Assembly (NCBI GenBank): GCA_024655945.1
Contig: JANLFK010000002.1
Span: 124,001 to 188,000, forward strand
Length of the DNA stretch: 64,000 bases
Source of the DNA: a candidate division KSB1 bacterium
GTDB lineage: Bacteria; Zhuqueibacterota; Zhuqueibacteria; JANLFK01; Oleimicrobiaceae
Direction: 5' to 3'
The position numbers and the translations under genes are program-made. The notes under the pieces are model-generated. The model made no database searches. It was given only the letters and a program-made list of their open reading frames with translations, and had not been told where the DNA came from. Of this stretch, positions 1 to 64,000 are shown in pieces (within the stretch, counting starts at the first letter, position 1; every line of letters begins with the position of its first letter).

Positions 1-1451
1 TGCCACCGCGCGTTGCCCGCGAGTCCTTGGTTGACCGACACCGTGTCCACGCCGCGCGCATGCATCACCTGGTAGCGAGCCTCTCGTGCCGCATTCCAGT
101 GGTACGGGACAAATGCATAGAGCTCGTACCACCCGGCTTGCGGGATGACGGCGGAATATTCGATGGCAGCAGCTGGAGAGGCGCTGGTGTACAGGCAGCC
201 ACCGCGGAAGCCGGCGATCCCCGTGTAAACGACCCAACTGCCTGAGCGAGTGACCGTCGAATCATCTTCGTTCACGATGATGGCGGGCTGACGCCAGCTT
301 ACTGGCATAGCCGGAACCGAGGCCTGCTCCTGGTACACTCCAGCCGAGAGCGCGGGCAAATCATCGACGAGCGTGTCGTAGAACCAGATGACGTGCCCCG
401 CGAGCCCTCGACTCCTTGTCGTCTGGATCATGGCGGCCAGCTGTTCCGTGGGCACAAGGTACTGGTCGAAAACGGACGTCATGCCCGGGTAGAAGCCCGT
501 CCTGTCCAGAACGTGCGCCAACTGCAGGTCCAGTTCGGAGGCGTAGATGGCGTTGGAAGCGCGATAGATTTGCGGAGACACGACATCCAGATGGCGCCCG
601 TTGATCCACGGTCGCCAGTCCTGGCAAAAGTTCTCGTAGCCGTAAGGGTAGACGATAGGGGTGCTGCTCACCGGCAGGTCTGGTCGTGCCCGCTTCAAAG
701 AGTCGTAGGCGACGGCGATGAACGAGGTGAGCTTGTCCGCCCGCCACCTCATCCAGTGAGGGTCGCCGGGATTCTGCGGCGGTGGGTTGCCGTTGTGCTC
801 TGCCTTGTAGAGAGCAACCGAGGCCTCATCGTATCCACAATCCAACTCTGGATACCTGATTCTGTCCAGCTGAACCCCGTCCACATCGTAGTTGCGGGCC
901 ACTTCCAAGCACAAGGCGATGAGAAACTGCTGCGCCTCCGGGTTGCAGTGGCTGAGCCATTTGTACAGGTAGTCGCCATTGAAAAGCACGCTGCCGTCGC
1001 GCCTCTTAGCGAACCAATCGGGCCTTTGCCGATAGACGTGATCATTGCTGCCTTGGCAGGCCACGAAGCCGTACTCAAACCAGGCGTGCACGTGTAGGCC
1101 AACCCGGTGCCCCTCGGCGACCATTTCTGCCAGCAGGTCCCTGCCCTCGGCAAGCACCGGATCTGTGTACAGACCCGTGAGTCGATTGAACACCTGGCTG
1201 CGGAAGTACGGATAGCCATAACGCCACACGTCCACATAGACTGCGTTCATGCCGTGGGCCGCAACATCATCCATGATCGCCGCGATTCTCTCCTTGCTCG
1301 GCACGTTGGCGCCTGCCCACGCCACCCATACACCGCGCAGCTCCCCCTGGCGGCTCCACGCGAAAGGCGCCGCCGCAACAAACACCAGCAGCCAACAGAC
1401 AATTCCGGCCAGGACGCTCTCTTTCGCCTTTCTGTGCACGGTTGCCCACAT
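1..1451 (-). CDS. GHL10-family glycoside hydrolase, secreted (3' end cut by window)
   Basis: Open frame that runs off the window start, so the C-terminus is missing. Start taken at ATG 1451 (a GTG at 1439 is possible). Residues 1-33 are a signal peptide with hydrophobic core AGIVCWLLVFVAAA. The mature part opens with LRGVWVAW, the usual first strand of the GHL10 (DUF187) TIM barrel, and holds HAWFEYGF and DVDGVQLDRIRYP, the family's active-site strand. After the barrel the frame continues into a beta domain resembling the golvesin/xanthan-lyase C-terminal domain. E. coli DigH, a GHL10 enzyme, cuts denuded peptidoglycan glycans; the substrate here is unknown. Last visible gene of the TonB-receptor operon and a paralogue of the gene at 18418. 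Confidence 0.85.
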   Translation of the reverse strand, partial: MWATVHRKAKESVLAGIVCWLLVFVAAAPFAWSRQGELRGVWVAWAGANVPSKERIAAIMDDVAAHGMNAVYVDVWRYGYPYFRSQVFNRLTGLYTDPVLAEGRDLLAEMVAEGHRVGLHVHAWFEYGFVACQGSNDHVYRQRPDWFAKRRDGSVLFNGDYLYKWLSHCNPEAQQFLIALCLEVARNYDVDGVQLDRIRYPELDCGYDEASVALYKAEHNGNPPPQNPGDPHWMRWRADKLTSFIAVAYDSLKRARPDLPVSSTPIVYPYGYENFCQDWRPWINGRHLDVVSPQIYRASNAIYASELDLQLAHVLDRTGFYPGMTSVFDQYLVPTEQLAAMIQTTRSRGLAGHVIWFYDTLVDDLPALSAGVYQEQASVPAMPVSWRQPAIIVNEDDSTVTRSGSWVVYTGIAGFRGGCLYTSASPAAAIEYSAVIPQAGWYELYAFVPYHWNAAREARYQVMHARGVDTVSVNQGLAGNARW

Positions 1452-1530
1452 GCTGTTAGTTCGACCGACTCCCTGCGCCTGCGCTGCCGCGGCCGACCAT
1501 GATGCGGCCCGAGAATTGCCAGCTCACTCT

Positions 1531-3495
1531 CTACCTCACCAACAGCATCTTTTTGGTCGCCACCTCCTGCTCATTCACGGTGAGTCGGTACAGGTAGACG
1601 CCGGAGGCCAGCGACCCACCGTGGAAGACCACCTGATGCGTTCCGGCCTGTTGCTTCCCTTCGTACACCCTCTGAATGAGCCGCCCGCGCAGGTCGAACA
1701 CCTCGAGCCGGACCTTCCCTTCCCGGGCCAAGACATACCGGATGCGCGTCTGTGGATTGAACGGATTGGGATAGTTCTGCGCCAGCTCGTGCCGCGCCGG
1801 GCGCATCGATGCTTCGTCCCCACCATAGACTCCGGTCGGCCTGCTCCTCACGTGCACCTGCGCCGTGTCGGTAGGAAAAACACCGCTGCCGAGACTGTCC
1901 ACAAAGAAGTAGTGGTTGAATGCGACTCCCCTTCCCACCGGGTTGGCGTCAGGGAAGGCACAGAGCACTTCCCCAGCGGCCCCGCTCTGCGCCACGTACG
2001 CCATGAGACCCAAGCTGGTGAAGCTGTTGCCCAACCCTGCGGCGTTCCTGATGGCCGCCAGTTCCGCCAGTCTGCCGGGACCTTTGTCCGCATAGGCCAA
2101 TGCTCCCTGGGACGCCATGTTGCCGTCGAACTGAGTGTGCGTCCAGCCGCTCCCCTGCCACTTGTAGATGTTGCCCACCATGTAGTCGGGCTGGTTCCAC
2201 GAATCGACCATGTAGACAACGTCAGCCAAGAAAGGCAATGCCGTTACGCCCCCAGCTTGCTCAGGAGGCACTGCCGAGCCATTCCCACCGTGCGGGTCGG
2301 TGTCGAAGGCCACATAGAGCCGATTGGTCAAGGTGGGATCGATCAACGCGTGCCCCGTGATCCCGACGAAGACCTTGCCCGCAGACCAGGTCAAGTACAT
2401 GTCCCTGCCGTTGCTTCGGCCCACGTGGTCGGTGGGGAAGAAGTCGTTCTTGCCGTCAATGCTCACCGTCATCGCTTCCGAGCGCGGTGTGCTGGCTTTG
2501 AGAAGCGAATCAAGGCTCAGGGAAGCAATGCTGTTGAAACCAAAGAGCGTCAGAAGAGAGTGACGCCTGCTATCATAAGACAACGAGTTCGTGGCATTCA
2601 CATTGTTGATAAAAGTGGTACCGTTGTACAACAGAGGGATGGAATCCGAGTTGGCACCAAAATAGTCGAAGGTGATGGTGCCGAGCTCGTCCTCGAAGTA
2701 GCGCACGCAACGCACCGACAGTGCCCAGGCATTGGTGACGGCGATCAGCCGGTAGTTCCCCAAAAGCAGGTGCAGAATGGTCGAGGTGCCCCCTCTGGAG
2801 GCCAAAGTGTCCGGGACCACCGCAATGACCGTCCCGTCGTCGGCGATGAGTTGCGGTGGCGGGAAGCCCACATCCGCCCCGTTGATCCACACCGGTCCGC
2901 AGGGCGCCGTAGGCGAGATGCCATGGCGCGCCGCGCCAGGCATAGGCAGCGGTATGTAGTGGTCGAGCAGCAGCCTGGGTCCACCGTCATCGCGCAACAC
3001 TGCAATTCGCTGATTGCCCATGCCGGAGATGTAGACGTAGCGCGGCAGCCCAGAACCTATCGCGGCAAAAGAATCCCCGTAACGACCGCCATCCAACGGG
3101 TCGTCGAAAACGAGCTCTGGGGAGGCATGCTCATCCGCATAGCGATAGATGCGCACTGTAGCACCGGGCGTGTGGAGGGGCGCACAGAGGTTGGAGGCGT
3201 AGATGGTGCCGTCCTCGGCCACAGCGACCATGTTGATAGGATAGGTCCCGCCGGCCACGATGCGGGTGTCCAGCGCGCCTACTGAGTCACCAGTTGCCGC
3301 GTTCAAGGCGACAAGGCCCACGCCCCACCTGCGTGTGGCCACCAGCACGTGGTCGCTGCTCCGGCGGTAAGCCAGCGAGCGCGTTACGTCACTGCCGGGG
3401 TTCATGTAGCGGGAGGTTGCCCACCTCACCGGGTACTGGGCTGCAACCAAGGGGGGCAAATGGAAAAGGAGTACGATGCTCATCAACCGGCGCAT
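1531..3495 (-). CDS. Secreted protein with T9SS-like C-terminal sorting domain
   Basis: 654 aa. The frame is open further up to a GTG at 3606, but ATG 3495 has an AGGAGG ribosome site at good spacing and begins a clean signal peptide (MRRLMSIVLLFHLPPLVAAQ). The body looks like a repeated beta structure, probably a propeller, with no catalytic motif that I recognise. The last ~85 residues start with LAQNYPNPFNPQTRIRY and end in KKMLLVR, a classic FCB-group T9SS type A sorting domain, so the product is probably exported and attached to the cell surface. Its job within the operon is unknown. Confidence 0.85.
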   Translation of the reverse strand: MRRLMSIVLLFHLPPLVAAQYPVRWATSRYMNPGSDVTRSLAYRRSSDHVLVATRRWGVGLVALNAATGDSVGALDTRIVAGGTYPINMVAVAEDGTIYASNLCAPLHTPGATVRIYRYADEHASPELVFDDPLDGGRYGDSFAAIGSGLPRYVYISGMGNQRIAVLRDDGGPRLLLDHYIPLPMPGAARHGISPTAPCGPVWINGADVGFPPPQLIADDGTVIAVVPDTLASRGGTSTILHLLLGNYRLIAVTNAWALSVRCVRYFEDELGTITFDYFGANSDSIPLLYNGTTFINNVNATNSLSYDSRRHSLLTLFGFNSIASLSLDSLLKASTPRSEAMTVSIDGKNDFFPTDHVGRSNGRDMYLTWSAGKVFVGITGHALIDPTLTNRLYVAFDTDPHGGNGSAVPPEQAGGVTALPFLADVVYMVDSWNQPDYMVGNIYKWQGSGWTHTQFDGNMASQGALAYADKGPGRLAELAAIRNAAGLGNSFTSLGLMAYVAQSGAAGEVLCAFPDANPVGRGVAFNHYFFVDSLGSGVFPTDTAQVHVRSRPTGVYGGDEASMRPARHELAQNYPNPFNPQTRIRYVLAREGKVRLEVFDLRGRLIQRVYEGKQQAGTHQVVFHGGSLASGVYLYRLTVNEQEVATKKMLLVR

Positions 3496-3515
3496 AATTG
3501 CCTCCTGCGTCATTT

Positions 3516-4166
3516 TCAGAAGAAAAAGCGCACGCCCACAGAGGCGTTCCCTGTCTGAAAACCTGATACCCCTTCGAGCTCGATGTGCGGCTGCATGGTG
3601 GGCCACAGGTCTCCCAACACCAGCCGATACCAGACTCTTCCCTCAAGTGCCATGCGGTGCCAGGTGCCCGTCTTCAACCCCAATCCCGCGCGCACGCCCC
3701 AGTTCGTGGCGCGCAACCGCCGTTCGGCAATGGCCGGCAGGTAGGGGGTCACGGTTGAATCAGCCGGCACTGCGCCGCGCACCCCGGTCCAGCGGTAGAC
3801 ACCACCTGACAGGAACAAGAAGGGGAACACCCGCCCGTGGTCAGTGAGTTGGAACTCTCCCACTACCAGCGCCCCCACATGCTCCAGAAGCAACTCCACT
3901 TTCCCCGCAGCATAACCGCTGAGTGCTTCGCGGCCGTACCGAGCAAACTCCAAGGCCCCTGCTACTGTCCACTGGTCAGTGATGCGCTGCCCAACGGCAA
4001 CTTCTCCATTGGGCGCCGGCAAGAACCATTCGCCCAATGAACTCACGGGCGCGGAGTAGCTGAGGCTAACCCCTGCGTGCCATTGTCCGAGCTCTTGCCC
4101 CCATGCGGGCAAGGCAAGTGTTGCCGCAATCAACATAGCAGATGCGCGACGGTGCATCCCTGGCAT
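3516..4166 (-). CDS. Small outer-membrane beta-barrel protein
   Basis: 216 aa. Signal peptide with cleavage expected after LALPAWGQ. The mature chain alternates polar and hydrophobic residues in short strands and ends in VGVRFFF, a terminal aromatic typical of outer-membrane barrels. GGGGAG ribosome site before ATG 4166. It lies 20 bp upstream of the next operon gene and 12 bp below the preceding one. No family name could be assigned; function unknown. Confidence 0.75.
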   Translation of the reverse strand: MPGMHRRASAMLIAATLALPAWGQELGQWHAGVSLSYSAPVSSLGEWFLPAPNGEVAVGQRITDQWTVAGALEFARYGREALSGYAAGKVELLLEHVGALVVGEFQLTDHGRVFPFLFLSGGVYRWTGVRGAVPADSTVTPYLPAIAERRLRATNWGVRAGLGLKTGTWHRMALEGRVWYRLVLGDLWPTMQPHIELEGVSGFQTGNASVGVRFFF

Positions 4167-4178
4167 CGGCGCTCCCCG

Positions 4179-4997
4179 TCAGTACTTGAAGGTCACACCA
4201 AGACTACACATCAGCTTCCCCCTTAGAGGCAGCCACCGGGACCCGTCCTCTGACAAACGGACGCCCAGGGTACGCTCCCCGCGGAGGTAGTGCACGTATG
4301 CCACTTCCCACCCGATGTCCACAGCCGACGAAGCCGCCACACGCACGCCCAGCGACGGGGCCACAAACACACTTGCCCCTTTGCGAGTTGGTGCAAAGTG
4401 CAGCAACCGATAGTGGAAGGCATAGTCCAGGTCGGCCGAGGTGGTGTCGACGTTGAAACGCTTTGTCCAGTCCTCTCGCATCTCCAGCTCTCGATAGAAA
4501 AAGTCCACGCCCACGGCGCCTGCCGCCCCCAAGTTCCATCGCCGAGTCAGGGGTACCACCTGCTCCACCCCGACCAGCAGCCGGAGCTCTTTGAGTTGCT
4601 GACTCGGATGAAATACTGCCGAGTAGATGCTGTCCGCACTCGTGTAGCGCAGCGTCTGGTTGACGTGTTGCACCTTGGCCCCAGGGAGGAAATCAATGTA
4701 GGTCTTTTCCCAGTAGTCCCAATGCCATTCGTCCAAGACATCCCGTTGCCGCAACCAGAGGTAGTCATAGCCTGCGCCTACCTTGACGTGCAGACCTCCC
4801 CACAGCCGGAAGAGCATCTGCAAGTCGCTCCCTATGCCCGCGGCACGTTCCGCCCTGGAGGCCTCACTCTGGCTGTGCACTGAACCGGCGATGCGCAGGC
4901 TCAGATCTCCCTCCTGCGCCCAGGCCCAGGACGCACCCCACGCGGCCACAAGGCTCCAGCAGAAAAACGCGAGCTTATTGATGCGCCAAGTACGCAT
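4179..4997 (-). CDS. Outer-membrane beta-barrel protein
   Basis: 272 aa with an N-terminal signal peptide (LAFFCWSLVAAWGASWAWAQ) and repeated amphipathic strands. It ends in LGVTFKY, a terminal aromatic as expected for an outer-membrane barrel. The start is 3 bp after the stop of the PorV-like gene, so the two are probably translationally coupled. Function unknown; an accessory pore or a structural partner of the neighbouring receptor is possible. Confidence 0.75.
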   Translation of the reverse strand: MRTWRINKLAFFCWSLVAAWGASWAWAQEGDLSLRIAGSVHSQSEASRAERAAGIGSDLQMLFRLWGGLHVKVGAGYDYLWLRQRDVLDEWHWDYWEKTYIDFLPGAKVQHVNQTLRYTSADSIYSAVFHPSQQLKELRLLVGVEQVVPLTRRWNLGAAGAVGVDFFYRELEMREDWTKRFNVDTTSADLDYAFHYRLLHFAPTRKGASVFVAPSLGVRVAASSAVDIGWEVAYVHYLRGERTLGVRLSEDGSRWLPLRGKLMCSLGVTFKY

Positions 4998-5000
4998 CCC

Positions 5001-5954
5001 TCAAAACTCCACCGCTACCGCATACAGAAGCGCGGAATTCAGACTCGCATGTTCCATCCACCCCACGTCGAACCTCACGCCGGTCCCGAAAAGCTTGTGG
5101 CGCAACCCACCCCCGAGGCACAGCCCCTCATCCGCATAGCCGAACTTGTATCCGGCGCGCACAACGCCGATTCCCCCAAGCACCGCCTCCATGCCGAGGT
5201 GCAGTCGCTCACCGGCATCGTTCGGGTGAACGGCCTCCACCACCACCGTCAGATAGTTCTCACGCACCGACGAACCCAACAGCTCTGCCGACACCCCCAT
5301 GCGCAGGGTCTGCGGCATTTTGAACTTCTCTTCGGCGTATTTGCTATCCAGACCAAAGTTGTGCAAGGAGGCGCCGATGCGCAATGTGCGAAAACCGGTG
5401 TCGTACAAGAACCCAAGGTCAGCCACCACGTTGTCTGCGCTGTAGAGATCGATGGTCTCGCGCACGTACTTGACGGTACCTCCAAAGCTGAACTTGTCCG
5501 TGAGGGCGCGGGCGTAGCTGAGGCCCAACGTATAGGCACCCGCCGAGTAGGTCCCCAAGCTCAGGTAGGAGCCGACCTGGTCAACGGTGGGGTTGGTGGT
5601 GCGTTCCATCTTGCCGAAATCGCAATAGCGCACGTGGAAACCAACGGTGCCGAACTTACCCTGGGACCAGGTCAGTGCCACAGCCTGCAGGGCCGTTTCC
5701 ACGTACCAGGAGGTATGCGCCACGTGCAGCCCCCCGCGCGCACGCTGCCAGGCAATAGCAGCCGGATTGCAGTAGATGCCCTCGGCGCCAGTGTCGAAAA
5801 GGGTAGTCGCCGCCTCACCGAGTGCCAAAATCCTGGCAGACACCGGGATTTCCAGGAAAGTGAAGCCTGTGGTGCCGATCTTCTCGAACTCCTGGGCAAT
5901 TGCACAGGCGCTCCAAGACAAGCAGACAAGAAGTATCCACTTTGCACTTCGCAT
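5001..5954 (-). CDS. PorV/PorQ family outer-membrane protein
   Basis: 317 aa. The frame is open to a TTG at 5966, but ATG 5954 has GAGG six bases ahead and starts a signal peptide (MRSAKWILLVCLSWSACAIAQ). The mature N-terminus carries GTTGFTFLEIPVSARILALGEA, followed within 25 residues by the NPAAIAW motif, the pattern of the PorV/PorQ (UPF0164) barrels. PorV acts in T9SS as the shuttle/acceptor for cargo with sorting domains. It sits between two genes for T9SS-tailed proteins and the TonB receptor, so a dedicated export or surface-anchoring role is likely. Confidence 0.85.
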   Translation of the reverse strand: MRSAKWILLVCLSWSACAIAQEFEKIGTTGFTFLEIPVSARILALGEAATTLFDTGAEGIYCNPAAIAWQRARGGLHVAHTSWYVETALQAVALTWSQGKFGTVGFHVRYCDFGKMERTTNPTVDQVGSYLSLGTYSAGAYTLGLSYARALTDKFSFGGTVKYVRETIDLYSADNVVADLGFLYDTGFRTLRIGASLHNFGLDSKYAEEKFKMPQTLRMGVSAELLGSSVRENYLTVVVEAVHPNDAGERLHLGMEAVLGGIGVVRAGYKFGYADEGLCLGGGLRHKLFGTGVRFDVGWMEHASLNSALLYAVAVEF

Positions 5955-5962
5955 GGGAAGCC

Positions 5963-7993
5963 TCAATTGATGATGGCAAACTTGCCCAGCTTGACTTCAC
6001 CCTGCTTGTTGGTCACCTGGAAGAAGTACATACCGCTCTTCACATACTGGCCATAGTCGCTGATCTGGTTCCAGAACGCCACTCCGGACGAGGGGTCACG
6101 ATGATGGATGGTCTTGACCAGATCCCCGCGCACGGTATAGATACGAATGGTGCACTCCTCGGAGAGATTCACAAACTGGATCAGCTTCACGTCCCCGGCA
6201 AGCTCAAATCCGGAGCTGCGATAGAAAGGATTGGGGACCACCGTCACGTGGTCGAGCTGCTTTGCTGTGGGGCGAAGCGTGGTGTAGAAAGGTTGCCGCA
6301 TGCGATTGGCAAATATGGAGGACTCCAGTGGTGGCACCTGATAGCTGGGGTCCATGGCCCACGCAGGCCAGCCGTGGTCATAGCTGGTGACTGAGTAGTA
6401 GAACGCATAACCCAGCGCCACCTCAGAGTCCAGGTAGATGTAGCGCTGCGAGTCCGCGTGGAAGAACCGTGGGTCACCCACCGGGATGTCCACTAACATT
6501 TTCCATGGGCCAAACGGATATTGGCCTGAGCGATAGATACGATACCCGGCAACGTCGGGCACCCCCTGATGCGGATCAGGGACCGACTCCACCTCGCTGC
6601 CGAATGAAATCACGTTGCCCACGCGGCCGCCCTCCCGCACAGGATAAACCACAAAGCGCGGGCCAGGCGGGGGCATGGGCAGCGTGTAGTGATGCTCATA
6701 GGCGAAGCTCACGCGCTGTTCCAGGTAGGAGACTGCCGAATCCCCGGCGGCGCGGAGGTCGGTTATGGTCAGCAGGGGGTTATCCGCCCTCTCGTAGGGC
6801 AGACCCCCCACAAACTCTGCCACCACCACTTTGATAGAATCGCCCCTCGCCAAGTGATAGGGGCCCAAGGAAAAGTTGGCATAAAGCCTGTTCTGCCCCA
6901 TGCGGGGGTCGGTAGGATCAGCAAATGCCTCAGACAGAAGAAGCGGGTTGGCCATGGCGGCGTACTTGCTGGTGAGGCCGGCCACGCCGAGAAAAGGGCC
7001 GGAGTGGTCGTTGGTGGGTGGAGCAGCAGACCAAGCAAAGCCGTTGATGCGATTAGCCTGCCCGCCGGTATCCGGAGATATGTGCAGGAACTTGATGCCG
7101 ATGAGACCCGGCGCAAGAAAACGTGAGCGCACTGCCGGACCGCCTCGAACCGGATCATAGACCCTTTCCTGAAAGACATCAAAGGATTCGTCATTGCCCG
7201 GAGTGAGGGCAAAGTCCCCAGCCCAGGCCGTCAGCAACCGACGCTCCGGGTCCCAATCACCGTGGGTGTTCCGCGCACCCTCTGGGAAGTTGGGAAACAC
7301 CAAGGACCACCCCCGGTGATTGGGAGAAAGGGCATAGGTGAAAAGCAAATAGACCCCGTTGAGGGGCTTGCGCCGCTGCATGTTCTTGACCACATACTCG
7401 ATAATCACATAGTCTTCATCGGCACGAGAACCTGACCACTGCCGCACCGTGCGCCTGACCAGCACAGGCATGTTTTGGTTATCCCATGGTTGATACCAGG
7501 CACCGTTCATTTCCCACTGGGTGTCGATGACCTCCTCCGCCTCGTAGGGGTCCCGCTGCAGCCAGTAGTTGCCGTCCTGCCATCGCCTGCGGTGAATGGG
7601 CTTGCCCTTGCTGTCTTTGCTTATGAGGTAGCGGAACTGGTCGCCTTCAATACCAACATCGGTGCCGTGAGTGGCAAAGTTGTCCCATCCCCACACAGTG
7701 CCGGTATCCGTCTTCGCCGTCAGAAAGAAGCCGCCGGACAGAAGGTACGTATGATGCCCGCCGATGTTCTGCTTGATCTCCTCGCTGGCAAACCCTGGCC
7801 AGTCCAGGCCATAGGTCTTCCTGCTCCAGTCGGCCATCGGCTCGCACTCTTGCGACAAGTAGAAGGAATGCCAGAGTCGGCCGCGAGTGAGCTCGATCGT
7901 GTAGGGATTGCCCTGGGCGTTGGCCGGAGAGTTCCCTGCCGCCAGACCTGCAGCAAGAAGAATCATTGCCCGGAGTGCGCGCTTTCGCACCAT
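5963..7993 (-). CDS. Large secreted protein with T9SS-like tail
   Basis: 676 aa counted from ATG 7993, whose product begins with a good signal peptide (RAMILLAAGLAAGNSPANAQ); a GTG at 8014 is the upper limit. The body has no catalytic motif that I recognise. The C-terminal ~90 residues start at VVPNPFY and end in SGMYFFQVTNKQGEVKLGKF, a FlgD/T9SS-type beta sandwich. The stop is 8 bp before the PorV-like start, and the gene directly follows the TonB receptor. In a Sus-like system this slot would hold SusD; this protein does not resemble SusD, but could be the surface lid or binding subunit. Confidence 0.8.
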   Translation of the reverse strand: MVRKRALRAMILLAAGLAAGNSPANAQGNPYTIELTRGRLWHSFYLSQECEPMADWSRKTYGLDWPGFASEEIKQNIGGHHTYLLSGGFFLTAKTDTGTVWGWDNFATHGTDVGIEGDQFRYLISKDSKGKPIHRRRWQDGNYWLQRDPYEAEEVIDTQWEMNGAWYQPWDNQNMPVLVRRTVRQWSGSRADEDYVIIEYVVKNMQRRKPLNGVYLLFTYALSPNHRGWSLVFPNFPEGARNTHGDWDPERRLLTAWAGDFALTPGNDESFDVFQERVYDPVRGGPAVRSRFLAPGLIGIKFLHISPDTGGQANRINGFAWSAAPPTNDHSGPFLGVAGLTSKYAAMANPLLLSEAFADPTDPRMGQNRLYANFSLGPYHLARGDSIKVVVAEFVGGLPYERADNPLLTITDLRAAGDSAVSYLEQRVSFAYEHHYTLPMPPPGPRFVVYPVREGGRVGNVISFGSEVESVPDPHQGVPDVAGYRIYRSGQYPFGPWKMLVDIPVGDPRFFHADSQRYIYLDSEVALGYAFYYSVTSYDHGWPAWAMDPSYQVPPLESSIFANRMRQPFYTTLRPTAKQLDHVTVVPNPFYRSSGFELAGDVKLIQFVNLSEECTIRIYTVRGDLVKTIHHRDPSSGVAFWNQISDYGQYVKSGMYFFQVTNKQGEVKLGKFAIIN

Positions 7994-8032
7994 TTTCACC
8001 GTGCCTCTCAACACCGCTCTACGCCCCCCGGC

Positions 8033-10936
8033 TCAGAACCTCAACCCCACGGACAGAAAAACTTGGCGCGGAATATTACGATAGACCTGGAAGTAGTTGT
8101 AGCGACGCACATCGCGATCAGGGGCATCGTCAGCGTCGGCGTAGGTTGCGCTTCTCAATACCCAGCGATTCAACTCCTCCGCGTCGGAGATGGGCGTCAG
8201 ATGCTGGTTGTTGAAGAGATTGAGCACGCGCAGACCAAGCGTCAGAGTCACGGGTCCAAGACCCACCAGCTTTTCGGCCCGCAAGTCCGTCTGCGACTCG
8301 CTCGGGTAGCGGCGGTTGGACTCGACGGTGTGTTCGTACTGGTACTCGGGCGACCAGTAGTACGGCAGGCCACTCCGCACCATGAGGACCAGCCCTATGG
8401 ATATGCGCGCCAGAGGGTGCAGGCCCAGTACCTTGACGCCACCACCCGCGCCGATGGCGTAGGTCAGAGCACCACTGAACCGGTGCGTGCGGTCCTCAGG
8501 GGAAAGGTAGTCGCTCGCCGAGTAGCTGTACTTCTGCTCCAGCTCAGGCGTCATGTCCGGTGCCTGAAGGTAGACTCCGTGGTAGCCGTAGTTGCCTTGG
8601 CTGAGTGTGTAAGAGAGGCGATAGCTCCATCTGCCAGTTGGACGATTGGCGAAACTGACCTCCACGCCGCGCGTGCTCCCATACCCCCGGTTCTCGTAGC
8701 TGATGTAGCTCCCCTTGAGGTCTCCCGGTTTGTTCTGGCTGCCGGTAGCCGCCTTGATGTAGGCCGGCGCAATTTGGTACTTGAGGTCGTTGTAGTAGGT
8801 CACCACGTCCAGCTGGTGGGTATCCCACAGGTTCTGCTGCACGCCGACCTCGTAGTTGATGCTCAGTTTTGGCTTCAAGTTGGGGTTCCCATAGCTACCC
8901 CATCCGTTGTAGGTCTGGTTGTCCAGTGCCTGATTGATGGTGGGCATGGAACGGAAATGGCCGTACTGAATACGGAAGGCCGTCTTGTCGCCGATAGGAA
9001 AGGAGATGCCTGCCCTGGGGGAAAAGGAGACGAACGTCTTTGAGGGTTCCCACGCAGGAGTGCCGATGCTTGGGCTTCCCAAGGCAGGATAGAAGACGCT
9101 GTATTTGTCCTTCGGCACGTCGGCCCCAAAGTTGTACGCCTCCACGCGCACACCTATGTTGGCAACCATGCCGGCGAACTCCAGTTTGTCTTGAACGTAA
9201 CCAGCAGCGTACCAGCTCTTGGCCTTGTAATTGGTGGCAAACCCGGTACGCCAGATAAAGGCCGCCACACAGAGCGAGGAGGAGGCATTGTAGTCTTGGT
9301 CCATGAGCCACGCCTCTATCCCCGCCTTGAAAAGATTCGTGGTGCGAAACTGGCGGGTAAGGCTGAGGCGGGCTTCATAGTAGCGCGTGAGAGACGCTTG
9401 GTTGTAGAGGCTGGACCAGGTGTAGTACTCACGGTATTTCTCGTTCCACGGCCCGCGGTCCTCGAGCTGCCGGTCTGCTGGGTTCGGGTGCAGCTGCACG
9501 TCCTTGTCGATACCAGGCGTGGGCGTCTGGTATGCGTAGAGGATTTCGTTCTGGTAAGTGAAGGTGGCCTCCAAGAAGACGCGCGAGGAGAAGATGTGCT
9601 TGTAGTTGACGCTTTGTGCGAACACCGATTCTTCCCGGGGGGAATCGTAGATCAAGGTGTACTTGCGCTTGGCCCCGTAACTTCCCCACAAGCCGGCCCA
9701 TCGCACGTCTTCTGAACCGGAGCCCATGCCCCCGTAGAAGTGTTGATAAAGCGTCGTGGACCTGAAGTGGTGTTGTGGATTCGGCTTAAACGCCAGGACG
9801 ATGGAGCAGTTTGCCAGACGTTGCACTTTCTCCCGCGTGGGCAGCCGTGTGGGGTTGTTCTTTATCTCACCGGTCAGGAAGAAGTTCATCTTGTTCGCCT
9901 CTCTCCCCAGTGGGCCCCCAAAGCTGAAGAGGTACCGCGTGTAGGGATACTTGCGGTAGTCGTAGACGCCGAGGATGTTGTCGTCCGCAGGGGTGTGATT
10001 GCGCACCCAGAGCCTATAGTTGCGCTGCGCCTCCTCCATGTTCACCGCGCCGGTGTTATCTTTGAACTGCGGCTCCTTCAACCAGTTCTCGAACAAGCCC
10101 CACTTGCGCCATTCGAACTGATCGTGGGAGTAGAGATAATCGCCCCAGTGGTACTGGCCAGCCGGTCGGTATTCCACCTGCAGGGCGCCAGAAAAGCGCG
10201 CTCCTCCCTCTTTGGTCACCACCTTCACGACACCCGACTGGGCGTTCCCGTACTCGGCATTGAAGCCCCCTGTAATCACCTCCATCTGGGCAACGGCCAG
10301 CGGGTTGATGTCGTACTTCCAACTGTTCTCGGACTTGCCGCCGGTACCGTAAGCCGGCACACCCGTGTTGGTCACCATGCTGGTGATGCCATTCACCGAG
10401 TAGTTGATCTCGAAGGCGCCCCCGCCGCGGATGCTGATTGTGCCGTCAGGATTGCGGCTGATGCCAGGAGCAAGCTCTAAGACGTTGCGCAGCCCCTCCA
10501 CCGGCAGGTTCTGCACGTCGCGACCGTCGTAATGGACAGCGCTGGCCGTCTTATCTGCCTCGACGATGGGCCTCTCTGCGGTGACGGTTACCGACTGCCC
10601 AAGGTCAAGCACCGTCGGAGTCATTTTCACATCGACGCGCGCCGTGCGGTCGATGCGCACCTCGACGCCGTCAATGCTGACCTTCTTGTAGCCGAGGTAG
10701 AAGACCTCCAGGCGATGGCGTCCAGGGGGAACGTTGAGGATCACGTACCAGCCTTTCGCGTCGGTGGCTGCGCCCATGTAGGTGCCCACGACCACGACGT
10801 TCGCCCCCGCCAATGCCTGGCCGCTTTCCGCATCCACCACCTGGCCGGTGATCTTACCCGTGAATTGGGCGTGACTCCCCACCGGGAGAAAGGCTAAGGC
10901 GAGGTACCAGATGCTCCGGCTTCTGCGCAGGCTCAC
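8033..10936 (-). CDS. TonB-dependent receptor with carboxypeptidase-regulatory-like N-terminal domain
   Basis: 967 aa, GTG start with GGGAG ahead. Signal peptide residues 1-23; a CarboxypepD_reg-like domain at about 27-115 (GKITGQVVDAESGQALAGA to VDVKMTP); plug domain at about 115-240 (VTVTAERPIVEADKTAS, LELAPGISRNPDGTISIRGGG); then a 22-strand-type barrel ending in RQVFLSVGLRF. The layout matches SusC-like and other FCB TonB receptors that import large ligands using the proton motive force. It is the first gene of the operon, with a promoter 40-70 bp upstream. No SusD follows. The ligand is unknown; the operon's GHL10 enzyme hints at a glycan. Confidence 0.92.
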   Translation of the reverse strand: MSLRRSRSIWYLALAFLPVGSHAQFTGKITGQVVDAESGQALAGANVVVVGTYMGAATDAKGWYVILNVPPGRHRLEVFYLGYKKVSIDGVEVRIDRTARVDVKMTPTVLDLGQSVTVTAERPIVEADKTASAVHYDGRDVQNLPVEGLRNVLELAPGISRNPDGTISIRGGGAFEINYSVNGITSMVTNTGVPAYGTGGKSENSWKYDINPLAVAQMEVITGGFNAEYGNAQSGVVKVVTKEGGARFSGALQVEYRPAGQYHWGDYLYSHDQFEWRKWGLFENWLKEPQFKDNTGAVNMEEAQRNYRLWVRNHTPADDNILGVYDYRKYPYTRYLFSFGGPLGREANKMNFFLTGEIKNNPTRLPTREKVQRLANCSIVLAFKPNPQHHFRSTTLYQHFYGGMGSGSEDVRWAGLWGSYGAKRKYTLIYDSPREESVFAQSVNYKHIFSSRVFLEATFTYQNEILYAYQTPTPGIDKDVQLHPNPADRQLEDRGPWNEKYREYYTWSSLYNQASLTRYYEARLSLTRQFRTTNLFKAGIEAWLMDQDYNASSSLCVAAFIWRTGFATNYKAKSWYAAGYVQDKLEFAGMVANIGVRVEAYNFGADVPKDKYSVFYPALGSPSIGTPAWEPSKTFVSFSPRAGISFPIGDKTAFRIQYGHFRSMPTINQALDNQTYNGWGSYGNPNLKPKLSINYEVGVQQNLWDTHQLDVVTYYNDLKYQIAPAYIKAATGSQNKPGDLKGSYISYENRGYGSTRGVEVSFANRPTGRWSYRLSYTLSQGNYGYHGVYLQAPDMTPELEQKYSYSASDYLSPEDRTHRFSGALTYAIGAGGGVKVLGLHPLARISIGLVLMVRSGLPYYWSPEYQYEHTVESNRRYPSESQTDLRAEKLVGLGPVTLTLGLRVLNLFNNQHLTPISDAEELNRWVLRSATYADADDAPDRDVRRYNYFQVYRNIPRQVFLSVGLRF

Positions 10937-10974
10937 GCGAGGCTCCCAGGTTAGTAAAGACCTTTAACTATCCT

Positions 10975-11003
10975 AAGATAACTCTTTGCTGGCGAATTGT
11001 CAA
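10975..11003 (-). promoter_or_regulatory. Sigma-70-type promoter of the TonB-receptor operon
   Basis: On the minus strand TTGACA (10998-11003), 17 bp, then TATCTT (10975-10980). The expected start point is about 30 bases upstream of the GTG at 10936. Hexamers and spacing are near consensus. Confidence 0.75.
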
Positions 11004-11174
11004 GCAAAATCTGTCGCAGCGCACGATTTTTTGCCCTCGCGACCGGAGCACCTCTGTGGCAACCCGTCAAAGGGGGGAAACAAGGAGGAAAAGGCCGTAC
11101 TCCGATGGCCAGTGCCAGGAGTCGCACCAGTTCATTGCGCTGCCCCAGTTCGCTTGCGCGCGAAGTAAATCCCC

Positions 11175-13109
11175 CTAAGAGCTAGGTTCAGGGAGCAACG
11201 AAACCGGGTTAGCAGCGAAGGGGTCCAGGGCCTTGTCCAAAAGGTACGCGAATTCCGCCCGAGGCATCGGCTCACTCAATCGCTGCCCGGAAGCAGCCAG
11301 AGCTCCGCGCAGCCAGCCGCGTTCCCCGGCCAGCGCAAGACCCCGGGAAACCTCTTCGGAGAGGCCCTCGGGCCCTTCGGCAGCGTCGCCACTGAGCGGG
11401 ATAGGGTGGCCCAATGCGCGACAAATGAGCCCCAGCACCTGGGCGCGCGTAAGGACGCGATGTGTGGACAACGGTGCGAGCAGGCTGCCAAGGTCGTCGT
11501 GCAGCCGGGCATTGAGCAACGCCAGGTGCGCATCGGGCAGTTCCACCGGCGCTTCGGGCAGGAAGAGCATTTGGTTAGCCCAGCCGGACGGCTTTGGCAT
11601 GGCGCGCATCAGGCCACAGACCCCCACACGTTGCACCGCGTCGAAAAAGGGGTTCTCGCGCGGGCAGTCGGTGAAGGGCATGAGGTAGCAGCCATGGCGA
11701 AGGAGTGTCTCCTGCAGGGCCCGGACAGCAAGCTGACGAGGCTGACACTGCCGCAGCACACACAGCGCGGCCGCGGCACCGGCAGCTTGCCCCACCAGCA
11801 TCACCACCGGCTGCAACCTCGTACACCCGTTCACAAGATGCGTCACCGAGATTGTTTTTTCCGCCACCAGCAGCCCATCTATTTCCTCGGGCACCAAACA
11901 GCCGTACGGCACGGTGAAGGCCGGGATCTCGGGAAATGTTTCTTCGACCCTGACCGGGCAACGGGCATGGTGGTGGTCCAAAGGATAGTCCCCGACCGCA
12001 ATTCCTGTCTTGTAGAGGGGCCTGCGCCCCTGGTTGTAGGGATTGACCAGATCCAAGGTGGTGAGGCACACCACACCACGCACTCGTCGCGCCTCGCGGT
12101 TGTAAGGGATCAACGGCAGACGGTCGCGGGTGGGGAACTCATCGTCAGCCAAGCCCAGATGTCGCCATCCGAGATGCTTCTGCACGAAGCAAATCCAGCC
12201 CAACGTGGTCCGCTTCGCCTGCTGTAGGAGGACGCGGCGCATCGGGCGAGGCAACTCCACCACGTTGAGATAACAATCGTTGCCGTGCACTGGCCAATTG
12301 ACCATAAATTTGCGGCCCGGCAGTCGTCCATAGGAGAGCATGCGCCCACAGTCGGGCGCGTCCGTTCCTTGCCCACCGAGCTCACGGCAGGTGCCCGTGT
12401 AGAGCTGCTCATCGTAACCCCTGGGCTTGCCCACGGTACGATCATGGCCCTGGCCGTAGTCCTTCAGGATGGCCACGTAGGTGAGGTCTTGGATAAAGGG
12501 GTCCGGGGCTTCGGGCGCGCCGGGCTCTCCTGTTTGTGAGCGAGCATCCCGCCCGAGGTCATAAGCGCAACCTGCACCCGCCAGCACATCGCCGTATTCG
12601 GTGGCATCGATGGTGGCCGTGGCCCTGATGGTGAGAAGCTCACCGCGGCGATTGGCAAACTGCACGCCCTGCACCCGCCCGCGCCTGGTGAGGACTCGCA
12701 CCGGCCAATAGCCATGGGTTACATTGATGCTGGGCTCCGCCGCAACCATTCGCCTGAAGATGGCCTCTCCCACATGGGGCTCGAACAGTGTGTTGCTCAC
12801 CCAGCCAGTGGCCACCTCTTGGGGACCGCCGTAGTGGTCATAGAGATGTTGGCGGAATTCGCCCCAGAGGCCAGAAGGCAGCAGGTGATTTCCGTCTACG
12901 GCGCTCACGCCGGCAGCCGTCAACATCCCGCCCAGCCAGGGGGTCTCTTCCACAAGGGCGACTTTGACCCCGAGGCGCGCCGCCTGGATCGCCGCGCACA
13001 CTCCTCCGGTACTGGCCCCGACCACCAACACGTCCACCTCTAAGCGCGCCTTCCCTTCAGGAGGACCTGAGCTTGTTGTTGGCTTCGCAATCCCTCTGGA
13101 ACCGCACAC
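11175..13109 (-). CDS. FAD-dependent oxidoreductase (FAD_oxidored family)
   Basis: 644 aa from GTG 13109 (GAGG six bases ahead). The frame is open to TTG 13145, but that codon overlaps the promoter -10; GTG 13037 is also possible. The dinucleotide-binding motif is VDVLVVGASTGGVCAAIQAA near the N-terminus, followed by LVEETPWLGGMLTAAGV and the conserved ATIDATEYGD, typical of the FAD_oxidored family of large flavoproteins often found in polysaccharide-use clusters. A second FAD-site segment, LQPVVMLVGQAAGAAAAL, lies at about 60% of the chain. The last ~120 residues (ending MPRAEFAYLLDKAL) resemble a degenerate S-layer-homology repeat. No signal peptide is visible. Substrate unknown. Confidence 0.88.
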   Translation of the reverse strand: MCGSRGIAKPTTSSGPPEGKARLEVDVLVVGASTGGVCAAIQAARLGVKVALVEETPWLGGMLTAAGVSAVDGNHLLPSGLWGEFRQHLYDHYGGPQEVATGWVSNTLFEPHVGEAIFRRMVAAEPSINVTHGYWPVRVLTRRGRVQGVQFANRRGELLTIRATATIDATEYGDVLAGAGCAYDLGRDARSQTGEPGAPEAPDPFIQDLTYVAILKDYGQGHDRTVGKPRGYDEQLYTGTCRELGGQGTDAPDCGRMLSYGRLPGRKFMVNWPVHGNDCYLNVVELPRPMRRVLLQQAKRTTLGWICFVQKHLGWRHLGLADDEFPTRDRLPLIPYNREARRVRGVVCLTTLDLVNPYNQGRRPLYKTGIAVGDYPLDHHHARCPVRVEETFPEIPAFTVPYGCLVPEEIDGLLVAEKTISVTHLVNGCTRLQPVVMLVGQAAGAAAALCVLRQCQPRQLAVRALQETLLRHGCYLMPFTDCPRENPFFDAVQRVGVCGLMRAMPKPSGWANQMLFLPEAPVELPDAHLALLNARLHDDLGSLLAPLSTHRVLTRAQVLGLICRALGHPIPLSGDAAEGPEGLSEEVSRGLALAGERGWLRGALAASGQRLSEPMPRAEFAYLLDKALDPFAANPVSLLPEPSS

Positions 13110-13136
13110 GGGATACCTCGCTTCTCTTGCGTGCTC

Positions 13137-13165
13137 AATATACAAAAACGGCCCGTGCAGCGCAA
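13137..13165 (-). promoter_or_regulatory. Sigma-70-type promoter for the FAD oxidoreductase
   Basis: Minus strand TTGCGC (13160-13165), 17 bp, TATATT (13137-13142). It faces away from the plus-strand promoter at 13207-13235, so both genes are controlled from one 130-bp region. Confidence 0.6.
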
Positions 13166-13206
13166 CCGATTTGCGCGGCCACGGCGGGCACGAGTTTTTT
13201 TCTCAC

Positions 13207-13235
13207 TTGCAACAGGGGAAAAAAGATGCTATATT
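13207..13235 (+). promoter_or_regulatory. Sigma-70-type promoter of the permease-hydantoinase operon
   Basis: Plus strand TTGCAA (13207-13212), 17 bp, TATATT (13230-13235), about 43 bp before the permease ATG at 13278. Confidence 0.65.
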
Positions 13236-13277
13236 TGAGCACCACATACGAAAGCACTCGCACACGGTCCTGCAGCG

Positions 13278-14753
13278 ATGGAAACCCTCAGAGTTCTCGT
13301 TGTCCTCTTCCTCTTTGTAGTCTTCGCCGGAGCGATGTTCCTCCGCAAGCTCCCCGCGCTCATCTGCCTGCCCTGCATGGCTTTTCTCATCCCGCTGGTC
13401 GCGGGACTCAACGTCGCAGACGTGGTACAGTTTGTGGTGGGTGAGGGGGCGCTTCGCCTCCACAATGCCTATACGGTCGCCCTCTTCGGGAGCATGCTCA
13501 GCGTGTTGCTGCAAAAAACTGGGGTCGCCGATAGCCTCATCAAGAAAGGGGCCGAACTGGCTGGCGACAGCCCGTTGGTCGTGGCCCTGACGATGCTGGG
13601 GCTCATCACCCTGCTATTCACCGCCTTGGGGGGCCTGGGCGCAATCATCATGGTGGCGACGGTCGTCGTACCCATCATGTCATCTGTGGGCCTTGGACCC
13701 CTCACCATCACCGGCGTCTTCCTCATGGGCATCAGCATGGGCGGCTTGCTGAACGCAGGCAATTGGGCAGTCTATCGCGACGTGCTCCAACTGCCAGTGA
13801 CCGAGATCCGTTCCTTCGCCCTGATTATGTTCTGTCTCACCTGTGTGGTCGGTGTGGCCTACACTCTTGTGCAGGTGCACCGCGACGGACATCAATTCGG
13901 CCGGCGCAGCATTCTTACGCTGGTCCTCGTCCTCCTTTGCCTCATGATCGGGCTTGTGGTGGGCTGGCATTGGCTGCCACCCGACCAGCGTTCATCCATG
14001 CTTGCGGCCTTCCGCACCGCTGGCAAGGTGCTTGAGGGCTTCATCGCCGGCCTGATGGCCATCTCCTTCGCTTGGGGGCTATGGCGAACGCGCCGGGCCA
14101 GACGGACAGCGAACCCTGGACTGTTTTGGGGAGCCTACCTCTCGCCCTTGGTCCCCCTTTTCCTCATACTTTTCTTCAACACTAACTTTGTTGCCGCCTT
14201 CGTATGCGGCTTGGTGTACGCGTTCGTGTGCGCCTACCGGCCAGGAGGGGTGAATGTGCTGGTGCGGAGCGTGCTTGATGGCGGAGCACTGGTGATGCCG
14301 GCTGTGGCCTTGATGCTTGGCATCGGCATGCTGTTGAACGGCATCATGGGCCCTGGCGACACATGGCACGCTCGCCAGCTCGGCGAATGGCCAGTGCTGG
14401 CGTTGCTGCGGCCTTACATGACGCGCCTCATCCCGTCTTCTCCCCTCTCCTACGTGCTGCTGTTCGGTCTGGCCGCGCCCCTGGCCTTGTACCGCGGGCC
14501 ACTAAACGTGTGGGGGATGGGCTACGGACTGGCTGCAGCATTCATGGCCAGCGGCATGATGCCTGGCGCCATGATGGGCGTTCTGATGGCCGTGGGGCAA
14601 GTGCAAGGCATCAGTGACCCCACAAACACGCACAACGTCTGGCTGGCAAATCAGATGGGACAGGACGTGCAGAAGGTGCTATGGAACACCATTCCCTACT
14701 CGTGGGCCGTAGCCTGGATGGGACTGGTGGCAGCGAGTGTGCGCTTCATGTAG
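13278..14753 (+). CDS. Multi-pass inner-membrane permease, ion-transporter-superfamily-like
   Basis: 491 aa with roughly 12 hydrophobic segments in two halves. Features include re-entrant-like Gly-rich stretches ([21 protein letters not shown] and [22 protein letters not shown]), the pattern of CitMHS/GntP/DcuC-type carboxylate carriers. No signal for an ABC or MFS type. First gene of a plus-strand operon; the next gene, an ATP-dependent hydantoinase-like enzyme, starts 16 bp on, so the permease probably imports that enzyme's substrate. The ribosome site before ATG 13278 is weak. The exact family is uncertain. Confidence 0.7.
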
Positions 14754-14769
14754 CACGGACAGACAACGC

Positions 14770-16938
14770 ATGGACCGCAAGCGCAGAATCAAGATCGGCA
14801 TCGACGTCGGCGGCACCTTCACCCACGCGGTGGCGGTGGACACCGCCAGCTTTGAGCTGGTGGGAAAAGCCTGCGTGCCCACTACGCACCAGGCAGCGGA
14901 GGGCGTCGCCAAGGGGGTGGTGGAATCGCTGGAACGGCTGATGACAACTGCCGCCATCGACCCCAACGAGGTGGTGCTCATTGCGCACTCCACCACGCAA
15001 GCCACCAATGCCCTCCTCGAGGGGGATGTGGCGCACGTGGGCATTGTGGCCATGGGCAAGGGGCTTGAGGGACGCATCACCAGTCGGCAGACGCGAGTGG
15101 ATCGCATCCTCTTGGCACCGGGAAAGTACCTGCCGGTCAGCCACACTTACTTGGACGTTTCCAAGCCCCCGGAGCGGCGGACGGTGCAGCAGGCGGTGGC
15201 CGACCTTGTGGCTCAAGGCGCCCAAGTGATTGTGGCCAGCGAGGCCTTTGGCGTGGATGACCCGCGCAATGAGAAGCTGGTGGCAGAAATAGCACAGGAG
15301 ATGGGCTATCTGGCCACCGCGGCCACCCACATCTCGCGCCTCTATGGGCTCCGCATCCGCACCCGCACCGCAGTCATCAATGCCAGCATGATGCCGGTAA
15401 TGCTGGAGACGGCCCGCATGACCGAGGAGGCCTTGCGACGCACCGGCATCAAGGCCCCATTGATGATCATGCGCTCCGATGGCGGCATCATGGATGTCAA
15501 CGAGATGCGCCGGCGGCCCATCCTCACCATGCTCTCGGGGCCAGCGGCAGGGGTAGCTGCTGCCTTGATGTACCTCCGCATCTCCGACGGCATCTTCGTA
15601 GAAGTCGGCGGGACCTCCACGGACGTCTCGGTTATTAAGAACGGGAAGCCGCAGGTGAGGAGCGCCCAGGTCGGCGGCCACCGGCTCTACGTGCGCACCT
15701 TGGATGTGCGAACCGTGGGCATTGGCGGTGGCTCTATGCCTCGGCTGCGCGGCAATGAGATCGTCGACGTCGGACCGCGAAGCGCGCACATTGCTGGCCT
15801 GCAGTACATGGCTTTTGCCGTGGAGGACGACTGGGACGACATCGAGTTGCAGCGTATTCGCCCACGGCCAGGAGACCCGGACGACTATTTGGCGGTGCGC
15901 AAAAAGGGGCATCACCAGCCCTGCAGTACGCTGACCACCACGGGAGCGGCATATTTCCTGGGAACAGTTCCCGAGGGGCATCGTATGAGCATCAATGCGC
16001 GCGCCCTGCAGTCGTTCTTCACCGTGTTCGCCCGCCACATGCAGGCCGACGCTCGTCAGCTGGCGAGGCGCATGCTCACCCTGGCCACCGACAAGTTGCT
16101 TCCCGTGGTGCGGGGGCTCATGCGCGAGTACAAGCTGAGCCCGGAGATCGTCCAGCTTGTGGGCGGTGGCGGCGGCGCCCCGGCGCTGGTTCCGCCGCTT
16201 GCCCAAGGCCTGGGACTTTCTTATGCGCTTGCGCAGCACTGCGAAGTCGTCTCGGCCATCGGCGTGGCGCTGGGTATCATCCGGGATGTGGTGGAGCGAA
16301 CTGTGCTCAATCCCACGGAAGCCGACCTCATCGCCATTCGGCAAGAGGCAGTGCGCTCGGTGGAGGCCATGGGCGCGGTGCCCGAGAGCATCGAGGTGAC
16401 CGTTGAAGTTGACATGCGGAGTAAGCGGGTGACCGCGGTCGCCACAGGACAGAGCGAGTTCCGCACGCGCGCCATGGGCATCGCTCCATTGACCGAGGCA
16501 GAGTTGCGCGCGATCGCCGCACGTTCAATGCGCCTGCCCGCTGCGCAAGTGGAGCTTCGCGGCCGCACCGCTTTTCTGGCCGTGTTTGCCGGCCGCCGCT
16601 CGGCGCGCCGCCGCTTTGGCCTCCTGCATAGGGAAACGCACCCGGTCCGGGTGCTGAACCACGAGGGGGTGATACGCCTGCGACTTCAGGATTGCGCCTC
16701 AGTGGTGGCAACCACCGTGCAGGAGGCCAAGCCCGTGGTGGCCAGCCTGATAGAGAGCCTGACCACCTACGGCGACGCCGGGGGTCTTGTTCCGGACCTG
16801 TACGTGCTTCTTTCCGCCAAGATTATCGACATGACGGGCTTGACGCAGGAATCGCACATCAACGCCGTGCTGGAGATTGAGCTTCAGGGGTTGCCGCCGC
16901 AGGAGCCACTGGTCATTCTTGCCACGCGAAAGAGGTAG
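14770..16938 (+). CDS. Hydantoinase/oxoprolinase family protein (HyuA-like)
   Basis: 722 aa. An upstream GTG (14737) overlaps the permease; ATG 14770 begins just before the motif. The first domain starts with [18 protein letters not shown], the phosphate-binding strand-turn-strand of the hydantoinase/oxoprolinase N-terminal domain. The central domain has [13 protein letters not shown] and [13 protein letters not shown], the second nucleotide-binding element, and the motif [15 protein letters not shown] lies near residue 470. Known relatives use ATP to open cyclic amides (hydantoins, 5-oxoproline) or to carboxylate acetone-type substrates. HyuB, the usual partner, is not adjacent, which is unusual. 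Substrate unknown. Confidence 0.88.
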
Positions 16939-16943
16939 CCGGC

Positions 16944-18410
16944 ATGAACACGTCGATTCAGTCGCCTTCTCCGAGCACTTTCTCGTCCTCGCCCCACGGT
17001 GCCTCGAGTGGCCGCGTCTTGTCGTTGGACGCTCTGCGCGGCCTGGCCATCCTGGCAATGGTTCTCTCTGGCATCATCCCTTACGGGGTGCTGCCGGCAT
17101 GGATGTACCACGCGCAACTACCCCCTCCTACCCACAGCTTCGATCCGACGCGCGCCGGCCTCACGTGGGTGGACCTTGTGTTCCCTCTCTTTCTGTTCTC
17201 CATGGGCGCAGCGATACCTCTTGCCTTGACGCGTCGTCTTGCGGGTGGCACGCCTATCCGGACGGTACTGCTCAGCACAGCGGAACGCGGCTTCTTGCTG
17301 GCATTCTTCGCGATCTTCTTGCGTCACGTTCGCCCGCACGTTCTCAACTCGCAGCCAACCGCTGCCACCTGGGGTCTTGCTCTGGCAGGCTTTGCCGTGA
17401 TGTTCCCTTTGTTCGCACGCCTCCCCGCGCACTGGCCGCGGTGGCAAAGGGGCGCCCTTCGCGGCGTGGGCTGGTTAGCAGCGGCGGCTCTCTTGGCCGT
17501 GCTCCGTTACCCCGATGGAAGCGGCTTCTCCCTGCACAGGAGTGACATCATCATCTTGGTCTTGGCCAACGTAGCAGTCTCCGGCTCGCTGGTCTGGTTG
17601 CTCACGCGTAATCGTCTGCTCCTTCGTCTTGGGGTGCTCGGCATCCTGTTGGGGCTTCGTTTGGCATCTGCAGAGCCAGGCTGGGTAAAGTGGCTGTGGC
17701 AGGCCACGCCGGCGCCCTGGCTCTACAAGCTTTATTACCACCAGTACCTCTTTGTGGTCCTGCCAGGTACGATTGCCGGCGATCTGTTCCTCCATTGGAC
17801 AAAGAGCCTGCAGCAGGGACATGCGGGAGCGCAGGCGTGGAACACCCTGCGCAGCGGCGCTCTCGTGGGGACGATCCTCGGCGTGCTCATTGTGTCGCTG
17901 GTGGGGCTGCAGGCAAGGTGGCTCTGGCAGACGACGCTCGTGGGCCTTGCCCTTTGCGTGGGAGTTCTGTTGCTGAGCAGGAACGCCACTTCCGAGCACG
18001 AGGTGCTCCTGAAGCGACTCCTCCTGTGGGGAAGCTACTGGTTCCTGGCCGGCCTCGTGTTTGAGCCATACGAAGGTGGCATTAAGAAAGACCATTCGAC
18101 GCTCAGCTACTACTTTCTCACCACCGGGCTGTCCTTTTTCTTGCTGGCGGCCTTTGTGGTAGTCATTGACATCTGGCGCGAGCGGCGTTTCGTTCAGCTA
18201 TTGGTCGCCAACGGCCAGAATCCGATGATCGCCTACGTGGGCATGGCCAATGCCATGTGGCCTGTCTTCGCTCTCACGCGCGCCGACAAACTGCTCGCGG
18301 CTCTCACTCCTCGGCCGTGGTTGGGCTTTCTGCGGGGCGTAGGCTACACGCTGTTGCTGGCGCTGATGGTGAGCTGGCTTACCCGGCGACGAATCTACTG
18401 GCGCACGTGA
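16944..18410 (+). CDS. NagX/HGSNAT-like membrane acyltransferase (DUF5009)
   Basis: 488 aa, 5 bp after the hydantoinase gene, with GAGGT before the ATG. The cytoplasmic N-terminus is followed by RVLSLDALRGLAILAMVLSG, the signature first helix of the DUF5009/heparan-alpha-glucosaminide N-acetyltransferase family, and then about 11 membrane helices ending LMVSWLTRRRIYWRT. The human relative acetylates terminal glucosamine across a membrane; the bacterial NagX genes sit in N-acetylglucosamine clusters. The gene is next to a GHL10 hydrolase and opposite GH94 and NanE-K genes, which supports a role in amino-sugar handling. Confidence 0.85.
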   Translation: MNTSIQSPSPSTFSSSPHGASSGRVLSLDALRGLAILAMVLSGIIPYGVLPAWMYHAQLPPPTHSFDPTRAGLTWVDLVFPLFLFSMGAAIPLALTRRLAGGTPIRTVLLSTAERGFLLAFFAIFLRHVRPHVLNSQPTAATWGLALAGFAVMFPLFARLPAHWPRWQRGALRGVGWLAAAALLAVLRYPDGSGFSLHRSDIIILVLANVAVSGSLVWLLTRNRLLLRLGVLGILLGLRLASAEPGWVKWLWQATPAPWLYKLYYHQYLFVVLPGTIAGDLFLHWTKSLQQGHAGAQAWNTLRSGALVGTILGVLIVSLVGLQARWLWQTTLVGLALCVGVLLLSRNATSEHEVLLKRLLLWGSYWFLAGLVFEPYEGGIKKDHSTLSYYFLTTGLSFFLLAAFVVVIDIWRERRFVQLLVANGQNPMIAYVGMANAMWPVFALTRADKLLAALTPRPWLGFLRGVGYTLLLALMVSWLTRRRIYWRT

Positions 18411-18417
18411 GGTACAC

Positions 18418-20310
18418 ATGCGCAAAGTTCTCTCCCACCTGCTCATGCTCCTTCTCCCCTTGTGCGTCAACGCGCAGCCAGGGCGCGAGCTCCGCGCGGT
18501 CAAACTGACCAACGTGGACAGCTATGTCTTGTTTGACGATGGCGAAATTGCGCGCGCCATGGACTTTTTGGCTGCGCACAATTTCAACGTGGTCTTGCCA
18601 GTGGTCTGGAACGGGCATGGGGTGGACGGCGTGTACACGCTCTATCCCAGCGCGGTGATGGAGAGGCTATTCGGCAAGGCCATGTACCCACTCTTTTCTC
18701 CTGGTCGGGACCCCTTGGAACGTGTCGTCATTGAGGCCCACCGCAACGGCATGGAGGTCTGGCCGTGGTTCGAAATGGGCTTTTCCTGCTCCTACTCCCA
18801 GGGCGGCGGGTACATCCTGCGCACTTTTCCGGAATGGGCCCTGCGCGACAACAACGGGGCGCTGGTGGTGAAGAACGGCTTCGACTGGATGTCGGGCATC
18901 AACCCCGAAGTCCAGGGGCTGTTCTTGGCCCTGGTGAGCGAGATAGTGGACCGCTACGATGTGGATGGTATCGAGTTTTCAGACCGAATCCCCGCCATGC
19001 CTGTTGAGGGCGGCTACGACGTGGCAACTGCCCAGCTTTATGCCCAGGAACACGGAGGCAGCGCACCGCCCGCCAACTACCGCGACCCTGAGTGGATGCG
19101 TTGGCGCGCGCAAAAATTGACTGCGTTCTACAGTGCCGTGCGCGATTCGGTGAAGCGCCGCAGCACGCAGCTCATGGTCTCCTCAAGCCCAAGCGTCTAC
19201 CCGTGGGCCTACCAGGAGTACCTGCAGGATTCGCCCACCTGGTTCACCAGTGGCATCGTCGATAACCTCATCCCCCAACTGTACCGTTACACATTTGCCG
19301 AATATCTCTACGAGCTGAACAGCTCCCTGAGCTACGTTCCTTCGGCGATGAGGGACCGTTTCTTCGCCGGGATGCTCATCTACCTGCGCGGCGAGAACTA
19401 CCTGATCGCCCCTGGGTATCTTCTGGACGCGATCCAAGCCAATCGTGCGCGTGGCGTCATGGGAGAGGCGCTCTTCTTCTACGAAGGGCTACGGCAAAGG
19501 AACGGTGTGCTGGCGGACACTTTGCGGGCAACGGTCTATGGCGAATCGGCACAGCCGCCGCATCGCGGCGAAAGCGTGTGGCGTCCGCCGGCGCTGGTCG
19601 TACATGAGGACGACGCCAGTGCCAAGCGAATCGGGACCTGGGAGCAGACGACGGCATCCGGCTACCGCGGCAAGGCGCTCCTGCACCGGGACACCTCCTA
19701 CGCAGCTGTGGAATACGAATTCGAGGTGCCGGCGAGCGCCTGGTACCACGTGTTGGCTTTCATCGTCACCGGCACACTAACCACCGATCGGGCGCGCTTT
19801 TCGGTGTACTCGGCACACGACACCTCGGTCCATGTGCTTTCGCAGCGCGGTTACCTGAACGCAGGGTGGCGCCGTCTGCGTTCGGCTTACTTGACCGCGG
19901 GCAGGCACACCGTGGTCAAGCTCGATAACCACAGTGTCTTGCCCGGCGACCTCATCGTTGCCGACGCGACCATGATTATGGTCGACCGCAAGCGGTCCCC
20001 GGAGGTTGTGTTTACAGGCACTCCCTCTTCCCATGATCGGCTCATGCCACGTGCAGTCCGCCTTCGCGTCTACCCCAATCCCGCCCACGATGCTGCGACA
20101 GTCTTCCTTGAGGTGCCTCACGCAGGAGAGACCGCGGTCACCGTGTACGACCTGCTTGGAAGGCAAGTCCTCGAAGTCCTTCCCGGGCACCTGCCTCCGG
20201 GCCAACATTCGCTTCGCCTGCGCCTCGACCATCTGCCAAGCGGCCTCTACTTCTGTCGCGTGTGCACAGCCGAGTCCAGCGCCGTGACGAAGCTCCTCTT
20301 GACCAGATAG
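18418..20310 (+). CDS. GHL10-family glycoside hydrolase with golvesin-like domain and T9SS tail
   Basis: 630 aa. Signal peptide residues 1-20 (KVLSHLLMLLLPLCVNA). The GHL10 barrel spans about 25-380: LRAVKLTNVDSYV, VWPWFEMGF, and DVDGIEFSDRI, the active-site strand (one residue longer than in the paralogue at 1-1451). A golvesin-like beta domain follows at about 395-525 (TASGYRGKALLHRDTSYAAV to GDLIVADATMIMV). The last ~80 residues begin RLRVYPNPAHD and end VTKLLLTR, a T9SS sorting domain. The product is therefore a surface or secreted glycosidase. It shares DPEWMRWRAQKLT with the paralogue's DPHWMRWRADKLT. Last gene of the operon. Confidence 0.9.
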   Translation: MRKVLSHLLMLLLPLCVNAQPGRELRAVKLTNVDSYVLFDDGEIARAMDFLAAHNFNVVLPVVWNGHGVDGVYTLYPSAVMERLFGKAMYPLFSPGRDPLERVVIEAHRNGMEVWPWFEMGFSCSYSQGGGYILRTFPEWALRDNNGALVVKNGFDWMSGINPEVQGLFLALVSEIVDRYDVDGIEFSDRIPAMPVEGGYDVATAQLYAQEHGGSAPPANYRDPEWMRWRAQKLTAFYSAVRDSVKRRSTQLMVSSSPSVYPWAYQEYLQDSPTWFTSGIVDNLIPQLYRYTFAEYLYELNSSLSYVPSAMRDRFFAGMLIYLRGENYLIAPGYLLDAIQANRARGVMGEALFFYEGLRQRNGVLADTLRATVYGESAQPPHRGESVWRPPALVVHEDDASAKRIGTWEQTTASGYRGKALLHRDTSYAAVEYEFEVPASAWYHVLAFIVTGTLTTDRARFSVYSAHDTSVHVLSQRGYLNAGWRRLRSAYLTAGRHTVVKLDNHSVLPGDLIVADATMIMVDRKRSPEVVFTGTPSSHDRLMPRAVRLRVYPNPAHDAATVFLEVPHAGETAVTVYDLLGRQVLEVLPGHLPPGQHSLRLRLDHLPSGLYFCRVCTAESSAVTKLLLTR

Positions 20311-20335
20311 CCTGCAGCGACCGTCTCATTTGCCC

Positions 20336-20388
20336 GCGCACCTGGGCGTAGGTGCGCGCCACGCGCCCTGGGCGAGAAGGCGCCCTTT
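20336..20388 (+). terminator. Hairpins between convergent operons
   Basis: Stem GCGCACCT / AGGTGCGC (20336-20343 with 20350-20357, loop of 6), followed by GGGCG-AGAAGG-CGCCC (20370-20385) and TTTCCCTT. It lies between the GHL10 stop at 20310 and the NanE-K stop at 20503, so it may act in both directions. The T-run is weak. Confidence 0.4.
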
Positions 20389-20502
20389 CCCTTGCCAGCG
20401 GAGTCCGTCTTCGTCCCGCGCGCCGTCCAGGGTGCGCAGCAGCCACCTGCGGGTAAGCTGCAGGCGTCAGCAGCGGTGTCCGCTGCCAGCCTTGGCCGCA
20501 CT

Positions 20503-22113
20503 TCAGGCAAAACGCAGCAAGGCCAGCTGGGCTCCTCCTACGGCGCCTGCCCGATTGCCGAGGTGCGCACAGCGAAGCGGCGGGCGGGGCCCAACACGCA
20601 CACGCAGCCCTTCCAGCAGGTGCTCGCCCAGCGCCGAGAGTTCGCCGCCGAGCACGACGATGTCCGGATCGACAATGTTCCTGAGACTGGCCAGAGCGCA
20701 GGCCAGATAGTCGAGTTGCCTGTTGAACAGGGAGGAAAGGTGCGGCTCCCCGACCCGTAGCAGGGCGGCCAATTCCTCGGCAGTGGGTTCCCTGTCGGTC
20801 GCGAGCGGTACCAGGCCCTGCCGTGCCGTCGAGAGCGCCTGTTGCGCAAGTAGCCGCCTGGACACATAGGCCTCAAGGCAACCACGCGCACCGCACCGGC
20901 ACTTTCGACCGCCTTGGCGCACGCACAGGTGGCCAATCTCGCCGGCGTTGATGCCGCGCACCAGCTGGCCATCAATAAGTATCCCACCCCCCACGCCCGT
21001 GCCTATGGTCACCACGGCAAAGCGCGACGGTCGTGGCAGCGGAAGCAGCTGATATTCCGCATAGGCAGCGGCATTGACGTCGTTTTCCACATGCACCGGC
21101 AGCCGCAGAGCGCGGCTTAGCTCCTTGCGCAACGGGTAGGCGAGGTAGTCGTGCGCCAGCGGCACACCACCAACCACCATTCCCTTCTCCACGTCCACCC
21201 GGCCCGTGGCGGCAACACCCACCGCACAGGGAGTCGCTCCTGCGGCCTGGATCACCTGCTGCACGGCCTGGGTCAGCTTGCCGACCACTGCTGCCATCCC
21301 CAATCTCCAAGGGGTGGAAAAGGCCTGCTCGTGGCGGAAGTCCCCCGCGAGGTCCCCAATACCCACCAGTGTCCGCGTGCCACCCAGGTCAATGCCCACG
21401 GCGGTAGCCCGCAAACGCGCCTGGTGCCGGGATAGCGCCTGGGCGATCCGTCGCGTGAGAGCTGCGGGCCGGGTGATGGCCGTGCCCACCACTACGGCAG
21501 ATGCCCCACAGTTGAGCGCCTCCACCGCTTGCTCCGGCGTCCAGATTCTCCCCTCTGCGATGACGGGCACATCGGCCCCAAACCGGGCACGGAGCGCCGC
21601 CACGAGCTCCAAGTCGGGCAGGTCCGGTGGCGGCGCAGCGCCAGTGTACCCGGATAAGGTCGTGCCTACCAGGTCACAACCCAGTGCTGCCGCAGCAAGG
21701 CCTTCCTCGAGTGAGGACACATCGGCCATCACCAGCACCCCCCGTCTCTTGAGCTCCTCCACCAGAGACGACAGCGCTTGACCGCCAGGCCTGGAACGCG
21801 AGGTGGCGTCCAAGGCGACCACATCCGCACCCGCTGCGACTACCTCGAGCGCATCCTCCAGCGTCGGGGTGATGTAGACAGGCGACTCCGGGTAGTGTCT
21901 TTTGCGCAGGCCTATCACTGGCAGAGCCACCGCCGCCTTGATCGCCCGGATATTGGCCGCACCCTCAGCGCGAATGGCGACCGCGCCTCCCGCCGCAGCA
22001 GCCCTGGCCATAGCAGCCATCATGGCCGTGTCCTCCAGGGGATCTCCTGGGTCCGCCTGGCACGAGACGATGAGTCCGCCCCGGATTGCAGCAAGGAATC
22101 CGTCGCGCGTCAT
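20503..22113 (-). CDS. nanEK: Fused N-acetylmannosamine-6-phosphate 2-epimerase / ROK-family kinase
   Basis: 536 aa. Residues 1-230 are a NanE TIM barrel: GGLIVSCQA, LPVIGLRKRHY with the likely catalytic Lys at 71, and VIAEGRIWTPEQAVEAL. Residues 238-536 are a ROK sugar kinase: VGIDLGGTRTLVGIG, HVENDVNAAAYAEY, TIGTGVGGGILIDGQ, and the zinc motif CRCGARGCLEAY. The fusion would phosphorylate ManNAc and convert ManNAc-6-P to GlcNAc-6-P. Such NanE-NanK fusions are known in other bacteria. It begins 7 bp after the GH94 gene, implying one transcript. The kinase could instead prefer GlcNAc, fed by GH94. Confidence 0.92.
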   Translation of the reverse strand: MTRDGFLAAIRGGLIVSCQADPGDPLEDTAMMAAMARAAAAGGAVAIRAEGAANIRAIKAAVALPVIGLRKRHYPESPVYITPTLEDALEVVAAGADVVALDATSRSRPGGQALSSLVEELKRRGVLVMADVSSLEEGLAAAALGCDLVGTTLSGYTGAAPPPDLPDLELVAALRARFGADVPVIAEGRIWTPEQAVEALNCGASAVVVGTAITRPAALTRRIAQALSRHQARLRATAVGIDLGGTRTLVGIGDLAGDFRHEQAFSTPWRLGMAAVVGKLTQAVQQVIQAAGATPCAVGVAATGRVDVEKGMVVGGVPLAHDYLAYPLRKELSRALRLPVHVENDVNAAAYAEYQLLPLPRPSRFAVVTIGTGVGGGILIDGQLVRGINAGEIGHLCVRQGGRKCRCGARGCLEAYVSRRLLAQQALSTARQGLVPLATDREPTAEELAALLRVGEPHLSSLFNRQLDYLACALASLRNIVDPDIVVLGGELSALGEHLLEGLRVRVGPRPPLRCAHLGNRAGAVGGAQLALLRFA

Positions 22114-22120
22114 CCTGCAG

Positions 22121-24568
22121 TCATCCCTTCCGCTGCGGCTCCCGCGCCTTGTGGCTCAGGGTCACGCGCACCGGCACACGCTCCTTGCCGGCTATCGCCC
22201 GTGCCACGCACTCATCGTCCAGGTCAATAAGGTTCCCAGCCAAGCGCTCCCCTGCCACCACCACCTCGACCACCCCTCTGCTCACGTGCTCGGGGTTGGT
22301 CACCTCCATGTCGAACAAATGCCCGCGGAACCTCCGTTGCACCCGAAACAAAGTCCATTTCGCCGGAACACATGGGTCGATGAGCAGGCCCCGGTACGTC
22401 GGCCTGACGCCGAGGATGTAGTCGAGCACATCGCGGAACATCCAGGCCGAGGAGCCCGTGAGCCAGGAATGGCTTGCCTGGCCGTAGGTGGGATGGTCGG
22501 GGCTGGTGACATACTCGGCGTAGACGTAAGGCTCCACCTCATAGCGGTCAATGTCCACCACCGGGTTCATGGGCAAAGCCCGCTTGTAAAGGTCGAAGGC
22601 GCGCTCCGCCCTCCCCAGGAGACATTCCGCGAGTATCGCCCAGCTTACCGCGTGGTTGAAGACGCTGCCGTTTTCCTTCTTTCCGGCCACACAGCGCGTC
22701 GCAAGGCCAATCCGCGGATCGATCGTGCGGTACGGCGGGTGCAGGATCTTTGGCCCCTTGGGCGTGTCCAGGTGCAGGCGCACGGCCTCCATGCATTGCC
22801 ACGCCCGCTCCTCTGGCGCGACGCCGCTAATCACCGCCCAGGACTGCGCGTTCAGGAAAATGCGACCTTCCCGAGTGCTGGCGGAGCCGATTACCTCCCC
22901 CCAGTCGTTGGTGCCACGAATGTACCACTCCCCGTCCCAGCAGTGCTGGTTGATGGCGTTGCGAAGCTGTTCATAAGCCTTCCCATAGCGGGAAGCCTGT
23001 TCTTTCGAGCCGAGGTAGTGCAGTAGCTCCATAAGTTCCTTGAGGACGAAGGCCAGGAACATGCTGACCCACACGCTGTCGCCTTTGCCGCCCCGGCCCA
23101 GGTAGTCGAGAGTATCGTTCCAGTCACCAGGGCCAAACTTGGCCAGCCCGCGTGGCGAAAGATTTGCTAAGAGGTAGTCCACCGCCAAGAGGGCGTGCTG
23201 CAACACTGAGCCGGACCCTTGGTCGGCAAACGGCACATTCGCATCCAAGAAGGGCCAGTCAGCGGTTTCCTTCAGATACTGCGTCACGGCGAACGGGAGC
23301 CAAAGAGGTGTGTCGGCGTGGCCTGTTCGCTCACCCGTGCCGCTGCCCGGAAAAAGCAGGTGAAAGGCACTGCCATCGGCGAATTGCGCGCGACACATCT
23401 GCTCGAGCCGCTGGCGCACCCAATCCGGCCTGGCGATCATCGGCCCCAACGTGTCTTGGCAGGAGTCCCTAAAGCCACGCCCAAAGAGCAGGCCTCCGTG
23501 ATAGTAGGAGGCATCGCGGGAAAAACGAAAGGTCACCGAGGTCTGGTACTGATTCCAGACGTTTACCATGGTGTTGAGATCGTCGTCCGGAGTGGCCACC
23601 TGGACGGCGCTCAAGTAGTCGCGCCACTCGTCGAGCAGGCGCTGGTACTCGCTCTGCACGAGGCCGAGGTCCCGGTACTTCCGCACCAGCGTCGCGCCCG
23701 CCTCCGGGTACTCCTTCTTGGGCACCACACCCAGCAGAACCACGAACTCCTGCTCCACGCCGGCTTGGAGTTCCAACCCGGCGTGGAGCGCCGCCACTGC
23801 ATCCCCGGAGGTGATTTCGGAGTTTGTGCAGCGGCCAAGTTCCACTGCCTCCGGGTTTGCCTCGGAGCGCCAACGTCCGATGAACAGGTCCTTGCTCCCA
23901 TCCCAGCCTGTCACGGGCAACGAGGAGGCAAAGAAAACCACCTTGTCCCACTCTTCGTTGGCTTGCTGAACTGTCGGGCCCCGGTAGCGCACCCAATAGC
24001 GCTTGGTGGCAAAGAGAATCTGCTCACTGCGGTCGAAACGCACCTCATTAAAGTGCTGGTCATTGGGCTGGTTGATGAGATCAACCAGCGCGTGCCCCAA
24101 GCAGAGCTCCACATAGGCAAACAGGTCCAATTCCCTTGGCGCCTGCTGCCTGTTGCGGATCCTGACCCGCCAGACCTCCAAGTCGTCGTCGATGGGCACG
24201 AAGTAGAGAATCTCCGCCTCAATGCCTCGAAATGCGGACACAATGCGCGTGTAGTACACACCGTGGTGGCAGCGGAACTCCTCAAGGCCGGTTGCCGTCG
24301 GTTGCCAGGTGGGCGACCAGTAGATGCCCGAGCTGCGGTCACGCAAATAGAGATATCGCCCGGGCCGGTCCATGGGCAGGCCATTGTAGCGCCAACGGGT
24401 GATGCGGTCATCTCTGGGCGAAGGGCAAAAGCTAAAGCCACCCCCCGTCTGCGACACAAGGCCGGTGTAGCGGCCATTGGAGATATAGTTCACCCATGGC
24501 TTAGGAGTATCCGGCCGGGTGATGATGAATTCCTTTCGATCCTCCGAGAACGTCCCGTACTTTTGCAC
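22121..24568 (-). CDS. GH94 phosphorylase, chitobiose-phosphorylase-like
   Basis: 815 aa from GTG 24568, preceded by GGAGAGG; the frame is open to a TTG at 24589. The N-terminus (QKYGTFSEDRKEFIITRPDT, PWVNYISN) is typical of N,N'-diacetylchitobiose and related GH94 phosphorylases. An N-terminal beta-sandwich of about 300 residues is followed by the (alpha/alpha)6 barrel, with GRGFRDSCQDTLG, the catalytic-acid motif GPGDWNDTLD near residue 482, and the C-terminal QASHSWLTGSSAWM. The family uses phosphate to split beta-linked disaccharides to a sugar-1-phosphate. The partner NanE-K suggests GlcNAc-containing substrates. No signal peptide, so cytoplasmic. Confidence 0.88.
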   Translation of the reverse strand: MQKYGTFSEDRKEFIITRPDTPKPWVNYISNGRYTGLVSQTGGGFSFCPSPRDDRITRWRYNGLPMDRPGRYLYLRDRSSGIYWSPTWQPTATGLEEFRCHHGVYYTRIVSAFRGIEAEILYFVPIDDDLEVWRVRIRNRQQAPRELDLFAYVELCLGHALVDLINQPNDQHFNEVRFDRSEQILFATKRYWVRYRGPTVQQANEEWDKVVFFASSLPVTGWDGSKDLFIGRWRSEANPEAVELGRCTNSEITSGDAVAALHAGLELQAGVEQEFVVLLGVVPKKEYPEAGATLVRKYRDLGLVQSEYQRLLDEWRDYLSAVQVATPDDDLNTMVNVWNQYQTSVTFRFSRDASYYHGGLLFGRGFRDSCQDTLGPMIARPDWVRQRLEQMCRAQFADGSAFHLLFPGSGTGERTGHADTPLWLPFAVTQYLKETADWPFLDANVPFADQGSGSVLQHALLAVDYLLANLSPRGLAKFGPGDWNDTLDYLGRGGKGDSVWVSMFLAFVLKELMELLHYLGSKEQASRYGKAYEQLRNAINQHCWDGEWYIRGTNDWGEVIGSASTREGRIFLNAQSWAVISGVAPEERAWQCMEAVRLHLDTPKGPKILHPPYRTIDPRIGLATRCVAGKKENGSVFNHAVSWAILAECLLGRAERAFDLYKRALPMNPVVDIDRYEVEPYVYAEYVTSPDHPTYGQASHSWLTGSSAWMFRDVLDYILGVRPTYRGLLIDPCVPAKWTLFRVQRRFRGHLFDMEVTNPEHVSRGVVEVVVAGERLAGNLIDLDDECVARAIAGKERVPVRVTLSHKAREPQRKG

Positions 24569-25000
24569 GACACCTCTCCAGCTTGGCAATCAGCAATGTG
24601 CAATCCACAGCAAGTTCGTTCGCACTCCAGGGGCACGCTTCGTTGTGCCAAAAGTCTGAACCCGCGGCTCAGACGAATACCCCTGGCTGGCCTTCCGTGC
24701 GGCCCGTTCGTGAGTGCCGACCGTGGGCTTCCGGCCTTGCAGCCACCTGGCAAACGATCGACTCCGGCCGTGGTACGTTTCGTGACACACAGGGGGCGGA
24801 CACAACCGTCAGCACATCTTTGGGTCTGACAAAGCTGCCTGCGTCAGAGGGCCGAAGCAACTTCCAGTATGTCAGATTTAGATGGCAGTCAGGCTAATTC
24901 CCTACGGCACCAACTGCGCAATAAGATAGGCAAACGGAGAGAAAAAGCCAAAGGGAAAATTCCTTCGCAAACAGGAGAGACGTGCCAGTAAAGGGAGGCG
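24569..25000 (-). other. Long untranslated leader/intergenic region of the GH94 operon
   Basis: No credible gene. On the minus strand it would be a leader of about 350 bases from the promoter at 24923-24951. It holds inverted repeats: TCTGA-CC / GG-TCAGA around 24655-24675 and GGCAC-N8-GTGCC around 24630-24650, plus several TCTGAC-type repeats between 24800 and 24900. These could be operator or attenuator elements. Confidence 0.35.
24923..24951 (-). promoter_or_regulatory. Sigma-70-type promoter of GH94-nanEK
   Basis: Minus strand TTGGCT (24946-24951), 17 bp, TATCTT (24923-24928), about 350 bases upstream of the GTG at 24568. Confidence 0.5.
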
Positions 25001-25020
25001 AAACCCACGGAGGCGGGTTT
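25001..25020 (-). terminator. Terminator-like hairpin after the histidine-kinase operon
   Basis: In minus-strand RNA AAACCCGC-CUCC-GUGGGUUU, an 8-bp stem with one G-U pair and a 4-base loop. It lies 75 bp after the stop of the 71-residue ORF. The U's are part of the stem, so strength is uncertain. Confidence 0.45.
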
Positions 25021-25094
25021 TCAGAAGAGGCGGCAAGTCAATAGAACCCCTGTTGCACAGGTCTGGCTCTCTTCTGCGACGCTCGGCTGCGGTC

Positions 25095-25310
25095 TCAACG
25101 GTTTGTAGGGGAGATGCTGACGATGGCGGCCGGCTTGGCGGCTTCGATCGCCTCGTCCAGCCCCGTTTGCTCCGGTGGTGCCTTGCGCAGATCGATGATT
25201 ACCGCTGGCGGAGGCGCATCGTTGCGACGATACGCGGCTATGGCGCGACTGGCTGCAGGCCGTGCAGAGGAAGGTTCTTCCGGGAAGCAACGTTCCGCGT
25301 CTTCCTGCAT
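25095..25310 (-). CDS. Small protein of unknown function downstream of histidine kinase
   Basis: 71 aa. ATG 25310 has GAGGGG at good spacing; this overlaps the kinase stop (TGAGGGG), so translation looks coupled. The C-terminal half reads AVIIDLRKAPPEQTGLDEAI then PAAIVSIS, which faintly recalls the beta3-Asp and beta4 strands of a receiver domain, but the chain is too short for a complete one. No family recognised. Confidence 0.45.
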   Translation of the reverse strand: MQEDAERCFPEEPSSARPAASRAIAAYRRNDAPPPAVIIDLRKAPPEQTGLDEAIEAAKPAAIVSISPTNR

Positions 25311-25322
25311 AGGAGCGCCCCC

Positions 25323-26663
25323 TCAGGCCTTAATGGGTGCCACCGCCGTCGGTTCCGGTTGGTCCTCTATGGCCACCGGCAGATACACCGTGAAGCGACT
25401 GCCAACGCCAACCCTGCTATCCACGGCGATCATTCCGCGATGCTCCCTCACAATGCCCTCAGCCACGGCCAGCCCCATGCCGCTCCCTTTGCCTGGCTGT
25501 TTGGTGGTGAAGAGCGGCTCAAAGATCTTGCGCTGCAGATAGGGAGGGATCCCTACACCGCTATCCTGCACACTGAAGTAGGCGTATCTCCCCGGAGGGA
25601 CCCCCTGCCAGGCTTCTTCATGCAACTCCACCAAACCAGTGCGGAAGACGAGCTCGCCACCCTGCGGCATGGCCTCCGCCGCGTTGATACCCAGATTCAT
25701 AAGCACCTGTTCGATCTGGGCTGGGTTACACAGGACCGATGGAAGCTCCTCGCAAAGGTTCAGTCGCACGCGGATGTTCCCGGCAACGGTGCGCCGCAGA
25801 ACAAGGGCCGTCCGCTCCACCAGCTGGTTGAGGGAGCAGACCAGCATCTGGCTCGGTGCAGTGCGAGTCAGGGCGAGTAGGCGATTGACAAGATCGATGG
25901 CGGTGTTGGCCGTCTCCGCGATGGACTTGACTTCGCCATAGTGCGCATCGCCCTCGTCCATTTCTGCTAATAAAAAGCGGGCACAGCCGAGCATGCCGGC
26001 CAAAAAGTTCTTTAGGTCATGAGCAATGCCAGTGGCCAGAGTTCCCATCGCCTCGAACCTCTGCGCCTGGCGCAGTCTTTCCTCCAGTGCATGCAGCGCC
26101 GAGAGTTCCTGGACGCTGGCCAGGTAGAGGGAGCCCTGGCCCGGTCCGGCCGGCAGCAGGGACCAGACAATGCGCAGCGGCACCGTTCTGCCGTCAGTCG
26201 CTATCCACTCCCATTCCGCAGTGGTCCGGCCAGATAGCGTGACCTGCGGCGAATGAAGTGCCTCCACCAGAGGACAGGACGAGCCCAGAAGCGTGGCTAC
26301 GTGCGTGCCGCGCAAGCTTTCAACCGGCAGGCCAAGCAACTGCGCACAGGCGCGATTGGCCAACAAGACCTTGCCTGTCGCATCGATGGCCAACAGTGCC
26401 TCAGAGGCGAGGTCGGCCCATTGTCTGAAGATGGTCTCGAGAGGGGGAAGACAGGTGCCACGCTCCGCGTCTGGCGGCTCATGCGCCAGCGTTTGAGATA
26501 AATGCGACCTGGAGCCGGCCACCTGCTCACTTTCCGGGAAGAGGAGACCCTGCCCATGACCGGCGAGGGAACGATGGCCGCGTGCCTGGGCGAGAGCGCT
26601 CGGATCCTGCGCCCCCTCGGCGCGCGCCAGTAGAAGGGGTTGTTGCATGTCCATGTGCTCCAT
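25323..26663 (-). CDS. Cytoplasmic PAS-domain sensor histidine kinase
   Basis: 446 aa from ATG 26663, preceded by GGAGG at 8 bases; the frame is open to a GTG at 26735. A PAS domain lies at about 80-185 (ALLAIDATGKVLLANRA). The HisKA domain has H215 in GIAHDLKNFLAGMLG. The HATPase part has the N-box LMNLGINAAEAM, then DSGVGIPPYLQRKIFEPLFTTK and GSGMGLAVAEGIV. No membrane segment. The NtrB/FlrB-like H-box suggests a partner of the NtrC type, but no response regulator is adjacent. The gene follows the flagellar operon in the same direction but has its own promoter. Confidence 0.9.
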   Translation of the reverse strand: MEHMDMQQPLLLARAEGAQDPSALAQARGHRSLAGHGQGLLFPESEQVAGSRSHLSQTLAHEPPDAERGTCLPPLETIFRQWADLASEALLAIDATGKVLLANRACAQLLGLPVESLRGTHVATLLGSSCPLVEALHSPQVTLSGRTTAEWEWIATDGRTVPLRIVWSLLPAGPGQGSLYLASVQELSALHALEERLRQAQRFEAMGTLATGIAHDLKNFLAGMLGCARFLLAEMDEGDAHYGEVKSIAETANTAIDLVNRLLALTRTAPSQMLVCSLNQLVERTALVLRRTVAGNIRVRLNLCEELPSVLCNPAQIEQVLMNLGINAAEAMPQGGELVFRTGLVELHEEAWQGVPPGRYAYFSVQDSGVGIPPYLQRKIFEPLFTTKQPGKGSGMGLAVAEGIVREHRGMIAVDSRVGVGSRFTVYLPVAIEDQPEPTAVAPIKA

Positions 26664-27021
26664 GAGCTCCACCTCCACCCACGTGCATCCGTTGCCCTCG
26701 CGGATGGAGCAGCGCCTGCTCGCCCCGCGTCGCACTAGGCAACGGCCTGCGCACCACGTGCACCGTTAGCGCTGGAGCAACAAAAAACGCGTTCCCTTGC
26801 GGTCGTTCTCGAAGGTCGCCCGCTCCGCCTCCACACAGCCACACTCTTCTCCAACGCCGGAGGACCGCGCTAACTGCACATGCACACCACACTATGTCGT
26901 TTCGCTCACCCCTGCTCCCGGTCGACACCACTATCACGCGACCGGCAATCGCTCCTCCTCATACCCCAGGTATGGAACCGCCTCCTCAAGGTAGGTCCAT
27001 TAGTTGAACCAACCGGTGACA
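26664..27021 (-). other. Long leader of the histidine kinase gene
   Basis: About 350 bases between the promoter at 27022-27049 and ATG 26663. I see no well-supported gene; a minus frame across 26527-26937 overlaps the kinase N-terminus and has Arg/Gly-rich shadow-like composition. Confidence 0.3.
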
Positions 27022-27049
27022 AATATAGCGTGAAAACCTGAAAAGTCAA
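27022..27049 (-). promoter_or_regulatory. Sigma-70-type promoter for the histidine kinase
   Basis: Minus strand TTGACT (27044-27049), 16 bp, TATATT (27022-27027) in an AT-rich patch within a GC-rich region, 115 bp after the HDOD stop. Confidence 0.65.
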
Positions 27050-27165
27050 GCGGAAAGTTCAGCAAGGCGGGACTCGAGGGACTTTCCTGACTGTTTGGCC
27101 TGCCAACTGTGCAACTTTGCGACACCGCTGGTCAGGCGAAGCTGGCGGAGATTTTGGGAGGAGCC

Positions 27166-28098
27166 TCAGTACCTGGTCGATTCCACTTTCAAAGTCGGCC
27201 TGTGTGCCTGGTTGTTGTAGATGCTGGCCACGGCGACTTTCACCTCCTCCACCTGCTCATCGAGCTCGAAGGAGAATCTTTCCATATCGAGATTGGCCAG
27301 GCGTTCGCGCTTGGCAGTGAGCAGACGCCAGACAGGGTCATCCCCAAGACACACCTGCAGACGCTCATAGGAACCATACCCCAATCCCTTCAGCCGGCAG
27401 AGCAGGTCCGCCAGATGGACGATGGCCACCAGCTCCGACTCCCGCCTTGCTCGGGATGGTTCGTGGTGGGCAGTGGCAACCTCAGCCAGCCCTTCTTCCA
27501 ATTGCCAGTACCGGACAAGCCACTGGCCAAAGTCAGTGTGGTTGATGCCCAGCACTTCGTCCTCTGCCTCCTGGTACGCGTACCCCTTCTTTTCCACCAG
27601 GGACACGACCTGCGCAAATTCCTCGGGGAAGTTCTGGCACAGCACCACTTCGCCAATGTCGTGGAGCAATCCGCCCAAGTAGGCGCGGTCCACTTGGCCG
27701 AAGCCCATGGCCCTGGCAAGTTGCTGGCTCACCAGCCCGCACCCGAAAGAGTGCTCCCAAAAGGTCTCGATGCGGAAGCGCGCCACCTTGGAGACAAAGG
27801 CGTTGACCAGCCACGTGGTCAACACGACATTGCGCACCTCCCGCAACCCCATGTACAGGATGGCCTCTTTGAGGGATTGCACCTGGTGTTTGAGGCCCCA
27901 AAATGCGGAATTGACCAGCCGGATCATGCGCAGGGTCAGCACCTGGTCGGCCATCAAGATCTCGACCACTTCTTGCAGGTTCGCCTCCGGATTCTCCAAC
28001 TCCGTGAGGACCTGATTGACTATCGTCGGGATGGTAGGAACATATTCGATCTTGGCCAGGTACGTGCGCAGGATTTCCTCTCTACTCTCCTCTCTCAT
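27166..28098 (-). CDS. HDOD-domain signalling protein
   Basis: 310 aa. An HDOD domain covers about 12-215: IEYVPTIPTIVNQVL, LKEAILYMGLREVRNVVL, GGLLHDIGEVVL and INHTDFGQWLVRYWQL. HDOD proteins are non-catalytic or poorly understood relatives of HD phosphohydrolases and often regulate motility or two-component output. It lies 15 bp after the cheR-like gene and is the last gene of the flagellar transcript before the kinase promoter. Confidence 0.9.
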   Translation of the reverse strand: MREESREEILRTYLAKIEYVPTIPTIVNQVLTELENPEANLQEVVEILMADQVLTLRMIRLVNSAFWGLKHQVQSLKEAILYMGLREVRNVVLTTWLVNAFVSKVARFRIETFWEHSFGCGLVSQQLARAMGFGQVDRAYLGGLLHDIGEVVLCQNFPEEFAQVVSLVEKKGYAYQEAEDEVLGINHTDFGQWLVRYWQLEEGLAEVATAHHEPSRARRESELVAIVHLADLLCRLKGLGYGSYERLQVCLGDDPVWRLLTAKRERLANLDMERFSFELDEQVEEVKVAVASIYNNQAHRPTLKVESTRY

Positions 28099-28113
28099 TC
28101 CACACCCTCGTGC

Positions 28114-28944
28114 TCATCCGCTGTTCAGGAGCTTCCGATAGGCGAATCCTCCTGGGAAATGCACAAGTCGGAAGCCATCGCGCAGCCCGTGCAGTGACTC
28201 AAGGTTGCCCAGGACCAGATAGCCGCCGTCGCGCAAGGTGCGATGAAGGGCCTCGACCATTTTCCCCCGCTCTTGGCGGTCAAAATGCGCCAGCTCGCAG
28301 CAAGAAAAGATGATGTCCACCTTGTTCTCCGGCACAGCAGTCGGCAAACGCGCCACGTCGAACTGGTCAAAACGCACCATGGACTTGAGGTGCTGGCTTA
28401 CTCTTACTTGACCCTGTCCCGGGACAAGGTACTGTTCCAACAGGCTTCTAGGTACCCCACGCAGGGCAAACTCCGCGTACACGCCCTCGCGCGCGGCAGC
28501 AATGGCAGAAACGCTCCGGTCGGTGCCCCATGCCAGGCAGTTCCATCCCTGTAACGAGGTTTGTTGGAGTTGGTGCATGACCATGGCCGCGGCATAGGTT
28601 TCCTGTCCTGTCCCGCAGCCCAAACACCAGACGACCAGCTCTTTGCTCCTGTCTTTGTCCCGCCGCACAAGGTCCGGGATGAACACCTCCCCCAATGCGC
28701 GAAACCTGACCGGATCGGCGAAAAAGCTCAGCGCGCCCACAGCCAATTCGTTGAGAAGGCAAGTGAGTTCGCCATTGCTCTTTTCTTCCTTGCGCAGGTA
28801 GGCAAGGTACTGCCCCAGGTTCGCCAGTCCAACCGCCTCCATGCGGGCGAGAAACCGGCCCTCAAACATATAGCGCCGACTGTTGGGTAGATACAGGCCC
28901 GTTCTCTCGTAAAGATAGTCCCGGAGCGCCAACACTTCGTCCAT
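28114..28944 (-). CDS. Divergent CheR-type methyltransferase
   Basis: 276 aa with an N-terminal CheR helical domain and a C-terminal Rossmann domain. The AdoMet loop is VVWCLGCGTGQETYAAAM. Key CheR motifs are altered: LLNELAVGALSFF replaces the usual TNET.FFR, and DIIFSCCELAHFD replaces DIVFCRNVLIYF. AdoMet binding looks possible, but methylation of chemoreceptor glutamates is doubtful. No chemoreceptor, CheA or CheY gene is present in the window. It sits between flgM-like and HDOD genes at the end of the fliC transcript. Confidence 0.85.
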   Translation of the reverse strand: MDEVLALRDYLYERTGLYLPNSRRYMFEGRFLARMEAVGLANLGQYLAYLRKEEKSNGELTCLLNELAVGALSFFADPVRFRALGEVFIPDLVRRDKDRSKELVVWCLGCGTGQETYAAAMVMHQLQQTSLQGWNCLAWGTDRSVSAIAAAREGVYAEFALRGVPRSLLEQYLVPGQGQVRVSQHLKSMVRFDQFDVARLPTAVPENKVDIIFSCCELAHFDRQERGKMVEALHRTLRDGGYLVLGNLESLHGLRDGFRLVHFPGGFAYRKLLNSG

Positions 28945-29039
28945 CTGCTCACCCTTGTTTTGTGAAGCACGCCCGTCAACTGGGCTGACGCAAGACTGTA
29001 CCTAAAGGGGTCAAGAGCCTCCGCGCGTTGCGTGCTCAG

Positions 29040-29423
29040 TTAGCGCGCCCCAAATATCTCATCGATGAGGCGCCGGGCCGTTTCCCAGAGGACCTCCGGA
29101 TTTTCGTAGTGGGCCTCGCGCAGGCGTTGGCGCACCTCTTCGAGCTTGTCTGCCCGGGGCTCCTCCTCGGCGTCCACTTCCCCAAGAATCCGGCGGATGA
29201 GGCGGTCGTCCAACAGCGAGAGCCGCCGCTCCCGGTCCCCATGCACATCATTGGGCCCACTGCTGAGCAGGCTCCTTGCCTCGCCGGAGATCTCGACCCG
29301 GTCGGCAGCCCCTCGTTCCCTTTCGGCCCTTGCCGGGGCACTCTGTGGCGGCTTCTTCTGTTCCGTTTGGCGAGGTTGCAGCCCCTCGGCCTCCGGCGCA
29401 CCATTGATTTCCCTTACCGTCAT
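29040..29423 (-). CDS. flgM: FlgM-like anti-sigma-28 factor
   Basis: 127 aa. DRVEISGEARSLLSS at about 42-56 and the C-terminal helix block KLEEVRQRLREAHYENPEVL...ARRLIDEIF match FlgM, whose C-terminal half binds FliA (sigma-28) and whose unfolded N-terminus is exported through the finished hook. Here the N-terminal 40 residues are polar and likely disordered. Its place behind fliC would give feedback on sigma-28. The chain is slightly longer than the usual ~95 aa because of an insert between the two blocks. Confidence 0.75.
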   Translation of the reverse strand: MTVREINGAPEAEGLQPRQTEQKKPPQSAPARAERERGAADRVEISGEARSLLSSGPNDVHGDRERRLSLLDDRLIRRILGEVDAEEEPRADKLEEVRQRLREAHYENPEVLWETARRLIDEIFGAR

Positions 29424-29437
29424 GTTCTATCCTCTCA

Positions 29438-29827
29438 TCAGCACAGGAGATCTTTCTGGCGCCCGTTAGGAGCACCCAAGTAGCGCTTCAGGGAGCAAAC
29501 CCCTTCCTGGAGTTCCTCACGTTCCTTCTGGAGTAAGTAGATCTTGACCTGCAACAGGGCAATGTTGGCCCTGCTTCTCGCGAAACTGGCGTCGGCCAGG
29601 CGTCGCAGCTCGGCGTGCAAGTTGCTGCCCTGCACAGGCCTGGTACCTTGCGCCCTCAGCTCTTCTGCCATTGCTACCAGGCGTGCCAGGGTCTCGTTCC
29701 GCAGGCTCACAAGGTTGGGCAGTTCCTCCACGTTGCCGTCGTTGAGCTTGGCCTCGATCTGCGCGTCGTGCGCGGCGAGGCGCTCGAGAAGCTGGATGCC
29801 CTGGCGAAGAATCTCTTCGGTTTCCAC
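29438..29827 (-). CDS. Putative flagellar export chaperone, FliT/FlgN-like
   Basis: 129 aa, GTG start preceded by AGGA. Almost entirely helical, with heptad-like spacing (LLERLAAHDAQIEAKLN, VSLRNETLARLVAMAEELRA). Its place after fliC-fliS-fliD-flaG is where fliT is found in many bacteria; FliT is the cap protein chaperone. A separate flgN lies at 41582. The assignment rests on position and helical character rather than on clear motifs. Confidence 0.55.
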   Translation of the reverse strand: METEEILRQGIQLLERLAAHDAQIEAKLNDGNVEELPNLVSLRNETLARLVAMAEELRAQGTRPVQGSNLHAELRRLADASFARSRANIALLQVKIYLLQKEREELQEGVCSLKRYLGAPNGRQKDLLC

Positions 29828-29868
29828 CTTGTCCTACCGGTCGCGGGAGACGCCGCCGGTCTCCGCGT

Positions 29869-30234
29869 TCACGCCTCGCGATTGAGCAACACGCCCAGCA
29901 GACGCGACATGCGTGCTACCAGACGCAGCATTTCCTCCGGAGGGATCTGGCGTATCACCTCCTGGGTCTCCTGGTCGATCACCTTGATGACCGTCTTGCC
30001 CGTGGCCTGGTCAACCAGGAATGCGATGCGAACGTTCATGGCATTGGCAAAGTCGCTGAGCGCCCCAGCCAATTGGGTGGCCAAACTTGGATCGACTTCC
30101 GTCGGCCTGCCTGGTTCGGGCTTAGCCTCCCTCGTCTCCGCCGGCCGGGACCTTTCGACGGAGACATCCCGGCGAGCTGGAGGCACCATCAGGGGAAGGT
30201 TGGCACGGACCGATTCAGTATCCGTGATCTCCAC
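29869..30234 (-). CDS. flaG: FlaG family protein
   Basis: 121 aa, GTG start with GGAGG ahead. The C-terminal ~70 residues carry the FlaG signature: NVRIAFLVDQATGKTVIKVIDQ then EVIRQIPPEEMLRL. The N-terminal half is polar and variable. FlaG proteins influence filament length; the gene is usually next to fliD, as here (43 bp after it). Confidence 0.9.
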   Translation of the reverse strand: MEITDTESVRANLPLMVPPARRDVSVERSRPAETREAKPEPGRPTEVDPSLATQLAGALSDFANAMNVRIAFLVDQATGKTVIKVIDQETQEVIRQIPPEEMLRLVARMSRLLGVLLNREA

Positions 30235-30250
30235 AGCACACCTCCGTAAT

Positions 30251-30270
30251 CACTCTCCGGCTCCAGCCGG
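30251..30270 (-). repeat. Short inverted repeat after fliD
   Basis: CCGGC-TCCA-GCCGG (30257-30270) starts 8 bases after the fliD stop, in the fliD-flaG gap. A third, weaker example of a hairpin close behind a filament gene. Confidence 0.35.
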
Positions 30271-30277
30271 CTCCCCA

Positions 30278-32047
30278 TTACCCGGAATTCCAAGAGGAGA
30301 AACTGTTCAAAAAGCCCGCAAGGGTACTTTGTTGCTGCACGAGCGCGTACAAAGCCTCCTGCATGGATGCCAACTGTTTGCGGTAGTATTCCTCACGACG
30401 TTGGAGCTGTTCGTTGAGGCGTGCTAACCTGTTGTCGATGCGCCGCACCTCCTCGCGCAGATTCGTCTGCTGGTCATCCACGATGCCGCCCGTATCGGTG
30501 AATGCCTCCAGCAAGGATGCCATGCGGGTAGCAACTCCGTCGCTGGAGTTGAAAAGGTTCTCCACAGCCACCGGGTCTTCTTGGAGCCACGCACGGAGTT
30601 TGGAGGCGTCGGACAAGGAGGCCTGCAGTGCGCTATCAACGGTTATGCCGATTTCAGCCACGGTCGAGGGCTTGCCGCTCTCCAATCCTGTCACGCGACC
30701 CAACAGGGCTCCGAGGAGCTGCGTGCGCAGGCTGGTAAAAACCGTCTCACCTGTCATGGCACCGCGCGTATACGTGGAGCTATCCACCGCCGACTTGGCC
30801 TTGATGTATGAGGTAACAGTGTTAAGACTGCTCAAAAATGCGCGAATCTTGGCCTCCAGCGTACTGGTGTCCTTGCTGGCGGTGATGGTGACGGCGGTTG
30901 TTGCCGGGTCAGCATAATCATCATTGGCAACGGTCACCCCTCGCAGCACATAGGTAATGCCATTGATGGAGAAAGTATTGGAATCTTTCGTGATTTCGTC
31001 CTCGGCCGAAGTGCTGTTGATGGTGAAGCGCGCGTCTTGGCCTAGGGTCTGGGTAGCCCCCGCCAATTTCAAAGTTTGGGTCAAAAAGGTGCCAGTGACG
31101 TCCTCCAGCGCAATCTCGTCGCTCCCAGTCTGATTGGCGGTGAGCACCAGCTTGTCGAGCGTATCGTCGTAGTAGGCCGTCACTCCGGCTGCGGAACGGT
31201 TGATGCGCCCAATGATGGTGTTCAAGGTATCGGTATCGGCATCCCAGGTGATGGTGACGCCGTTGATCTTGAAACTGCCCGACTCGTCCTCCCCCACCGC
31301 CTTGTCGAAATTGGCCTGATAGAGGAAGACATCGGCCTGCACGCCCGTCCTATTGGTCGTGTAGGTGCCAGGGACAATCTTGCCGGCAGTCAGAAAGCCG
31401 TAAGTCTCTGGCGACTCGCTCACCACCAAGTCGACCCCGGTCTCATCACTTTCGATGACGAAACGATCACGCAGACTATCGTAGTAGATGTTCGCCCCTG
31501 CTGTTTCGTCTTGATTGACCGCTGCCATGAAGGCGTCGACCGTGGCATAGTCGGCAAGCACGAATTCTTTGCCGTTGATGGTGACGCTGCCATCAGGGGT
31601 CTGGGTAAATCCCGCAGCGCTCCAGCTCTCCGAGGTATCCAGCTCGCCAGGACCTGGTACCACTTGCGCGCTGCTGACTACGCCTGCCGCCGTATTCAGC
31701 GCAGCGCTGCTCTTGACGGTGGTGGCGGTGGCAAGTTGCCGGACGCGCAGCTGGTAGGTGCCGGTTGCGGCACCCGAGGAAACCGTAGCCGATACCAGGG
31801 CGGCATTGCTACTCACCACATTCACCAGGTTAAAGATGGAGTCGCTGCTGCTCTCCGCCAGGTCATCGACAAGGGCCTTCAGGGAGGTAAGATAGTTCTT
31901 CAGGTCCTGGTACATGGCGACCCGCACATTGAGGGTAGATTTCCGGTTCTCCAGCTCGGTGACCGGTTTGCGTTCGAGCGCCATGTACTTCTCGACAAGC
32001 GCGTCGATGGCTGAGCTCTGGTTGAACAGCGCGTCCAGGGAGATCAT
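30278..32047 (-). CDS. fliD: Flagellar filament cap protein FliD
   Basis: 589 aa from ATG 32047, which has AAGGAG seven bases ahead; the upstream extension of the frame is not used. N-terminus SLDALFNQSSAIDALVEKYMALE, then the FliD_N domain, a middle beta-rich domain, and the C-terminal D0-like coiled region (VRRIDNRLARLNEQLQRREEYYRKQ). FliD caps the filament and folds incoming flagellin. The ATGA overlap with fliS (32044-32047) indicates coupled translation with its neighbour. Confidence 0.95.
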   Translation of the reverse strand: MISLDALFNQSSAIDALVEKYMALERKPVTELENRKSTLNVRVAMYQDLKNYLTSLKALVDDLAESSSDSIFNLVNVVSSNAALVSATVSSGAATGTYQLRVRQLATATTVKSSAALNTAAGVVSSAQVVPGPGELDTSESWSAAGFTQTPDGSVTINGKEFVLADYATVDAFMAAVNQDETAGANIYYDSLRDRFVIESDETGVDLVVSESPETYGFLTAGKIVPGTYTTNRTGVQADVFLYQANFDKAVGEDESGSFKINGVTITWDADTDTLNTIIGRINRSAAGVTAYYDDTLDKLVLTANQTGSDEIALEDVTGTFLTQTLKLAGATQTLGQDARFTINSTSAEDEITKDSNTFSINGITYVLRGVTVANDDYADPATTAVTITASKDTSTLEAKIRAFLSSLNTVTSYIKAKSAVDSSTYTRGAMTGETVFTSLRTQLLGALLGRVTGLESGKPSTVAEIGITVDSALQASLSDASKLRAWLQEDPVAVENLFNSSDGVATRMASLLEAFTDTGGIVDDQQTNLREEVRRIDNRLARLNEQLQRREEYYRKQLASMQEALYALVQQQSTLAGFLNSFSSWNSG

Positions 32048-32388
32048 ATGGCTGCTCCTTCTGGCGACAGCGCCGGTCGGGCAGTCGCCTTTTCCCAGGC
32101 AGCGCGGAGCTCGCTGATTATCGTCTGCGTCTCTTCGAAGCGCTGTCTCTTCACCTGCCGCAGGCAATAGTCATAGAGCCGAAAGAGGCCTTCGGCGATT
32201 TCCGGGTAGTCAAAGTTCAATCCGTCAATGAGTACCGACAGAGCGCGCGCCGCCCCGGAGCCATCCTGTCGGGCACAACAGCGCAGAATGAAATCGTACA
32301 GATGCACCACCAGCCTTTCCGGCGGAGCAGAAAGAATCTCCTGTTCGCGGTATCTGAGGAGAGGGTCTACCTTACGGGTCATAGTCAT
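32044..32388 (-). CDS. fliS: Flagellin export chaperone FliS
   Basis: 114 aa from ATG 32388; an ATG two codons on is also possible. YREQEILSAPPERLVVHLYDFILR is the FliS four-helix-bundle signature (YR..EI..A.P..LI..LYD). It binds the flagellin C-terminus before export and, in CsrA/FliW systems, shapes the free flagellin pool that titrates FliW. It overlaps fliD by 4 bp. Confidence 0.93.
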   Translation of the reverse strand: MTMTRKVDPLLRYREQEILSAPPERLVVHLYDFILRCCARQDGSGAARALSVLIDGLNFDYPEIAEGLFRLYDYCLRQVKRQRFEETQTIISELRAAWEKATARPALSPEGAAI

Positions 32389-32433
32389 CGCGTTCCGTTC
32401 CCTGTCTATATCTCGAAGCCGAACACCGCCAGT

Positions 32434-32468
32434 GAAGTGGGGTGGTTTTACAAACACCACCCCACTTC
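32434..32468 (-). terminator. Perfect hairpin directly after fliC
   Basis: A 13-bp perfect stem (32434-32446 with 32456-32468) and 9-base loop, starting 12 bases after the fliC stop. It has no following T-run on the minus strand, so it is better read as a 3'-end stabiliser or partial terminator limiting read-through into fliS-fliD than as a full stop. Confidence 0.7.
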
Positions 32469-32480
32469 TCCTGGAATGGC

Positions 32481-33707
32481 TTACCTGAACAGGGCCAAGA
32501 CTGCCTGTGGACCGACATTGGCCTGGGCCAGCATGGCCGTGGCCGTCTGCTGCAGGATGAGCAGCTTGGAGGCCTCCAGCTGTTCCAAGGCCAGGTCGGC
32601 GTGCATGATGCGGTTGTGGGCCGCCTCGGTGTTGACCTTGGCGGTCATCAGGTTCTCTTCCTGGGCTGTCATGCGGTTCACGCGCGCGCCAATGTAGCTC
32701 AGCGCCTTATTGACGTTCGTGATAGCCGCGTCGATCTGGCTCATGTAGGCCACCGCACTGTCGTGGTCGTTCACGTTGTTGCCGGCCTTGTCGAGCTTAA
32801 AGACAAAGGAACCAGTGTCGTCAACTTCCAAGTCGCCCAGCTGGAACTTGAAACCGCGCCCGGTATCGATGGTGGCTGTGGCCCCTTCGTCCAGCGTGGC
32901 CTCTGCCGACGTTGCCAGCGCCCCGGTGCCGTTACTGGTGGAGGAAATCTGCAACGGTGAGCCGTAGGCATCCAGCACGCGATACTTCACTTTCTCCTCG
33001 GTAACGGAGACCACCTGAAATGTGTAGAAGCCCTCATTGAGCTGCGTGGCCCCCGTGTTGATCGTTGCCGAGGCGGCAATGGCGGTCAGCGTGTACGCGC
33101 CAGGCGCCACGTAGTAGTCCGAGGCGGTGCCGATGGTCACCGTGCCACCGCCCTGGTCCACCGACAGGCTGACGGCAGTATAGCCACCAGTGTAGCCCAC
33201 CTCCGAGCTCTTTAGGTCGAAGGTCAGCACGTCCGTGGTGGCAGCACCGACCTGGAAGACGAACGAAGTGCTATCGCCACTGAGGAGTGGCACGCCGTTC
33301 CAGGTGGCCTGGGTGACCTCGTCATCGATCTGCGCCGCCAGCTGAGCCAGTTCCTTGTTGATGGCCGCACGTTCTTCCGAACCCAGGGTATCGTTGGCTG
33401 CCTGCGTGGCTTTGGCCTTCATCTGGCCCAAGATGTCCAGTATCTTGGTCAGGTTACCCTCTGCCACGGCCACCATGTTCTTGGCATCGGCCACGTTGTT
33501 CAGTGCCACGCCAAGGCCCTCGGCCCGGACTTTCAGTTTGCTGGCAATGGTCAGGCCGGCCGCATCATCGGCCGCCTGGTTGATGCGCTTGCCAGTGGCA
33601 AGGCGCAATTGGTGAATGCTCAGATTGCGGTTGATGTTGGTCAGAGCATTCAGCATGTTCAACGCGGCGATGTTGGTGTTTATCCGCGTCAGTTCCACCT
33701 CTGCCAT
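32481..33707 (-). CDS. fliC: Flagellin
   Basis: 408 aa. The N-terminal D0/D1 region has INTNIAALNMLNALTNINRN, LATGKRINQAADDAAGLTIA and NNVADAKNMVAVAEGNL. The C-terminal region has IDAAITNVNKALSYIGARVNR and ends in QANVGPQAVLALFR. The central ~200 residues are Thr/Ser/Gly-rich and variable, a likely site for O-glycosylation by the two upstream glycosyltransferases. It has a sigma-28 promoter and a ~145-base leader, and AAGGAGG before the ATG. It is the only flagellin in the window. Confidence 0.97.
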   Translation of the reverse strand: MAEVELTRINTNIAALNMLNALTNINRNLSIHQLRLATGKRINQAADDAAGLTIASKLKVRAEGLGVALNNVADAKNMVAVAEGNLTKILDILGQMKAKATQAANDTLGSEERAAINKELAQLAAQIDDEVTQATWNGVPLLSGDSTSFVFQVGAATTDVLTFDLKSSEVGYTGGYTAVSLSVDQGGGTVTIGTASDYYVAPGAYTLTAIAASATINTGATQLNEGFYTFQVVSVTEEKVKYRVLDAYGSPLQISSTSNGTGALATSAEATLDEGATATIDTGRGFKFQLGDLEVDDTGSFVFKLDKAGNNVNDHDSAVAYMSQIDAAITNVNKALSYIGARVNRMTAQEENLMTAKVNTEAAHNRIMHADLALEQLEASKLLILQQTATAMLAQANVGPQAVLALFR

Positions 33708-33855
33708 GACGACCTCCTTGTGATGAAATCAGCATCCTTGCTTCGAGGGGAGCCTCTCATCTCCTCCCCCCAACCGCCCGCCAATGACCCCCATCCCTTT
33801 CCGCACTTCACCTCCTTTCTTGCCGTTCTCTTGCCCACACACTTGTCCCTTCCCA
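33708..33855 (-). promoter_or_regulatory. fliC leader with CsrA-type GGA motifs and a possible leader peptide
   Basis: The leader carries two near-identical CAAGGA[T/G]G elements, 33733-33740 and 33713-33720; the second is the fliC ribosome site itself. This resembles the paired CsrA sites in the B. subtilis hag leader, and csrA and fliW lie 5 kb away. Further up, a full-length ribosome-site match (AAGGAGGTGA, 33808-33817) precedes a GTG-started 25-codon frame (33806 to the TGA at 33729-33731) that ends at the first GGA motif. Confidence 0.5.
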
Positions 33856-33861
33856 TCAGCA

Positions 33862-33888
33862 TAATCGGCCGGAATGCCCAAAACTTGA
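33862..33888 (-). promoter_or_regulatory. Sigma-28 (FliA) promoter of fliC
   Basis: Minus strand TCAAGTTT (33881-33888), 11 bp, GCCGATTA (33862-33869), against the consensus TAAAGTTT-N11-GCCGATAA. The expected start is about 148 bases before the fliC ATG. Confidence 0.85.
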
Positions 33889-33908
33889 ATAGCTTGTGCT
33901 GGGCGCGG

Positions 33909-33929
33909 AAGCGGCAGGCTCTGCCGCCT
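33909..33929 (-). terminator. Hairpin after the glycosyltransferase gene
   Basis: GCGGCAG-AGC-CTGCCGC (33911-33927), extendable by two pairs, 13 bases after the glycosyltransferase stop and just upstream of the fliC promoter. There is no T-run. It may separate the upstream transcript from fliC. Confidence 0.5.
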
Positions 33930-33941
33930 GTAGATGCCCCG

Positions 33942-35321
33942 TCAGACCTTCGAAAGCGACAAGGGTATGGCAGCCCTCTTCCCTCGCAAACGTTGCAAGA
34001 GCGCGAGATTGCGGCGTGCCTCCTCGTAGTGAGGGTTCAGGCGCAGAGCGTGCTCGTAAGCATCTATGGCCTTGTCGAGGTCGCCTAACTTTGCGTAACA
34101 CCCAGCCATGTTGTTGAGCAACTGCGGCGTGGGTTCCCCAAGATGCAAGCGTTGCTGAAAGAAGCTTAAGGCCAGGTCGAACTGCCCCAAACCGACCGCC
34201 GCATTGCCCATCTGCATGAGGATATCAGGGTGCGGGCAAACCTCATCAGGCCAGATATGGCGGTTGGCTTCGTACAGCGCTAAGGCGCGCTCGAAATGCT
34301 CGCGCGCTTGAGGGAAGGCCTCTATGTGGAGGAGACACTCGCCAAGAAGGGCATGTGCCAGAAACTCATAGTCCATGGTATCAAGGCAGAGCCGATGAAA
34401 GGTCGGTGATCTGCGCAGCGAAGCTAAGGCCTCAAGGAAGTGAATGTAGGCGCGCGCTGCCTTGGCCCATTGGCCCATCTTGCTCTGCACGACGCCCATG
34501 GTGAACAGGGCATCGATGTAGGCCGGCTCCACCTTGAGGGCTTTCTTGCAAAAGGCCTCCGCGCTCCGCAAGTCGCCCAGCTCCAAGGATGAGCACGCGA
34601 CGTCGTAGCAAATCATGAGGAAAAGGTGCTCTTTGCCCTCAAAAGAGAGGTCTTCCAGGACTTCTCTGCCGGTACAGGCGGCAAGTTCAAAGTGCCGGCG
34701 GATGCGATACATGCGGATCAAGTTGTACCAGGCAAACACATCCTGCGGGTTTTTTTCCAGCTGGACGCGCAGCAAGCGCGTGGTACGCTCGTATTTGGCA
34801 GTCAGCTTCTCTGGAGCAAGGGCGTAACCGTAGTGGTAGACCCGGACCTGCGTCACCAGGGCCGCTCCCTCGTAGATGAGCTGGTTGTGGACAACCCCCT
34901 CGTAGCGACCTTTGCCTCGTCGGAACACCCGTGGGGAGTACAGCTGCACCCTTCCTTGCGGCATGTAGTTGAGAACCGACAGATGCACGGCGTGGTAGTC
35001 ATCTCCGCGCAGTGCTTTGCGCAGCAACGGAGCGTCGCCGCGCTCCAACTCCTCGTCGGCATCCAGCACCAGGACCCAGTCACTCTGCACGAATTGCAGA
35101 GCGTGGTTGCGCGCCTCGCTGAAACTGTTGTTCCAGGGATGAGAGTGGACCTTTGCGCCGAACTCGGCAGCGATCTGCGGGGTGGCATCAGTGGAACCGG
35201 TGTCCAGCACCACGATTTCGTCGACAATCCCTTGCACGCTCCGCAAGCAGCGTGGGAGCGCCTCTGCTTCGTCTTTGACAATCATGCAGAGGCAAAGGGT
35301 TGGTTCGGTATCGGATCGCAT
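33942..35321 (-). CDS. Family 2 glycosyltransferase with TPR repeats
   Basis: 459 aa. Residues 8-130 form a GT-A fold: LCLCMIVKDEAEALPRCLRS, EIVVLDTGSTDATPQI, and the metal-binding LVLDADEELE. The rest is helical repeats, with clear TPRs at the end (PQLLNNMAGCYAKLGDLDKA). This architecture is common in protein or flagellin O-glycosyltransferases. It directly precedes fliC and is a paralogue of the next gene, so it probably modifies flagellin; the sugar is unknown. Confidence 0.87.
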   Translation of the reverse strand: MRSDTEPTLCLCMIVKDEAEALPRCLRSVQGIVDEIVVLDTGSTDATPQIAAEFGAKVHSHPWNNSFSEARNHALQFVQSDWVLVLDADEELERGDAPLLRKALRGDDYHAVHLSVLNYMPQGRVQLYSPRVFRRGKGRYEGVVHNQLIYEGAALVTQVRVYHYGYALAPEKLTAKYERTTRLLRVQLEKNPQDVFAWYNLIRMYRIRRHFELAACTGREVLEDLSFEGKEHLFLMICYDVACSSLELGDLRSAEAFCKKALKVEPAYIDALFTMGVVQSKMGQWAKAARAYIHFLEALASLRRSPTFHRLCLDTMDYEFLAHALLGECLLHIEAFPQAREHFERALALYEANRHIWPDEVCPHPDILMQMGNAAVGLGQFDLALSFFQQRLHLGEPTPQLLNNMAGCYAKLGDLDKAIDAYEHALRLNPHYEEARRNLALLQRLRGKRAAIPLSLSKV

Positions 35322-35331
35322 AGCATCGCAC

Positions 35332-37068
35332 CTAAGCCTTTACTGGCGCTGATAGTCTGTTCAGGACGGCCAGGTTACGTCTTGCCAACGCATAGTTTGG
35401 ATCAAGCTCTAAGGCTGCCTGGTAGCCCAGGCGTGCCGCCTCTGGATGCCCCAACTGCGCATAGCAGGAGGCGATGTTCCCCAGGACGCGCGCCTCAGGC
35501 CGGGCAAGGACGAGGGCTCTTTCGTAGAAGAAGATGGCCTGGCTGTAGAGGCCAAGGCGCACGCAGGCGTCGCCGACTTCCCGGTTTGCCTGGGCATCGG
35601 CGATGTCCAGCGCGCTGAGCGCCTCGACCATGGCGCGGGCCTCGTCCGGCCGTCCGCGCCGCTGATAGGCCCGCAGCAAACCTATCAGCACCCCCACGTG
35701 CGAGGGCGCAAGCGCGTGAGCCTTGTTGAGCACCTCGGCGGCCTCCTCGTACTGGCCGGCCGACATCAGCGCATGCGCGTATCCGTTCAGAACATCCACA
35801 TTGGAAGGAGCCAACTCGGCAGACCGCGCAAAGCAGCGGACCGACTCAACAAAGTTTCCCATGTCTCGCCACACCTCGCCGAGCTGGAAGTGGATGAAGG
35901 CATCTTCGTATCCGCTGGCGACGGCGCTCTCCAGTGTCTGCCGTGCACCTTCCAAGTCTTTGTTCAGAATCCTGCAGCGTGCCAACCCCCTGAAACAGAG
36001 CGCATCGGGCTTTTCTCGCAGCAGATCCTTGTACCAGGCCTCCGCTTGGTGCAGTTTCCCCATGGCAATGTAACACTGCCCGATGTGGTAGCGGGCGCGA
36101 TTCTCAAACCCCCACGAATCCACAATCACGGTGGTGAACCCGTAGCGCGGCTCTCGCTCGCATCTGGCCAGGGTGTCGAGGTAGCGTTGGTACTCACGGA
36201 CAGCTTCCGCATGCCGCTGCTGGCGCGCGTAGATTGTGCCGAGGGTGAAGCGCAGGTCCAGATTTTTCGGATCCTCCTCGAGACCTTGCCGGCAGTATGC
36301 TTCAGCCTCGCCGAGACGGTCGACCATCATGAGACAGTACGCCAGGTCGAACAAGAGCATGAAATAAGTAGATGTCCTCGCGCCTGGCAGGCAGAGCCCA
36401 AGGCCCTCCTGGCACACCTGGATTGCCTGTTGGAAGCGGCCCTGGTTGCGATATATTCTGCCGAGGTTGAAGCGTGGAAAAGGGTCATCCGGCTCCTCGG
36501 CCATCTGCTTGAGGAGCAGGCGTTCACTGCGCGCCTGCTTGGCGGCCATTTCCTCCGGGCTCAGGTTGTAGCCGTGGTGATAGATGCGAATCTCGGCCTG
36601 GCCGGTGGCTCCACTCACGACGAGTTGATTGTGGACAATGCCCTGGTAGTGGCCCAGATGCGTGCGGAACAGTCTGCGGTAGTACAGGCGCGAGATGCTG
36701 CCGTCAGGCATGTAGTTGAGAATGGGGACAAACAGGCTGTTCACCTGGCGGGACTTGACCACCTCGCGAAGGAGCGGGATATCGGCACGCTCCAACTCTT
36801 CGTCACCATCTAACTGCAGCACCCACTCGCTGGTCACGAACTGGAGCGCAAAGTTGCGTGCTTCGCTGAAGCTGTCCTGCCAGGGGTGGTGGTAGACCTT
36901 GGCCCCCATTTCCTCAGCTATCTGCACCGTCCTGTCGGTGGAACCGGTGTCGACGATCACGATTTCATCGACCGCCCCCTGCACACTGGCCAGACACTTG
37001 CGGATGAATCGTTCCTCGTTCTTCACAATTGTGCACAAGGCAACTGTGCCGCGTCGCCCCATAGTCAT
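35332..37068 (-). CDS. Family 2 glycosyltransferase with extended TPR repeats
   Basis: 578 aa from ATG 37068 (ATG 37062 also possible; GGAGAGG lies ahead). GT2 domain at the N-terminus: VALCTIVKNEERFIRKCLAS, EIVIVDTGSTDRTVQI, and LQLDGDEELE as the DXD-type site. About ten TPR-like repeats follow, to the C-terminus (ELDPNYALARRNLAVLNRL). The catalytic half is closely related to the next gene, pointing to a tandem duplication. Ten bp separate the two genes. Likely flagellin glycosylation. Confidence 0.87.
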   Translation of the reverse strand: MTMGRRGTVALCTIVKNEERFIRKCLASVQGAVDEIVIVDTGSTDRTVQIAEEMGAKVYHHPWQDSFSEARNFALQFVTSEWVLQLDGDEELERADIPLLREVVKSRQVNSLFVPILNYMPDGSISRLYYRRLFRTHLGHYQGIVHNQLVVSGATGQAEIRIYHHGYNLSPEEMAAKQARSERLLLKQMAEEPDDPFPRFNLGRIYRNQGRFQQAIQVCQEGLGLCLPGARTSTYFMLLFDLAYCLMMVDRLGEAEAYCRQGLEEDPKNLDLRFTLGTIYARQQRHAEAVREYQRYLDTLARCEREPRYGFTTVIVDSWGFENRARYHIGQCYIAMGKLHQAEAWYKDLLREKPDALCFRGLARCRILNKDLEGARQTLESAVASGYEDAFIHFQLGEVWRDMGNFVESVRCFARSAELAPSNVDVLNGYAHALMSAGQYEEAAEVLNKAHALAPSHVGVLIGLLRAYQRRGRPDEARAMVEALSALDIADAQANREVGDACVRLGLYSQAIFFYERALVLARPEARVLGNIASCYAQLGHPEAARLGYQAALELDPNYALARRNLAVLNRLSAPVKA

Positions 37069-37188
37069 TCCACCTCTCCAGTTCCATGGTCGTCCGGCTT
37101 GTCCAGAGAAAGGCATTGATAAGCTCCCGCGGAGCGTTGCCCGCCCAGTCGGCGGTGATAGCCATGCCGCTGCATAGCGCCGGCAAAG

Positions 37189-38334
37189 TCACACTGCGTC
37201 TGCGGGCGGAACGCGGCGGTCGGGCGAGTTGCTCGGTTCGCTCGCGAGGCGTTGCTCATGGGGGCATGCGCCCTGTACCGCCTCTTGCCGCCGCCGGCCG
37301 GTCTCGTAAGCCTGTGAGAGCAGCGCCTGCGCCCGCTCCTGTTCGCCTTTGCGCGCATAGCAGTCGGCCAGCAGACTGAGGACACGAGCCCTTTCGACCC
37401 TGGGTACGTCTATCCCCAATTCGGCGCTGCGATCGGCAACGCTCAGCCAATGCTCCAGAGCATTGATGGCCTGCTCTGCCTTGCCCATGCGCACGTAAAG
37501 CCGGCCCAGGCCCTCAATGGCCTCCAAGGATTCTGGGTCCAATTGGGCCGCCTTTGCAAAGAAAGGCTCGGCCTGGCGGAAAAGACCTAGTTCGACGCAG
37601 CAGGTCGCCAAGTGGAGAAAGAACTGCGCATCGTCCGGTTGCTCAGTCACCAGGCGATAAAACTGGGCCAAGGCTTTCTCGTACTCACCGACTTGCTCGT
37701 AAGTGAAAGCGAGGGCAGCGCGGAGCTCTGTGCAGTCCGGATGCGCCTCCACGCCGAGTTGCAAGACCTCGATGGCCTTGTCCGGGAGTCCCTTCCGCAG
37801 ATACACTTGCGCTAACCCGCCGGCCGCCTCCATGGAGTCAGGCTTCAGGCGCAGCGTCTCGGCGTAGAAGGCCTCAGCATCTGCCAAGTTGCCGAGCTCC
37901 CCCGTGCACTGCCCCATGCGCAGGAAGCTTTCCCAGTCTCTCGGGTTGGCCAATACCACCTGCTTGAAAAAGGGCAAGGCCTCGCGAAAGCGGCGCTGAC
38001 GTTGGTACAGCAACGCTAAGTTGTAGTGGGCTTCCAGCAGGTCAAAATCCAAGGCGAGCGCCTTCTTGAAATGCTCCTCTGCCTCGCGCCACATCATGCG
38101 CGAGTAGTAGACCTGCCCCAGTTGGCAGTAGCCCGGCGCATAGGCCGGATCGATTGCCACCGCTTTTTGCAAATAGGGCAGGGCCGCCTCGTATTCCCCT
38201 TCTCCCATGAGCCGGCTGGCCGTCGCGCAGACTTCGGCGAAATCGGCCCCAGCGGCAGGCGATTCCGAGTCGCAGCTCACATTCGACCCTTGGGGCACCG
38301 GTGGCTTAACGCCCTTCTTCCGGCCACGGCTCAT
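37189..38334 (-). CDS. TPR-repeat protein
   Basis: 381 aa from ATG 38334 (AGGAGGAGG ahead). Residues 30-325 are eight or so consecutive TPRs ([40 protein letters not shown]). Ends are low-complexity; no enzymatic domain. The start lies inside csrA (29-bp overlap), so expression is tied to csrA. It leads into the two GT-TPR genes and may scaffold flagellin glycosylation; this is inference from position. Confidence 0.85.
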
Positions 38335-38572
38335 CGCCAAGCCTCCTCCTGACCAAATCGATTGCCCCTTCCAGGTGCACGCCGGCTGCGCTCTGCGCGG
38401 CCAAGCGGTTCTGCTCGACTATGCGCTCGTACACCTCTTCCCTGTGTACCACCACACCCTTGGGCGCCTCTACGCCGATTTTCACCTGCCGCCCGTTGAT
38501 GGCCAGCAGCTTGACGCGAATGTCGTCCCCGATGGTGATGCTCTCACCGATCTTGCGTGTCAATATGAGCAT
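38306..38572 (-). CDS. csrA: Carbon storage regulator CsrA
   Basis: 88 aa. [18 protein letters not shown] and [22 protein letters not shown] are the canonical CsrA strands, including the RNA-binding R in the VHREEV segment. The ~25-residue C-terminal extension after the core is longer than in E. coli but common in bacteria that carry FliW. CsrA represses flagellin translation; FliW, encoded just upstream with a 29-bp overlap, sequesters it. Likely target: the GGA motifs of the fliC leader. Confidence 0.96.
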
Positions 38573-39017
38573 AGTCGTGCCTTCCTTGGCTTATGGGCTG
38601 CTCTTTGAGCACCGGATGGCGGAGGGAGTAGTAGCTGCCCTCCAGGATGTACTGCTTGGCCAAGCGCGCTTTGGGATTGACCACCACCGGCGCCTTCAAG
38701 TTTGCGGTCACCTCCTGGGGCGTCGCCCCGATGGTGATGATAGCGTAGAACTCAGCGTCCTCCTGCCTGTCCAGGCGCAGCGCCTCGAGCACTTTCCGGG
38801 ACAACCTGGGGTGATAGTCCGGGCAGAAGAAGTGCGGGCGAATGACCGGAAACGAGAGGTTAGCGTCCTCCACCGACTGCAGCCACTGAAACGGCAGGAA
38901 TCGCTCCACAGTGAGGATGACGAAGCGCGTGTAGCGTTCAAACCCCGGCAGGCCCTCGGGGATAGTCAGAATGAGCTCCTCGTCGAACTCTGTCTGCCCG
39001 AGAAAGGCGGTAGTCAT
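38544..39017 (-). CDS. fliW: Flagellar assembly factor FliW
   Basis: 157 aa from ATG 39017 (GGGAGG ahead). [20 protein letters not shown] and [16 protein letters not shown] match FliW, followed by the conserved [23 protein letters not shown]. FliW binds CsrA allosterically and is itself displaced by flagellin, making a feedback switch. Its end overlaps the csrA start by 29 bp. Confidence 0.95.
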
Positions 39018-39063
39018 TGTGCCTCCCTTCTTCATCCTCCCGCACCGTTCAACCGTGCACAAG

Positions 39064-40179
39064 CTAATCCAGATAGTTCAACAGGCTCATCTGGCTGATG
39101 CTTGCCGTGACGCCCAGCGCTGCCTGGTAGGAGACCCTTTGCTCCTGCAACCTCACCACTGCTTCGGCAACGTCCGTGTCGGCCACCTGCGACAGAAGAC
39201 GCTGCAACAGGATCGCTTCGTTGCTGAGGCGGTCGTGCATCATCGAAAGGTGGTCGTACTGCAACCCGACCCAGGCTTGCGCGGCCAGCACTTGGTCCAA
39301 AGTCAGGTCCAGCCCTTCCAGTCCCTGCCGCATGGCGTCGTGGTCATTGCGCACCAGCGCATTCTTGAGCTGCAGGATGACCGCGAACACGTCGACATCG
39401 CCCGCATATGCCTCGGGGCCACGAACGTTGACGGTAACTATCGCCCCATCGCCGATCTGTCGCTTCACCTCGCCGGTGATTCCCGCTGGATTGGTGACAA
39501 GGTGCAAGGGACTGGCCAGGCGGTAGGAGACATAGTAAGTGGCACCTTCGCTCATGGCGCCGCCGGCAAGCGCCGTGATTGTCCCTCTGTCGTAGTCGAC
39601 TTCATAGTCGACCCCTTCCACAAAGGTGGTACCGCCGCCATCGGTGACCACTATGCTGCCGGCGGAGAGCTCCGTGTGCGCGAGCTCCACGGCACTGCCG
39701 AGCTGGGCAACGAACGCCTCGTCATTCACCAAGTTGGTGAGGGCATAAGGGGGAGTGGCGTTCTGCGTGCCGCCGAACACATACTTGCCCTGTTCTTGGC
39801 GGTTTGCCACCTGCACGAGCTGTTGCAGGTAGTCGGCGGCCCACTTGGCCATGTCTCGTCGCTCGTCGGCGGTCAACGTATCGTTCTGTGCCTGCACCAC
39901 CTTGCTGCGCAACTGGGCAAGAATCTCCACCGAATCGGCCAGCGCAGCCTCGGTCGCCGTCAGCCAATGCTGCCCGTCCTCAATGTTCTCAAGAAAGCGA
40001 CTGTTGTCGGCAATGAGCTCCCGGAGGCGGAGCACCCGCGCCGTTCCCTCAGGGTCGTCAGAGGGTCGATTGATGCGCTTGCCGGTAGCAATCTGCTCCT
40101 GATGGAGGTCCACCCGCCGTAGCGAGTTCTGCAGCTTGACAAGGAGATTGTCCACAAGCATCTTGTTGGTGACGCGCAT
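39064..40179 (-). CDS. flgL: Hook-filament junction protein FlgL (HAP3)
   Basis: 371 aa. The flagellin-like N-terminus RVTNKMLVDNLLVKLQNSLR, QIATGKRINRPSDDPEG and the C-terminus VADTDVAEAVVRLQEQRVSYQAALGV identify FlgL. It joins the HAP1 ring to the filament. It lies 13 bp after flgK, in the usual order, and is likely included in the sigma-28 transcript starting before flgI. Confidence 0.96.
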   Translation of the reverse strand: MRVTNKMLVDNLLVKLQNSLRRVDLHQEQIATGKRINRPSDDPEGTARVLRLRELIADNSRFLENIEDGQHWLTATEAALADSVEILAQLRSKVVQAQNDTLTADERRDMAKWAADYLQQLVQVANRQEQGKYVFGGTQNATPPYALTNLVNDEAFVAQLGSAVELAHTELSAGSIVVTDGGGTTFVEGVDYEVDYDRGTITALAGGAMSEGATYYVSYRLASPLHLVTNPAGITGEVKRQIGDGAIVTVNVRGPEAYAGDVDVFAVILQLKNALVRNDHDAMRQGLEGLDLTLDQVLAAQAWVGLQYDHLSMMHDRLSNEAILLQRLLSQVADTDVAEAVVRLQEQRVSYQAALGVTASISQMSLLNYLD

Positions 40180-40192
40180 ACGGCCTCCACGC

Positions 40193-41572
40193 TCAAATCA
40201 TCTGAAGTACCGTCTGCATCAACTCGTCCACCACGTTGACCACCCGGGCCGAAGCTTGGTAGGCGCGCTGAAAGGCAATCAGGTTCGCCATCTCCTCGTC
40301 CAACGAAACGCCGGAAACTGACTCCCTCTTCATCTCGAGCTGCTGGATGTACCCGTTGAGGTTCTCCACGCTGTTGTCTGCGGCTTGGATGTCCAACCCT
40401 AAGGCGGTGATGGTGCTGCGGAAGAAGCCGCCGATCGACTCTGTCCCATTGTTGATGGTGGGCACGTCCTTGAGGCGGCTTATCTGCAAGGCGATGTCGC
40501 CATTGCCCGGAGTGCCATCCAGGGAGGCGGCGATGGCGTTGACGCTATTGGCCACCGCCGGATGTAGAGCAATGTCTCCGGCCCCCGTCGTTTCCGGACT
40601 GAAGAAGGGGATGCCTGTAGAGCCGTCGGGCGTGTAGCCGCTCTGGTGCAGACGGTTGACTTCGGAAGCGACTGCCGCGGCCAACGTGTCCAGGCGAGTG
40701 CGATACTGGGGGATGACGGTGGTGATCATCTCGAGCATGCCGCCGACACGTCCGCCGCGTACGAGCACCTCTCTGCCGTTCACCCCCCAGCGCAGACTGT
40801 GCACGACCACGCCTTGCACCGTGGTGGTTGTCACCTCGATGTTGCGCACTTTGTCACCCCCCACCAAGGTTTCGCCGCCCACCGTCACATTGACCATGCC
40901 GGAAGGCATCTCGAGGACTTGCACATCTACCAGCTTGCTCAGTTCATTGAGGAGCAAGTCGCGGCGGTCGCGGAAGTCATTGGCCTGGAGTCCGCTGGCT
41001 TCTGCCTGGGCAATCTGCACATTGAGCGAGGCGATCTGCCGCCCCAAGTCATTGACCTGGCTGATGAGCAGCCCCGCCTGCTCGTCCAGGTTCTGCTGCA
41101 CGGTGCCCAGACCGCGGTACACCCCGTTGAAGGCGGCCACAAGTCGCTGCCCCCAGTGCCGCACCTCTTGACGCGCAGCTGCCTCCGCGGGGTGATTCGC
41201 CAACGTCTGCCAGCTGTCCCAAAATCCTTGCAACGTTGCCGAGAGCCCAGTGTCGGAAGGCTCGTTCAAGAGCGCCTCCAGCTCCCCAAGGGCGCTGGCC
41301 TGCTCTTGCCACCTGCCCAGCTCCTGGTACTCCGCGCGCAACTGCCAGTCCCACAGACCCTCACGCAGCCGCTCAATCTGGGCAATGTCCACTCCGGTGC
41401 CCAGCATGCCAGTGGGGGTACGCAGAGGTGGCGAGGGAGTCATCGTCACTCTCTGCCGCGAATACCCCTCGGTGTTGGCGTTCGCAATGTTGTGGCTCGT
41501 GACCTGCAGGGCATGGCTCTGGGCCTGCAAGCCCCTTCGCGCTATGTTCAACAGATCGCTAATCCTGACCAT
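40193..41572 (-). CDS. flgK: Hook-associated protein FlgK (HAP1)
   Basis: 459 aa. N-terminus LNIARRGLQAQSHALQVTSHNIANANTEGYSRQRV is the rod/hook-type D0 motif with the FlgK-specific GYSRQ; the C-terminus ends LIAFQRAYQASARVVNVVDELMQTVLQM. It forms the first hook-filament junction ring. Shorter than the E. coli protein (547 aa), mostly in the central domains. Confidence 0.96.
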   Translation of the reverse strand: MVRISDLLNIARRGLQAQSHALQVTSHNIANANTEGYSRQRVTMTPSPPLRTPTGMLGTGVDIAQIERLREGLWDWQLRAEYQELGRWQEQASALGELEALLNEPSDTGLSATLQGFWDSWQTLANHPAEAAARQEVRHWGQRLVAAFNGVYRGLGTVQQNLDEQAGLLISQVNDLGRQIASLNVQIAQAEASGLQANDFRDRRDLLLNELSKLVDVQVLEMPSGMVNVTVGGETLVGGDKVRNIEVTTTTVQGVVVHSLRWGVNGREVLVRGGRVGGMLEMITTVIPQYRTRLDTLAAAVASEVNRLHQSGYTPDGSTGIPFFSPETTGAGDIALHPAVANSVNAIAASLDGTPGNGDIALQISRLKDVPTINNGTESIGGFFRSTITALGLDIQAADNSVENLNGYIQQLEMKRESVSGVSLDEEMANLIAFQRAYQASARVVNVVDELMQTVLQMI

Positions 41573-41581
41573 GTAGCCTGC

Positions 41582-42121
41582 CTAAGTCTGAATGGTGAAA
41601 AACTGCCGGTTCGCCGGTTGTTCCCTGCCCTTGTCGTCGTAGACTCCGTTCTGTCCGTTGAGGAGTCGGATGCTCTTGGTGACCGTGTGCAACGCCCGAT
41701 TGAGCAGCTGCTTGTTGCGCAGGTTGGTCTCCTGCACGCGTTTGGCGAGGGAAATGAGCAGGTCGCGCAAGTCGCGCAGCCGCTCCCCGTACTGCTTCTC
41801 CACCAAGGGTATGATTTGCGAGAGAGTGGGCTGCTCAGTGTCCAGGCGCAGGTGAGCGGACACCTCTGCGGCCTTGTGCGCGCGGTCCTGTTCCAGGCGC
41901 CGCGATGCCTGCACCAGCTCTTGCACGCGTGCCGTGCTGTCCAGCACCGGCTCAGCCTCTTCTTGCAAGACCGCCTGATGCTGGCGGTTAAGAGTGTCCA
42001 ACAAGTCTTGGAACAACGCCACTTCCCTATCAATGATGGCCACCAGGTCTGCGAGCGCCCTTTCCAATTCCTCGTGGTGGGCGACAGGGCTCGGGTTGTT
42101 CACCGCCTCAAGCGCCATCAT
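41582..42121 (-). CDS. flgN: FlgN-like chaperone
   Basis: 179 aa from ATG 42121 (GAGG six bases ahead); the frame extends to 42151. All-helical: HHEELERALADLVAIIDREVALFQDLLDTLNRQHQAVL, and a C-terminus with NRQFFTIQT. FlgN keeps FlgK and FlgL soluble until export and here directly precedes both. It overlaps the end of the flgJ-like gene by 14 bp. Confidence 0.85.
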   Translation of the reverse strand: MMALEAVNNPSPVAHHEELERALADLVAIIDREVALFQDLLDTLNRQHQAVLQEEAEPVLDSTARVQELVQASRRLEQDRAHKAAEVSAHLRLDTEQPTLSQIIPLVEKQYGERLRDLRDLLISLAKRVQETNLRNKQLLNRALHTVTKSIRLLNGQNGVYDDKGREQPANRQFFTIQT

Positions 42122-42887
42122 CTGCCACCTCGGGCCCAGATGAAGTGCCATCTGTCAACAGCCTGCGGTACCTCTCCGCAGTAGCTAAAACGCGCTGGAC
42201 GAACTTTTGCGTCTCCGCGTAGGGCGGCAGGCCGTTGTATTTGTCAACAGCGCCTGGACCGGCGTTGTACGCAGCCAGCGCCAGTTCGACATCGCCGGCA
42301 AAGCGGTCGAGCATCTGCCGCAGGTAGCGCACTCCCGCCGAGATGTTCTCCTTGGGATCGAAGACGTTCCTGACGCGCAGCTGGCGCGCCGTCTGGTCGG
42401 TGAGCTGCATCAGCCCCTTGGCGTTCTTGGCCGACACCGCGTGCGGATTGCCGGCGGACTCGTGGCGAATCACTGCGTAGACGAGATGCTGGGGTACGTC
42501 GTAGCGCTGGCACGCGTCGCGAATGTAAGCATCGTAACGCGTGAGACGTGGTGCCGCCCGCCCCCCGGACGACGATTCGGGAACAGGCGGCGGAACCTGT
42601 TGCCTGGCCTCTTGCACCAGGCTACGATAGAGGAGGTCTGCCAGGCCCACGCCCCCTGCCTGCGCCATCTTGCGCGCCACCTCGGTCTCAAACAAGCTCT
42701 GGTAGATGTCGCCACCCAGCCCTTCACCGAACAGGCCCTCCTCGCTGCTCGACTCCCTCATCGTCTTCAGCAGGTGCGCCAAGAAAAGCGACTCGAACTC
42801 CTGGCACGCTTGCCGGAGGCGTCTTTGTTCGGCCGCCGGGTCGGCAGGCTCTGTGCCAGAGCGTTGTCGGATCTGCTCGATGCTCAC
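42108..42887 (-). CDS. flgJ: FlgJ-like rod-binding protein fused to SLT lytic transglycosylase
   Basis: 259 aa. Residues 24-92 are the rod-binding domain (ACQEFESLFLAHLLKTMRES...LFETEVARKMAQAGGVGLADLLYR). Residues 117-250 are a GH23 lytic transglycosylase: YDVPQHLVYAVIRHESAGNP with catalytic E143, then AVSAKNAKGLMQL and ALAAYNAGPGAVDKY. In E. coli FlgJ the second domain is instead a GH73-type glucosaminidase. The protein would scaffold rod assembly and open the peptidoglycan for it. Confidence 0.94.
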   Translation of the reverse strand: MSIEQIRQRSGTEPADPAAEQRRLRQACQEFESLFLAHLLKTMRESSSEEGLFGEGLGGDIYQSLFETEVARKMAQAGGVGLADLLYRSLVQEARQQVPPPVPESSSGGRAAPRLTRYDAYIRDACQRYDVPQHLVYAVIRHESAGNPHAVSAKNAKGLMQLTDQTARQLRVRNVFDPKENISAGVRYLRQMLDRFAGDVELALAAYNAGPGAVDKYNGLPPYAETQKFVQRVLATAERYRRLLTDGTSSGPEVADDGA

Positions 42888-42905
42888 GGTTGTCTCGTCA
42901 AAGCG

Positions 42906-44057
42906 TTACATGATGACCAGGTCGGCACGCAGAGCGCCGGCCTGCTTCAGGGCCTGAAAGATAGAAATCATGTCCCGCGGCGTCACCTTCAACGCGTTGA
43001 GGGCTTGGGCCAAATCGCTCACCGTGGCGTTGCCCTCCATGACCATGACGCTCCCTTTGCCGTTCTCATTGACGGTGGTCATGGTCTGCGGAACCACTAC
43101 GGTCCGCCCCTCCGAGAAGGCGGCAGGTTGCGAGATGACTGGGATGGCACGCACCTGGATGGTCAGGTTGCCGTGGGAGACCGCCGCTTCAGCAAGGCGC
43201 ACGTCCTTTCCCACCACGACGGTCCCTGTGCGCTCGTTGATGACCACCCGCGCCACCTGGTCAGGATTGACCTCTAACCCTTCGATGGTGGCCAACAGGC
43301 GCACCATGCCGGCATCGTCTTGAAACTCGCCTGGTACGGCAACGGTGATGGAGCTGGCGCTCAACGCCTTGCTCACCTTCTGCCCCAAGGCGCTGTCTAT
43401 GGCTGCCGCCACGCGCATCGCCGAAGTGAAATCTGGCTCCTTCAGCGCCAACGTCAGGAGGCCACCTTGGGGCAGCGAGGTGGGTGCATCCCGTTCGACG
43501 AGCAACCCCAGCGGCACCCGACCGACCACCGAATAGTTCTTGCGGTATCGCTCCCCGCCAATGGTCTCCACGTTGAAACCGCCGATGGACACCGCCCCCT
43601 GGGCGACGCCATAGACCCTGCCTTGGTGATCCGTCAGCGGCGTCATCAGCAGGGTGCCGCCTTCCAGACTCCTGGCATCGCCCATGGACGAAACGGTCAC
43701 ATCGATGCGCGTGCCGGCCCGTGCGAAGGGCGGCAGAGAGGCGGTCACCATGACCGCGGCCGCGTTGCGCACCACCAACCGCTCCTGCGGCACCTCAATG
43801 TTGAAGCGCAGGAGCATGTTGCGCACTGACCTGACGGTCACCATGGAGTTGCGCCCATCTCCGGTGCCATCCAGGCCGACAACCAGGCCGTAGCCAACCA
43901 AGGGGGTTTCTCGCACCCCTTCCACGGTAGCCAGGTCCTTCACTCGTACGCCGGCCAAGGCCACCGTCTGAGGGGCCCCGCAGACGCTCAGCAACAGAAC
44001 CCCGCTCACCCCCAGGAGCTGCGCACGGCTCCACGCCTTGATGTCACGGTCTCGCAT
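42906..44057 (-). CDS. flgI: Flagellar P-ring protein FlgI
   Basis: 383 aa. Signal-type N-terminus (LLGVSGVLLLSVCGAPQTVALA), then VRVKDLATVEGVRETPLVGYGLVVGLDGTGD, the FlgI signature, and a C-terminus ending in ALKQAGALRADLVIM. It forms the periplasmic P-ring, showing that the organism has a Gram-negative basal body. A sigma-28 promoter lies just 16 bases ahead of the start. Confidence 0.96.
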   Translation of the reverse strand: MRDRDIKAWSRAQLLGVSGVLLLSVCGAPQTVALAGVRVKDLATVEGVRETPLVGYGLVVGLDGTGDGRNSMVTVRSVRNMLLRFNIEVPQERLVVRNAAAVMVTASLPPFARAGTRIDVTVSSMGDARSLEGGTLLMTPLTDHQGRVYGVAQGAVSIGGFNVETIGGERYRKNYSVVGRVPLGLLVERDAPTSLPQGGLLTLALKEPDFTSAMRVAAAIDSALGQKVSKALSASSITVAVPGEFQDDAGMVRLLATIEGLEVNPDQVARVVINERTGTVVVGKDVRLAEAAVSHGNLTIQVRAIPVISQPAAFSEGRTVVVPQTMTTVNENGKGSVMVMEGNATVSDLAQALNALKVTPRDMISIFQALKQAGALRADLVIM

Positions 44058-44072
44058 ACCACCCCGTACCTA

Positions 44073-44099
44073 TTATCGGCAGCCGCCCCGCCAACTTGA
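44073..44099 (-). promoter_or_regulatory. Sigma-28 (FliA) promoter before flgI
   Basis: Minus strand TCAAGTTG (44092-44099), 11 bp, GCCGATAA (44073-44080, exact consensus). The ATG of flgI begins 16 bases after the -10, so the RNA leader would be only about ten bases. A 13-bp palindrome, TGAGG-TAA-CCTCA (44097-44109), overlaps the -35. It would drive flgI-J-N-K-L-fliW-csrA. Confidence 0.75.
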
Positions 44100-44127
44100 G
44101 GTAACCTCAGGCGCGAGACGGGCCAGT

Positions 44128-44712
44128 TCAGAACAACCAATTGAGTAGGCGCGCTATGTAGCCGGGCTTTTGCCCAGAATGCACCGCGCCACTTCCTTTG
44201 TAGGCAATTTGCGCTTCTGCCACGTTGTACGAATACACGGTGTTTTGTGTGGAGATATCACTGGGGCGGACGACGCCTCTAATGGTGGTCAGTTCGCGCT
44301 CGCCGTTGACCACCACCTCCCGGCTCCCCTCGATCTCCAAATCACCGTTCTCTCGCACGTTGACGACGGTGGCGCTGATGCGCGCCTTGAGCACGCCCTG
44401 CCGCTCAGTCTGGCCTTTACCGGAAAAATCGTTGCCGGCTCCGCCACGAATCCCCAGGAGCGGCAGAAAACTCTTCTCCTTCATCCCGCCGCGCACGTCG
44501 ACTTCGACGCCGGTATTCTTGTCGGTAGACGTGCTGGCCTTGCTGGAGGCAACCGCCTCCTCCACCACCAAGACGGTGATGATGTCACCGACGCGGTGGG
44601 CCTTGTGGTCTGCATAAAGGGAGTTGCCAAGACCCACCTGCGCCGATGAGGGAGTCGCTCGCAAGGCGAGGAGCGAGACACCCACAGTCATGGCAAACAG
44701 AAGTCTTCGCAT
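44128..44712 (-). CDS. flgH: Flagellar L-ring protein FlgH
   Basis: 194 aa. NSLYADHKAHRVGDIITVLVVEEA is the FlgH motif, and the C-terminus ends in the conserved pattern PGYIARLLNWLF. Signal peptide at 1-24. FlgH is normally a lipoprotein, but this one has no cysteine near the cleavage site (SSAQVGLGNSLY) and no cysteine in the first 60 residues, so it appears unlipidated. It forms the outer-membrane L-ring. Confidence 0.95.
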   Translation of the reverse strand: MRRLLFAMTVGVSLLALRATPSSAQVGLGNSLYADHKAHRVGDIITVLVVEEAVASSKASTSTDKNTGVEVDVRGGMKEKSFLPLLGIRGGAGNDFSGKGQTERQGVLKARISATVVNVRENGDLEIEGSREVVVNGERELTTIRGVVRPSDISTQNTVYSYNVAEAQIAYKGSGAVHSGQKPGYIARLLNWLF

Positions 44713-44727
44713 AGCCTTTCTCCCATC

Positions 44728-45453
44728 TTATGGCCTGAGGAGGACCAGGCCTGGTTCTTTCACTTCGGCAGCGTAGCGCTTGCCATCCTCTGACCTGACG
44801 GCGATGCGCTCGCCCATTGCCCCGTCCTGCAGAGCGGTGACTTTCAAGCTCACGCTCAGGTTCTTGGTGGTCATCAGCAGGGTCACCACCTCGCCCCGCC
44901 TGACCACCGGCGGAAGCTCGATGTCCTCACGGCGCAGAACTTGGCCGGCAGATACGATGCGCCGGGTGCGCTTGCCCAGCACCTCGGCAAGGCTGCACAC
45001 CGGGGTTCCTCTGATCTGGGTGAGCTCGCGCCGCTCAAGTCCCACTTCCGCCACGGAAAGCATCTCATTTCGGTCCAGACGCCGACGGGTCACCGCCACC
45101 TCGGTAAAAACCTGCACCGTGGCTAACACATGCCCCTGCCCGATGACCTCGCCATTCCTTTGCGCCGCAATGGAAAAGATGACCTTGCCACAAAGGTCGG
45201 CGTCGCCGTTGGCGGGCCACACGCGGAGGCTATCGGCTGCCTTCACTGCATTCTGCAGCGCAGTTGGAACAACCCCGCAGCTGACCTCAAGCTCTTCTGC
45301 CGGATTTTGCCGCGCTTTAATCACGTACTCAGCAATCGCTTGGCGAACGATTTGCTCGGCACCCACCTGACAGGGGCCCGCCTCCTGTCCCCAGATGGCG
45401 GCCCCTAGGAGGACCACAAGCCAGCAAGTGATGTGGCGGAATCGCCGGGACAT
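44728..45453 (-). CDS. flgA: P-ring assembly chaperone FlgA
   Basis: 241 aa with a signal peptide (CWLVVLLGAAIWGQ). The SAF-type C-terminal domain has TRRRLDRNEMLSVAEVGLERREL, GKRTRRIVSAGQVLRREDIELPPVVRRGEVVTL and EPGLVLLRP, the FlgA layout. It guides FlgI in the periplasm, and flgH and flgI follow it. Confidence 0.92.
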   Translation of the reverse strand: MSRRFRHITCWLVVLLGAAIWGQEAGPCQVGAEQIVRQAIAEYVIKARQNPAEELEVSCGVVPTALQNAVKAADSLRVWPANGDADLCGKVIFSIAAQRNGEVIGQGHVLATVQVFTEVAVTRRRLDRNEMLSVAEVGLERRELTQIRGTPVCSLAEVLGKRTRRIVSAGQVLRREDIELPPVVRRGEVVTLLMTTKNLSVSLKVTALQDGAMGERIAVRSEDGKRYAAEVKEPGLVLLRP

Positions 45454-45457
45454 GGCC

Positions 45458-46246
45458 TTACCGTTTCAGGTTGGTAACGATGCCCAGCATGTCGTCGGCG
45501 GTGCGGATCGCTTTGGAGTTGATTTCGTAGGCACGCTGCGCGACGATCATGCTCACCATCTCCTCAACCACTTCCACGTTGGAGGCCTCCAAATAGCCCT
45601 GCAGCACCTCGCCGAAGCCCTCGCTCTGTGGCGTGCCAAGGATCGGCTCCCCGGAGGCAACGGTCATCTCGTAGAGATTGTCGCCGATGCTCTTCAACCC
45701 GGCAGGATTGATGAAGCGGGCGAGCTCCAGCTGGCCAACCTCGTAAGGCTCGCTGCTCCCTGCTACCGTCACGGTGACTGTGCCGTCTCGGCCAATGTGC
45801 ACGCTCTGCGTCTCCAGAGGGAGGCTGATCTCTGGCTGCACCACATAGCCGGCCGCCGTAGCGAGTTTCCCATCCGCCGAGACCTTGAACGACCCATCCC
45901 GCGTGTAGACGGTCACTCCATCCGGACGGTGAATCTGGAAAAAGCCATCCCCCTGGATGGCCAGGTCCAAGGCATTGCCGGTAGAGGTGAGGTCGCCCTG
46001 GGTGAAGATGCGGGGCGTGGCCACCGGTCGCGTACCACACCCCACCTGCAGCTGCACCGGCGTCTCCACCCCGGAAGTGGTCACCGCTCCGGCCGGCCGA
46101 ATCGTCTCGTAGAGCAGGTCCTGAAACTCCACCTTGCTCCTCTTGTACCCGGTGGTGTTCACGTTGGCTAAGTTGTTCGCTATGGTGTCGATGTAGAGCT
46201 GCTGCGCATTCATTCCTGTAGCAGCGGCGTGCATCGCGCGGTTCAT
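45458..46246 (-). CDS. flgG: Distal rod protein FlgG
   Basis: 262 aa, AAAGGAG before the ATG. N-terminus MHAAATGMNAQQLYIDTIANNLANVNTTGYKRSKVEFQDLLY and C-terminus YLEASNVEVVEEMVSMIVAQRAYEINSKAI are the FlgG signatures. Usual length (~260). It makes the distal rod passing through the P- and L-rings. Confidence 0.97.
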   Translation of the reverse strand: MNRAMHAAATGMNAQQLYIDTIANNLANVNTTGYKRSKVEFQDLLYETIRPAGAVTTSGVETPVQLQVGCGTRPVATPRIFTQGDLTSTGNALDLAIQGDGFFQIHRPDGVTVYTRDGSFKVSADGKLATAAGYVVQPEISLPLETQSVHIGRDGTVTVTVAGSSEPYEVGQLELARFINPAGLKSIGDNLYEMTVASGEPILGTPQSEGFGEVLQGYLEASNVEVVEEMVSMIVAQRAYEINSKAIRTADDMLGIVTNLKR

Positions 46247-46273
46247 TGCCCAACTCCTTTCTTGCCTTTTCGG

Positions 46274-46975
46274 TTACTTGACCTGCGCCACTTCGTTGAC
46301 GGCGCGGCCAAGGGTGTCATCCTGACTCTTCAGCGCCTTGGCGTCGGCCTCGAACAGACGGAAGGCATACATCATCGCCACCATCTCCCGCAGCGGGTCG
46401 ACGTTGGACTGCTCCAGGTAGCCCTGATGCACCCGCGTCTCAGCCGGGGGTTCTGTGGGCGAGACGTCGACCGCCACGACGAACAGGCCCTGGCCGTGGC
46501 GCTCGATGACGCGGGCGTCGGCAAAATGCACGATGCGCAGGCGATCCACTTGCACCCCATCCTTCATCACCTCGCCCTGCTGGCCGATGGTGACCCCTTC
46601 GCCTGCCAGGATGCGCCCGCGCTCTCCCAAAACAAAAGAACCATCTTGGGTGACCAGGTAGCCCTCTGCATCAGGAGCGAACGCGCCATTCCTGGTGAGG
46701 AATGTGCCCCGCGCCGACTGCACCACGAAGAACCCAGGGCCTTCGAGGGCGAGGTCCCACGGGTTGTCGGTCTTTTTCAGGGCGCCCTGGCTGAGATCGA
46801 AGCCCTCTTTCTCCTGCAACTGGGCGCTGGCGTCCGCCTGCTCCAGCAGAGAGATGAATAGCTTCCCGCTCTTGAAGCCTGTGGTGCTCACGTTGGCCAA
46901 GTTGTTGGCGATGATGTCCTGCACCAACATCGTGGCGTTCATCCCTTCTGTGGAGTACTCGAATCCCTTGATCAT
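46274..46975 (-). CDS. flgF: Proximal rod protein FlgF
   Basis: 233 aa from ATG 46975 (AGGAG ahead); the long upstream extension of the frame is not coding. FEYSTEGMNATMLVQDIIANNLANVSTTGFKS and the C-terminal YLEQSNVDPLREMVAMMYAFRLFEADAKAL match the FlgF/FlgG family; position before flgG and the shorter central part favour FlgF. Confidence 0.93.
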   Translation of the reverse strand: MIKGFEYSTEGMNATMLVQDIIANNLANVSTTGFKSGKLFISLLEQADASAQLQEKEGFDLSQGALKKTDNPWDLALEGPGFFVVQSARGTFLTRNGAFAPDAEGYLVTQDGSFVLGERGRILAGEGVTIGQQGEVMKDGVQVDRLRIVHFADARVIERHGQGLFVVAVDVSPTEPPAETRVHQGYLEQSNVDPLREMVAMMYAFRLFEADAKALKSQDDTLGRAVNEVAQVK

Positions 46976-46988
46976 ATGCGCTCCTGCC

Positions 46989-47273
46989 TTATGCCGAAAT
47001 GTCCAGGTTTTGTCCCAAGTGGCTCTTGCTCTCCTTGCCTGCCTCACCTTGCGAAGTGAGCGGCGCGGCGTCGTGCCGCTCGAAGGTGTCAACCTCCGCA
47101 GGGCTCGTCTGCTCCAGTTCCCGTTCTGGCTCCTTGCGATTCCCTTGTCGTTCCTGGAAAAGGGAGTCGAAGCGACGTTCCCGGTCTTGCTCGCGCACCC
47201 TGGGCATGACGCGGTAGTCGGTGTCGGCCGGCAGCGGCGCCAGGGGACGGGCATTGTCCAGAGAGTCGGCCAT
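46989..47273 (-). CDS. Small charged protein of unknown function in the flagellar operon
   Basis: 94 aa with GGGGAG before ATG 47273, 11 bp after fliA and 13 bp before flgF. Very rich in Arg, Glu, Asp and Gln (VREQDRERRFDSLFQERQGN), no membrane segment, probably disordered. No family recognised. The tight spacing and good ribosome site argue that it is real. Confidence 0.65.
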   Translation of the reverse strand: MADSLDNARPLAPLPADTDYRVMPRVREQDRERRFDSLFQERQGNRKEPERELEQTSPAEVDTFERHDAAPLTSQGEAGKESKSHLGQNLDISA

Positions 47274-47284
47274 AGTTTGCTCCC

Positions 47285-48055
47285 CTATGTGCTCATCCGC
47301 TCATCCCTCCGCAGTTGGCTGCGGATGCTCAAGACAATCTGCGTGTGAAGCTGACAGACCCGCGACTCGGTGACCCCCAAAATCGCGGCAATCTCCTTGA
47401 AAGTCAGCTCCTCGTAGTAGTAGAGCACCATGATAAGCCGTTCACGCTCGGGCAGGGCGCGCAGCAGCGCCACTACTCTCTCTTGCAACCCCTGGCGGTC
47501 CACCTGCTCGTCGATGTGCGCCGCAGGATCGCTCAGCCGCACCTCCTCGTCCACCCATTCGGCTTCCTCTGTTTCCCAGAAGGGGTGATCCAAGGAGAGC
47601 AAGTGCGCCGCACTCACCTCCCCCAGCATGGTGCGATACCGCTCCAGGTCCACTCCAAGCTCTTTAGCGATCTCTTCCTCCGAGGGCGACCGCCCAAGCT
47701 TGGCGCACAGGTGGTCGATAGCCCGTTCGATGAGCGATGCTTTGTGGCGCAAGGAACGCGGCGCCCAGTCCATCTCGCGCAGGCTGTCCAGAATCGCCCC
47801 ACGAATGCGTGGTATGGCATAGCTCTCCAACTTTGTGCCCACCGAGGGGTCGTACTGGTCGATGGCCTGGATGAGCCCCACGACCCCGGCCTGAAACAGC
47901 TCCTTGCGATCGACAAAGGAAGGCAGCGTGGCGAACATCCGGCCGATGACCCGCTTCACCAGCGGCAGATAACGGAGGATACACCGCTCGCGCTCGGAGA
48001 GCTGCTCTGCAGTCGCGTATCTGGCGACGATTTGGGAACCTCTGCCCTTCACCAC
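47285..48055 (-). CDS. fliA: Flagellar sigma factor FliA (sigma-28)
   Basis: 256 aa, GTG start (48055 or 48052). Region 2: RCILRYLPLVKRVIGRMFATLP and GVVGLIQAIDQYDPSVGTKLESYAIPRIRGAILDSLREMDWAPRSLR. Region 3: LGRSPSEEEIAKELG. Region 4: LPERERLIMVLYYYEELTFKEIAAILGVTESRVCQLH. It should read the promoters seen before flgI and fliC and be held by the FlgM-like protein. Confidence 0.97.
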   Translation of the reverse strand: MVKGRGSQIVARYATAEQLSERERCILRYLPLVKRVIGRMFATLPSFVDRKELFQAGVVGLIQAIDQYDPSVGTKLESYAIPRIRGAILDSLREMDWAPRSLRHKASLIERAIDHLCAKLGRSPSEEEIAKELGVDLERYRTMLGEVSAAHLLSLDHPFWETEEAEWVDEEVRLSDPAAHIDEQVDRQGLQERVVALLRALPERERLIMVLYYYEELTFKEIAAILGVTESRVCQLHTQIVLSIRSQLRRDERMST

Positions 48056-48076
48056 CTTCGTCCCACTTCCCTAAGT

Positions 48077-48328
48077 TCAACGCCCGGGGCTCTTGTCAGT
48101 CGATTGGCTCGTTGGGATAGTCTGCCCCGCCGGCGGCGCTTCCTTGCGTGTGCCCACCAGGGAGAAGGCCACCCATATGCTCACCACGATGAACCCCACC
48201 ACCAGCGCCACCCCACCGACCACGGCCGCCCGCATCATCATTGTCGAGAACGAGACGCCGCCGAACACGCACATGACGATGGTCAGGAACGCGAGCGACG
48301 CTGCCAGCGCGACAATCAGATGGCGCAT
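48077..48328 (-). CDS. Small two-helix membrane protein of unknown function
   Basis: 83 aa from ATG 48328 (GGAGG ahead), overlapping the end of flhG by 13 bp. Two hydrophobic helices (HLIVALAASLAFLTIVMCVF and VVGGVALVVGFIVVSIWVAF) and a polar C-terminal tail. It lies between flhG and fliA. In some bacteria this gap holds motility accessory genes, but I recognise no family. Confidence 0.65.
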   Translation of the reverse strand: MRHLIVALAASLAFLTIVMCVFGGVSFSTMMMRAAVVGGVALVVGFIVVSIWVAFSLVGTRKEAPPAGQTIPTSQSTDKSPGR

Positions 48329-49149
48329 TGGATATTTCCTCCGGCAGCCGAGAGCGGCGCGTGCACCAGCCTCCGCGCCACCTCGCGAATACATTCTGAG
48401 GCCGCAGCCACTGGATACTCAAGCAGCAGGGGGCGCTGCCGCTTGACCGCCTGCGGCACACTCCAATCGGCGATGACGTGGCCCGCATAGGCAATCTCGC
48501 GACCGAGGAAGTGCCGCACCACCAGCGCAAACCTCTCCCACACCTCATCTGCCTCCTGCCGCGATTCCACCATGTTCAACAGCAGCCGCCACGGCAGCTC
48601 GGGCCGCGCATGGTGCAGGACCTTCGCCAGCGCATAGGCGTCGTTGATGGCCGTGGGCTCAGGCGTCGTCACCACCAGCACCTCGTCGGTGCAGACCAGC
48701 ACTTCGACGATTTCCATGGTCAGGCCTGCCGCCGTGTCGAGAATGACAAAGTCGTGGTGCCGGCGCAGCGGCCCGAGCTGCTCCATCAGCCAGCGTGCCG
48801 GGGACGGTTGCCCCGCGTACAGCTCGCTCAATCCCGTGCTCCCGGGAAGGACCACGAGGCCACCGTCGTAGTGAAAGAGCGCTCGCTCGAGGTTCTTCTC
48901 ACCCAGCATGACCTCCTGCCAGCTATTGGGAGCTGTCACCCCCAGGAGGAGATCGATGTTGGCCAAACTGTGGTCGGCATCGACCAGCAAGACCTTCTTC
49001 CCCAATTGCACCAGGGCCAGGCTGAGATTGATGGCCACGTTTGTCTTGCCAACACCCCCTTTGCCGCTGCCCACTGCCATCAGCCTGCACACGGTCTCTT
49101 GGGAGTGGCGGACGATTTCGCGCACTGTCGCTAACTGTTCGCGCCGCAT
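48316..49149 (-). CDS. flhG: Flagellar number regulator FlhG (MinD-like ATPase)
   Basis: 277 aa. Deviant Walker A GSGKGGVGKTNVAINLSLAL at 27-46, then VLLVDADHSLANIDLLLG, FVILDTAAGL, and the switch VVTTPEPTAINDAYALAKVL. The N-terminal REQLATVREIV is the position of the FlhF-activating DQA-like helix. With FlhF it sets flagellar number and site. Confidence 0.95.
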   Translation of the reverse strand: MRREQLATVREIVRHSQETVCRLMAVGSGKGGVGKTNVAINLSLALVQLGKKVLLVDADHSLANIDLLLGVTAPNSWQEVMLGEKNLERALFHYDGGLVVLPGSTGLSELYAGQPSPARWLMEQLGPLRRHHDFVILDTAAGLTMEIVEVLVCTDEVLVVTTPEPTAINDAYALAKVLHHARPELPWRLLLNMVESRQEADEVWERFALVVRHFLGREIAYAGHVIADWSVPQAVKRQRPLLLEYPVAAASECIREVARRLVHAPLSAAGGNIQCAI

Positions 49150-49152
49150 TGT

Positions 49153-50313
49153 TCACCACCTCACCATCATGCGCGCCAGCCGTTGCGGATTGGCCAGCTC
49201 AATGTCCTCGGGGATGCTCTGTCCCGTGGTGATGTAGGAAATGGGCTTGCCGATCTTGCCCAGCACATTGAGCAACGACCCCAGCGTCCTGGTCTCGTCC
49301 ACCTTTGTCACGATCAGGTTGTGCACCGGCAGGGCATCGAAGCGCCGCGCATTGGCCACAAGGTCGGCACCCTTCATATTGGCCGGCAGCACCAGGTGCA
49401 CCTCCACGCCTTGCACAGCCTGGAGAATCTGCTTCAATTCGGCGATGTGCTCCTCATCGCTCTGCCCGCGGCCCGCGGTGTCGATCAGGATGAGGTCGCA
49501 CGCCCGGTGCGAGTCAATGGCAGCGCGCAGCTCCTCCGGCGTGTACACGGCACTCATGGGCAATTGCGCGATGCCGGCGAAGGTGTTCAGGTGCTCCAAA
49601 GCTGCCATGCGATAGGTGTCGGCCGAGATCAGGGCAATCTTTTTCTTGTAGTGGTACTTGCCGCTCACTGCTAACTTGGCAAGAGTGGTGGTCTTGCCCA
49701 CTCCGGTGGGGCCGACGAAGGCCACCACTTTTGGCGTGCCGCTCCGGCAATTGAGCGGACCGGCCGTGCGAATGAGTCCGGCAATCTGCAGCAAGATGCG
49801 CTCGCGGAGTCGCTCGCAGCTGGCCGGCTCATCGCCGCCAAGGGTGTAGGCTGCCGTGCGCACCAAGCGCGCCGCTATCCTTGGGTGGACGCCGCTCCTG
49901 ACCAACGCCGTGCGCTCCCTGGCCAGAACAGAGTCGGGGACAAGCGGCCGCTGCACGGAGCGCGCCTGCTGAGGCGCTGCGCCGCTCTCTGGCCGGTTTA
50001 CAGCATTTCGCCCCGGGGCCCCGTTGCCAGAGTCCACCTGCAGACATAGCTCGGCCGACAGGGACATGAAGCGGTCGAAGCTCTGGCACCTATCGCGCGG
50101 GCTGGAGCCTTCCTGTTTCTGGTGGAGCTGGGCTGCCTTTGCGGGGTCCTCGATCGCGGCGACAACCTCGACCTCCTCCGGGTACAGGCAAGAAAGGATG
50201 CCCTGCTTCGGCACCTTGTAGGTTTTCAAGATGACGGCGTTTTCGCCCAGTTCCGCCTTTACCTGGGCGAGCGCTCTATGCACCGACCGGGCTCGGTACC
50301 GCTTCACGATCAT
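49153..50313 (-). CDS. flhF: Flagellar SRP-like GTPase FlhF
   Basis: 386 aa. The N-terminal domain (KRYRARSVHRALAQVKAELGENAVIL) and linker precede the NG domain with P-loop FVGPTGVGKTTTLAKLA at 199-215, ALISADTYRMAALEHL, LILIDTAGRGQSD, and LIVTKVDETRTLGSLLN. It marks the polar site of the flagellum. Its start overlaps the end of flhA by 38 bp. Confidence 0.95.
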   Translation of the reverse strand: MIVKRYRARSVHRALAQVKAELGENAVILKTYKVPKQGILSCLYPEEVEVVAAIEDPAKAAQLHQKQEGSSPRDRCQSFDRFMSLSAELCLQVDSGNGAPGRNAVNRPESGAAPQQARSVQRPLVPDSVLARERTALVRSGVHPRIAARLVRTAAYTLGGDEPASCERLRERILLQIAGLIRTAGPLNCRSGTPKVVAFVGPTGVGKTTTLAKLAVSGKYHYKKKIALISADTYRMAALEHLNTFAGIAQLPMSAVYTPEELRAAIDSHRACDLILIDTAGRGQSDEEHIAELKQILQAVQGVEVHLVLPANMKGADLVANARRFDALPVHNLIVTKVDETRTLGSLLNVLGKIGKPISYITTGQSIPEDIELANPQRLARMMVRW

Positions 50314-52375
50314 GCCTGAGCCTCACTGTTCCAATCGACTCGACGTTCACCGAGGCGGGGAGCTCCGCAAACGACACCACCGCCACGTTGGGCAACACCG
50401 GCTCGATGAGCCTGCGGAAATAGATGCGTGACTGCGGGGAAGTAACGATGACCGGTTGCCGCCCTTGCGCGACAACTTTTTCGATTTCGCTGGTCACGGC
50501 GCGATAGAGCTGCCGCAAGGTGTCGGGCGGCAGGGCCACGCCAGTGCCCAAGTCGACGGCCGCCCCGCGTTTCATGTCTTCGCTCATCTTCCTGATCAAG
50601 TCGTCAATCTCCGGGTCAAGGGTGATGGCCCGTACCACGCCGTCCTCATCCTGACACTTGCGGGCAATCACGTGCCCAAGGCTCTGCCGGACCAGCTCGG
50701 TTAAGGTGTCGACGTCTTTTATCATCGGCGCATAGTCGGCCAGCGTCTCGAGTATCGTCACCAGGTCGCGGATCGGCACGCCCTCTTTCAGCAGATTCTG
50801 CAGGACACGTTCGACCGTGCCCAGACTGAGCTGGTTGGGGATCAGATCCTCCACCACTGCGGGATGGTCCTTCTTCAAGGTGTCGAGCAGGTTCTTCACC
50901 TCCTGGCGGCCCAGAATGCGGTGCGCCTGGGTGCGCAACACCTCCATCATGTGCGTGATGAGCACCGCCGGCGGCTCCACCACCGTGTACCCTGCCACTT
51001 CGGCCTGCTCGCGCTTGGAGGGCTCGATCCATTTCGCCTTGAGTCCGAAAGCCGGCTCCACGGTCTTGATGCCCTCCACCTCCTCACTGGCGGTGCCTGG
51101 GTTGAGCGCCAACAGGCGACTGAGCATGAGTTCGTGGCGCGCCACCTCTTCGCCCCGCACCTTGATCACATACTGGTTCGGCTTCAGCTGAATGTTGTCC
51201 CTGATTCTGATCGGCGGCAAGACCAGGCCCACCTCCATGGCGAACTGCTTGCGCATCTGCGCGATGCGGTTCAGGATGTCGCCGCCCTGCTCCGGGTCAA
51301 CCAGAGGAATCAGGCCATAGCCGATCTCCAATTCCAAGGGGTCCACGCGGAGATATTCTTCGACCTCCTTCTCCGGCTCAACGGGCCTCTTGGGCTCGGC
51401 GCTCACTGCCGCCGCCTGGCGCTGCGCGGCACTGACCCTGTAGCCTATGAACCCCGTGGCCCCTGCCATCAGCAGAAACGGCACAGTCGGTAGCCCAGGG
51501 GCAATCGCCAAGAACAACAGCACTCCCGAAGTGACGAAGATGGCGCGAGGGTTGGAGAAGATCTGCGTGACCACCTCGCGGCCAAGATTCGACTCCGAGG
51601 CGGTGCGGGTGACCACGATGCCCGCGGCGGTGGAGATAATGAGCGCCGGAATCTGCGACACCAGCCCGTCGCCCACGGTGAGCACGGTGTAGGTGCGCAG
51701 CGCCTCGCCGATGCTCATTTTCATCTGCGCTAGGCCGATGATGATGCCACCGACAATGTTGAGGAAAGTAATCACCAGACCGGCGACCGCGTCGCCGCGC
51801 ACGAACTTGCTGGCGCCGTCCATTGCCCCGTAAAAGTCGGCCTGCCGGCTGATCTCATCGCGCCGGCGCCGCGCCTCAGCCTCGTCGATGAGCCCGGCGT
51901 TGAGGTCGGCGTCCACCGCCATCTGCCTGCCAGGCATCGCATCCAAAGTGAAGCGCGCCGCCACTTCGGCGATGCGCCCGGCACCCTTGGTGATGACCAC
52001 AAAGTTGATGATCACCAGAATCAGGAAGATGATGAGGCCGACAACGTAGTTACCTTTCACCACAAAGTTGCCAAAGGCCGATACCACCTGCCCGGCGAAG
52101 GCGTTGCCCAAGATGAGGCGGGTGGTCGCCACGTTCAATGACAGGCGAAACAGGGTCACCACCAGCAGCAACCCAGGGAAAACGGAGAACTGCAACGGCT
52201 GCGTGATGTACATCGACACCAGCAGGATGGTCAAGGCCAGGGCGATGTTCATGGCCAGAAGAAAGTCCATGAGCGGCGTGGGCAGGGGGAAAATCATGAC
52301 GATCAGGATGACCACCACGCCCACCGCAAGGATGATGTCGCCGTTGCTTCCCAGGGAGCGCAGAGGTGAAGCCAT
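50276..52375 (-). CDS. flhA: Flagellar export gate protein FlhA
   Basis: 699 aa, usual length. About eight membrane helices at the N-terminus, with PGLLLVVTLFRLSLNVATTRLIL and the FHIPEP cytoplasmic loop GRIAEVAARFTLDAMPGRQMAVDADLNAGLIDEAEARRRR. The C-terminal cytoplasmic part has VEPPAVLITHMMEVLRTQAHRILGRQE. Nonamer ring of the export gate. GGAGG ahead of the ATG. Confidence 0.97.
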   Translation of the reverse strand: MASPLRSLGSNGDIILAVGVVVILIVMIFPLPTPLMDFLLAMNIALALTILLVSMYITQPLQFSVFPGLLLVVTLFRLSLNVATTRLILGNAFAGQVVSAFGNFVVKGNYVVGLIIFLILVIINFVVITKGAGRIAEVAARFTLDAMPGRQMAVDADLNAGLIDEAEARRRRDEISRQADFYGAMDGASKFVRGDAVAGLVITFLNIVGGIIIGLAQMKMSIGEALRTYTVLTVGDGLVSQIPALIISTAAGIVVTRTASESNLGREVVTQIFSNPRAIFVTSGVLLFLAIAPGLPTVPFLLMAGATGFIGYRVSAAQRQAAAVSAEPKRPVEPEKEVEEYLRVDPLELEIGYGLIPLVDPEQGGDILNRIAQMRKQFAMEVGLVLPPIRIRDNIQLKPNQYVIKVRGEEVARHELMLSRLLALNPGTASEEVEGIKTVEPAFGLKAKWIEPSKREQAEVAGYTVVEPPAVLITHMMEVLRTQAHRILGRQEVKNLLDTLKKDHPAVVEDLIPNQLSLGTVERVLQNLLKEGVPIRDLVTILETLADYAPMIKDVDTLTELVRQSLGHVIARKCQDEDGVVRAITLDPEIDDLIRKMSEDMKRGAAVDLGTGVALPPDTLRQLYRAVTSEIEKVVAQGRQPVIVTSPQSRIYFRRLIEPVLPNVAVVSFAELPASVNVESIGTVRLRHDREAVPSPVGA

Positions 52376-52388
52376 CTAAGAGAGCCTC

Positions 52389-53483
52389 CTACAGGGTTCG
52401 CTTGCCATAGGCTCTGCTGTAGAGCCCGCTCTTGAGCCGATAGACATAGGCAAGAATCTCGGCAACCGCCTGGTAAAGCTCCAGGGGGATCTCCTGTCCG
52501 ACCTGGGTCTTCTTGAACAGCATCTGCGCCAGCCAGGGGTTTTCGACGATGGGGATGTCATGTTGGCGCGCCACCTCCTTGATCTTCTCGGCGATGCGCC
52601 TGGCCCCCTTGGCCACCACTTTCGGCGCGGCCATCTCGTGCACGCGGTACATCAATGCCACGGCCACGTGCACCGGGTTGGTGATCACGACATCGGCCTT
52701 GGGCACGCTGGCGATCATGCGCTTGCGGCTCCGCTCACGCATCAGGCTGCGGATGCGCGCTCGGACCAGGGGATCGCCCTCGGTCTGCCGGTACTCCTCC
52801 TTGACCTCTTCCTTGGTCATGCGCAGATTCTTCTCCCACTCATAGCGCTGATACGCAAAGTCGAACACCGCCATCACCAACAGGGCCAAGGCTGCCCGAA
52901 ACACTACGTCGAACGCCACCCGCGCCGTAAAGGACATGATCTGCCCGGCTCCCTGCTCCACCAGGGGAAAGAGTTCGCGAAAATGCGCGTGCATGGTGGC
53001 AAAACCAATCACCGCCACCACGAGCAGCTTGAACAACCCCTTGGCCAACTCCACCCCAGAGCGCGTAGAGAAGATGCGCTGCAGCCCACGCACAGGGCTG
53101 ATCTTGGCAAGCCGTGGTGTGAGAGGCTCGGTGGACAGCACCAGCCCCCCCTGCGCCGCGTTGGCCAGCAGACCGACCACAATCAAGACAAGAACAATCG
53201 GGGCCATCATGGCAAAGGCTGCTTCTGCCCCGGCCAAGGCCAGGGTCGGCAGAGATTCCGGCGTCAGCTCGATGCCCGCCATTCCTCCGAGCACCGTCTT
53301 GGTGACTCTGCTCAATTGGTTCACGAAAAGCCCACCCGTTGCCCACAGTGCCGCGACGCCGACAAGGAGAATCAGGGCTGAATTGACCTCCACACTGCGT
53401 GGGACATTGCCTTTCTCCCTGGCTTCGCGTCGCCGCTTGGGAGTTGCCGGTTCTGTCCTGTCCTGAAAAGACCACTCGGGCAT
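52389..53483 (-). CDS. flhB: Flagellar export switch protein FlhB
   Basis: 364 aa. RTEPATPKRRREAREKGNVPRSVEVNSALILL opens four membrane helices; the cytoplasmic domain holds the autocleavage site as NPVH (usual NPTH) in VVITNPVHVAVALMYR. Cleavage between N and P changes export from rod-hook to filament substrates. The Thr-to-Val change is unusual. flhA starts 13 bp on. Confidence 0.95.
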   Translation of the reverse strand: MPEWSFQDRTEPATPKRRREAREKGNVPRSVEVNSALILLVGVAALWATGGLFVNQLSRVTKTVLGGMAGIELTPESLPTLALAGAEAAFAMMAPIVLVLIVVGLLANAAQGGLVLSTEPLTPRLAKISPVRGLQRIFSTRSGVELAKGLFKLLVVAVIGFATMHAHFRELFPLVEQGAGQIMSFTARVAFDVVFRAALALLVMAVFDFAYQRYEWEKNLRMTKEEVKEEYRQTEGDPLVRARIRSLMRERSRKRMIASVPKADVVITNPVHVAVALMYRVHEMAAPKVVAKGARRIAEKIKEVARQHDIPIVENPWLAQMLFKKTQVGQEIPLELYQAVAEILAYVYRLKSGLYSRAYGKRTL

Positions 53484-53496
53484 AGTACGGCCGCCG

Positions 53497-54279
53497 CTAC
53501 ATGAGCCTCAACAAGGCCAACAGGTCCAGCTGGAACTCTGCAAAGAGCTTCCTGAAGGCCACCGCAAAGACCGGGATGGATAGCGCCAACACAAGCAGCC
53601 CAATGGCGATGTTCGCAGGCAACGCCGCAAAGAACACGTTCATCTGGGGCACCGTGCGCGCCAGAACTCCCAGCGCCACCGTCGTCAGCAAGAGCGCGAC
53701 AATACCCGGGGCGCCAATGCGCACGCCAGCACTGAAGATGCCACCGGCCATGCGCACCACCTTTTCCACCACACCGCCGCTCAGCGAACCGCCAAGAATC
53801 GGCAGGGCGTCGAAGCTATGGAACAGTGCCCTGAGCAGGAAGTGGTGGCCGTCGATAACTAAGAAAAGCAACAGAGCAACCAACTGCTGCGCCTGTCCGA
53901 TCAACGATGCCTGCTCGCGGGTCTGCGGATCGATGGTCGTGACGATGGCCAGGCCCATCTGCATGCCCACCAACGTCCCGCCGAGTTCCACCCCCGCGAA
54001 GAGCATCGCTGCCACGAACCCTATGGCCATGCCTATCAGCACCTCCTTGGCGAGCACCAAAAGGAGCGGCACCACCTGCACGGGCAACGCGGCGTGTGCC
54101 CCTCGCAGCGAGGGAAAGAGCAACGCGGTCAGCAGGAGCGACAGCCCAACCTTGGTCGCCGTCGGCACGCTCTGATGGCCGAAGAGAGGGTAGATTGCCA
54201 CCACCGTGGCGATGCGCGCCAAGGCCACAAAGGCCAACAACAGCTCGTTGAGCTTCAGCTCGACCACGAACCCATTCAC
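53497..54279 (-). CDS. fliR: Flagellar export gate protein FliR
   Basis: 260 aa from GTG 54279, which overlaps the fliQ stop by 4 bp; the frame is open to 54345 but 260 aa is the family length. NELLLAFVALARIATVVAIYPLFG and six membrane helices; GGTLVGMQMGLAIVTTIDPQTREQ is the conserved cytoplasmic loop. Forms the core channel with FliP and FliQ. Confidence 0.94.
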   Translation of the reverse strand: MNGFVVELKLNELLLAFVALARIATVVAIYPLFGHQSVPTATKVGLSLLLTALLFPSLRGAHAALPVQVVPLLLVLAKEVLIGMAIGFVAAMLFAGVELGGTLVGMQMGLAIVTTIDPQTREQASLIGQAQQLVALLLFLVIDGHHFLLRALFHSFDALPILGGSLSGGVVEKVVRMAGGIFSAGVRIGAPGIVALLLTTVALGVLARTVPQMNVFFAALPANIAIGLLVLALSIPVFAVAFRKLFAEFQLDLLALLRLM

Positions 54280-54545
54280 CTGCTCAACATGGGCAGCTGG
54301 CCATACAGGCGCAAGGTAAACCCGATGAGCGCGCGCAACATCCATGGCATGAAGACGATGAGCGCAACCACCGCCGCCAAAATCTTGGGTACAAAGGTCA
54401 GCGTCATTTCATGCACCTGGGTCACCGCCTGCAACATGCCCACCGCCACGCCCACGATGAGGCCCGCCAGCAGAACCGGTGCGGCCAGCAACAACGCAGT
54501 GTAGAACATCTGATAGGCGATGTGAAGGACATACTCCTCGGTCAT
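54276..54545 (-). CDS. fliQ: Flagellar export gate protein FliQ
   Basis: 89 aa, the standard length, from ATG 54545. Two membrane helices: FYTALLLAAPVLLAGLIVGVAVGML and KILAAVVALIVFMPWMLRALI, with the conserved QAVTQVHEMTLTFVPK between. Confidence 0.95.
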   Translation of the reverse strand: MTEEYVLHIAYQMFYTALLLAAPVLLAGLIVGVAVGMLQAVTQVHEMTLTFVPKILAAVVALIVFMPWMLRALIGFTLRLYGQLPMLSR

Positions 54546-54558
54546 CCGCAGACCTCCT

Positions 54559-55350
54559 CTATGCAAAACCAGCCACAATCGAGCCAACGATCAAATTCCA
54601 GCCGTCCACCAGGACGAAGAGCAGCAGTTTGAAGGGCAAGGAAATCATCACCGGCGGCAACATCAGCATGCCCATGGACATGAGTAGGCTGGAAATGACC
54701 AGGTCCAGGAGCAGAAAGGGAACGTACAAGAGAAACCCAATCTGAAAGGCGATACGCAGCTCGCTGATGACAAACGCCGGTAAGAGCACATGCGTGGGCA
54801 CCTGGGCACGGCTTTCCGGCTTCTCCATCTTCGCCAAGCTGACGAACAAGGCCAGGTCTTTTTCCCGAGTCTGGCGAAACATAAAGTCGCGGAGCGGCTC
54901 CACGGCCTTGTGGAAGGCTTCTTTCTGCGGCAGTTCGCCGCGCATGTACGGCTGCAAGGCGTCGCGATTGATGTCGTTCCACACCGGACTCATGATGAAC
55001 ACCGTGAGGAACAACGCCAACCCGACGAGGATTTGCGTAGGCGGTGCCTGTTGCGTGCCCAGGGCATGGCGCAAGAACGACAGGATGACCACGATGCGCG
55101 TGAAGGAAGTCACCATGATCACGAAAGCAGGCGCCAACGAGAGGAGCGTCAGGAAAAGCAGTATCTGCAAAGACACCGCCACCTCGCCCGGCTTCTGGGC
55201 ACGGTCCAGAGTGACGCTAATCTTGGGGATGCCCAGGTCCTGCGCGGCCACGCCTGCCACCAGGACGAGCAGTGTGAGGCAGGCCACCGCGAGCACCAGC
55301 AGCCGCCGGCGAGAGGTCCGGCGCCGCACTCTCCTACGACGTCGCGACAT
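54559..55350 (-). CDS. fliP: Flagellar export gate protein FliP
   Basis: 263 aa from ATG 55350, whose product has an Arg-rich start and a signal peptide (LLVLAVACLTLLVLVAGVAAQ); the upstream extension is shadow sequence. Conserved FliP blocks: MVTSFTRIVVILSFLRHALGTQQAPPTQILVGLALFLT, LPAFVISELRIAFQIGFLLYVPFLLLDLVISSLLMSMGMLMLPPV. It overlaps fliO by 17 bp. Confidence 0.95.
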   Translation of the reverse strand: MSRRRRRVRRRTSRRRLLVLAVACLTLLVLVAGVAAQDLGIPKISVTLDRAQKPGEVAVSLQILLFLTLLSLAPAFVIMVTSFTRIVVILSFLRHALGTQQAPPTQILVGLALFLTVFIMSPVWNDINRDALQPYMRGELPQKEAFHKAVEPLRDFMFRQTREKDLALFVSLAKMEKPESRAQVPTHVLLPAFVISELRIAFQIGFLLYVPFLLLDLVISSLLMSMGMLMLPPVMISLPFKLLLFVLVDGWNLIVGSIVAGFA

Positions 55351-55858
55351 GGGAACCCCGTAACAGACTGTTGAGGTACGAGGCGAATGGGCGCCCTGCC
55401 GGCACCTTGGTCGTGCCGGCGACAAAGGCTGCCACCTTCTCCGGGTCAGCAATTTCGGTGAGCAGGCTGATCTGCGCCTCGGTGACACCAATGATGAGCA
55501 CGCGGTCCGAGGTGTGCACTGCGTACAGTGCCCGCTTGGGGCCAAGGAAGACCGAGCCCAATACTTGCATCTTCGAAGAAGGCGCACCAGCGGTGTTCCG
55601 CCCGGCCAGGCGGCGAATCCCGTAGGCACCCAAAGAGATGATTGCCACCAGCAGGCCAAGCGCAAGCAATGTGCGCAGGAGCAGCATCCCCATGTTCGGG
55701 CCCGGTGCGGTTCCCTCGGCCAGACGGAGGTGGCCGCCTGGCGAGGTAGCTTGGGTGTCGAATCCTTGCAGGGCCACGACGGCGGTAGCGCCCACCAAAA
55801 CGACAGCCGAACTGGCCAAGAGCATCCTGCGCAGTCTGCGCCCCGGAGATTGCTTCAT
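55334..55858 (-). CDS. fliO: Flagellar export assembly protein FliO
   Basis: 174 aa. A signal-like first helix, a second membrane helix (LLRTLLALGLLVAIISLGAYGIRRL), then the FliO domain: MQVLGSVFLGPKRALYAVHTSDRVLIIGVTEAQISLL. FliO helps FliP assemble. ATGA overlap with the fliN stop. Confidence 0.9.
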   Translation of the reverse strand: MKQSPGRRLRRMLLASSAVVLVGATAVVALQGFDTQATSPGGHLRLAEGTAPGPNMGMLLLRTLLALGLLVAIISLGAYGIRRLAGRNTAGAPSSKMQVLGSVFLGPKRALYAVHTSDRVLIIGVTEAQISLLTEIADPEKVAAFVAGTTKVPAGRPFASYLNSLLRGSHVATS

Positions 55859-56775
55859 TCTGACCTCCCTTCCCGCGCCGCATTCAAGCGCTCGGCTGCA
55901 CCCACCAACGCGGTGATGCGCACGCCAAAGTTCTGGTCAACCACCACCACCTCTCCTTCGGCAAACTTCTTATTGTTCACCAGCAGGTCCACGGGCTCAC
56001 CAGAAAACTTGTCAAGCTCAACGACCGCACCGGGGCCGAGCCCCAAGATGCTGCGAATCGTCATGTTCACCCGACCAAGTTCCACCGAGACCGGCAGCTC
56101 GATATCCATGAGGAGGTCCAGGCTACGGGCACTGCCCACCGTGTAAGTCCGATCCTCAAGCGGCGCAAAAGCCCCCGGGCGCACGCGCACCTGTTCGGCT
56201 CCCTGCGCCGCCTCCTGATCGGATGCATCCACCTGGACGTTTCCCAACAGGTCTGCCACCATCTGCGGCGAAGCAAGACAGATGATGCGGGAAGCGAGTT
56301 CGCCAACGGATACGTCCAAGGAGGCCATGCTGAAGCCGGTCAAGGCGCCAACATCCGGAGAAGCCTCGCTCAGCAAATGCAAGGGGCCAAACTGGACGTC
56401 TCCGCCGCTGAGTTCGCGCAGCGCCTCGCTTGCTGCGTCCAACGACAGCCGGAAGATCCCTTCCAGCTCAGCGCGGTCGCCGCGGTCCTCAGGATCGAGT
56501 GGCGCCTCCTTGCCGGTGATCAAAGCGGCTGCCTGCAAGAAGAACTGCCGGTCCACAAAGATCAGCGCGCCCAAGTCCTGCCCTGCCCATTCAACCTGCA
56601 CGGTCAGCGGCGGGCCAGAGAAGGTCCCGCGCACCACGCGCGGGTCAAACCCCCCGACATCGCTGACGGCCAGCTGCACCGGCACGCTGCTGATGGCCGT
56701 CAATTGCGCTGTACTGGCCTCGGCCAACTTGCCAATGAGGTCTCGGAAACTGGCGTCCCTTGCATCCATGGCCAT
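55855..56775 (-). CDS. fliN: Flagellar switch protein FliN/FliY
   Basis: 306 aa. The C-terminal SpoA domain has LDLLMDIELPVSVELGRVNMTIRSILGLGPGAVVELDKFSGEPVDLLVN. The first ~190 residues resemble the FliY-type CheC-like middle domain only in size and helical pattern. The N-terminus (MAMDARDASFRDLIGKLAEA) lacks the EIDALL-type CheY-binding motif of Bacillus FliY. TAATG overlap with fliM. Confidence 0.92.
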   Translation of the reverse strand: MAMDARDASFRDLIGKLAEASTAQLTAISSVPVQLAVSDVGGFDPRVVRGTFSGPPLTVQVEWAGQDLGALIFVDRQFFLQAAALITGKEAPLDPEDRGDRAELEGIFRLSLDAASEALRELSGGDVQFGPLHLLSEASPDVGALTGFSMASLDVSVGELASRIICLASPQMVADLLGNVQVDASDQEAAQGAEQVRVRPGAFAPLEDRTYTVGSARSLDLLMDIELPVSVELGRVNMTIRSILGLGPGAVVELDKFSGEPVDLLVNNKKFAEGEVVVVDQNFGVRITALVGAAERLNAAREGRSE

Positions 56776-57743
56776 TACACCTCGTTGTCAATCCAGTCGA
56801 TGATTTGCACCGCTCTGCTCCGCCCCACTACACCCGCCCTGCCCATGAGGAGTTTTGCCCCGTTCACTTCCACGAGCAGGCCCTCATTGATTTTCTGATC
56901 CAGCACTAAGACGTCGCCAACTTGCAGATCTAAGAGTTCCTTGAGGGTGATGCTCGTGCGGCCCAGGAATACGCGCACGGCCATGGTAGTGGTCTCGAGC
57001 AGCTCGCCGATCTGTCGCTTGGTCTCGGGAGTGCTCCGCTTGGCCGACACCGTCAACCAGTTCTGAGTGGCCAATTGCCGCAGCAGAGGGTCAAGGACAA
57101 AGAGCGGCAGGCAGATGTTGAGGCCGAAGCTGGCCTCCTTGACCACAACTTCCCAGGAAAAGAGCAGGCACGTCTCGCTTGCCGAGGCGATCTGCGCCAA
57201 CCGCGGGTCAGCCTCGAAGCTCTCCAGCTTGATGGTGAGGGTAGCGGCTCTCTCCCAGGCCTGGCGGTAGAGATCAAGACAACGCTCCACGGTTCGCTCC
57301 GCCACCTTCTGTTCGATGCTGGTAATGGGGCGTTGCGGGAGTTCGCCTGAAGCCTGACCGCCGAAGGAGCGCTCGACAATGAGCAAGACCATGTTGGGGC
57401 TGATCTCGAGCATCCCCTTCCCTTCCAAGGTGGGCAGGGAGAAGACCCACACGCAGTCGGGGTCAGGCAACGAGTCGACAAACTCGGCAAATGCAAAGAG
57501 GTTCACGCCCATGAAACGCACGTCCACCACCGTCCGCAGCAAGGTCGTCAAGTAGGTCGAAAGCGCGCGGGCAAAGTTCTCGTGAATGGTTTGTATGCCC
57601 CGCAGCTGGTCCTTGGTCAGACGACCCGGGTGCTTGAAATCGTAGGGGATCGCCTGCTTGGTCCGGCCGCGGCCCCCTTCTTGCACAACGCTCTCCGCGC
57701 CTACACGATGCCCGCGTCGGGGATGACCAGTTCCTGGTACCAT
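56775..57743 (-). CDS. fliM: Flagellar switch protein FliM, without CheY-binding N-terminus
   Basis: 322 aa from ATG 57743; a GTG at 57686 with GGAG ahead is an alternative start. IPYDFKHPGRLTKDQLRGIQTIHENFARALSTYLT opens the middle domain; the C-terminal SpoA domain has LLDLQVGDVLVLDQKINEGLLVEVNGAKLLMGRAG. The canonical N-terminal LSQ.EIDALL peptide is absent: only 32 residues precede YDF, and none resembles it. The region ahead is fully used by fliL. Confidence 0.94.
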   Translation of the reverse strand: MVPGTGHPRRGHRVGAESVVQEGGRGRTKQAIPYDFKHPGRLTKDQLRGIQTIHENFARALSTYLTTLLRTVVDVRFMGVNLFAFAEFVDSLPDPDCVWVFSLPTLEGKGMLEISPNMVLLIVERSFGGQASGELPQRPITSIEQKVAERTVERCLDLYRQAWERAATLTIKLESFEADPRLAQIASASETCLLFSWEVVVKEASFGLNICLPLFVLDPLLRQLATQNWLTVSAKRSTPETKRQIGELLETTTMAVRVFLGRTSITLKELLDLQVGDVLVLDQKINEGLLVEVNGAKLLMGRAGVVGRSRAVQIIDWIDNEV

Positions 57744-57755
57744 GCCTTCCGCCGC

Positions 57756-58376
57756 CTATTGAATGACGTACTTGGTGAAGAGCACCCGCGTAACCTTACC
57801 CGTGCGCAGGAGTTCGTTGACTGCCACGCGGATCTCCTCCCGCAATGCCTCTCGGTTCTCCGAGTTCGAGTACCACCACACCCCTTTCTGCGACAGGAGT
57901 GTGTTCAAGTTATCTTGGATGAGCGGCAACTTCTGTTCGATCTCCTTTTGCGTCTCCTTGGTGTCCGAGATGAAGACCAGCGACAACACCAAGTAGCGTT
58001 CTCCGCCGGAGAATGCAGGGTTGATCACCACGTCCTCGAGCGCGAACAGAGATTCGATGCGCATGTCTGCCAAGGACTGGGGCACAGACTCGGCCGGGGT
58101 CTGGCGATTCTTCTTCTCTTCCTTGGCGGGCTGTACGGTTTCTTGCTTCACTTGGGGTGCGCTCGCCCGCTTCTGCGCTGCGGGGAGCACCACCAGCATC
58201 ATTATTGCATACGCAAGGCCCGCCTGCAGCCCCAACAACCCTAATCCTATGAGCAGTTTGCTCACCAGACCCTTGCCCTTCCCGGTCTTGGGAACCTCGG
58301 GGTCGGCGTCGCTGCCGGCGCGGACCCCGCCTCGCTGCTCCAGGATCAACTCATCGCCGCCATCTGGTGCATTCAT
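57756..58376 (-). CDS. fliL: Flagellar basal-body protein FliL
   Basis: 206 aa. One membrane helix (LLIGLGLLGLQAGLAYAIMMLVVLP) after a polar cytoplasmic head; the periplasmic domain has LEDVVINPAFSGGERYLVLSLVFI, typical of FliL, and ends GKVTRVLFTKYVIQ. It supports the stators. Order motA-motB-fliL-fliM is conserved. Confidence 0.92.
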   Translation of the reverse strand: MNAPDGGDELILEQRGGVRAGSDADPEVPKTGKGKGLVSKLLIGLGLLGLQAGLAYAIMMLVVLPAAQKRASAPQVKQETVQPAKEEKKNRQTPAESVPQSLADMRIESLFALEDVVINPAFSGGERYLVLSLVFISDTKETQKEIEQKLPLIQDNLNTLLSQKGVWWYSNSENREALREEIRVAVNELLRTGKVTRVLFTKYVIQ

Positions 58377-58412
58377 AGTCCTTGTTTCCTTCGTTACCTG
58401 TCCTCGATCAGG

Positions 58413-59141
58413 CTATTTGAAGCCACCCTCGCTCCCGTAGGTTGACTCCCAGTTGAGGAAGATTTCCACTCGTCGGTTCTTCGCCTGATTCTCGGGCGTG
58501 TCGTTGGGGGCCACTGGGCGGTTCTCTGCGAACCCGGCCAGCCACACCCGCGTGGGATCGAGTCGCTCCTGGTACACCAGGTGCTCCACGACTGCCAAGG
58601 CGCGCGCCGCAGAAAGGTCCCAGTTGGACTTGTATGGGCTGCCGCCGGTGGGGGAGTCGTCCGTGTGCCCCTCCACGCGCACTTCACAGTTGATCTCCCG
58701 CACCATGTCGGCGATGTCGTGGAGAATCTGGTGAGCCGTCGGCTTGAGCGTCACCTGGCCAGGCTCAAACAACAATGGATCGACGATACGAAAACGCACC
58801 CCTGTGGCAAGAAGAAAGACCCCCACTCCTGCGATCTCCTTGGCCTGCAAGGTGACCATCTTCTTGCCGGGCATGTTGATGACAAGTAGGTCCTTTCTCA
58901 TGACCGAGCGATCAACCGTCGAAGGGGTCGAGGTCTTCACTACTCTGCGGCCTTCTTCCTCAGAGAGCACGCCCAAGGAGCCGCGCAACGAGCCCATGGC
59001 CTGCTTAAACTTGACCAGTTCAACAACAGAGTAGGAGACAATGAGAATGAAGAAACAAAGAAGCAGCGACATCATGTCGCCGTAGGACGTGATCCACGGC
59101 GCGCCTACCGCTTCCTCTTCTTTCTTCTTCCGTGCGATCAT
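58413..59141 (-). CDS. motB: Stator protein MotB
   Basis: 242 aa. The membrane helix PWITSYGDMMSLLLCFFILIVSYS carries the ion-binding D22. The OmpA-like domain has LLFEPGQVTLKP, CEVRVEGHTDDSPTGGSPYKSNWDLSAARALAVVEHLV and NRRVEIFLNW, which anchors to peptidoglycan. The ion used cannot be told from the sequence. ATGA overlap with motA. Confidence 0.96.
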   Translation of the reverse strand: MIARKKKEEEAVGAPWITSYGDMMSLLLCFFILIVSYSVVELVKFKQAMGSLRGSLGVLSEEEGRRVVKTSTPSTVDRSVMRKDLLVINMPGKKMVTLQAKEIAGVGVFLLATGVRFRIVDPLLFEPGQVTLKPTAHQILHDIADMVREINCEVRVEGHTDDSPTGGSPYKSNWDLSAARALAVVEHLVYQERLDPTRVWLAGFAENRPVAPNDTPENQAKNRRVEIFLNWESTYGSEGGFK

Positions 59142-59944
59142 GCTGCCGCCTTCTGCTTGGCGCCGAGGCCAGCTTTTTCCAGCGTGTCGGCACTGCTGCG
59201 CAGTTGTGGAGCGAGGAACGCCAAGAGCTTCTCGTTCAAGATGCGCGGATTGTCCCCGGCCTGGATGGAAGCGATCCCTTCGATGATGAGCTCCCGCTGC
59301 TGGACTTCTTGTTCTGAGCGTGTCTTCAGCTTCCCGGCTATGGGCAGAAAGACCAGGTTGGCGAGCACCACGCCCCAGAAGGTAGTGACCAGGGCTACGG
59401 CCATGCCCACGCCGATTTTGGTTGGGTCGTTGAGGCGCGACAACATCGAAATCAGGCCAATGAGGGTACCCAACATGCCAAATGCGGGAGCATAGCTTGC
59501 GGCTGCGTTGAAGATGCGCTGACCCACGGCATGCCGCTCCTCCAGGCTGACCAGCTCAGTGGTCAGCAGCGCGCGCACCAGTTCGGGATCGACACCGTCC
59601 ACCAGCTGGCGAACCCCTTTCTTGAGGAATTCGTCCTCGATCTTTTCCAAATCTGATTCCAAAGCCAACAGTCCTTCCATGCGGGCCTTGGCACTGAGGC
59701 GCACGAGCGTGGCGATGACATCGACGTTTTCAGGCAGCTTATGCATGAAGGCCCGCTTAGCGACCTTGATGACCCCCAGCACCTTGGCCATGGGGAAATT
59801 GATGAAAAGGGCCGCCGCTGTGCCGCCCCAGACGATGAGAATGGACTTGGGGTCAAGAAAGAACTTGGGCGCACCACCAGTGGCAATGGTGAAGGCGACC
59901 ATCGCGAAGCCAAAGACGATGCCGATTATGGTCGCAACGTCCAT
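59138..59944 (-). CDS. motA: Stator protein MotA
   Basis: 268 aa from ATG 59944. Four membrane helices; VDGVDPELVRALLTTELVSLEERHAVGQRIFNAAASYAPAFGMLGTLIGLISML and GMAVALVTTFWGVVLANLVFLPIAGKLKTRSEQE are the MotA signatures. Forms the ion channel with MotB. Confidence 0.96.
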   Translation of the reverse strand: MDVATIIGIVFGFAMVAFTIATGGAPKFFLDPKSILIVWGGTAAALFINFPMAKVLGVIKVAKRAFMHKLPENVDVIATLVRLSAKARMEGLLALESDLEKIEDEFLKKGVRQLVDGVDPELVRALLTTELVSLEERHAVGQRIFNAAASYAPAFGMLGTLIGLISMLSRLNDPTKIGVGMAVALVTTFWGVVLANLVFLPIAGKLKTRSEQEVQQRELIIEGIASIQAGDNPRILNEKLLAFLAPQLRSSADTLEKAGLGAKQKAAA

Positions 59945-60000
59945 GTTTCTTCTACCTGTCTCCTGAGTCTCTGCCTGGATGTAGACTACTTTGCGAGGTT

Positions 60001-60024
60001 GGGTGGGGCCCCAAGGCCCCACCC
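60001..60024 (-). terminator. Perfect GC-rich hairpin directly after flgE
   Basis: GGGTGGGGCC / GGCCCCACCC, a 10-bp perfect stem with a 4-base loop, starting 11 bases after the flgE stop and 56 bases before motA. No T-run on the minus strand. Position and form match the hairpin after fliC. Confidence 0.7.
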
Positions 60025-60035
60025 TCTCCCTCTGC

Positions 60036-62021
60036 TTACCGCTTCAGTCTCACAATTTCGTCCAGTATCGTGTCTGAGGTGGCGATCACGCGCGCATTGG
60101 CCTGGAAACCACGCTGCGCGATGATCAGGTCGGTGAACTCCGCGGCCAGGTCGACGTTGGACATCTCCAACGCCCCTGGGGTTATGGTTGCGGCCACATT
60201 GGTGCCAGCCGTCCCCTTCACCGCGTTGCCGCTGTTGGCGGTCTCAAGGTAGAGGTTGTTGCCGGCGTGCACCAGCCCCGCAGGGTTACTGAATCTGGCC
60301 AGGATCACCTGCGCCAGCACCTTGGACACTCCATTGCTGAACTGACCGGTGATTCGTCCACTCTCGTCGAAGGCAATGGACTGCAGGTCACCCATGCCGT
60401 AGCCGTTCTGCGATTTGGCTACGGTCGTCGACACCGATCTGAGTTGCGTGATGCCGGCAAAGCCGTTGCCTTGTCCGGCGTCGAGCGTTATGGTCACGGT
60501 GTCGGCCCCGTTACCAGGATTGAAGGAGAGCGGTTGACCGTCGTTGCTGCTGAACACCAGCAAGCTGCCGTCTGCGTTGAAACTCACCGTCCCCTTGCTC
60601 CCGGAAGTCGGGGTGATCTTGCCGTCGTCCACCACCACCTCCCACGACCAGCGGTTCGGGTTGGAAGGGGTGGAGATGTTGGTGAAAATCACCGCCAGGT
60701 TGTGCGTCTGGCCCAGGCTGTCGTAGACGTCGATGCTGGCCGTGTGGGTGCCCGCATCGCGGCCTTCCTGGTAGATGTTGAGCTGCGGCATGCGGAACAC
60801 GCTACCGGAGCTATCCGCATCGTCCAGTGTCAGGGACAGATTGGTCTGAGAACTGCCCGCAGTGTTGTCCGTCACCAGCAGTCGCCCTTCGCTGTCCATG
60901 CTGGCCGAGGCGCCGACCAACACGGCGTTGATGGCATCCAACAGGTCCTGCACCGTATCGCCGGCAGCGTAGGTGTAGGTGCCGTTGGCTACCGTCCCGT
61001 CGGGATTGAGACCAGAAATCCTGATCGTATCACCGGCGGTGAGGGCGGTTACCACCTGCGGCAAGGAGTTGATCGCGGTGGCGGCAGTGGTACCTGTGGC
61101 AGTGGTCGCCGGCAACTTGAGGTTGGTGGCGGCGTTGCCGCTGGCGGCCAGTTGCGTTGAGCTTCCGCCGCTGTCCACGGTGCGCAGCCGCACCACGCTG
61201 GCACCTCCCACCGACGCCAACTCGGCGATGACCTCGCCATTCAGCGAGTTGTCCGCGCGGATCCTGGCGTTGATTTCCGCCACAAGGTCGTCCACCGAAG
61301 CGTACGTGCCGGCGGTCAGAGTGAGGGACTTGGTCACCGTGCCGCCTGCGTCATTGTCCACGGTGATGGTGAGCGTGTCGTTGGTGCCGGCGACGATGGT
61401 CAGACTTGTCGGCGCGCCAGTGGCGGTAAGCACCGCGTGACTGGATAGGTCACCGGCCAGGACCTGCGCCAGCGCCTGCGTGTCCGCGTCCAAGTTGCAG
61501 CTGAAGCTGACCAACGTCGTGGCCCTCGCCGGCACCTTCTGGCCAAACGGCAACACGATGTTCTGCACCGGCCTGCTGGGCTGGATGTTGCCGTCGGCGT
61601 CCGCCATCACCCCCTGCAATACGAAGCCGGTGCTGGGGTGCACCAGGGTGCCATTGGCGTCCACCTGGAAGGTGCCGGAGCGCGTGTAGTAGTGCAGTGC
61701 GCCATCACTGAGGATGAAGAAACCGTCGCCCTGGATGGCCAGGTCGGTCATCACGCCGGTGGGCTGCAGGCTCCCTTGGGTAAAGATGGTATCAATTGAC
61801 CCTAAGGTCATGCCGGTGCCTACCTGCAGGGGGTTCAACCCACCGGACTCTTCGGTCGGACGAGTTGCTGCGCGTAACATTTGCGAAAGGCTTTCTTGGA
61901 AAGTGACTCGGCCCGCTTTGAAGCCAACGGTGTTCACATTGGCGATGTTGTGGCCGATGACGTCCATCTGGAGTTGATGGTTTTTCAACCCAGAGACCCC
62001 AGCAAAGAGTGAACGCATCAT
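60036..62021 (-). CDS. flgE: Flagellar hook protein FlgE
   Basis: 661 aa. N-terminus SLFAGVSGLKNHQLQMDVIGHNIANVNTVGFKAGRVTFQESLSQ, an internal block GDGFFILSDGALHYYTRSGTFQVDANG, and a C-terminus EMSNVDLAAEFTDLIIAQRGFQANARVIATSDTILDEIVRLKR. It is longer than the E. coli protein (402 aa) because of a ~200-residue Thr/Ala/Gly-rich insertion in the surface domains. AAAGGAG ahead of the ATG. Confidence 0.97.
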   Translation of the reverse strand: MMRSLFAGVSGLKNHQLQMDVIGHNIANVNTVGFKAGRVTFQESLSQMLRAATRPTEESGGLNPLQVGTGMTLGSIDTIFTQGSLQPTGVMTDLAIQGDGFFILSDGALHYYTRSGTFQVDANGTLVHPSTGFVLQGVMADADGNIQPSRPVQNIVLPFGQKVPARATTLVSFSCNLDADTQALAQVLAGDLSSHAVLTATGAPTSLTIVAGTNDTLTITVDNDAGGTVTKSLTLTAGTYASVDDLVAEINARIRADNSLNGEVIAELASVGGASVVRLRTVDSGGSSTQLAASGNAATNLKLPATTATGTTAATAINSLPQVVTALTAGDTIRISGLNPDGTVANGTYTYAAGDTVQDLLDAINAVLVGASASMDSEGRLLVTDNTAGSSQTNLSLTLDDADSSGSVFRMPQLNIYQEGRDAGTHTASIDVYDSLGQTHNLAVIFTNISTPSNPNRWSWEVVVDDGKITPTSGSKGTVSFNADGSLLVFSSNDGQPLSFNPGNGADTVTITLDAGQGNGFAGITQLRSVSTTVAKSQNGYGMGDLQSIAFDESGRITGQFSNGVSKVLAQVILARFSNPAGLVHAGNNLYLETANSGNAVKGTAGTNVAATITPGALEMSNVDLAAEFTDLIIAQRGFQANARVIATSDTILDEIVRLKR

Positions 62022-62102
62022 AGTGGTTGCTCCTTTCCTCTGTTTCGCTGCCTCAGTCGGTCAGCAGCGCAGGGCCTCCCCGTTGGGGTCCAGCCCACTG
62101 GT

Positions 62103-62498
62103 TCATGCGATGACGGCACTGTCAATCTGGGTGAACACGCTGTCACGCAGGTGCGCCTGGTCGATGGCGGTAATCACCGTGCGCGTCGGCACGTTGACCA
62201 CGAAGGCAACGCGATTCATCACCACCAACGAGTCGCGCCCTCCTTTTTCCGCCACCTTGCTCACCGCACCGCCAAGGGTCTCCACCTCCTGCTGGCTGAG
62301 CTGGATGTTCCGCAGCCGCAATCGCTCTAAGGCGTGGAGGGAAAAGCGCACTTCCTCCCGTTTGCGCACCTCCTGCTCAAGCATCTGCGCAAAGGTGGAG
62401 CCCTGTGCGCGTTCACCCGGGGCTTGACGCTGTGCAGGCGACGGCTCTATGCGCCCCACGCCCGCCAGCTGGTCAACCCCCTGCAGATAATCGGGCAT
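62103..62498 (-). CDS. Flagellar operon protein (TIGR02530 type)
   Basis: 131 aa. FAQMLEQEVRKREEVRFSLHALERLRLRNIQLSQQEVETLGGAVSKVAEKGGRDSLVVMN and VPTRTVITAIDQ match the short conserved protein found between flgD and flgE in many non-enteric flagellar operons. Role unknown, presumed hook assembly. Confidence 0.88.
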   Translation of the reverse strand: MPDYLQGVDQLAGVGRIEPSPAQRQAPGERAQGSTFAQMLEQEVRKREEVRFSLHALERLRLRNIQLSQQEVETLGGAVSKVAEKGGRDSLVVMNRVAFVVNVPTRTVITAIDQAHLRDSVFTQIDSAVIA

Positions 62499-62524
62499 CT
62501 CATCACCTCCTTTCGCTACAGTCC

Positions 62525-63181
62525 TCAGCGCACCATCACCAGATCGGAGGGGCTGACCTCCAGCCCACCGAGCAGGAGTTGGGCGCTGCCATTGCTGAAG
62601 CGCACCCCGGTCACCGTGCCCACCGTGTAGGGCGTCGCACTCACCTGAGCACCGCTGTCGTCTACGGCCCTCACCCTGAAGAAGTAGGCCCCACTGGCCA
62701 GGCGCTGGCCCGTACTATCCTTCCCGTCCCACGCACACTGCTGGTCCCCGGACTGCTGCGCTTGAACCTGGAGCGTGCGCACCACTTGTCCGGCAGCGTT
62801 GAGCACTTCCACCGTGACCTGGGCAGGGCCTGCTACTGTATAGTGGAGCGCGACCTCGCCACCTTCTGGTAGCCAGAGCCTGCCGCCACTGGCCCAGACT
62901 TCCCGATCCAGGAAGCCGCTCATCACCGTGTTCTGCAGCGATTGCAGTAGGAGCGTGTTCGTCTGGCTGTTGGCGTTCATGTACCAGAGCTGTTCCAGAC
63001 TACTAAACTGCGCCAGCTGGGCGATGAACTCGGTGTTCTCCATGGGTTGCAGCGGGTCCTGGTAGCGGAGCTGGGTCACCAGCAGGTTCATGAATGCGTC
63101 CTTGCCCAGAGTGCCGCCTGGGCCGCTCAGGCTATTGGTTACCGGAGTGCTGGCGCCTCGCACCGCTGACACGTTTGCCAT
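62525..63181 (-). CDS. flgD: Hook cap/scaffold protein FlgD
   Basis: 218 aa from ATG 63181 (AGGAGG at 8 bases). [41 protein letters not shown] is the FlgD signature; the C-terminal half is the FlgD Ig-like/FN3 region ([43 protein letters not shown]). It caps the growing hook. Confidence 0.96.
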
Positions 63182-63196
63182 CTTCCTCACCTCCTT

Positions 63197-64000
63197 TCAG
63201 GCGATGATTTCCATCGTGTTGTAGCCCAAAAAGCGCGCCGTCCTGGGCCGGGGTGGCTCTGCTGCACGGGCGGCTGGCCGTGGAAACTCAGTCCCCAGAG
63301 GCCATCGCCCTGGCTCCTCGGGACTGTGTCGCTGTGGGGATCCCTGCCCCTGGCGTTGGTCACTTGCCACGGTCAAATCGCCCACCTGAACTCCCTGGTC
63401 GTTGAGGACGGCACGCAGGTCCTCGAACGATGACTTGAGCAGGGTTTCCGTTTCCGCGGACTCGACGCGAAAATGAACGGTCACCGCCTGGTCGCGCTTG
63501 AGCAAGTCCACGGCGATGCGCCCCAAGTCGGCTTGGTCAAGGACGACGCTGAGGCGCGTCTCTTCTGTCTGCGTCAACAGCCGCACGTGCACCGCCACCT
63601 CGCGGGCCAAGGTCTCGACAGGTGCGCGCTGTCCGTGCACCTTGTCCTGGCTGCGCGCGAGCAGAGTCGCCTCGGCCACAGGCCTGGCGTGCAGCGCATG
63701 CGGCGAGGTCACAGCCTGGGGTAATTGGCCGTCTCCACCCAGAGCTTCGGTGCGTTGCTCTCCTGCCGAAGGTCGGACAGCTGCCGCCCGAGAGCTGCGC
63801 GTAGATAGCGAGTCTGCGGGTAGTGGTCTTGCTGCAGGCTGCCCGTCGTTGCGGACACGCACGAAGGCAGATTCGCCGTCCAGGCCCGTTTGCGCCCGGC
63901 GCAGAGTCAGATGCTCAACCTCTCCGCCTGCCATCGGTGCCACGCGGGGATCGGAGGCGGTCGCAGTTTCACTCGTGTCTGTTCCTGCCAGGCGGTTAAA
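63197..64000 (-). CDS. fliK: Hook-length control protein FliK (5' part cut by window)
   Basis: The frame is open to position 64000, so the N-terminus lies outside. The visible 267 aa start in a polar linker and contain the Flg_hook domain: VRLLTQTEETRLSVVLDQADLGRIAVDLLKRDQAVTVHFRVESAETETLLKSSFEDLRAVLNDQGVQVGDLTV. It ends in a Pro/Arg-rich tail. FliK measures the hook and triggers the FlhB switch. 15 bp ahead of flgD. Confidence 0.9.
   Translation of the reverse strand, partial: FNRLAGTDTSETATASDPRVAPMAGGEVEHLTLRRAQTGLDGESAFVRVRNDGQPAARPLPADSLSTRSSRAAAVRPSAGEQRTEALGGDGQLPQAVTSPHALHARPVAEATLLARSQDKVHGQRAPVETLAREVAVHVRLLTQTEETRLSVVLDQADLGRIAVDLLKRDQAVTVHFRVESAETETLLKSSFEDLRAVLNDQGVQVGDLTVASDQRQGQGSPQRHSPEEPGRWPLGTEFPRPAARAAEPPRPRTARFLGYNTMEIIA

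What the first reader, a model, noticed from the sequence alone, without database searches (positions are those of the whole stretch)
13207..24951. Candidate amino-sugar or peptidoglycan-glycan salvage cluster
Two convergent operons join a secreted GHL10 hydrolase (E. coli DigH of this family cuts denuded peptidoglycan glycans), a NagX/HGSNAT-like membrane acyltransferase, a permease, a cytoplasmic GH94 chitobiose-type phosphorylase and a NanE-ROK fusion. Together these could cut glycans outside, bring in disaccharides, phosphorolyse them and feed GlcNAc-6-P to glycolysis. The hydantoinase step has no known place in such a route.
Basis: partly seen in the sequence, partly recalled or inferred. 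Interest (0 to 1): 0.6.

Follow-up and report, generated by a model that had tools for sequence, protein, structure and literature searches.

The report
Bacterial amino-sugar scavenging locus, misnamed hydantoinase
The genes form a real and widely conserved bacterial set for cutting, importing and burning an amino-sugar glycan, and the gene that looks like a hydantoinase is probably not one: it has no partner subunit anywhere in the genome and may be the missing sugar kinase of the pathway.

Summary
In detail: six long genes lie in two convergent operons at 13278-20310 (+) and 20503-24589 (-), as described. The locus is larger than stated. A divergent FAD_oxidored gene, a TonB receptor, T9SS-exported surface proteins and a second GHL10 sit to the left.

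The set is not a local accident. Permease-HyuA-NanE-FAD_oxidored-phosphohexomutase-GH94 recurs, often as one operon, in Ignavibacteria, Bacteroidetes (including Hymenobacter), Neomarinimicrobia, Calditrichota, KSB1 and Kryptonia. NagX-like and GHL10 genes join in part of these.

The amino-sugar reading is supported. GH94 forms its own clade with a small residue where glucoside phosphorylases have Tyr. NanE and ROK are canonical, and nagA and nagB lie elsewhere in the genome. The peptidoglycan reading is weak: NanE implies ManNAc, the permease has the fold of anion carriers, and GHL10 lacks Cwp19 active-site residues.

New point: the 'hydantoinase' is a HyuA without HyuB. Hydantoinase_B was absent from 22 of 22 genomes tested, and the GxxPGP motif is missing. 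Two Hymenobacter genomes have no ROK kinase and no other NAGK-type hit, so HyuA is the leading candidate for the missing kinase. Substrate and kinase role remain inference.

The parts
1..1451 (-). second GHL10 protein (GHL10 + Golvesin_C + T9SS tail; 628 aa in full, continues left of the window)
   Evidence: L178:17566-19452; GHL10 E=4.7e-56
1531..3606 (-). T9SS-exported surface protein, same family as in the Neomarinimicrobial locus L105
   Evidence: Por_Secre_tail; cluster c41
5001..5966 (-). PorV-like outer-membrane protein
   Evidence: PF19572 weak match (23.4 bits, cut-off 27)
5963..8014 (-). surface protein next to the TonB receptor, conserved with it in relatives
   Evidence: no Pfam match; conserved order
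8033..10936 (-). TonB-dependent receptor with carboxypeptidase-regulatory N-terminus
   Evidence: PF00593, PF13620, PF07715; SusC/RagA cut-off not met (67 of 368 bits)
11175..13145 (-). FAD_oxidored (PF12831) flavoprotein, divergent from the permease; homologues start without a signal peptide
   Evidence: E=2.4e-98; next to permease-HyuA in several KSB1 families
13278..14753 (+). permease of the ion-transporter (anion, DASS/TRAP-like) fold superfamily
   Evidence: no sequence match; AlphaFold2 pLDDT 82, Foldseek best NaCT, SiaQM, IseQM, VcINDY, YdaH
14737..16938 (+). stand-alone HyuA-family ATPase (candidate amino-sugar kinase); probable start ATG at 14770
   Evidence: PF01968 E=6.6e-62, PF05378; full-length HyuA fold; no HyuB in 22 of 22 genomes
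16944..18410 (+). DUF5009 / HGSNAT-like transmembrane acyltransferase with TM1 DxxR (D29, R32)
   Evidence: PF16401 E=1.7e-75; motif as in PMC12423673
18418..20310 (+). secreted GHL10 glycosidase with Golvesin_C and T9SS sorting tail
   Evidence: PF02638 E=1.9e-51, PF25275, PF18962
20503..21408 (-). ROK sugar-kinase domain of the fusion
   Evidence: PF00480 E=4.5e-50
21430..22113 (-). NanE (ManNAc-6-phosphate 2-epimerase) domain of the fusion
   Evidence: NF002231 288 bits, cut-off 189; PF04131
22121..24589 (-). GH94 phosphorylase of a separate subfamily (catalytic Asp492, signature C633, YYHGGLLFG)
   Evidence: PF17167 E=7.6e-118

Best explanation
This is the KSB1 version of a conserved amino-sugar glycan utilisation locus. 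GHL10 enzymes carried to the surface by T9SS cut an extracellular HexNAc glycan, the TonB receptor takes up the pieces, and the DUF5009 acyltransferase N-acetylates free amino groups outside the cytoplasm. The anion-type permease brings a charged HexNAc oligosaccharide into the cytoplasm. There GH94 phosphorolyses it to HexNAc-1-phosphate and free HexNAc. A phosphohexomutase (in the operon in relatives) turns the first into HexNAc-6-phosphate, and a kinase (ROK here, and/or the HyuB-less HyuA) phosphorylates the second. NanE converts ManNAc-6-phosphate to GlcNAc-6-phosphate, which NagA and NagB feed to glycolysis. Because NanE accompanies this GH94 clade and not the other GH94 genes examined, one residue of the substrate is most likely ManNAc, for example a ManNAc/GlcNAc disaccharide from a bacterial wall or surface polymer. 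Shown: gene content, co-occurrence, folds, motifs, absence of HyuB. Inferred: every catalytic step, the substrate and the kinase role.
For: Operon conservation: of 80 loci chosen only by HyuA, 59 hold the permease, 32 NanE, 27 the mutase, 33 a FAD_oxidored, 19 GH94; with enough flank (31 loci) NanE 15, mutase 15, GH94 12. GH94-clade loci carry NanE in 22 of 28, other GH94 loci in 0 of 7. The GH94 clade is monophyletic, with C633 against Tyr in glucoside enzymes and Val in chitobiose phosphorylase. Mutase between HyuA and GH94. NagB/PIG-L fusion beside nanE in Hymenobacter. nagA and nagB in this genome. Permease fold. No HyuB in 22 genomes. No ROK protein in two Hymenobacter genomes, where the only BcrAD/NAGK-type hits fall inside HyuA itself. 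Orphan nanE genes without sialic-acid clusters were already noted in Ignavibacteriales (PMC10570557).
Against: No enzyme of this locus has been assayed. The permease-HyuA pair also occurs without amino-sugar genes (Obscuribacterales), and G005 has it without GH94 or NagX, so parts can work alone. Roles of FAD_oxidored, the HAD-like protein and GH38 in relatives are unexplained. The mutase was not found in the window operons. An Ignavibacterium album GH94 (IALB_1006) is listed as a chitobiose phosphorylase (PMC8950772); if it belongs to this clade, plain chitobiose may be the substrate. ROK proteins exist in most genomes with the locus, so HyuA need not be the kinase there. Other kinase families were not searched in Hymenobacter.
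Confidence: 0.5

Rival explanations
1. Denuded peptidoglycan or chitobiose salvage: GHL10 cuts the glycan, GH94 splits GlcNAc-GlcNAc or GlcNAc-MurNAc, MurQ and NagA finish.
For: GHL10 enzymes DigH and Cwp19 act on peptidoglycan (PMC12288456, PMC5765458); murQ present; the MurNAc carboxylate would suit an anion permease; IALB_1006 listed as chitobiose phosphorylase; an M19 dipeptidase with T9SS tail near one Ignavibacterium copy.
Against: NanE is unnecessary for it; murQ is in 12 of 13 genomes regardless of the locus; GHL10 of this locus lacks Cwp19 Arg132 and Tyr197; GH94 lies outside the VpChBP clade.
Confidence: 0.25
2. HyuA opens a lactam, such as muramic delta-lactam or a related cyclic amide imported by the permease, and the DUF5009 enzyme re-acetylates the freed amine.
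For: HyuA relatives hydrolyse lactams with ATP (PMC8453981); an acetyltransferase beside it would fit a freed amine; a second acetyltransferase (Antibiotic_NAT) occurs in some loci.
Against: In caprolactamase the hydrolysis step is assigned to the HyuB-type subunit (CapB), and HyuB is absent from all 22 genomes; the GxxPGP adenosine motif is missing; NanE and GH94 are left unexplained.
Confidence: 0.1
3. Two unrelated modules sit side by side: an organic-anion permease with HyuA and FAD_oxidored, and an amino-sugar GHL10/NagX/NanE/GH94 module.
For: Permease-HyuA occurs alone in Obscuribacterales and Sumerlaeota; in KSB1 family f8 HyuA is tens of kb from GH94 on the same contig; G005 has only the first module.
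Against: The genes alternate inside single operons (permease-HyuA-FAD-NanE-FAD-mutase-HAD-GH38-GH94) in several phyla, and Hymenobacter holds HyuA-mutase-GH94 facing permease-NanE.
Confidence: 0.12
4. Sialic-acid catabolism with NanE-NanK.
For: NanE-ROK fusion; the anion permease fold includes the sialic-acid TRAP carrier.
Against: No NanA or sialidase domain among the neighbours scanned with Pfam; a survey found nanE in Ignavibacteriales without sialic-acid clusters (PMC10570557); NanA was not searched genome-wide.
Confidence: 0.03

Closest known systems
GH94 N,N'-diacetylchitobiose phosphorylase (Vibrio proteolyticus ChBP, 1V7V)
   Same: GH94 fold, catalytic Asp in DWND, small residue at the CgCBP Tyr653 position, TR..G.KENG motif
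   Different: separate clade; Cys instead of Val at that position; different loop YYHGGLLFG where ChBP has Arg343; operon contains NanE, HyuA and an anion permease
HyuA of ATP-dependent hydantoinase, oxoprolinase, caprolactamase, acetone carboxylase
   Same: whole fold and the two ATP phosphate motifs
   Different: no HyuB in locus or genome; GxxPGP motif absent; subfamily-specific EGDV and GPRSAH motifs in 55 of 55
DUF5009 / HGSNAT / NagX transmembrane acyltransferases
   Same: DUF5009 domain, DxxR motif of TM1
   Different: far below the NagX equivalog cut-off; no DUF5009 protein has been characterised (PMC12423673)
Bacteroidetes polysaccharide utilisation loci and nan clusters
   Same: TonB receptor, exported hydrolases, permease, cytoplasmic enzymes, ROK-type regulator gene
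   Different: no SusD found and no SusC-level score in the window locus; T9SS/PorV-type partners instead; SusD does occur in the Bacteroidales version L135

Membership tests
ATP-dependent hydantoinase/oxoprolinase | HyuA domains and ASKHA ATPase fold | tested here: met
ATP-dependent hydantoinase/oxoprolinase | HyuB (PF02538) partner subunit | tested here: not met
   0 of 22 genomes, controls positive in 6 of 14
ATP-dependent hydantoinase/oxoprolinase | GxxPGP adenosine motif | tested here: not met
   replaced by GPRSAHIAG in the alignments (motif from PMC8453981)
GH94 phosphorylase | GH94 domains and catalytic Asp | tested here: met
   D492 invariant
chitobiose phosphorylase (EC 2.4.1.280) | grouping with VpChBP | tested here: not met
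   separate clade (catalytic region only, two reference sequences)
chitobiose phosphorylase (EC 2.4.1.280) | small residue instead of Tyr653 at the sugar site | tested here: met
   Cys633; Tyr653 as sugar-binding from PMC5501786
chitobiose phosphorylase (EC 2.4.1.280) | phosphorolysis of GlcNAc2 | not testable with these tools
   needs assay
NanE | family score over cut-off | tested here: met
   288 of 189 bits
NanK equivalog | score over NF047821 cut-off | tested here: not met
   105 of 450 bits; generic ROK domain only
NagX (NF046061) | equivalog cut-off | tested here: not met
   59.6 of 480 bits
GHL10 peptidoglycan hydrolase (Cwp19/DigH type) | active-site residues of Cwp19 (Asp196, Arg132, Tyr197, Tyr297) | tested here: inconclusive
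   Asp196 kept and a Tyr in the PQ(L/V)YR motif at the Tyr297 place; Arg132 and Tyr197 not kept (residues from PMC5765458)
ion-transporter superfamily carrier | fold match to solved members | tested here: met
   18 Foldseek matches at E<=0.001, all of the DASS/TRAP/AbgT type; no sequence match
sialic-acid (nan) cluster | NanA beside NanE and NanK | tested here: not met
   no such domain among the neighbours scanned with Pfam; not searched genome-wide

The most novel reading that the evidence does not exclude
The HyuB-less HyuA subfamily is a new kind of sugar kinase, an ASKHA enzyme recruited from the hydantoinase family to phosphorylate ManNAc or a related amino sugar. Together with a new GH94 subfamily, NanE, a mutase and an anion permease it forms an undescribed catabolic route for ManNAc-containing bacterial surface or wall glycans. 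That would explain the orphan nanE genes of Ignavibacteriales.
Probability: 0.25. Interest if true: 0.75.

Novelty: new variant of a known kind. Interest (0 to 1): 0.52.

Why it matters
If true, a protein family that automatic annotation calls hydantoinase/oxoprolinase is a sugar-metabolism enzyme in several phyla, most of them known only from metagenome-assembled genomes. It gives a function to orphan nanE genes reported without sialic-acid clusters, a likely HexNAc specificity to a separate GH94 clade, and a setting in which a DUF5009 acetyltransferase, of which none has been characterised, could be tested. Hymenobacter psychrotolerans is a named, cultured strain and carries a compact version, so the question can be settled at the bench.

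Tried and rejected
Sequence search for the permease against Pfam, NCBIfam and PDB gave nothing; only the structure model placed it. Literature searches for the gene combination found nothing and none of the titles found describes a HyuB-less HyuA kinase. I tried to decide whether Ignavibacterium album IALB_1006 lies in this operon: genus genomes were searched, but the closed genome G074 is 3,566,706 bases, not the I. album size as I recall it, and its only GH94 lies at 3.53 Mb, so this stays open. murQ was tested as a marker for a peptidoglycan route and rejected as uninformative because nearly all relatives have it. ROK absence was tested as a general argument for HyuA as kinase: it holds only in the two Hymenobacter genomes, not in Ignavibacterium. 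Long minus-strand ORFs overlapping HyuA and others (e.g. 14746-16344) were set aside as high-GC shadow ORFs.

Full report
Observation. The six genes are present and intact in two convergent operons. The first four run on the plus strand from 13278 to 20310 with overlaps or gaps of a few bases; the NanE-ROK fusion and GH94 run on the minus strand from 24589 to 20503. The unit is larger than the finding says. Divergent from the permease lie a FAD_oxidored gene, a TonB receptor, further outer-membrane or surface proteins (one PorV-like, one with a T9SS tail) and a second GHL10. Beyond the window start there is a ROK-type regulator, a very large T9SS protein and another TonB/GHL10 set. This left arm keeps its order in other genomes of the class.

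Where it comes from. The window is therefore from a KSB1-type bacterium, by inference.

Conservation. HyuA relatives above 50% identity are next to the same permease in several families of the class. A scan of named genomes by HyuA alone brought 80 loci from Ignavibacteria, Bacteroidetes, Hymenobacter, Neomarinimicrobia, Calditrichota, KSB1, Kryptonia, Sumerlaeota, Obscuribacterales and Planctomycetes. In Ignavibacteria and Bacteroidales the order permease-HyuA-small FAD_oxidored-NanE-FAD_oxidored-phosphohexomutase-HAD-like-GH38-GH94 forms one operon. Of the 80 loci, 59 hold the permease, 32 NanE, 27 the mutase and 19 GH94; many contigs end inside the operon. SusD-like genes, secreted NAGPA-type phosphodiester glycosidases, extra GHL10 genes and Antibiotic_NAT acetyltransferases join in some lineages. 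NagX and GHL10 are frequent but not universal partners.

GH94. The catalytic Asp492 is invariant (position from CgCBP Asp490, PMC5501786). At the place of CgCBP Tyr653, a sugar-binding residue, the operon clade has Cys, VpChBP has Val, and cellobiose and cyclic-glucan-type enzymes, including the second GH94 of this genome, have Tyr. That speaks for room for an N-acetyl group and against plain glucosides. In the tree the operon enzymes form one clade apart from the VpChBP and CtCBP groups. NanE lies near this clade in 22 of 28 loci and near other GH94 in 0 of 7. Twenty of the 28 contain HyuA, most of them brought in through it, but NanE played no part in that choice. A review lists a GH94 of Ignavibacterium album, IALB_1006, as a chitobiose phosphorylase (PMC8950772). 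Ignavibacterium genomes held here mostly carry only the operon GH94, so IALB_1006 may belong to this clade; I could not confirm it.

NanE and the end of the route. The NanE domain exceeds its curated cut-off, and the ROK domain is generic. nagA, nagB and murQ lie elsewhere in the genome. In Hymenobacter a NagB/PIG-L fusion sits beside nanE, while no TIGR00221 nagA passes the cut-off there. Chitobiose or GlcNAc-MurNAc breakdown does not need NanE, so a ManNAc residue in the substrate is the simplest reading; this is inference. A survey of nanE reported many in Ignavibacteriales without sialic-acid clusters (PMC10570557), which this operon would explain.

Permease. It has no sequence relatives in the libraries used. 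Its model (pLDDT 82) matches NaCT, VcINDY, sialic-acid and isethionate TRAP carriers and YdaH, mostly carriers of organic anions. Sequence identity is 11-16% and TM-scores are about 0.4-0.6, so the fold class is supported but the substrate is not.

HyuA. Full-length fold match to N-methylhydantoinase, acetone and acetophenone carboxylase and caprolactamase. Two defining features fail: PF02538 is absent from 22 of 22 genomes with the gene while control genomes score, and the GxxPGP motif is replaced by GPRSAHIAG. In caprolactamase the first subunit phosphorylates and the second is proposed to hydrolyse (PMC8453981), so a lone HyuA should stop at phosphorylation. Two Hymenobacter genomes with this HyuA, mutase and GH94 have no ROK protein, and their only PF01869 hits lie inside HyuA. 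This makes HyuA the leading candidate for the kinase there. It is not proof: other kinase families were not searched, the genomes are drafts, and ROK proteins exist in most other genomes with the locus.

GHL10 and DUF5009. GHL10 of this cluster keeps the Asp196 equivalent of Cwp19 but has WFE(M/Y)GF and D(S/D)DR-type motifs where Cwp19 has WFNPYR and FDDYF (residues from PMC5765458). The closest structural relative of Cwp19 was PgaB, a PNAG-processing enzyme (same paper). Peptidoglycan is therefore only one option. DUF5009 carries the TM1 DxxR motif; no member has been tested (PMC12423673).

Verdict. Real, conserved and of catabolic amino-sugar type; peptidoglycan not established; hydantoinase name misleading. 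Unexplained: FAD_oxidored, HAD-like and GH38 steps, and permease-HyuA pairs without amino-sugar genes.

Noticed in passing
L178 (G000:C2:106000-125600), left of the window: A ROK-type regulator with HTH, an 1863-aa T9SS protein, a GHL10/Golvesin fusion of 1040 aa and another TonB receptor set continue the locus beyond the window start.
   Followed up: partly
L151, L153, L154, L156, L158, L161, L170, L174, L176, L177: Permease-HyuA pairs in Obscuribacterales/Melainabacteria stand among housekeeping genes (ruvA, nusB, ftsY-like) without amino-sugar genes.
   Followed up: partly
L089:11004-12074, L092:10475-11458: In KSB1 family f8 HyuA is followed by a ROK-family gene, away from the GH94 operon.
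   Followed up: partly
L105:6811-8466, L136:593-2191, L208:12449-14104: NAGPA-type phosphodiester glycosidases (with T9SS tail and Golvesin_C in L105 and L208) sit with the operon in Neomarinimicrobia, Flavobacteriales and Ignavibacterium, hinting at GlcNAc-1-phosphate diesters as in wall-polymer linkage units.
   Followed up: no
L071 (G000:C6:38000-57999): Second GH94 of this genome, glucan type (Tyr at the 633 position), in its own TonB/T9SS cluster.
   Followed up: partly
L146:6040-8018, L148:17362-19379: Kryptonia version has a DAP-dehydrogenase-like protein and a YegS/DAGK-type kinase between FAD_oxidored and GH94.
   Followed up: no
25323-33707: Right of the locus: PAS histidine kinase, HDOD protein, CheR and a flagellin-like protein, so a chemotaxis/flagellar region seems to begin there.
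   Followed up: no
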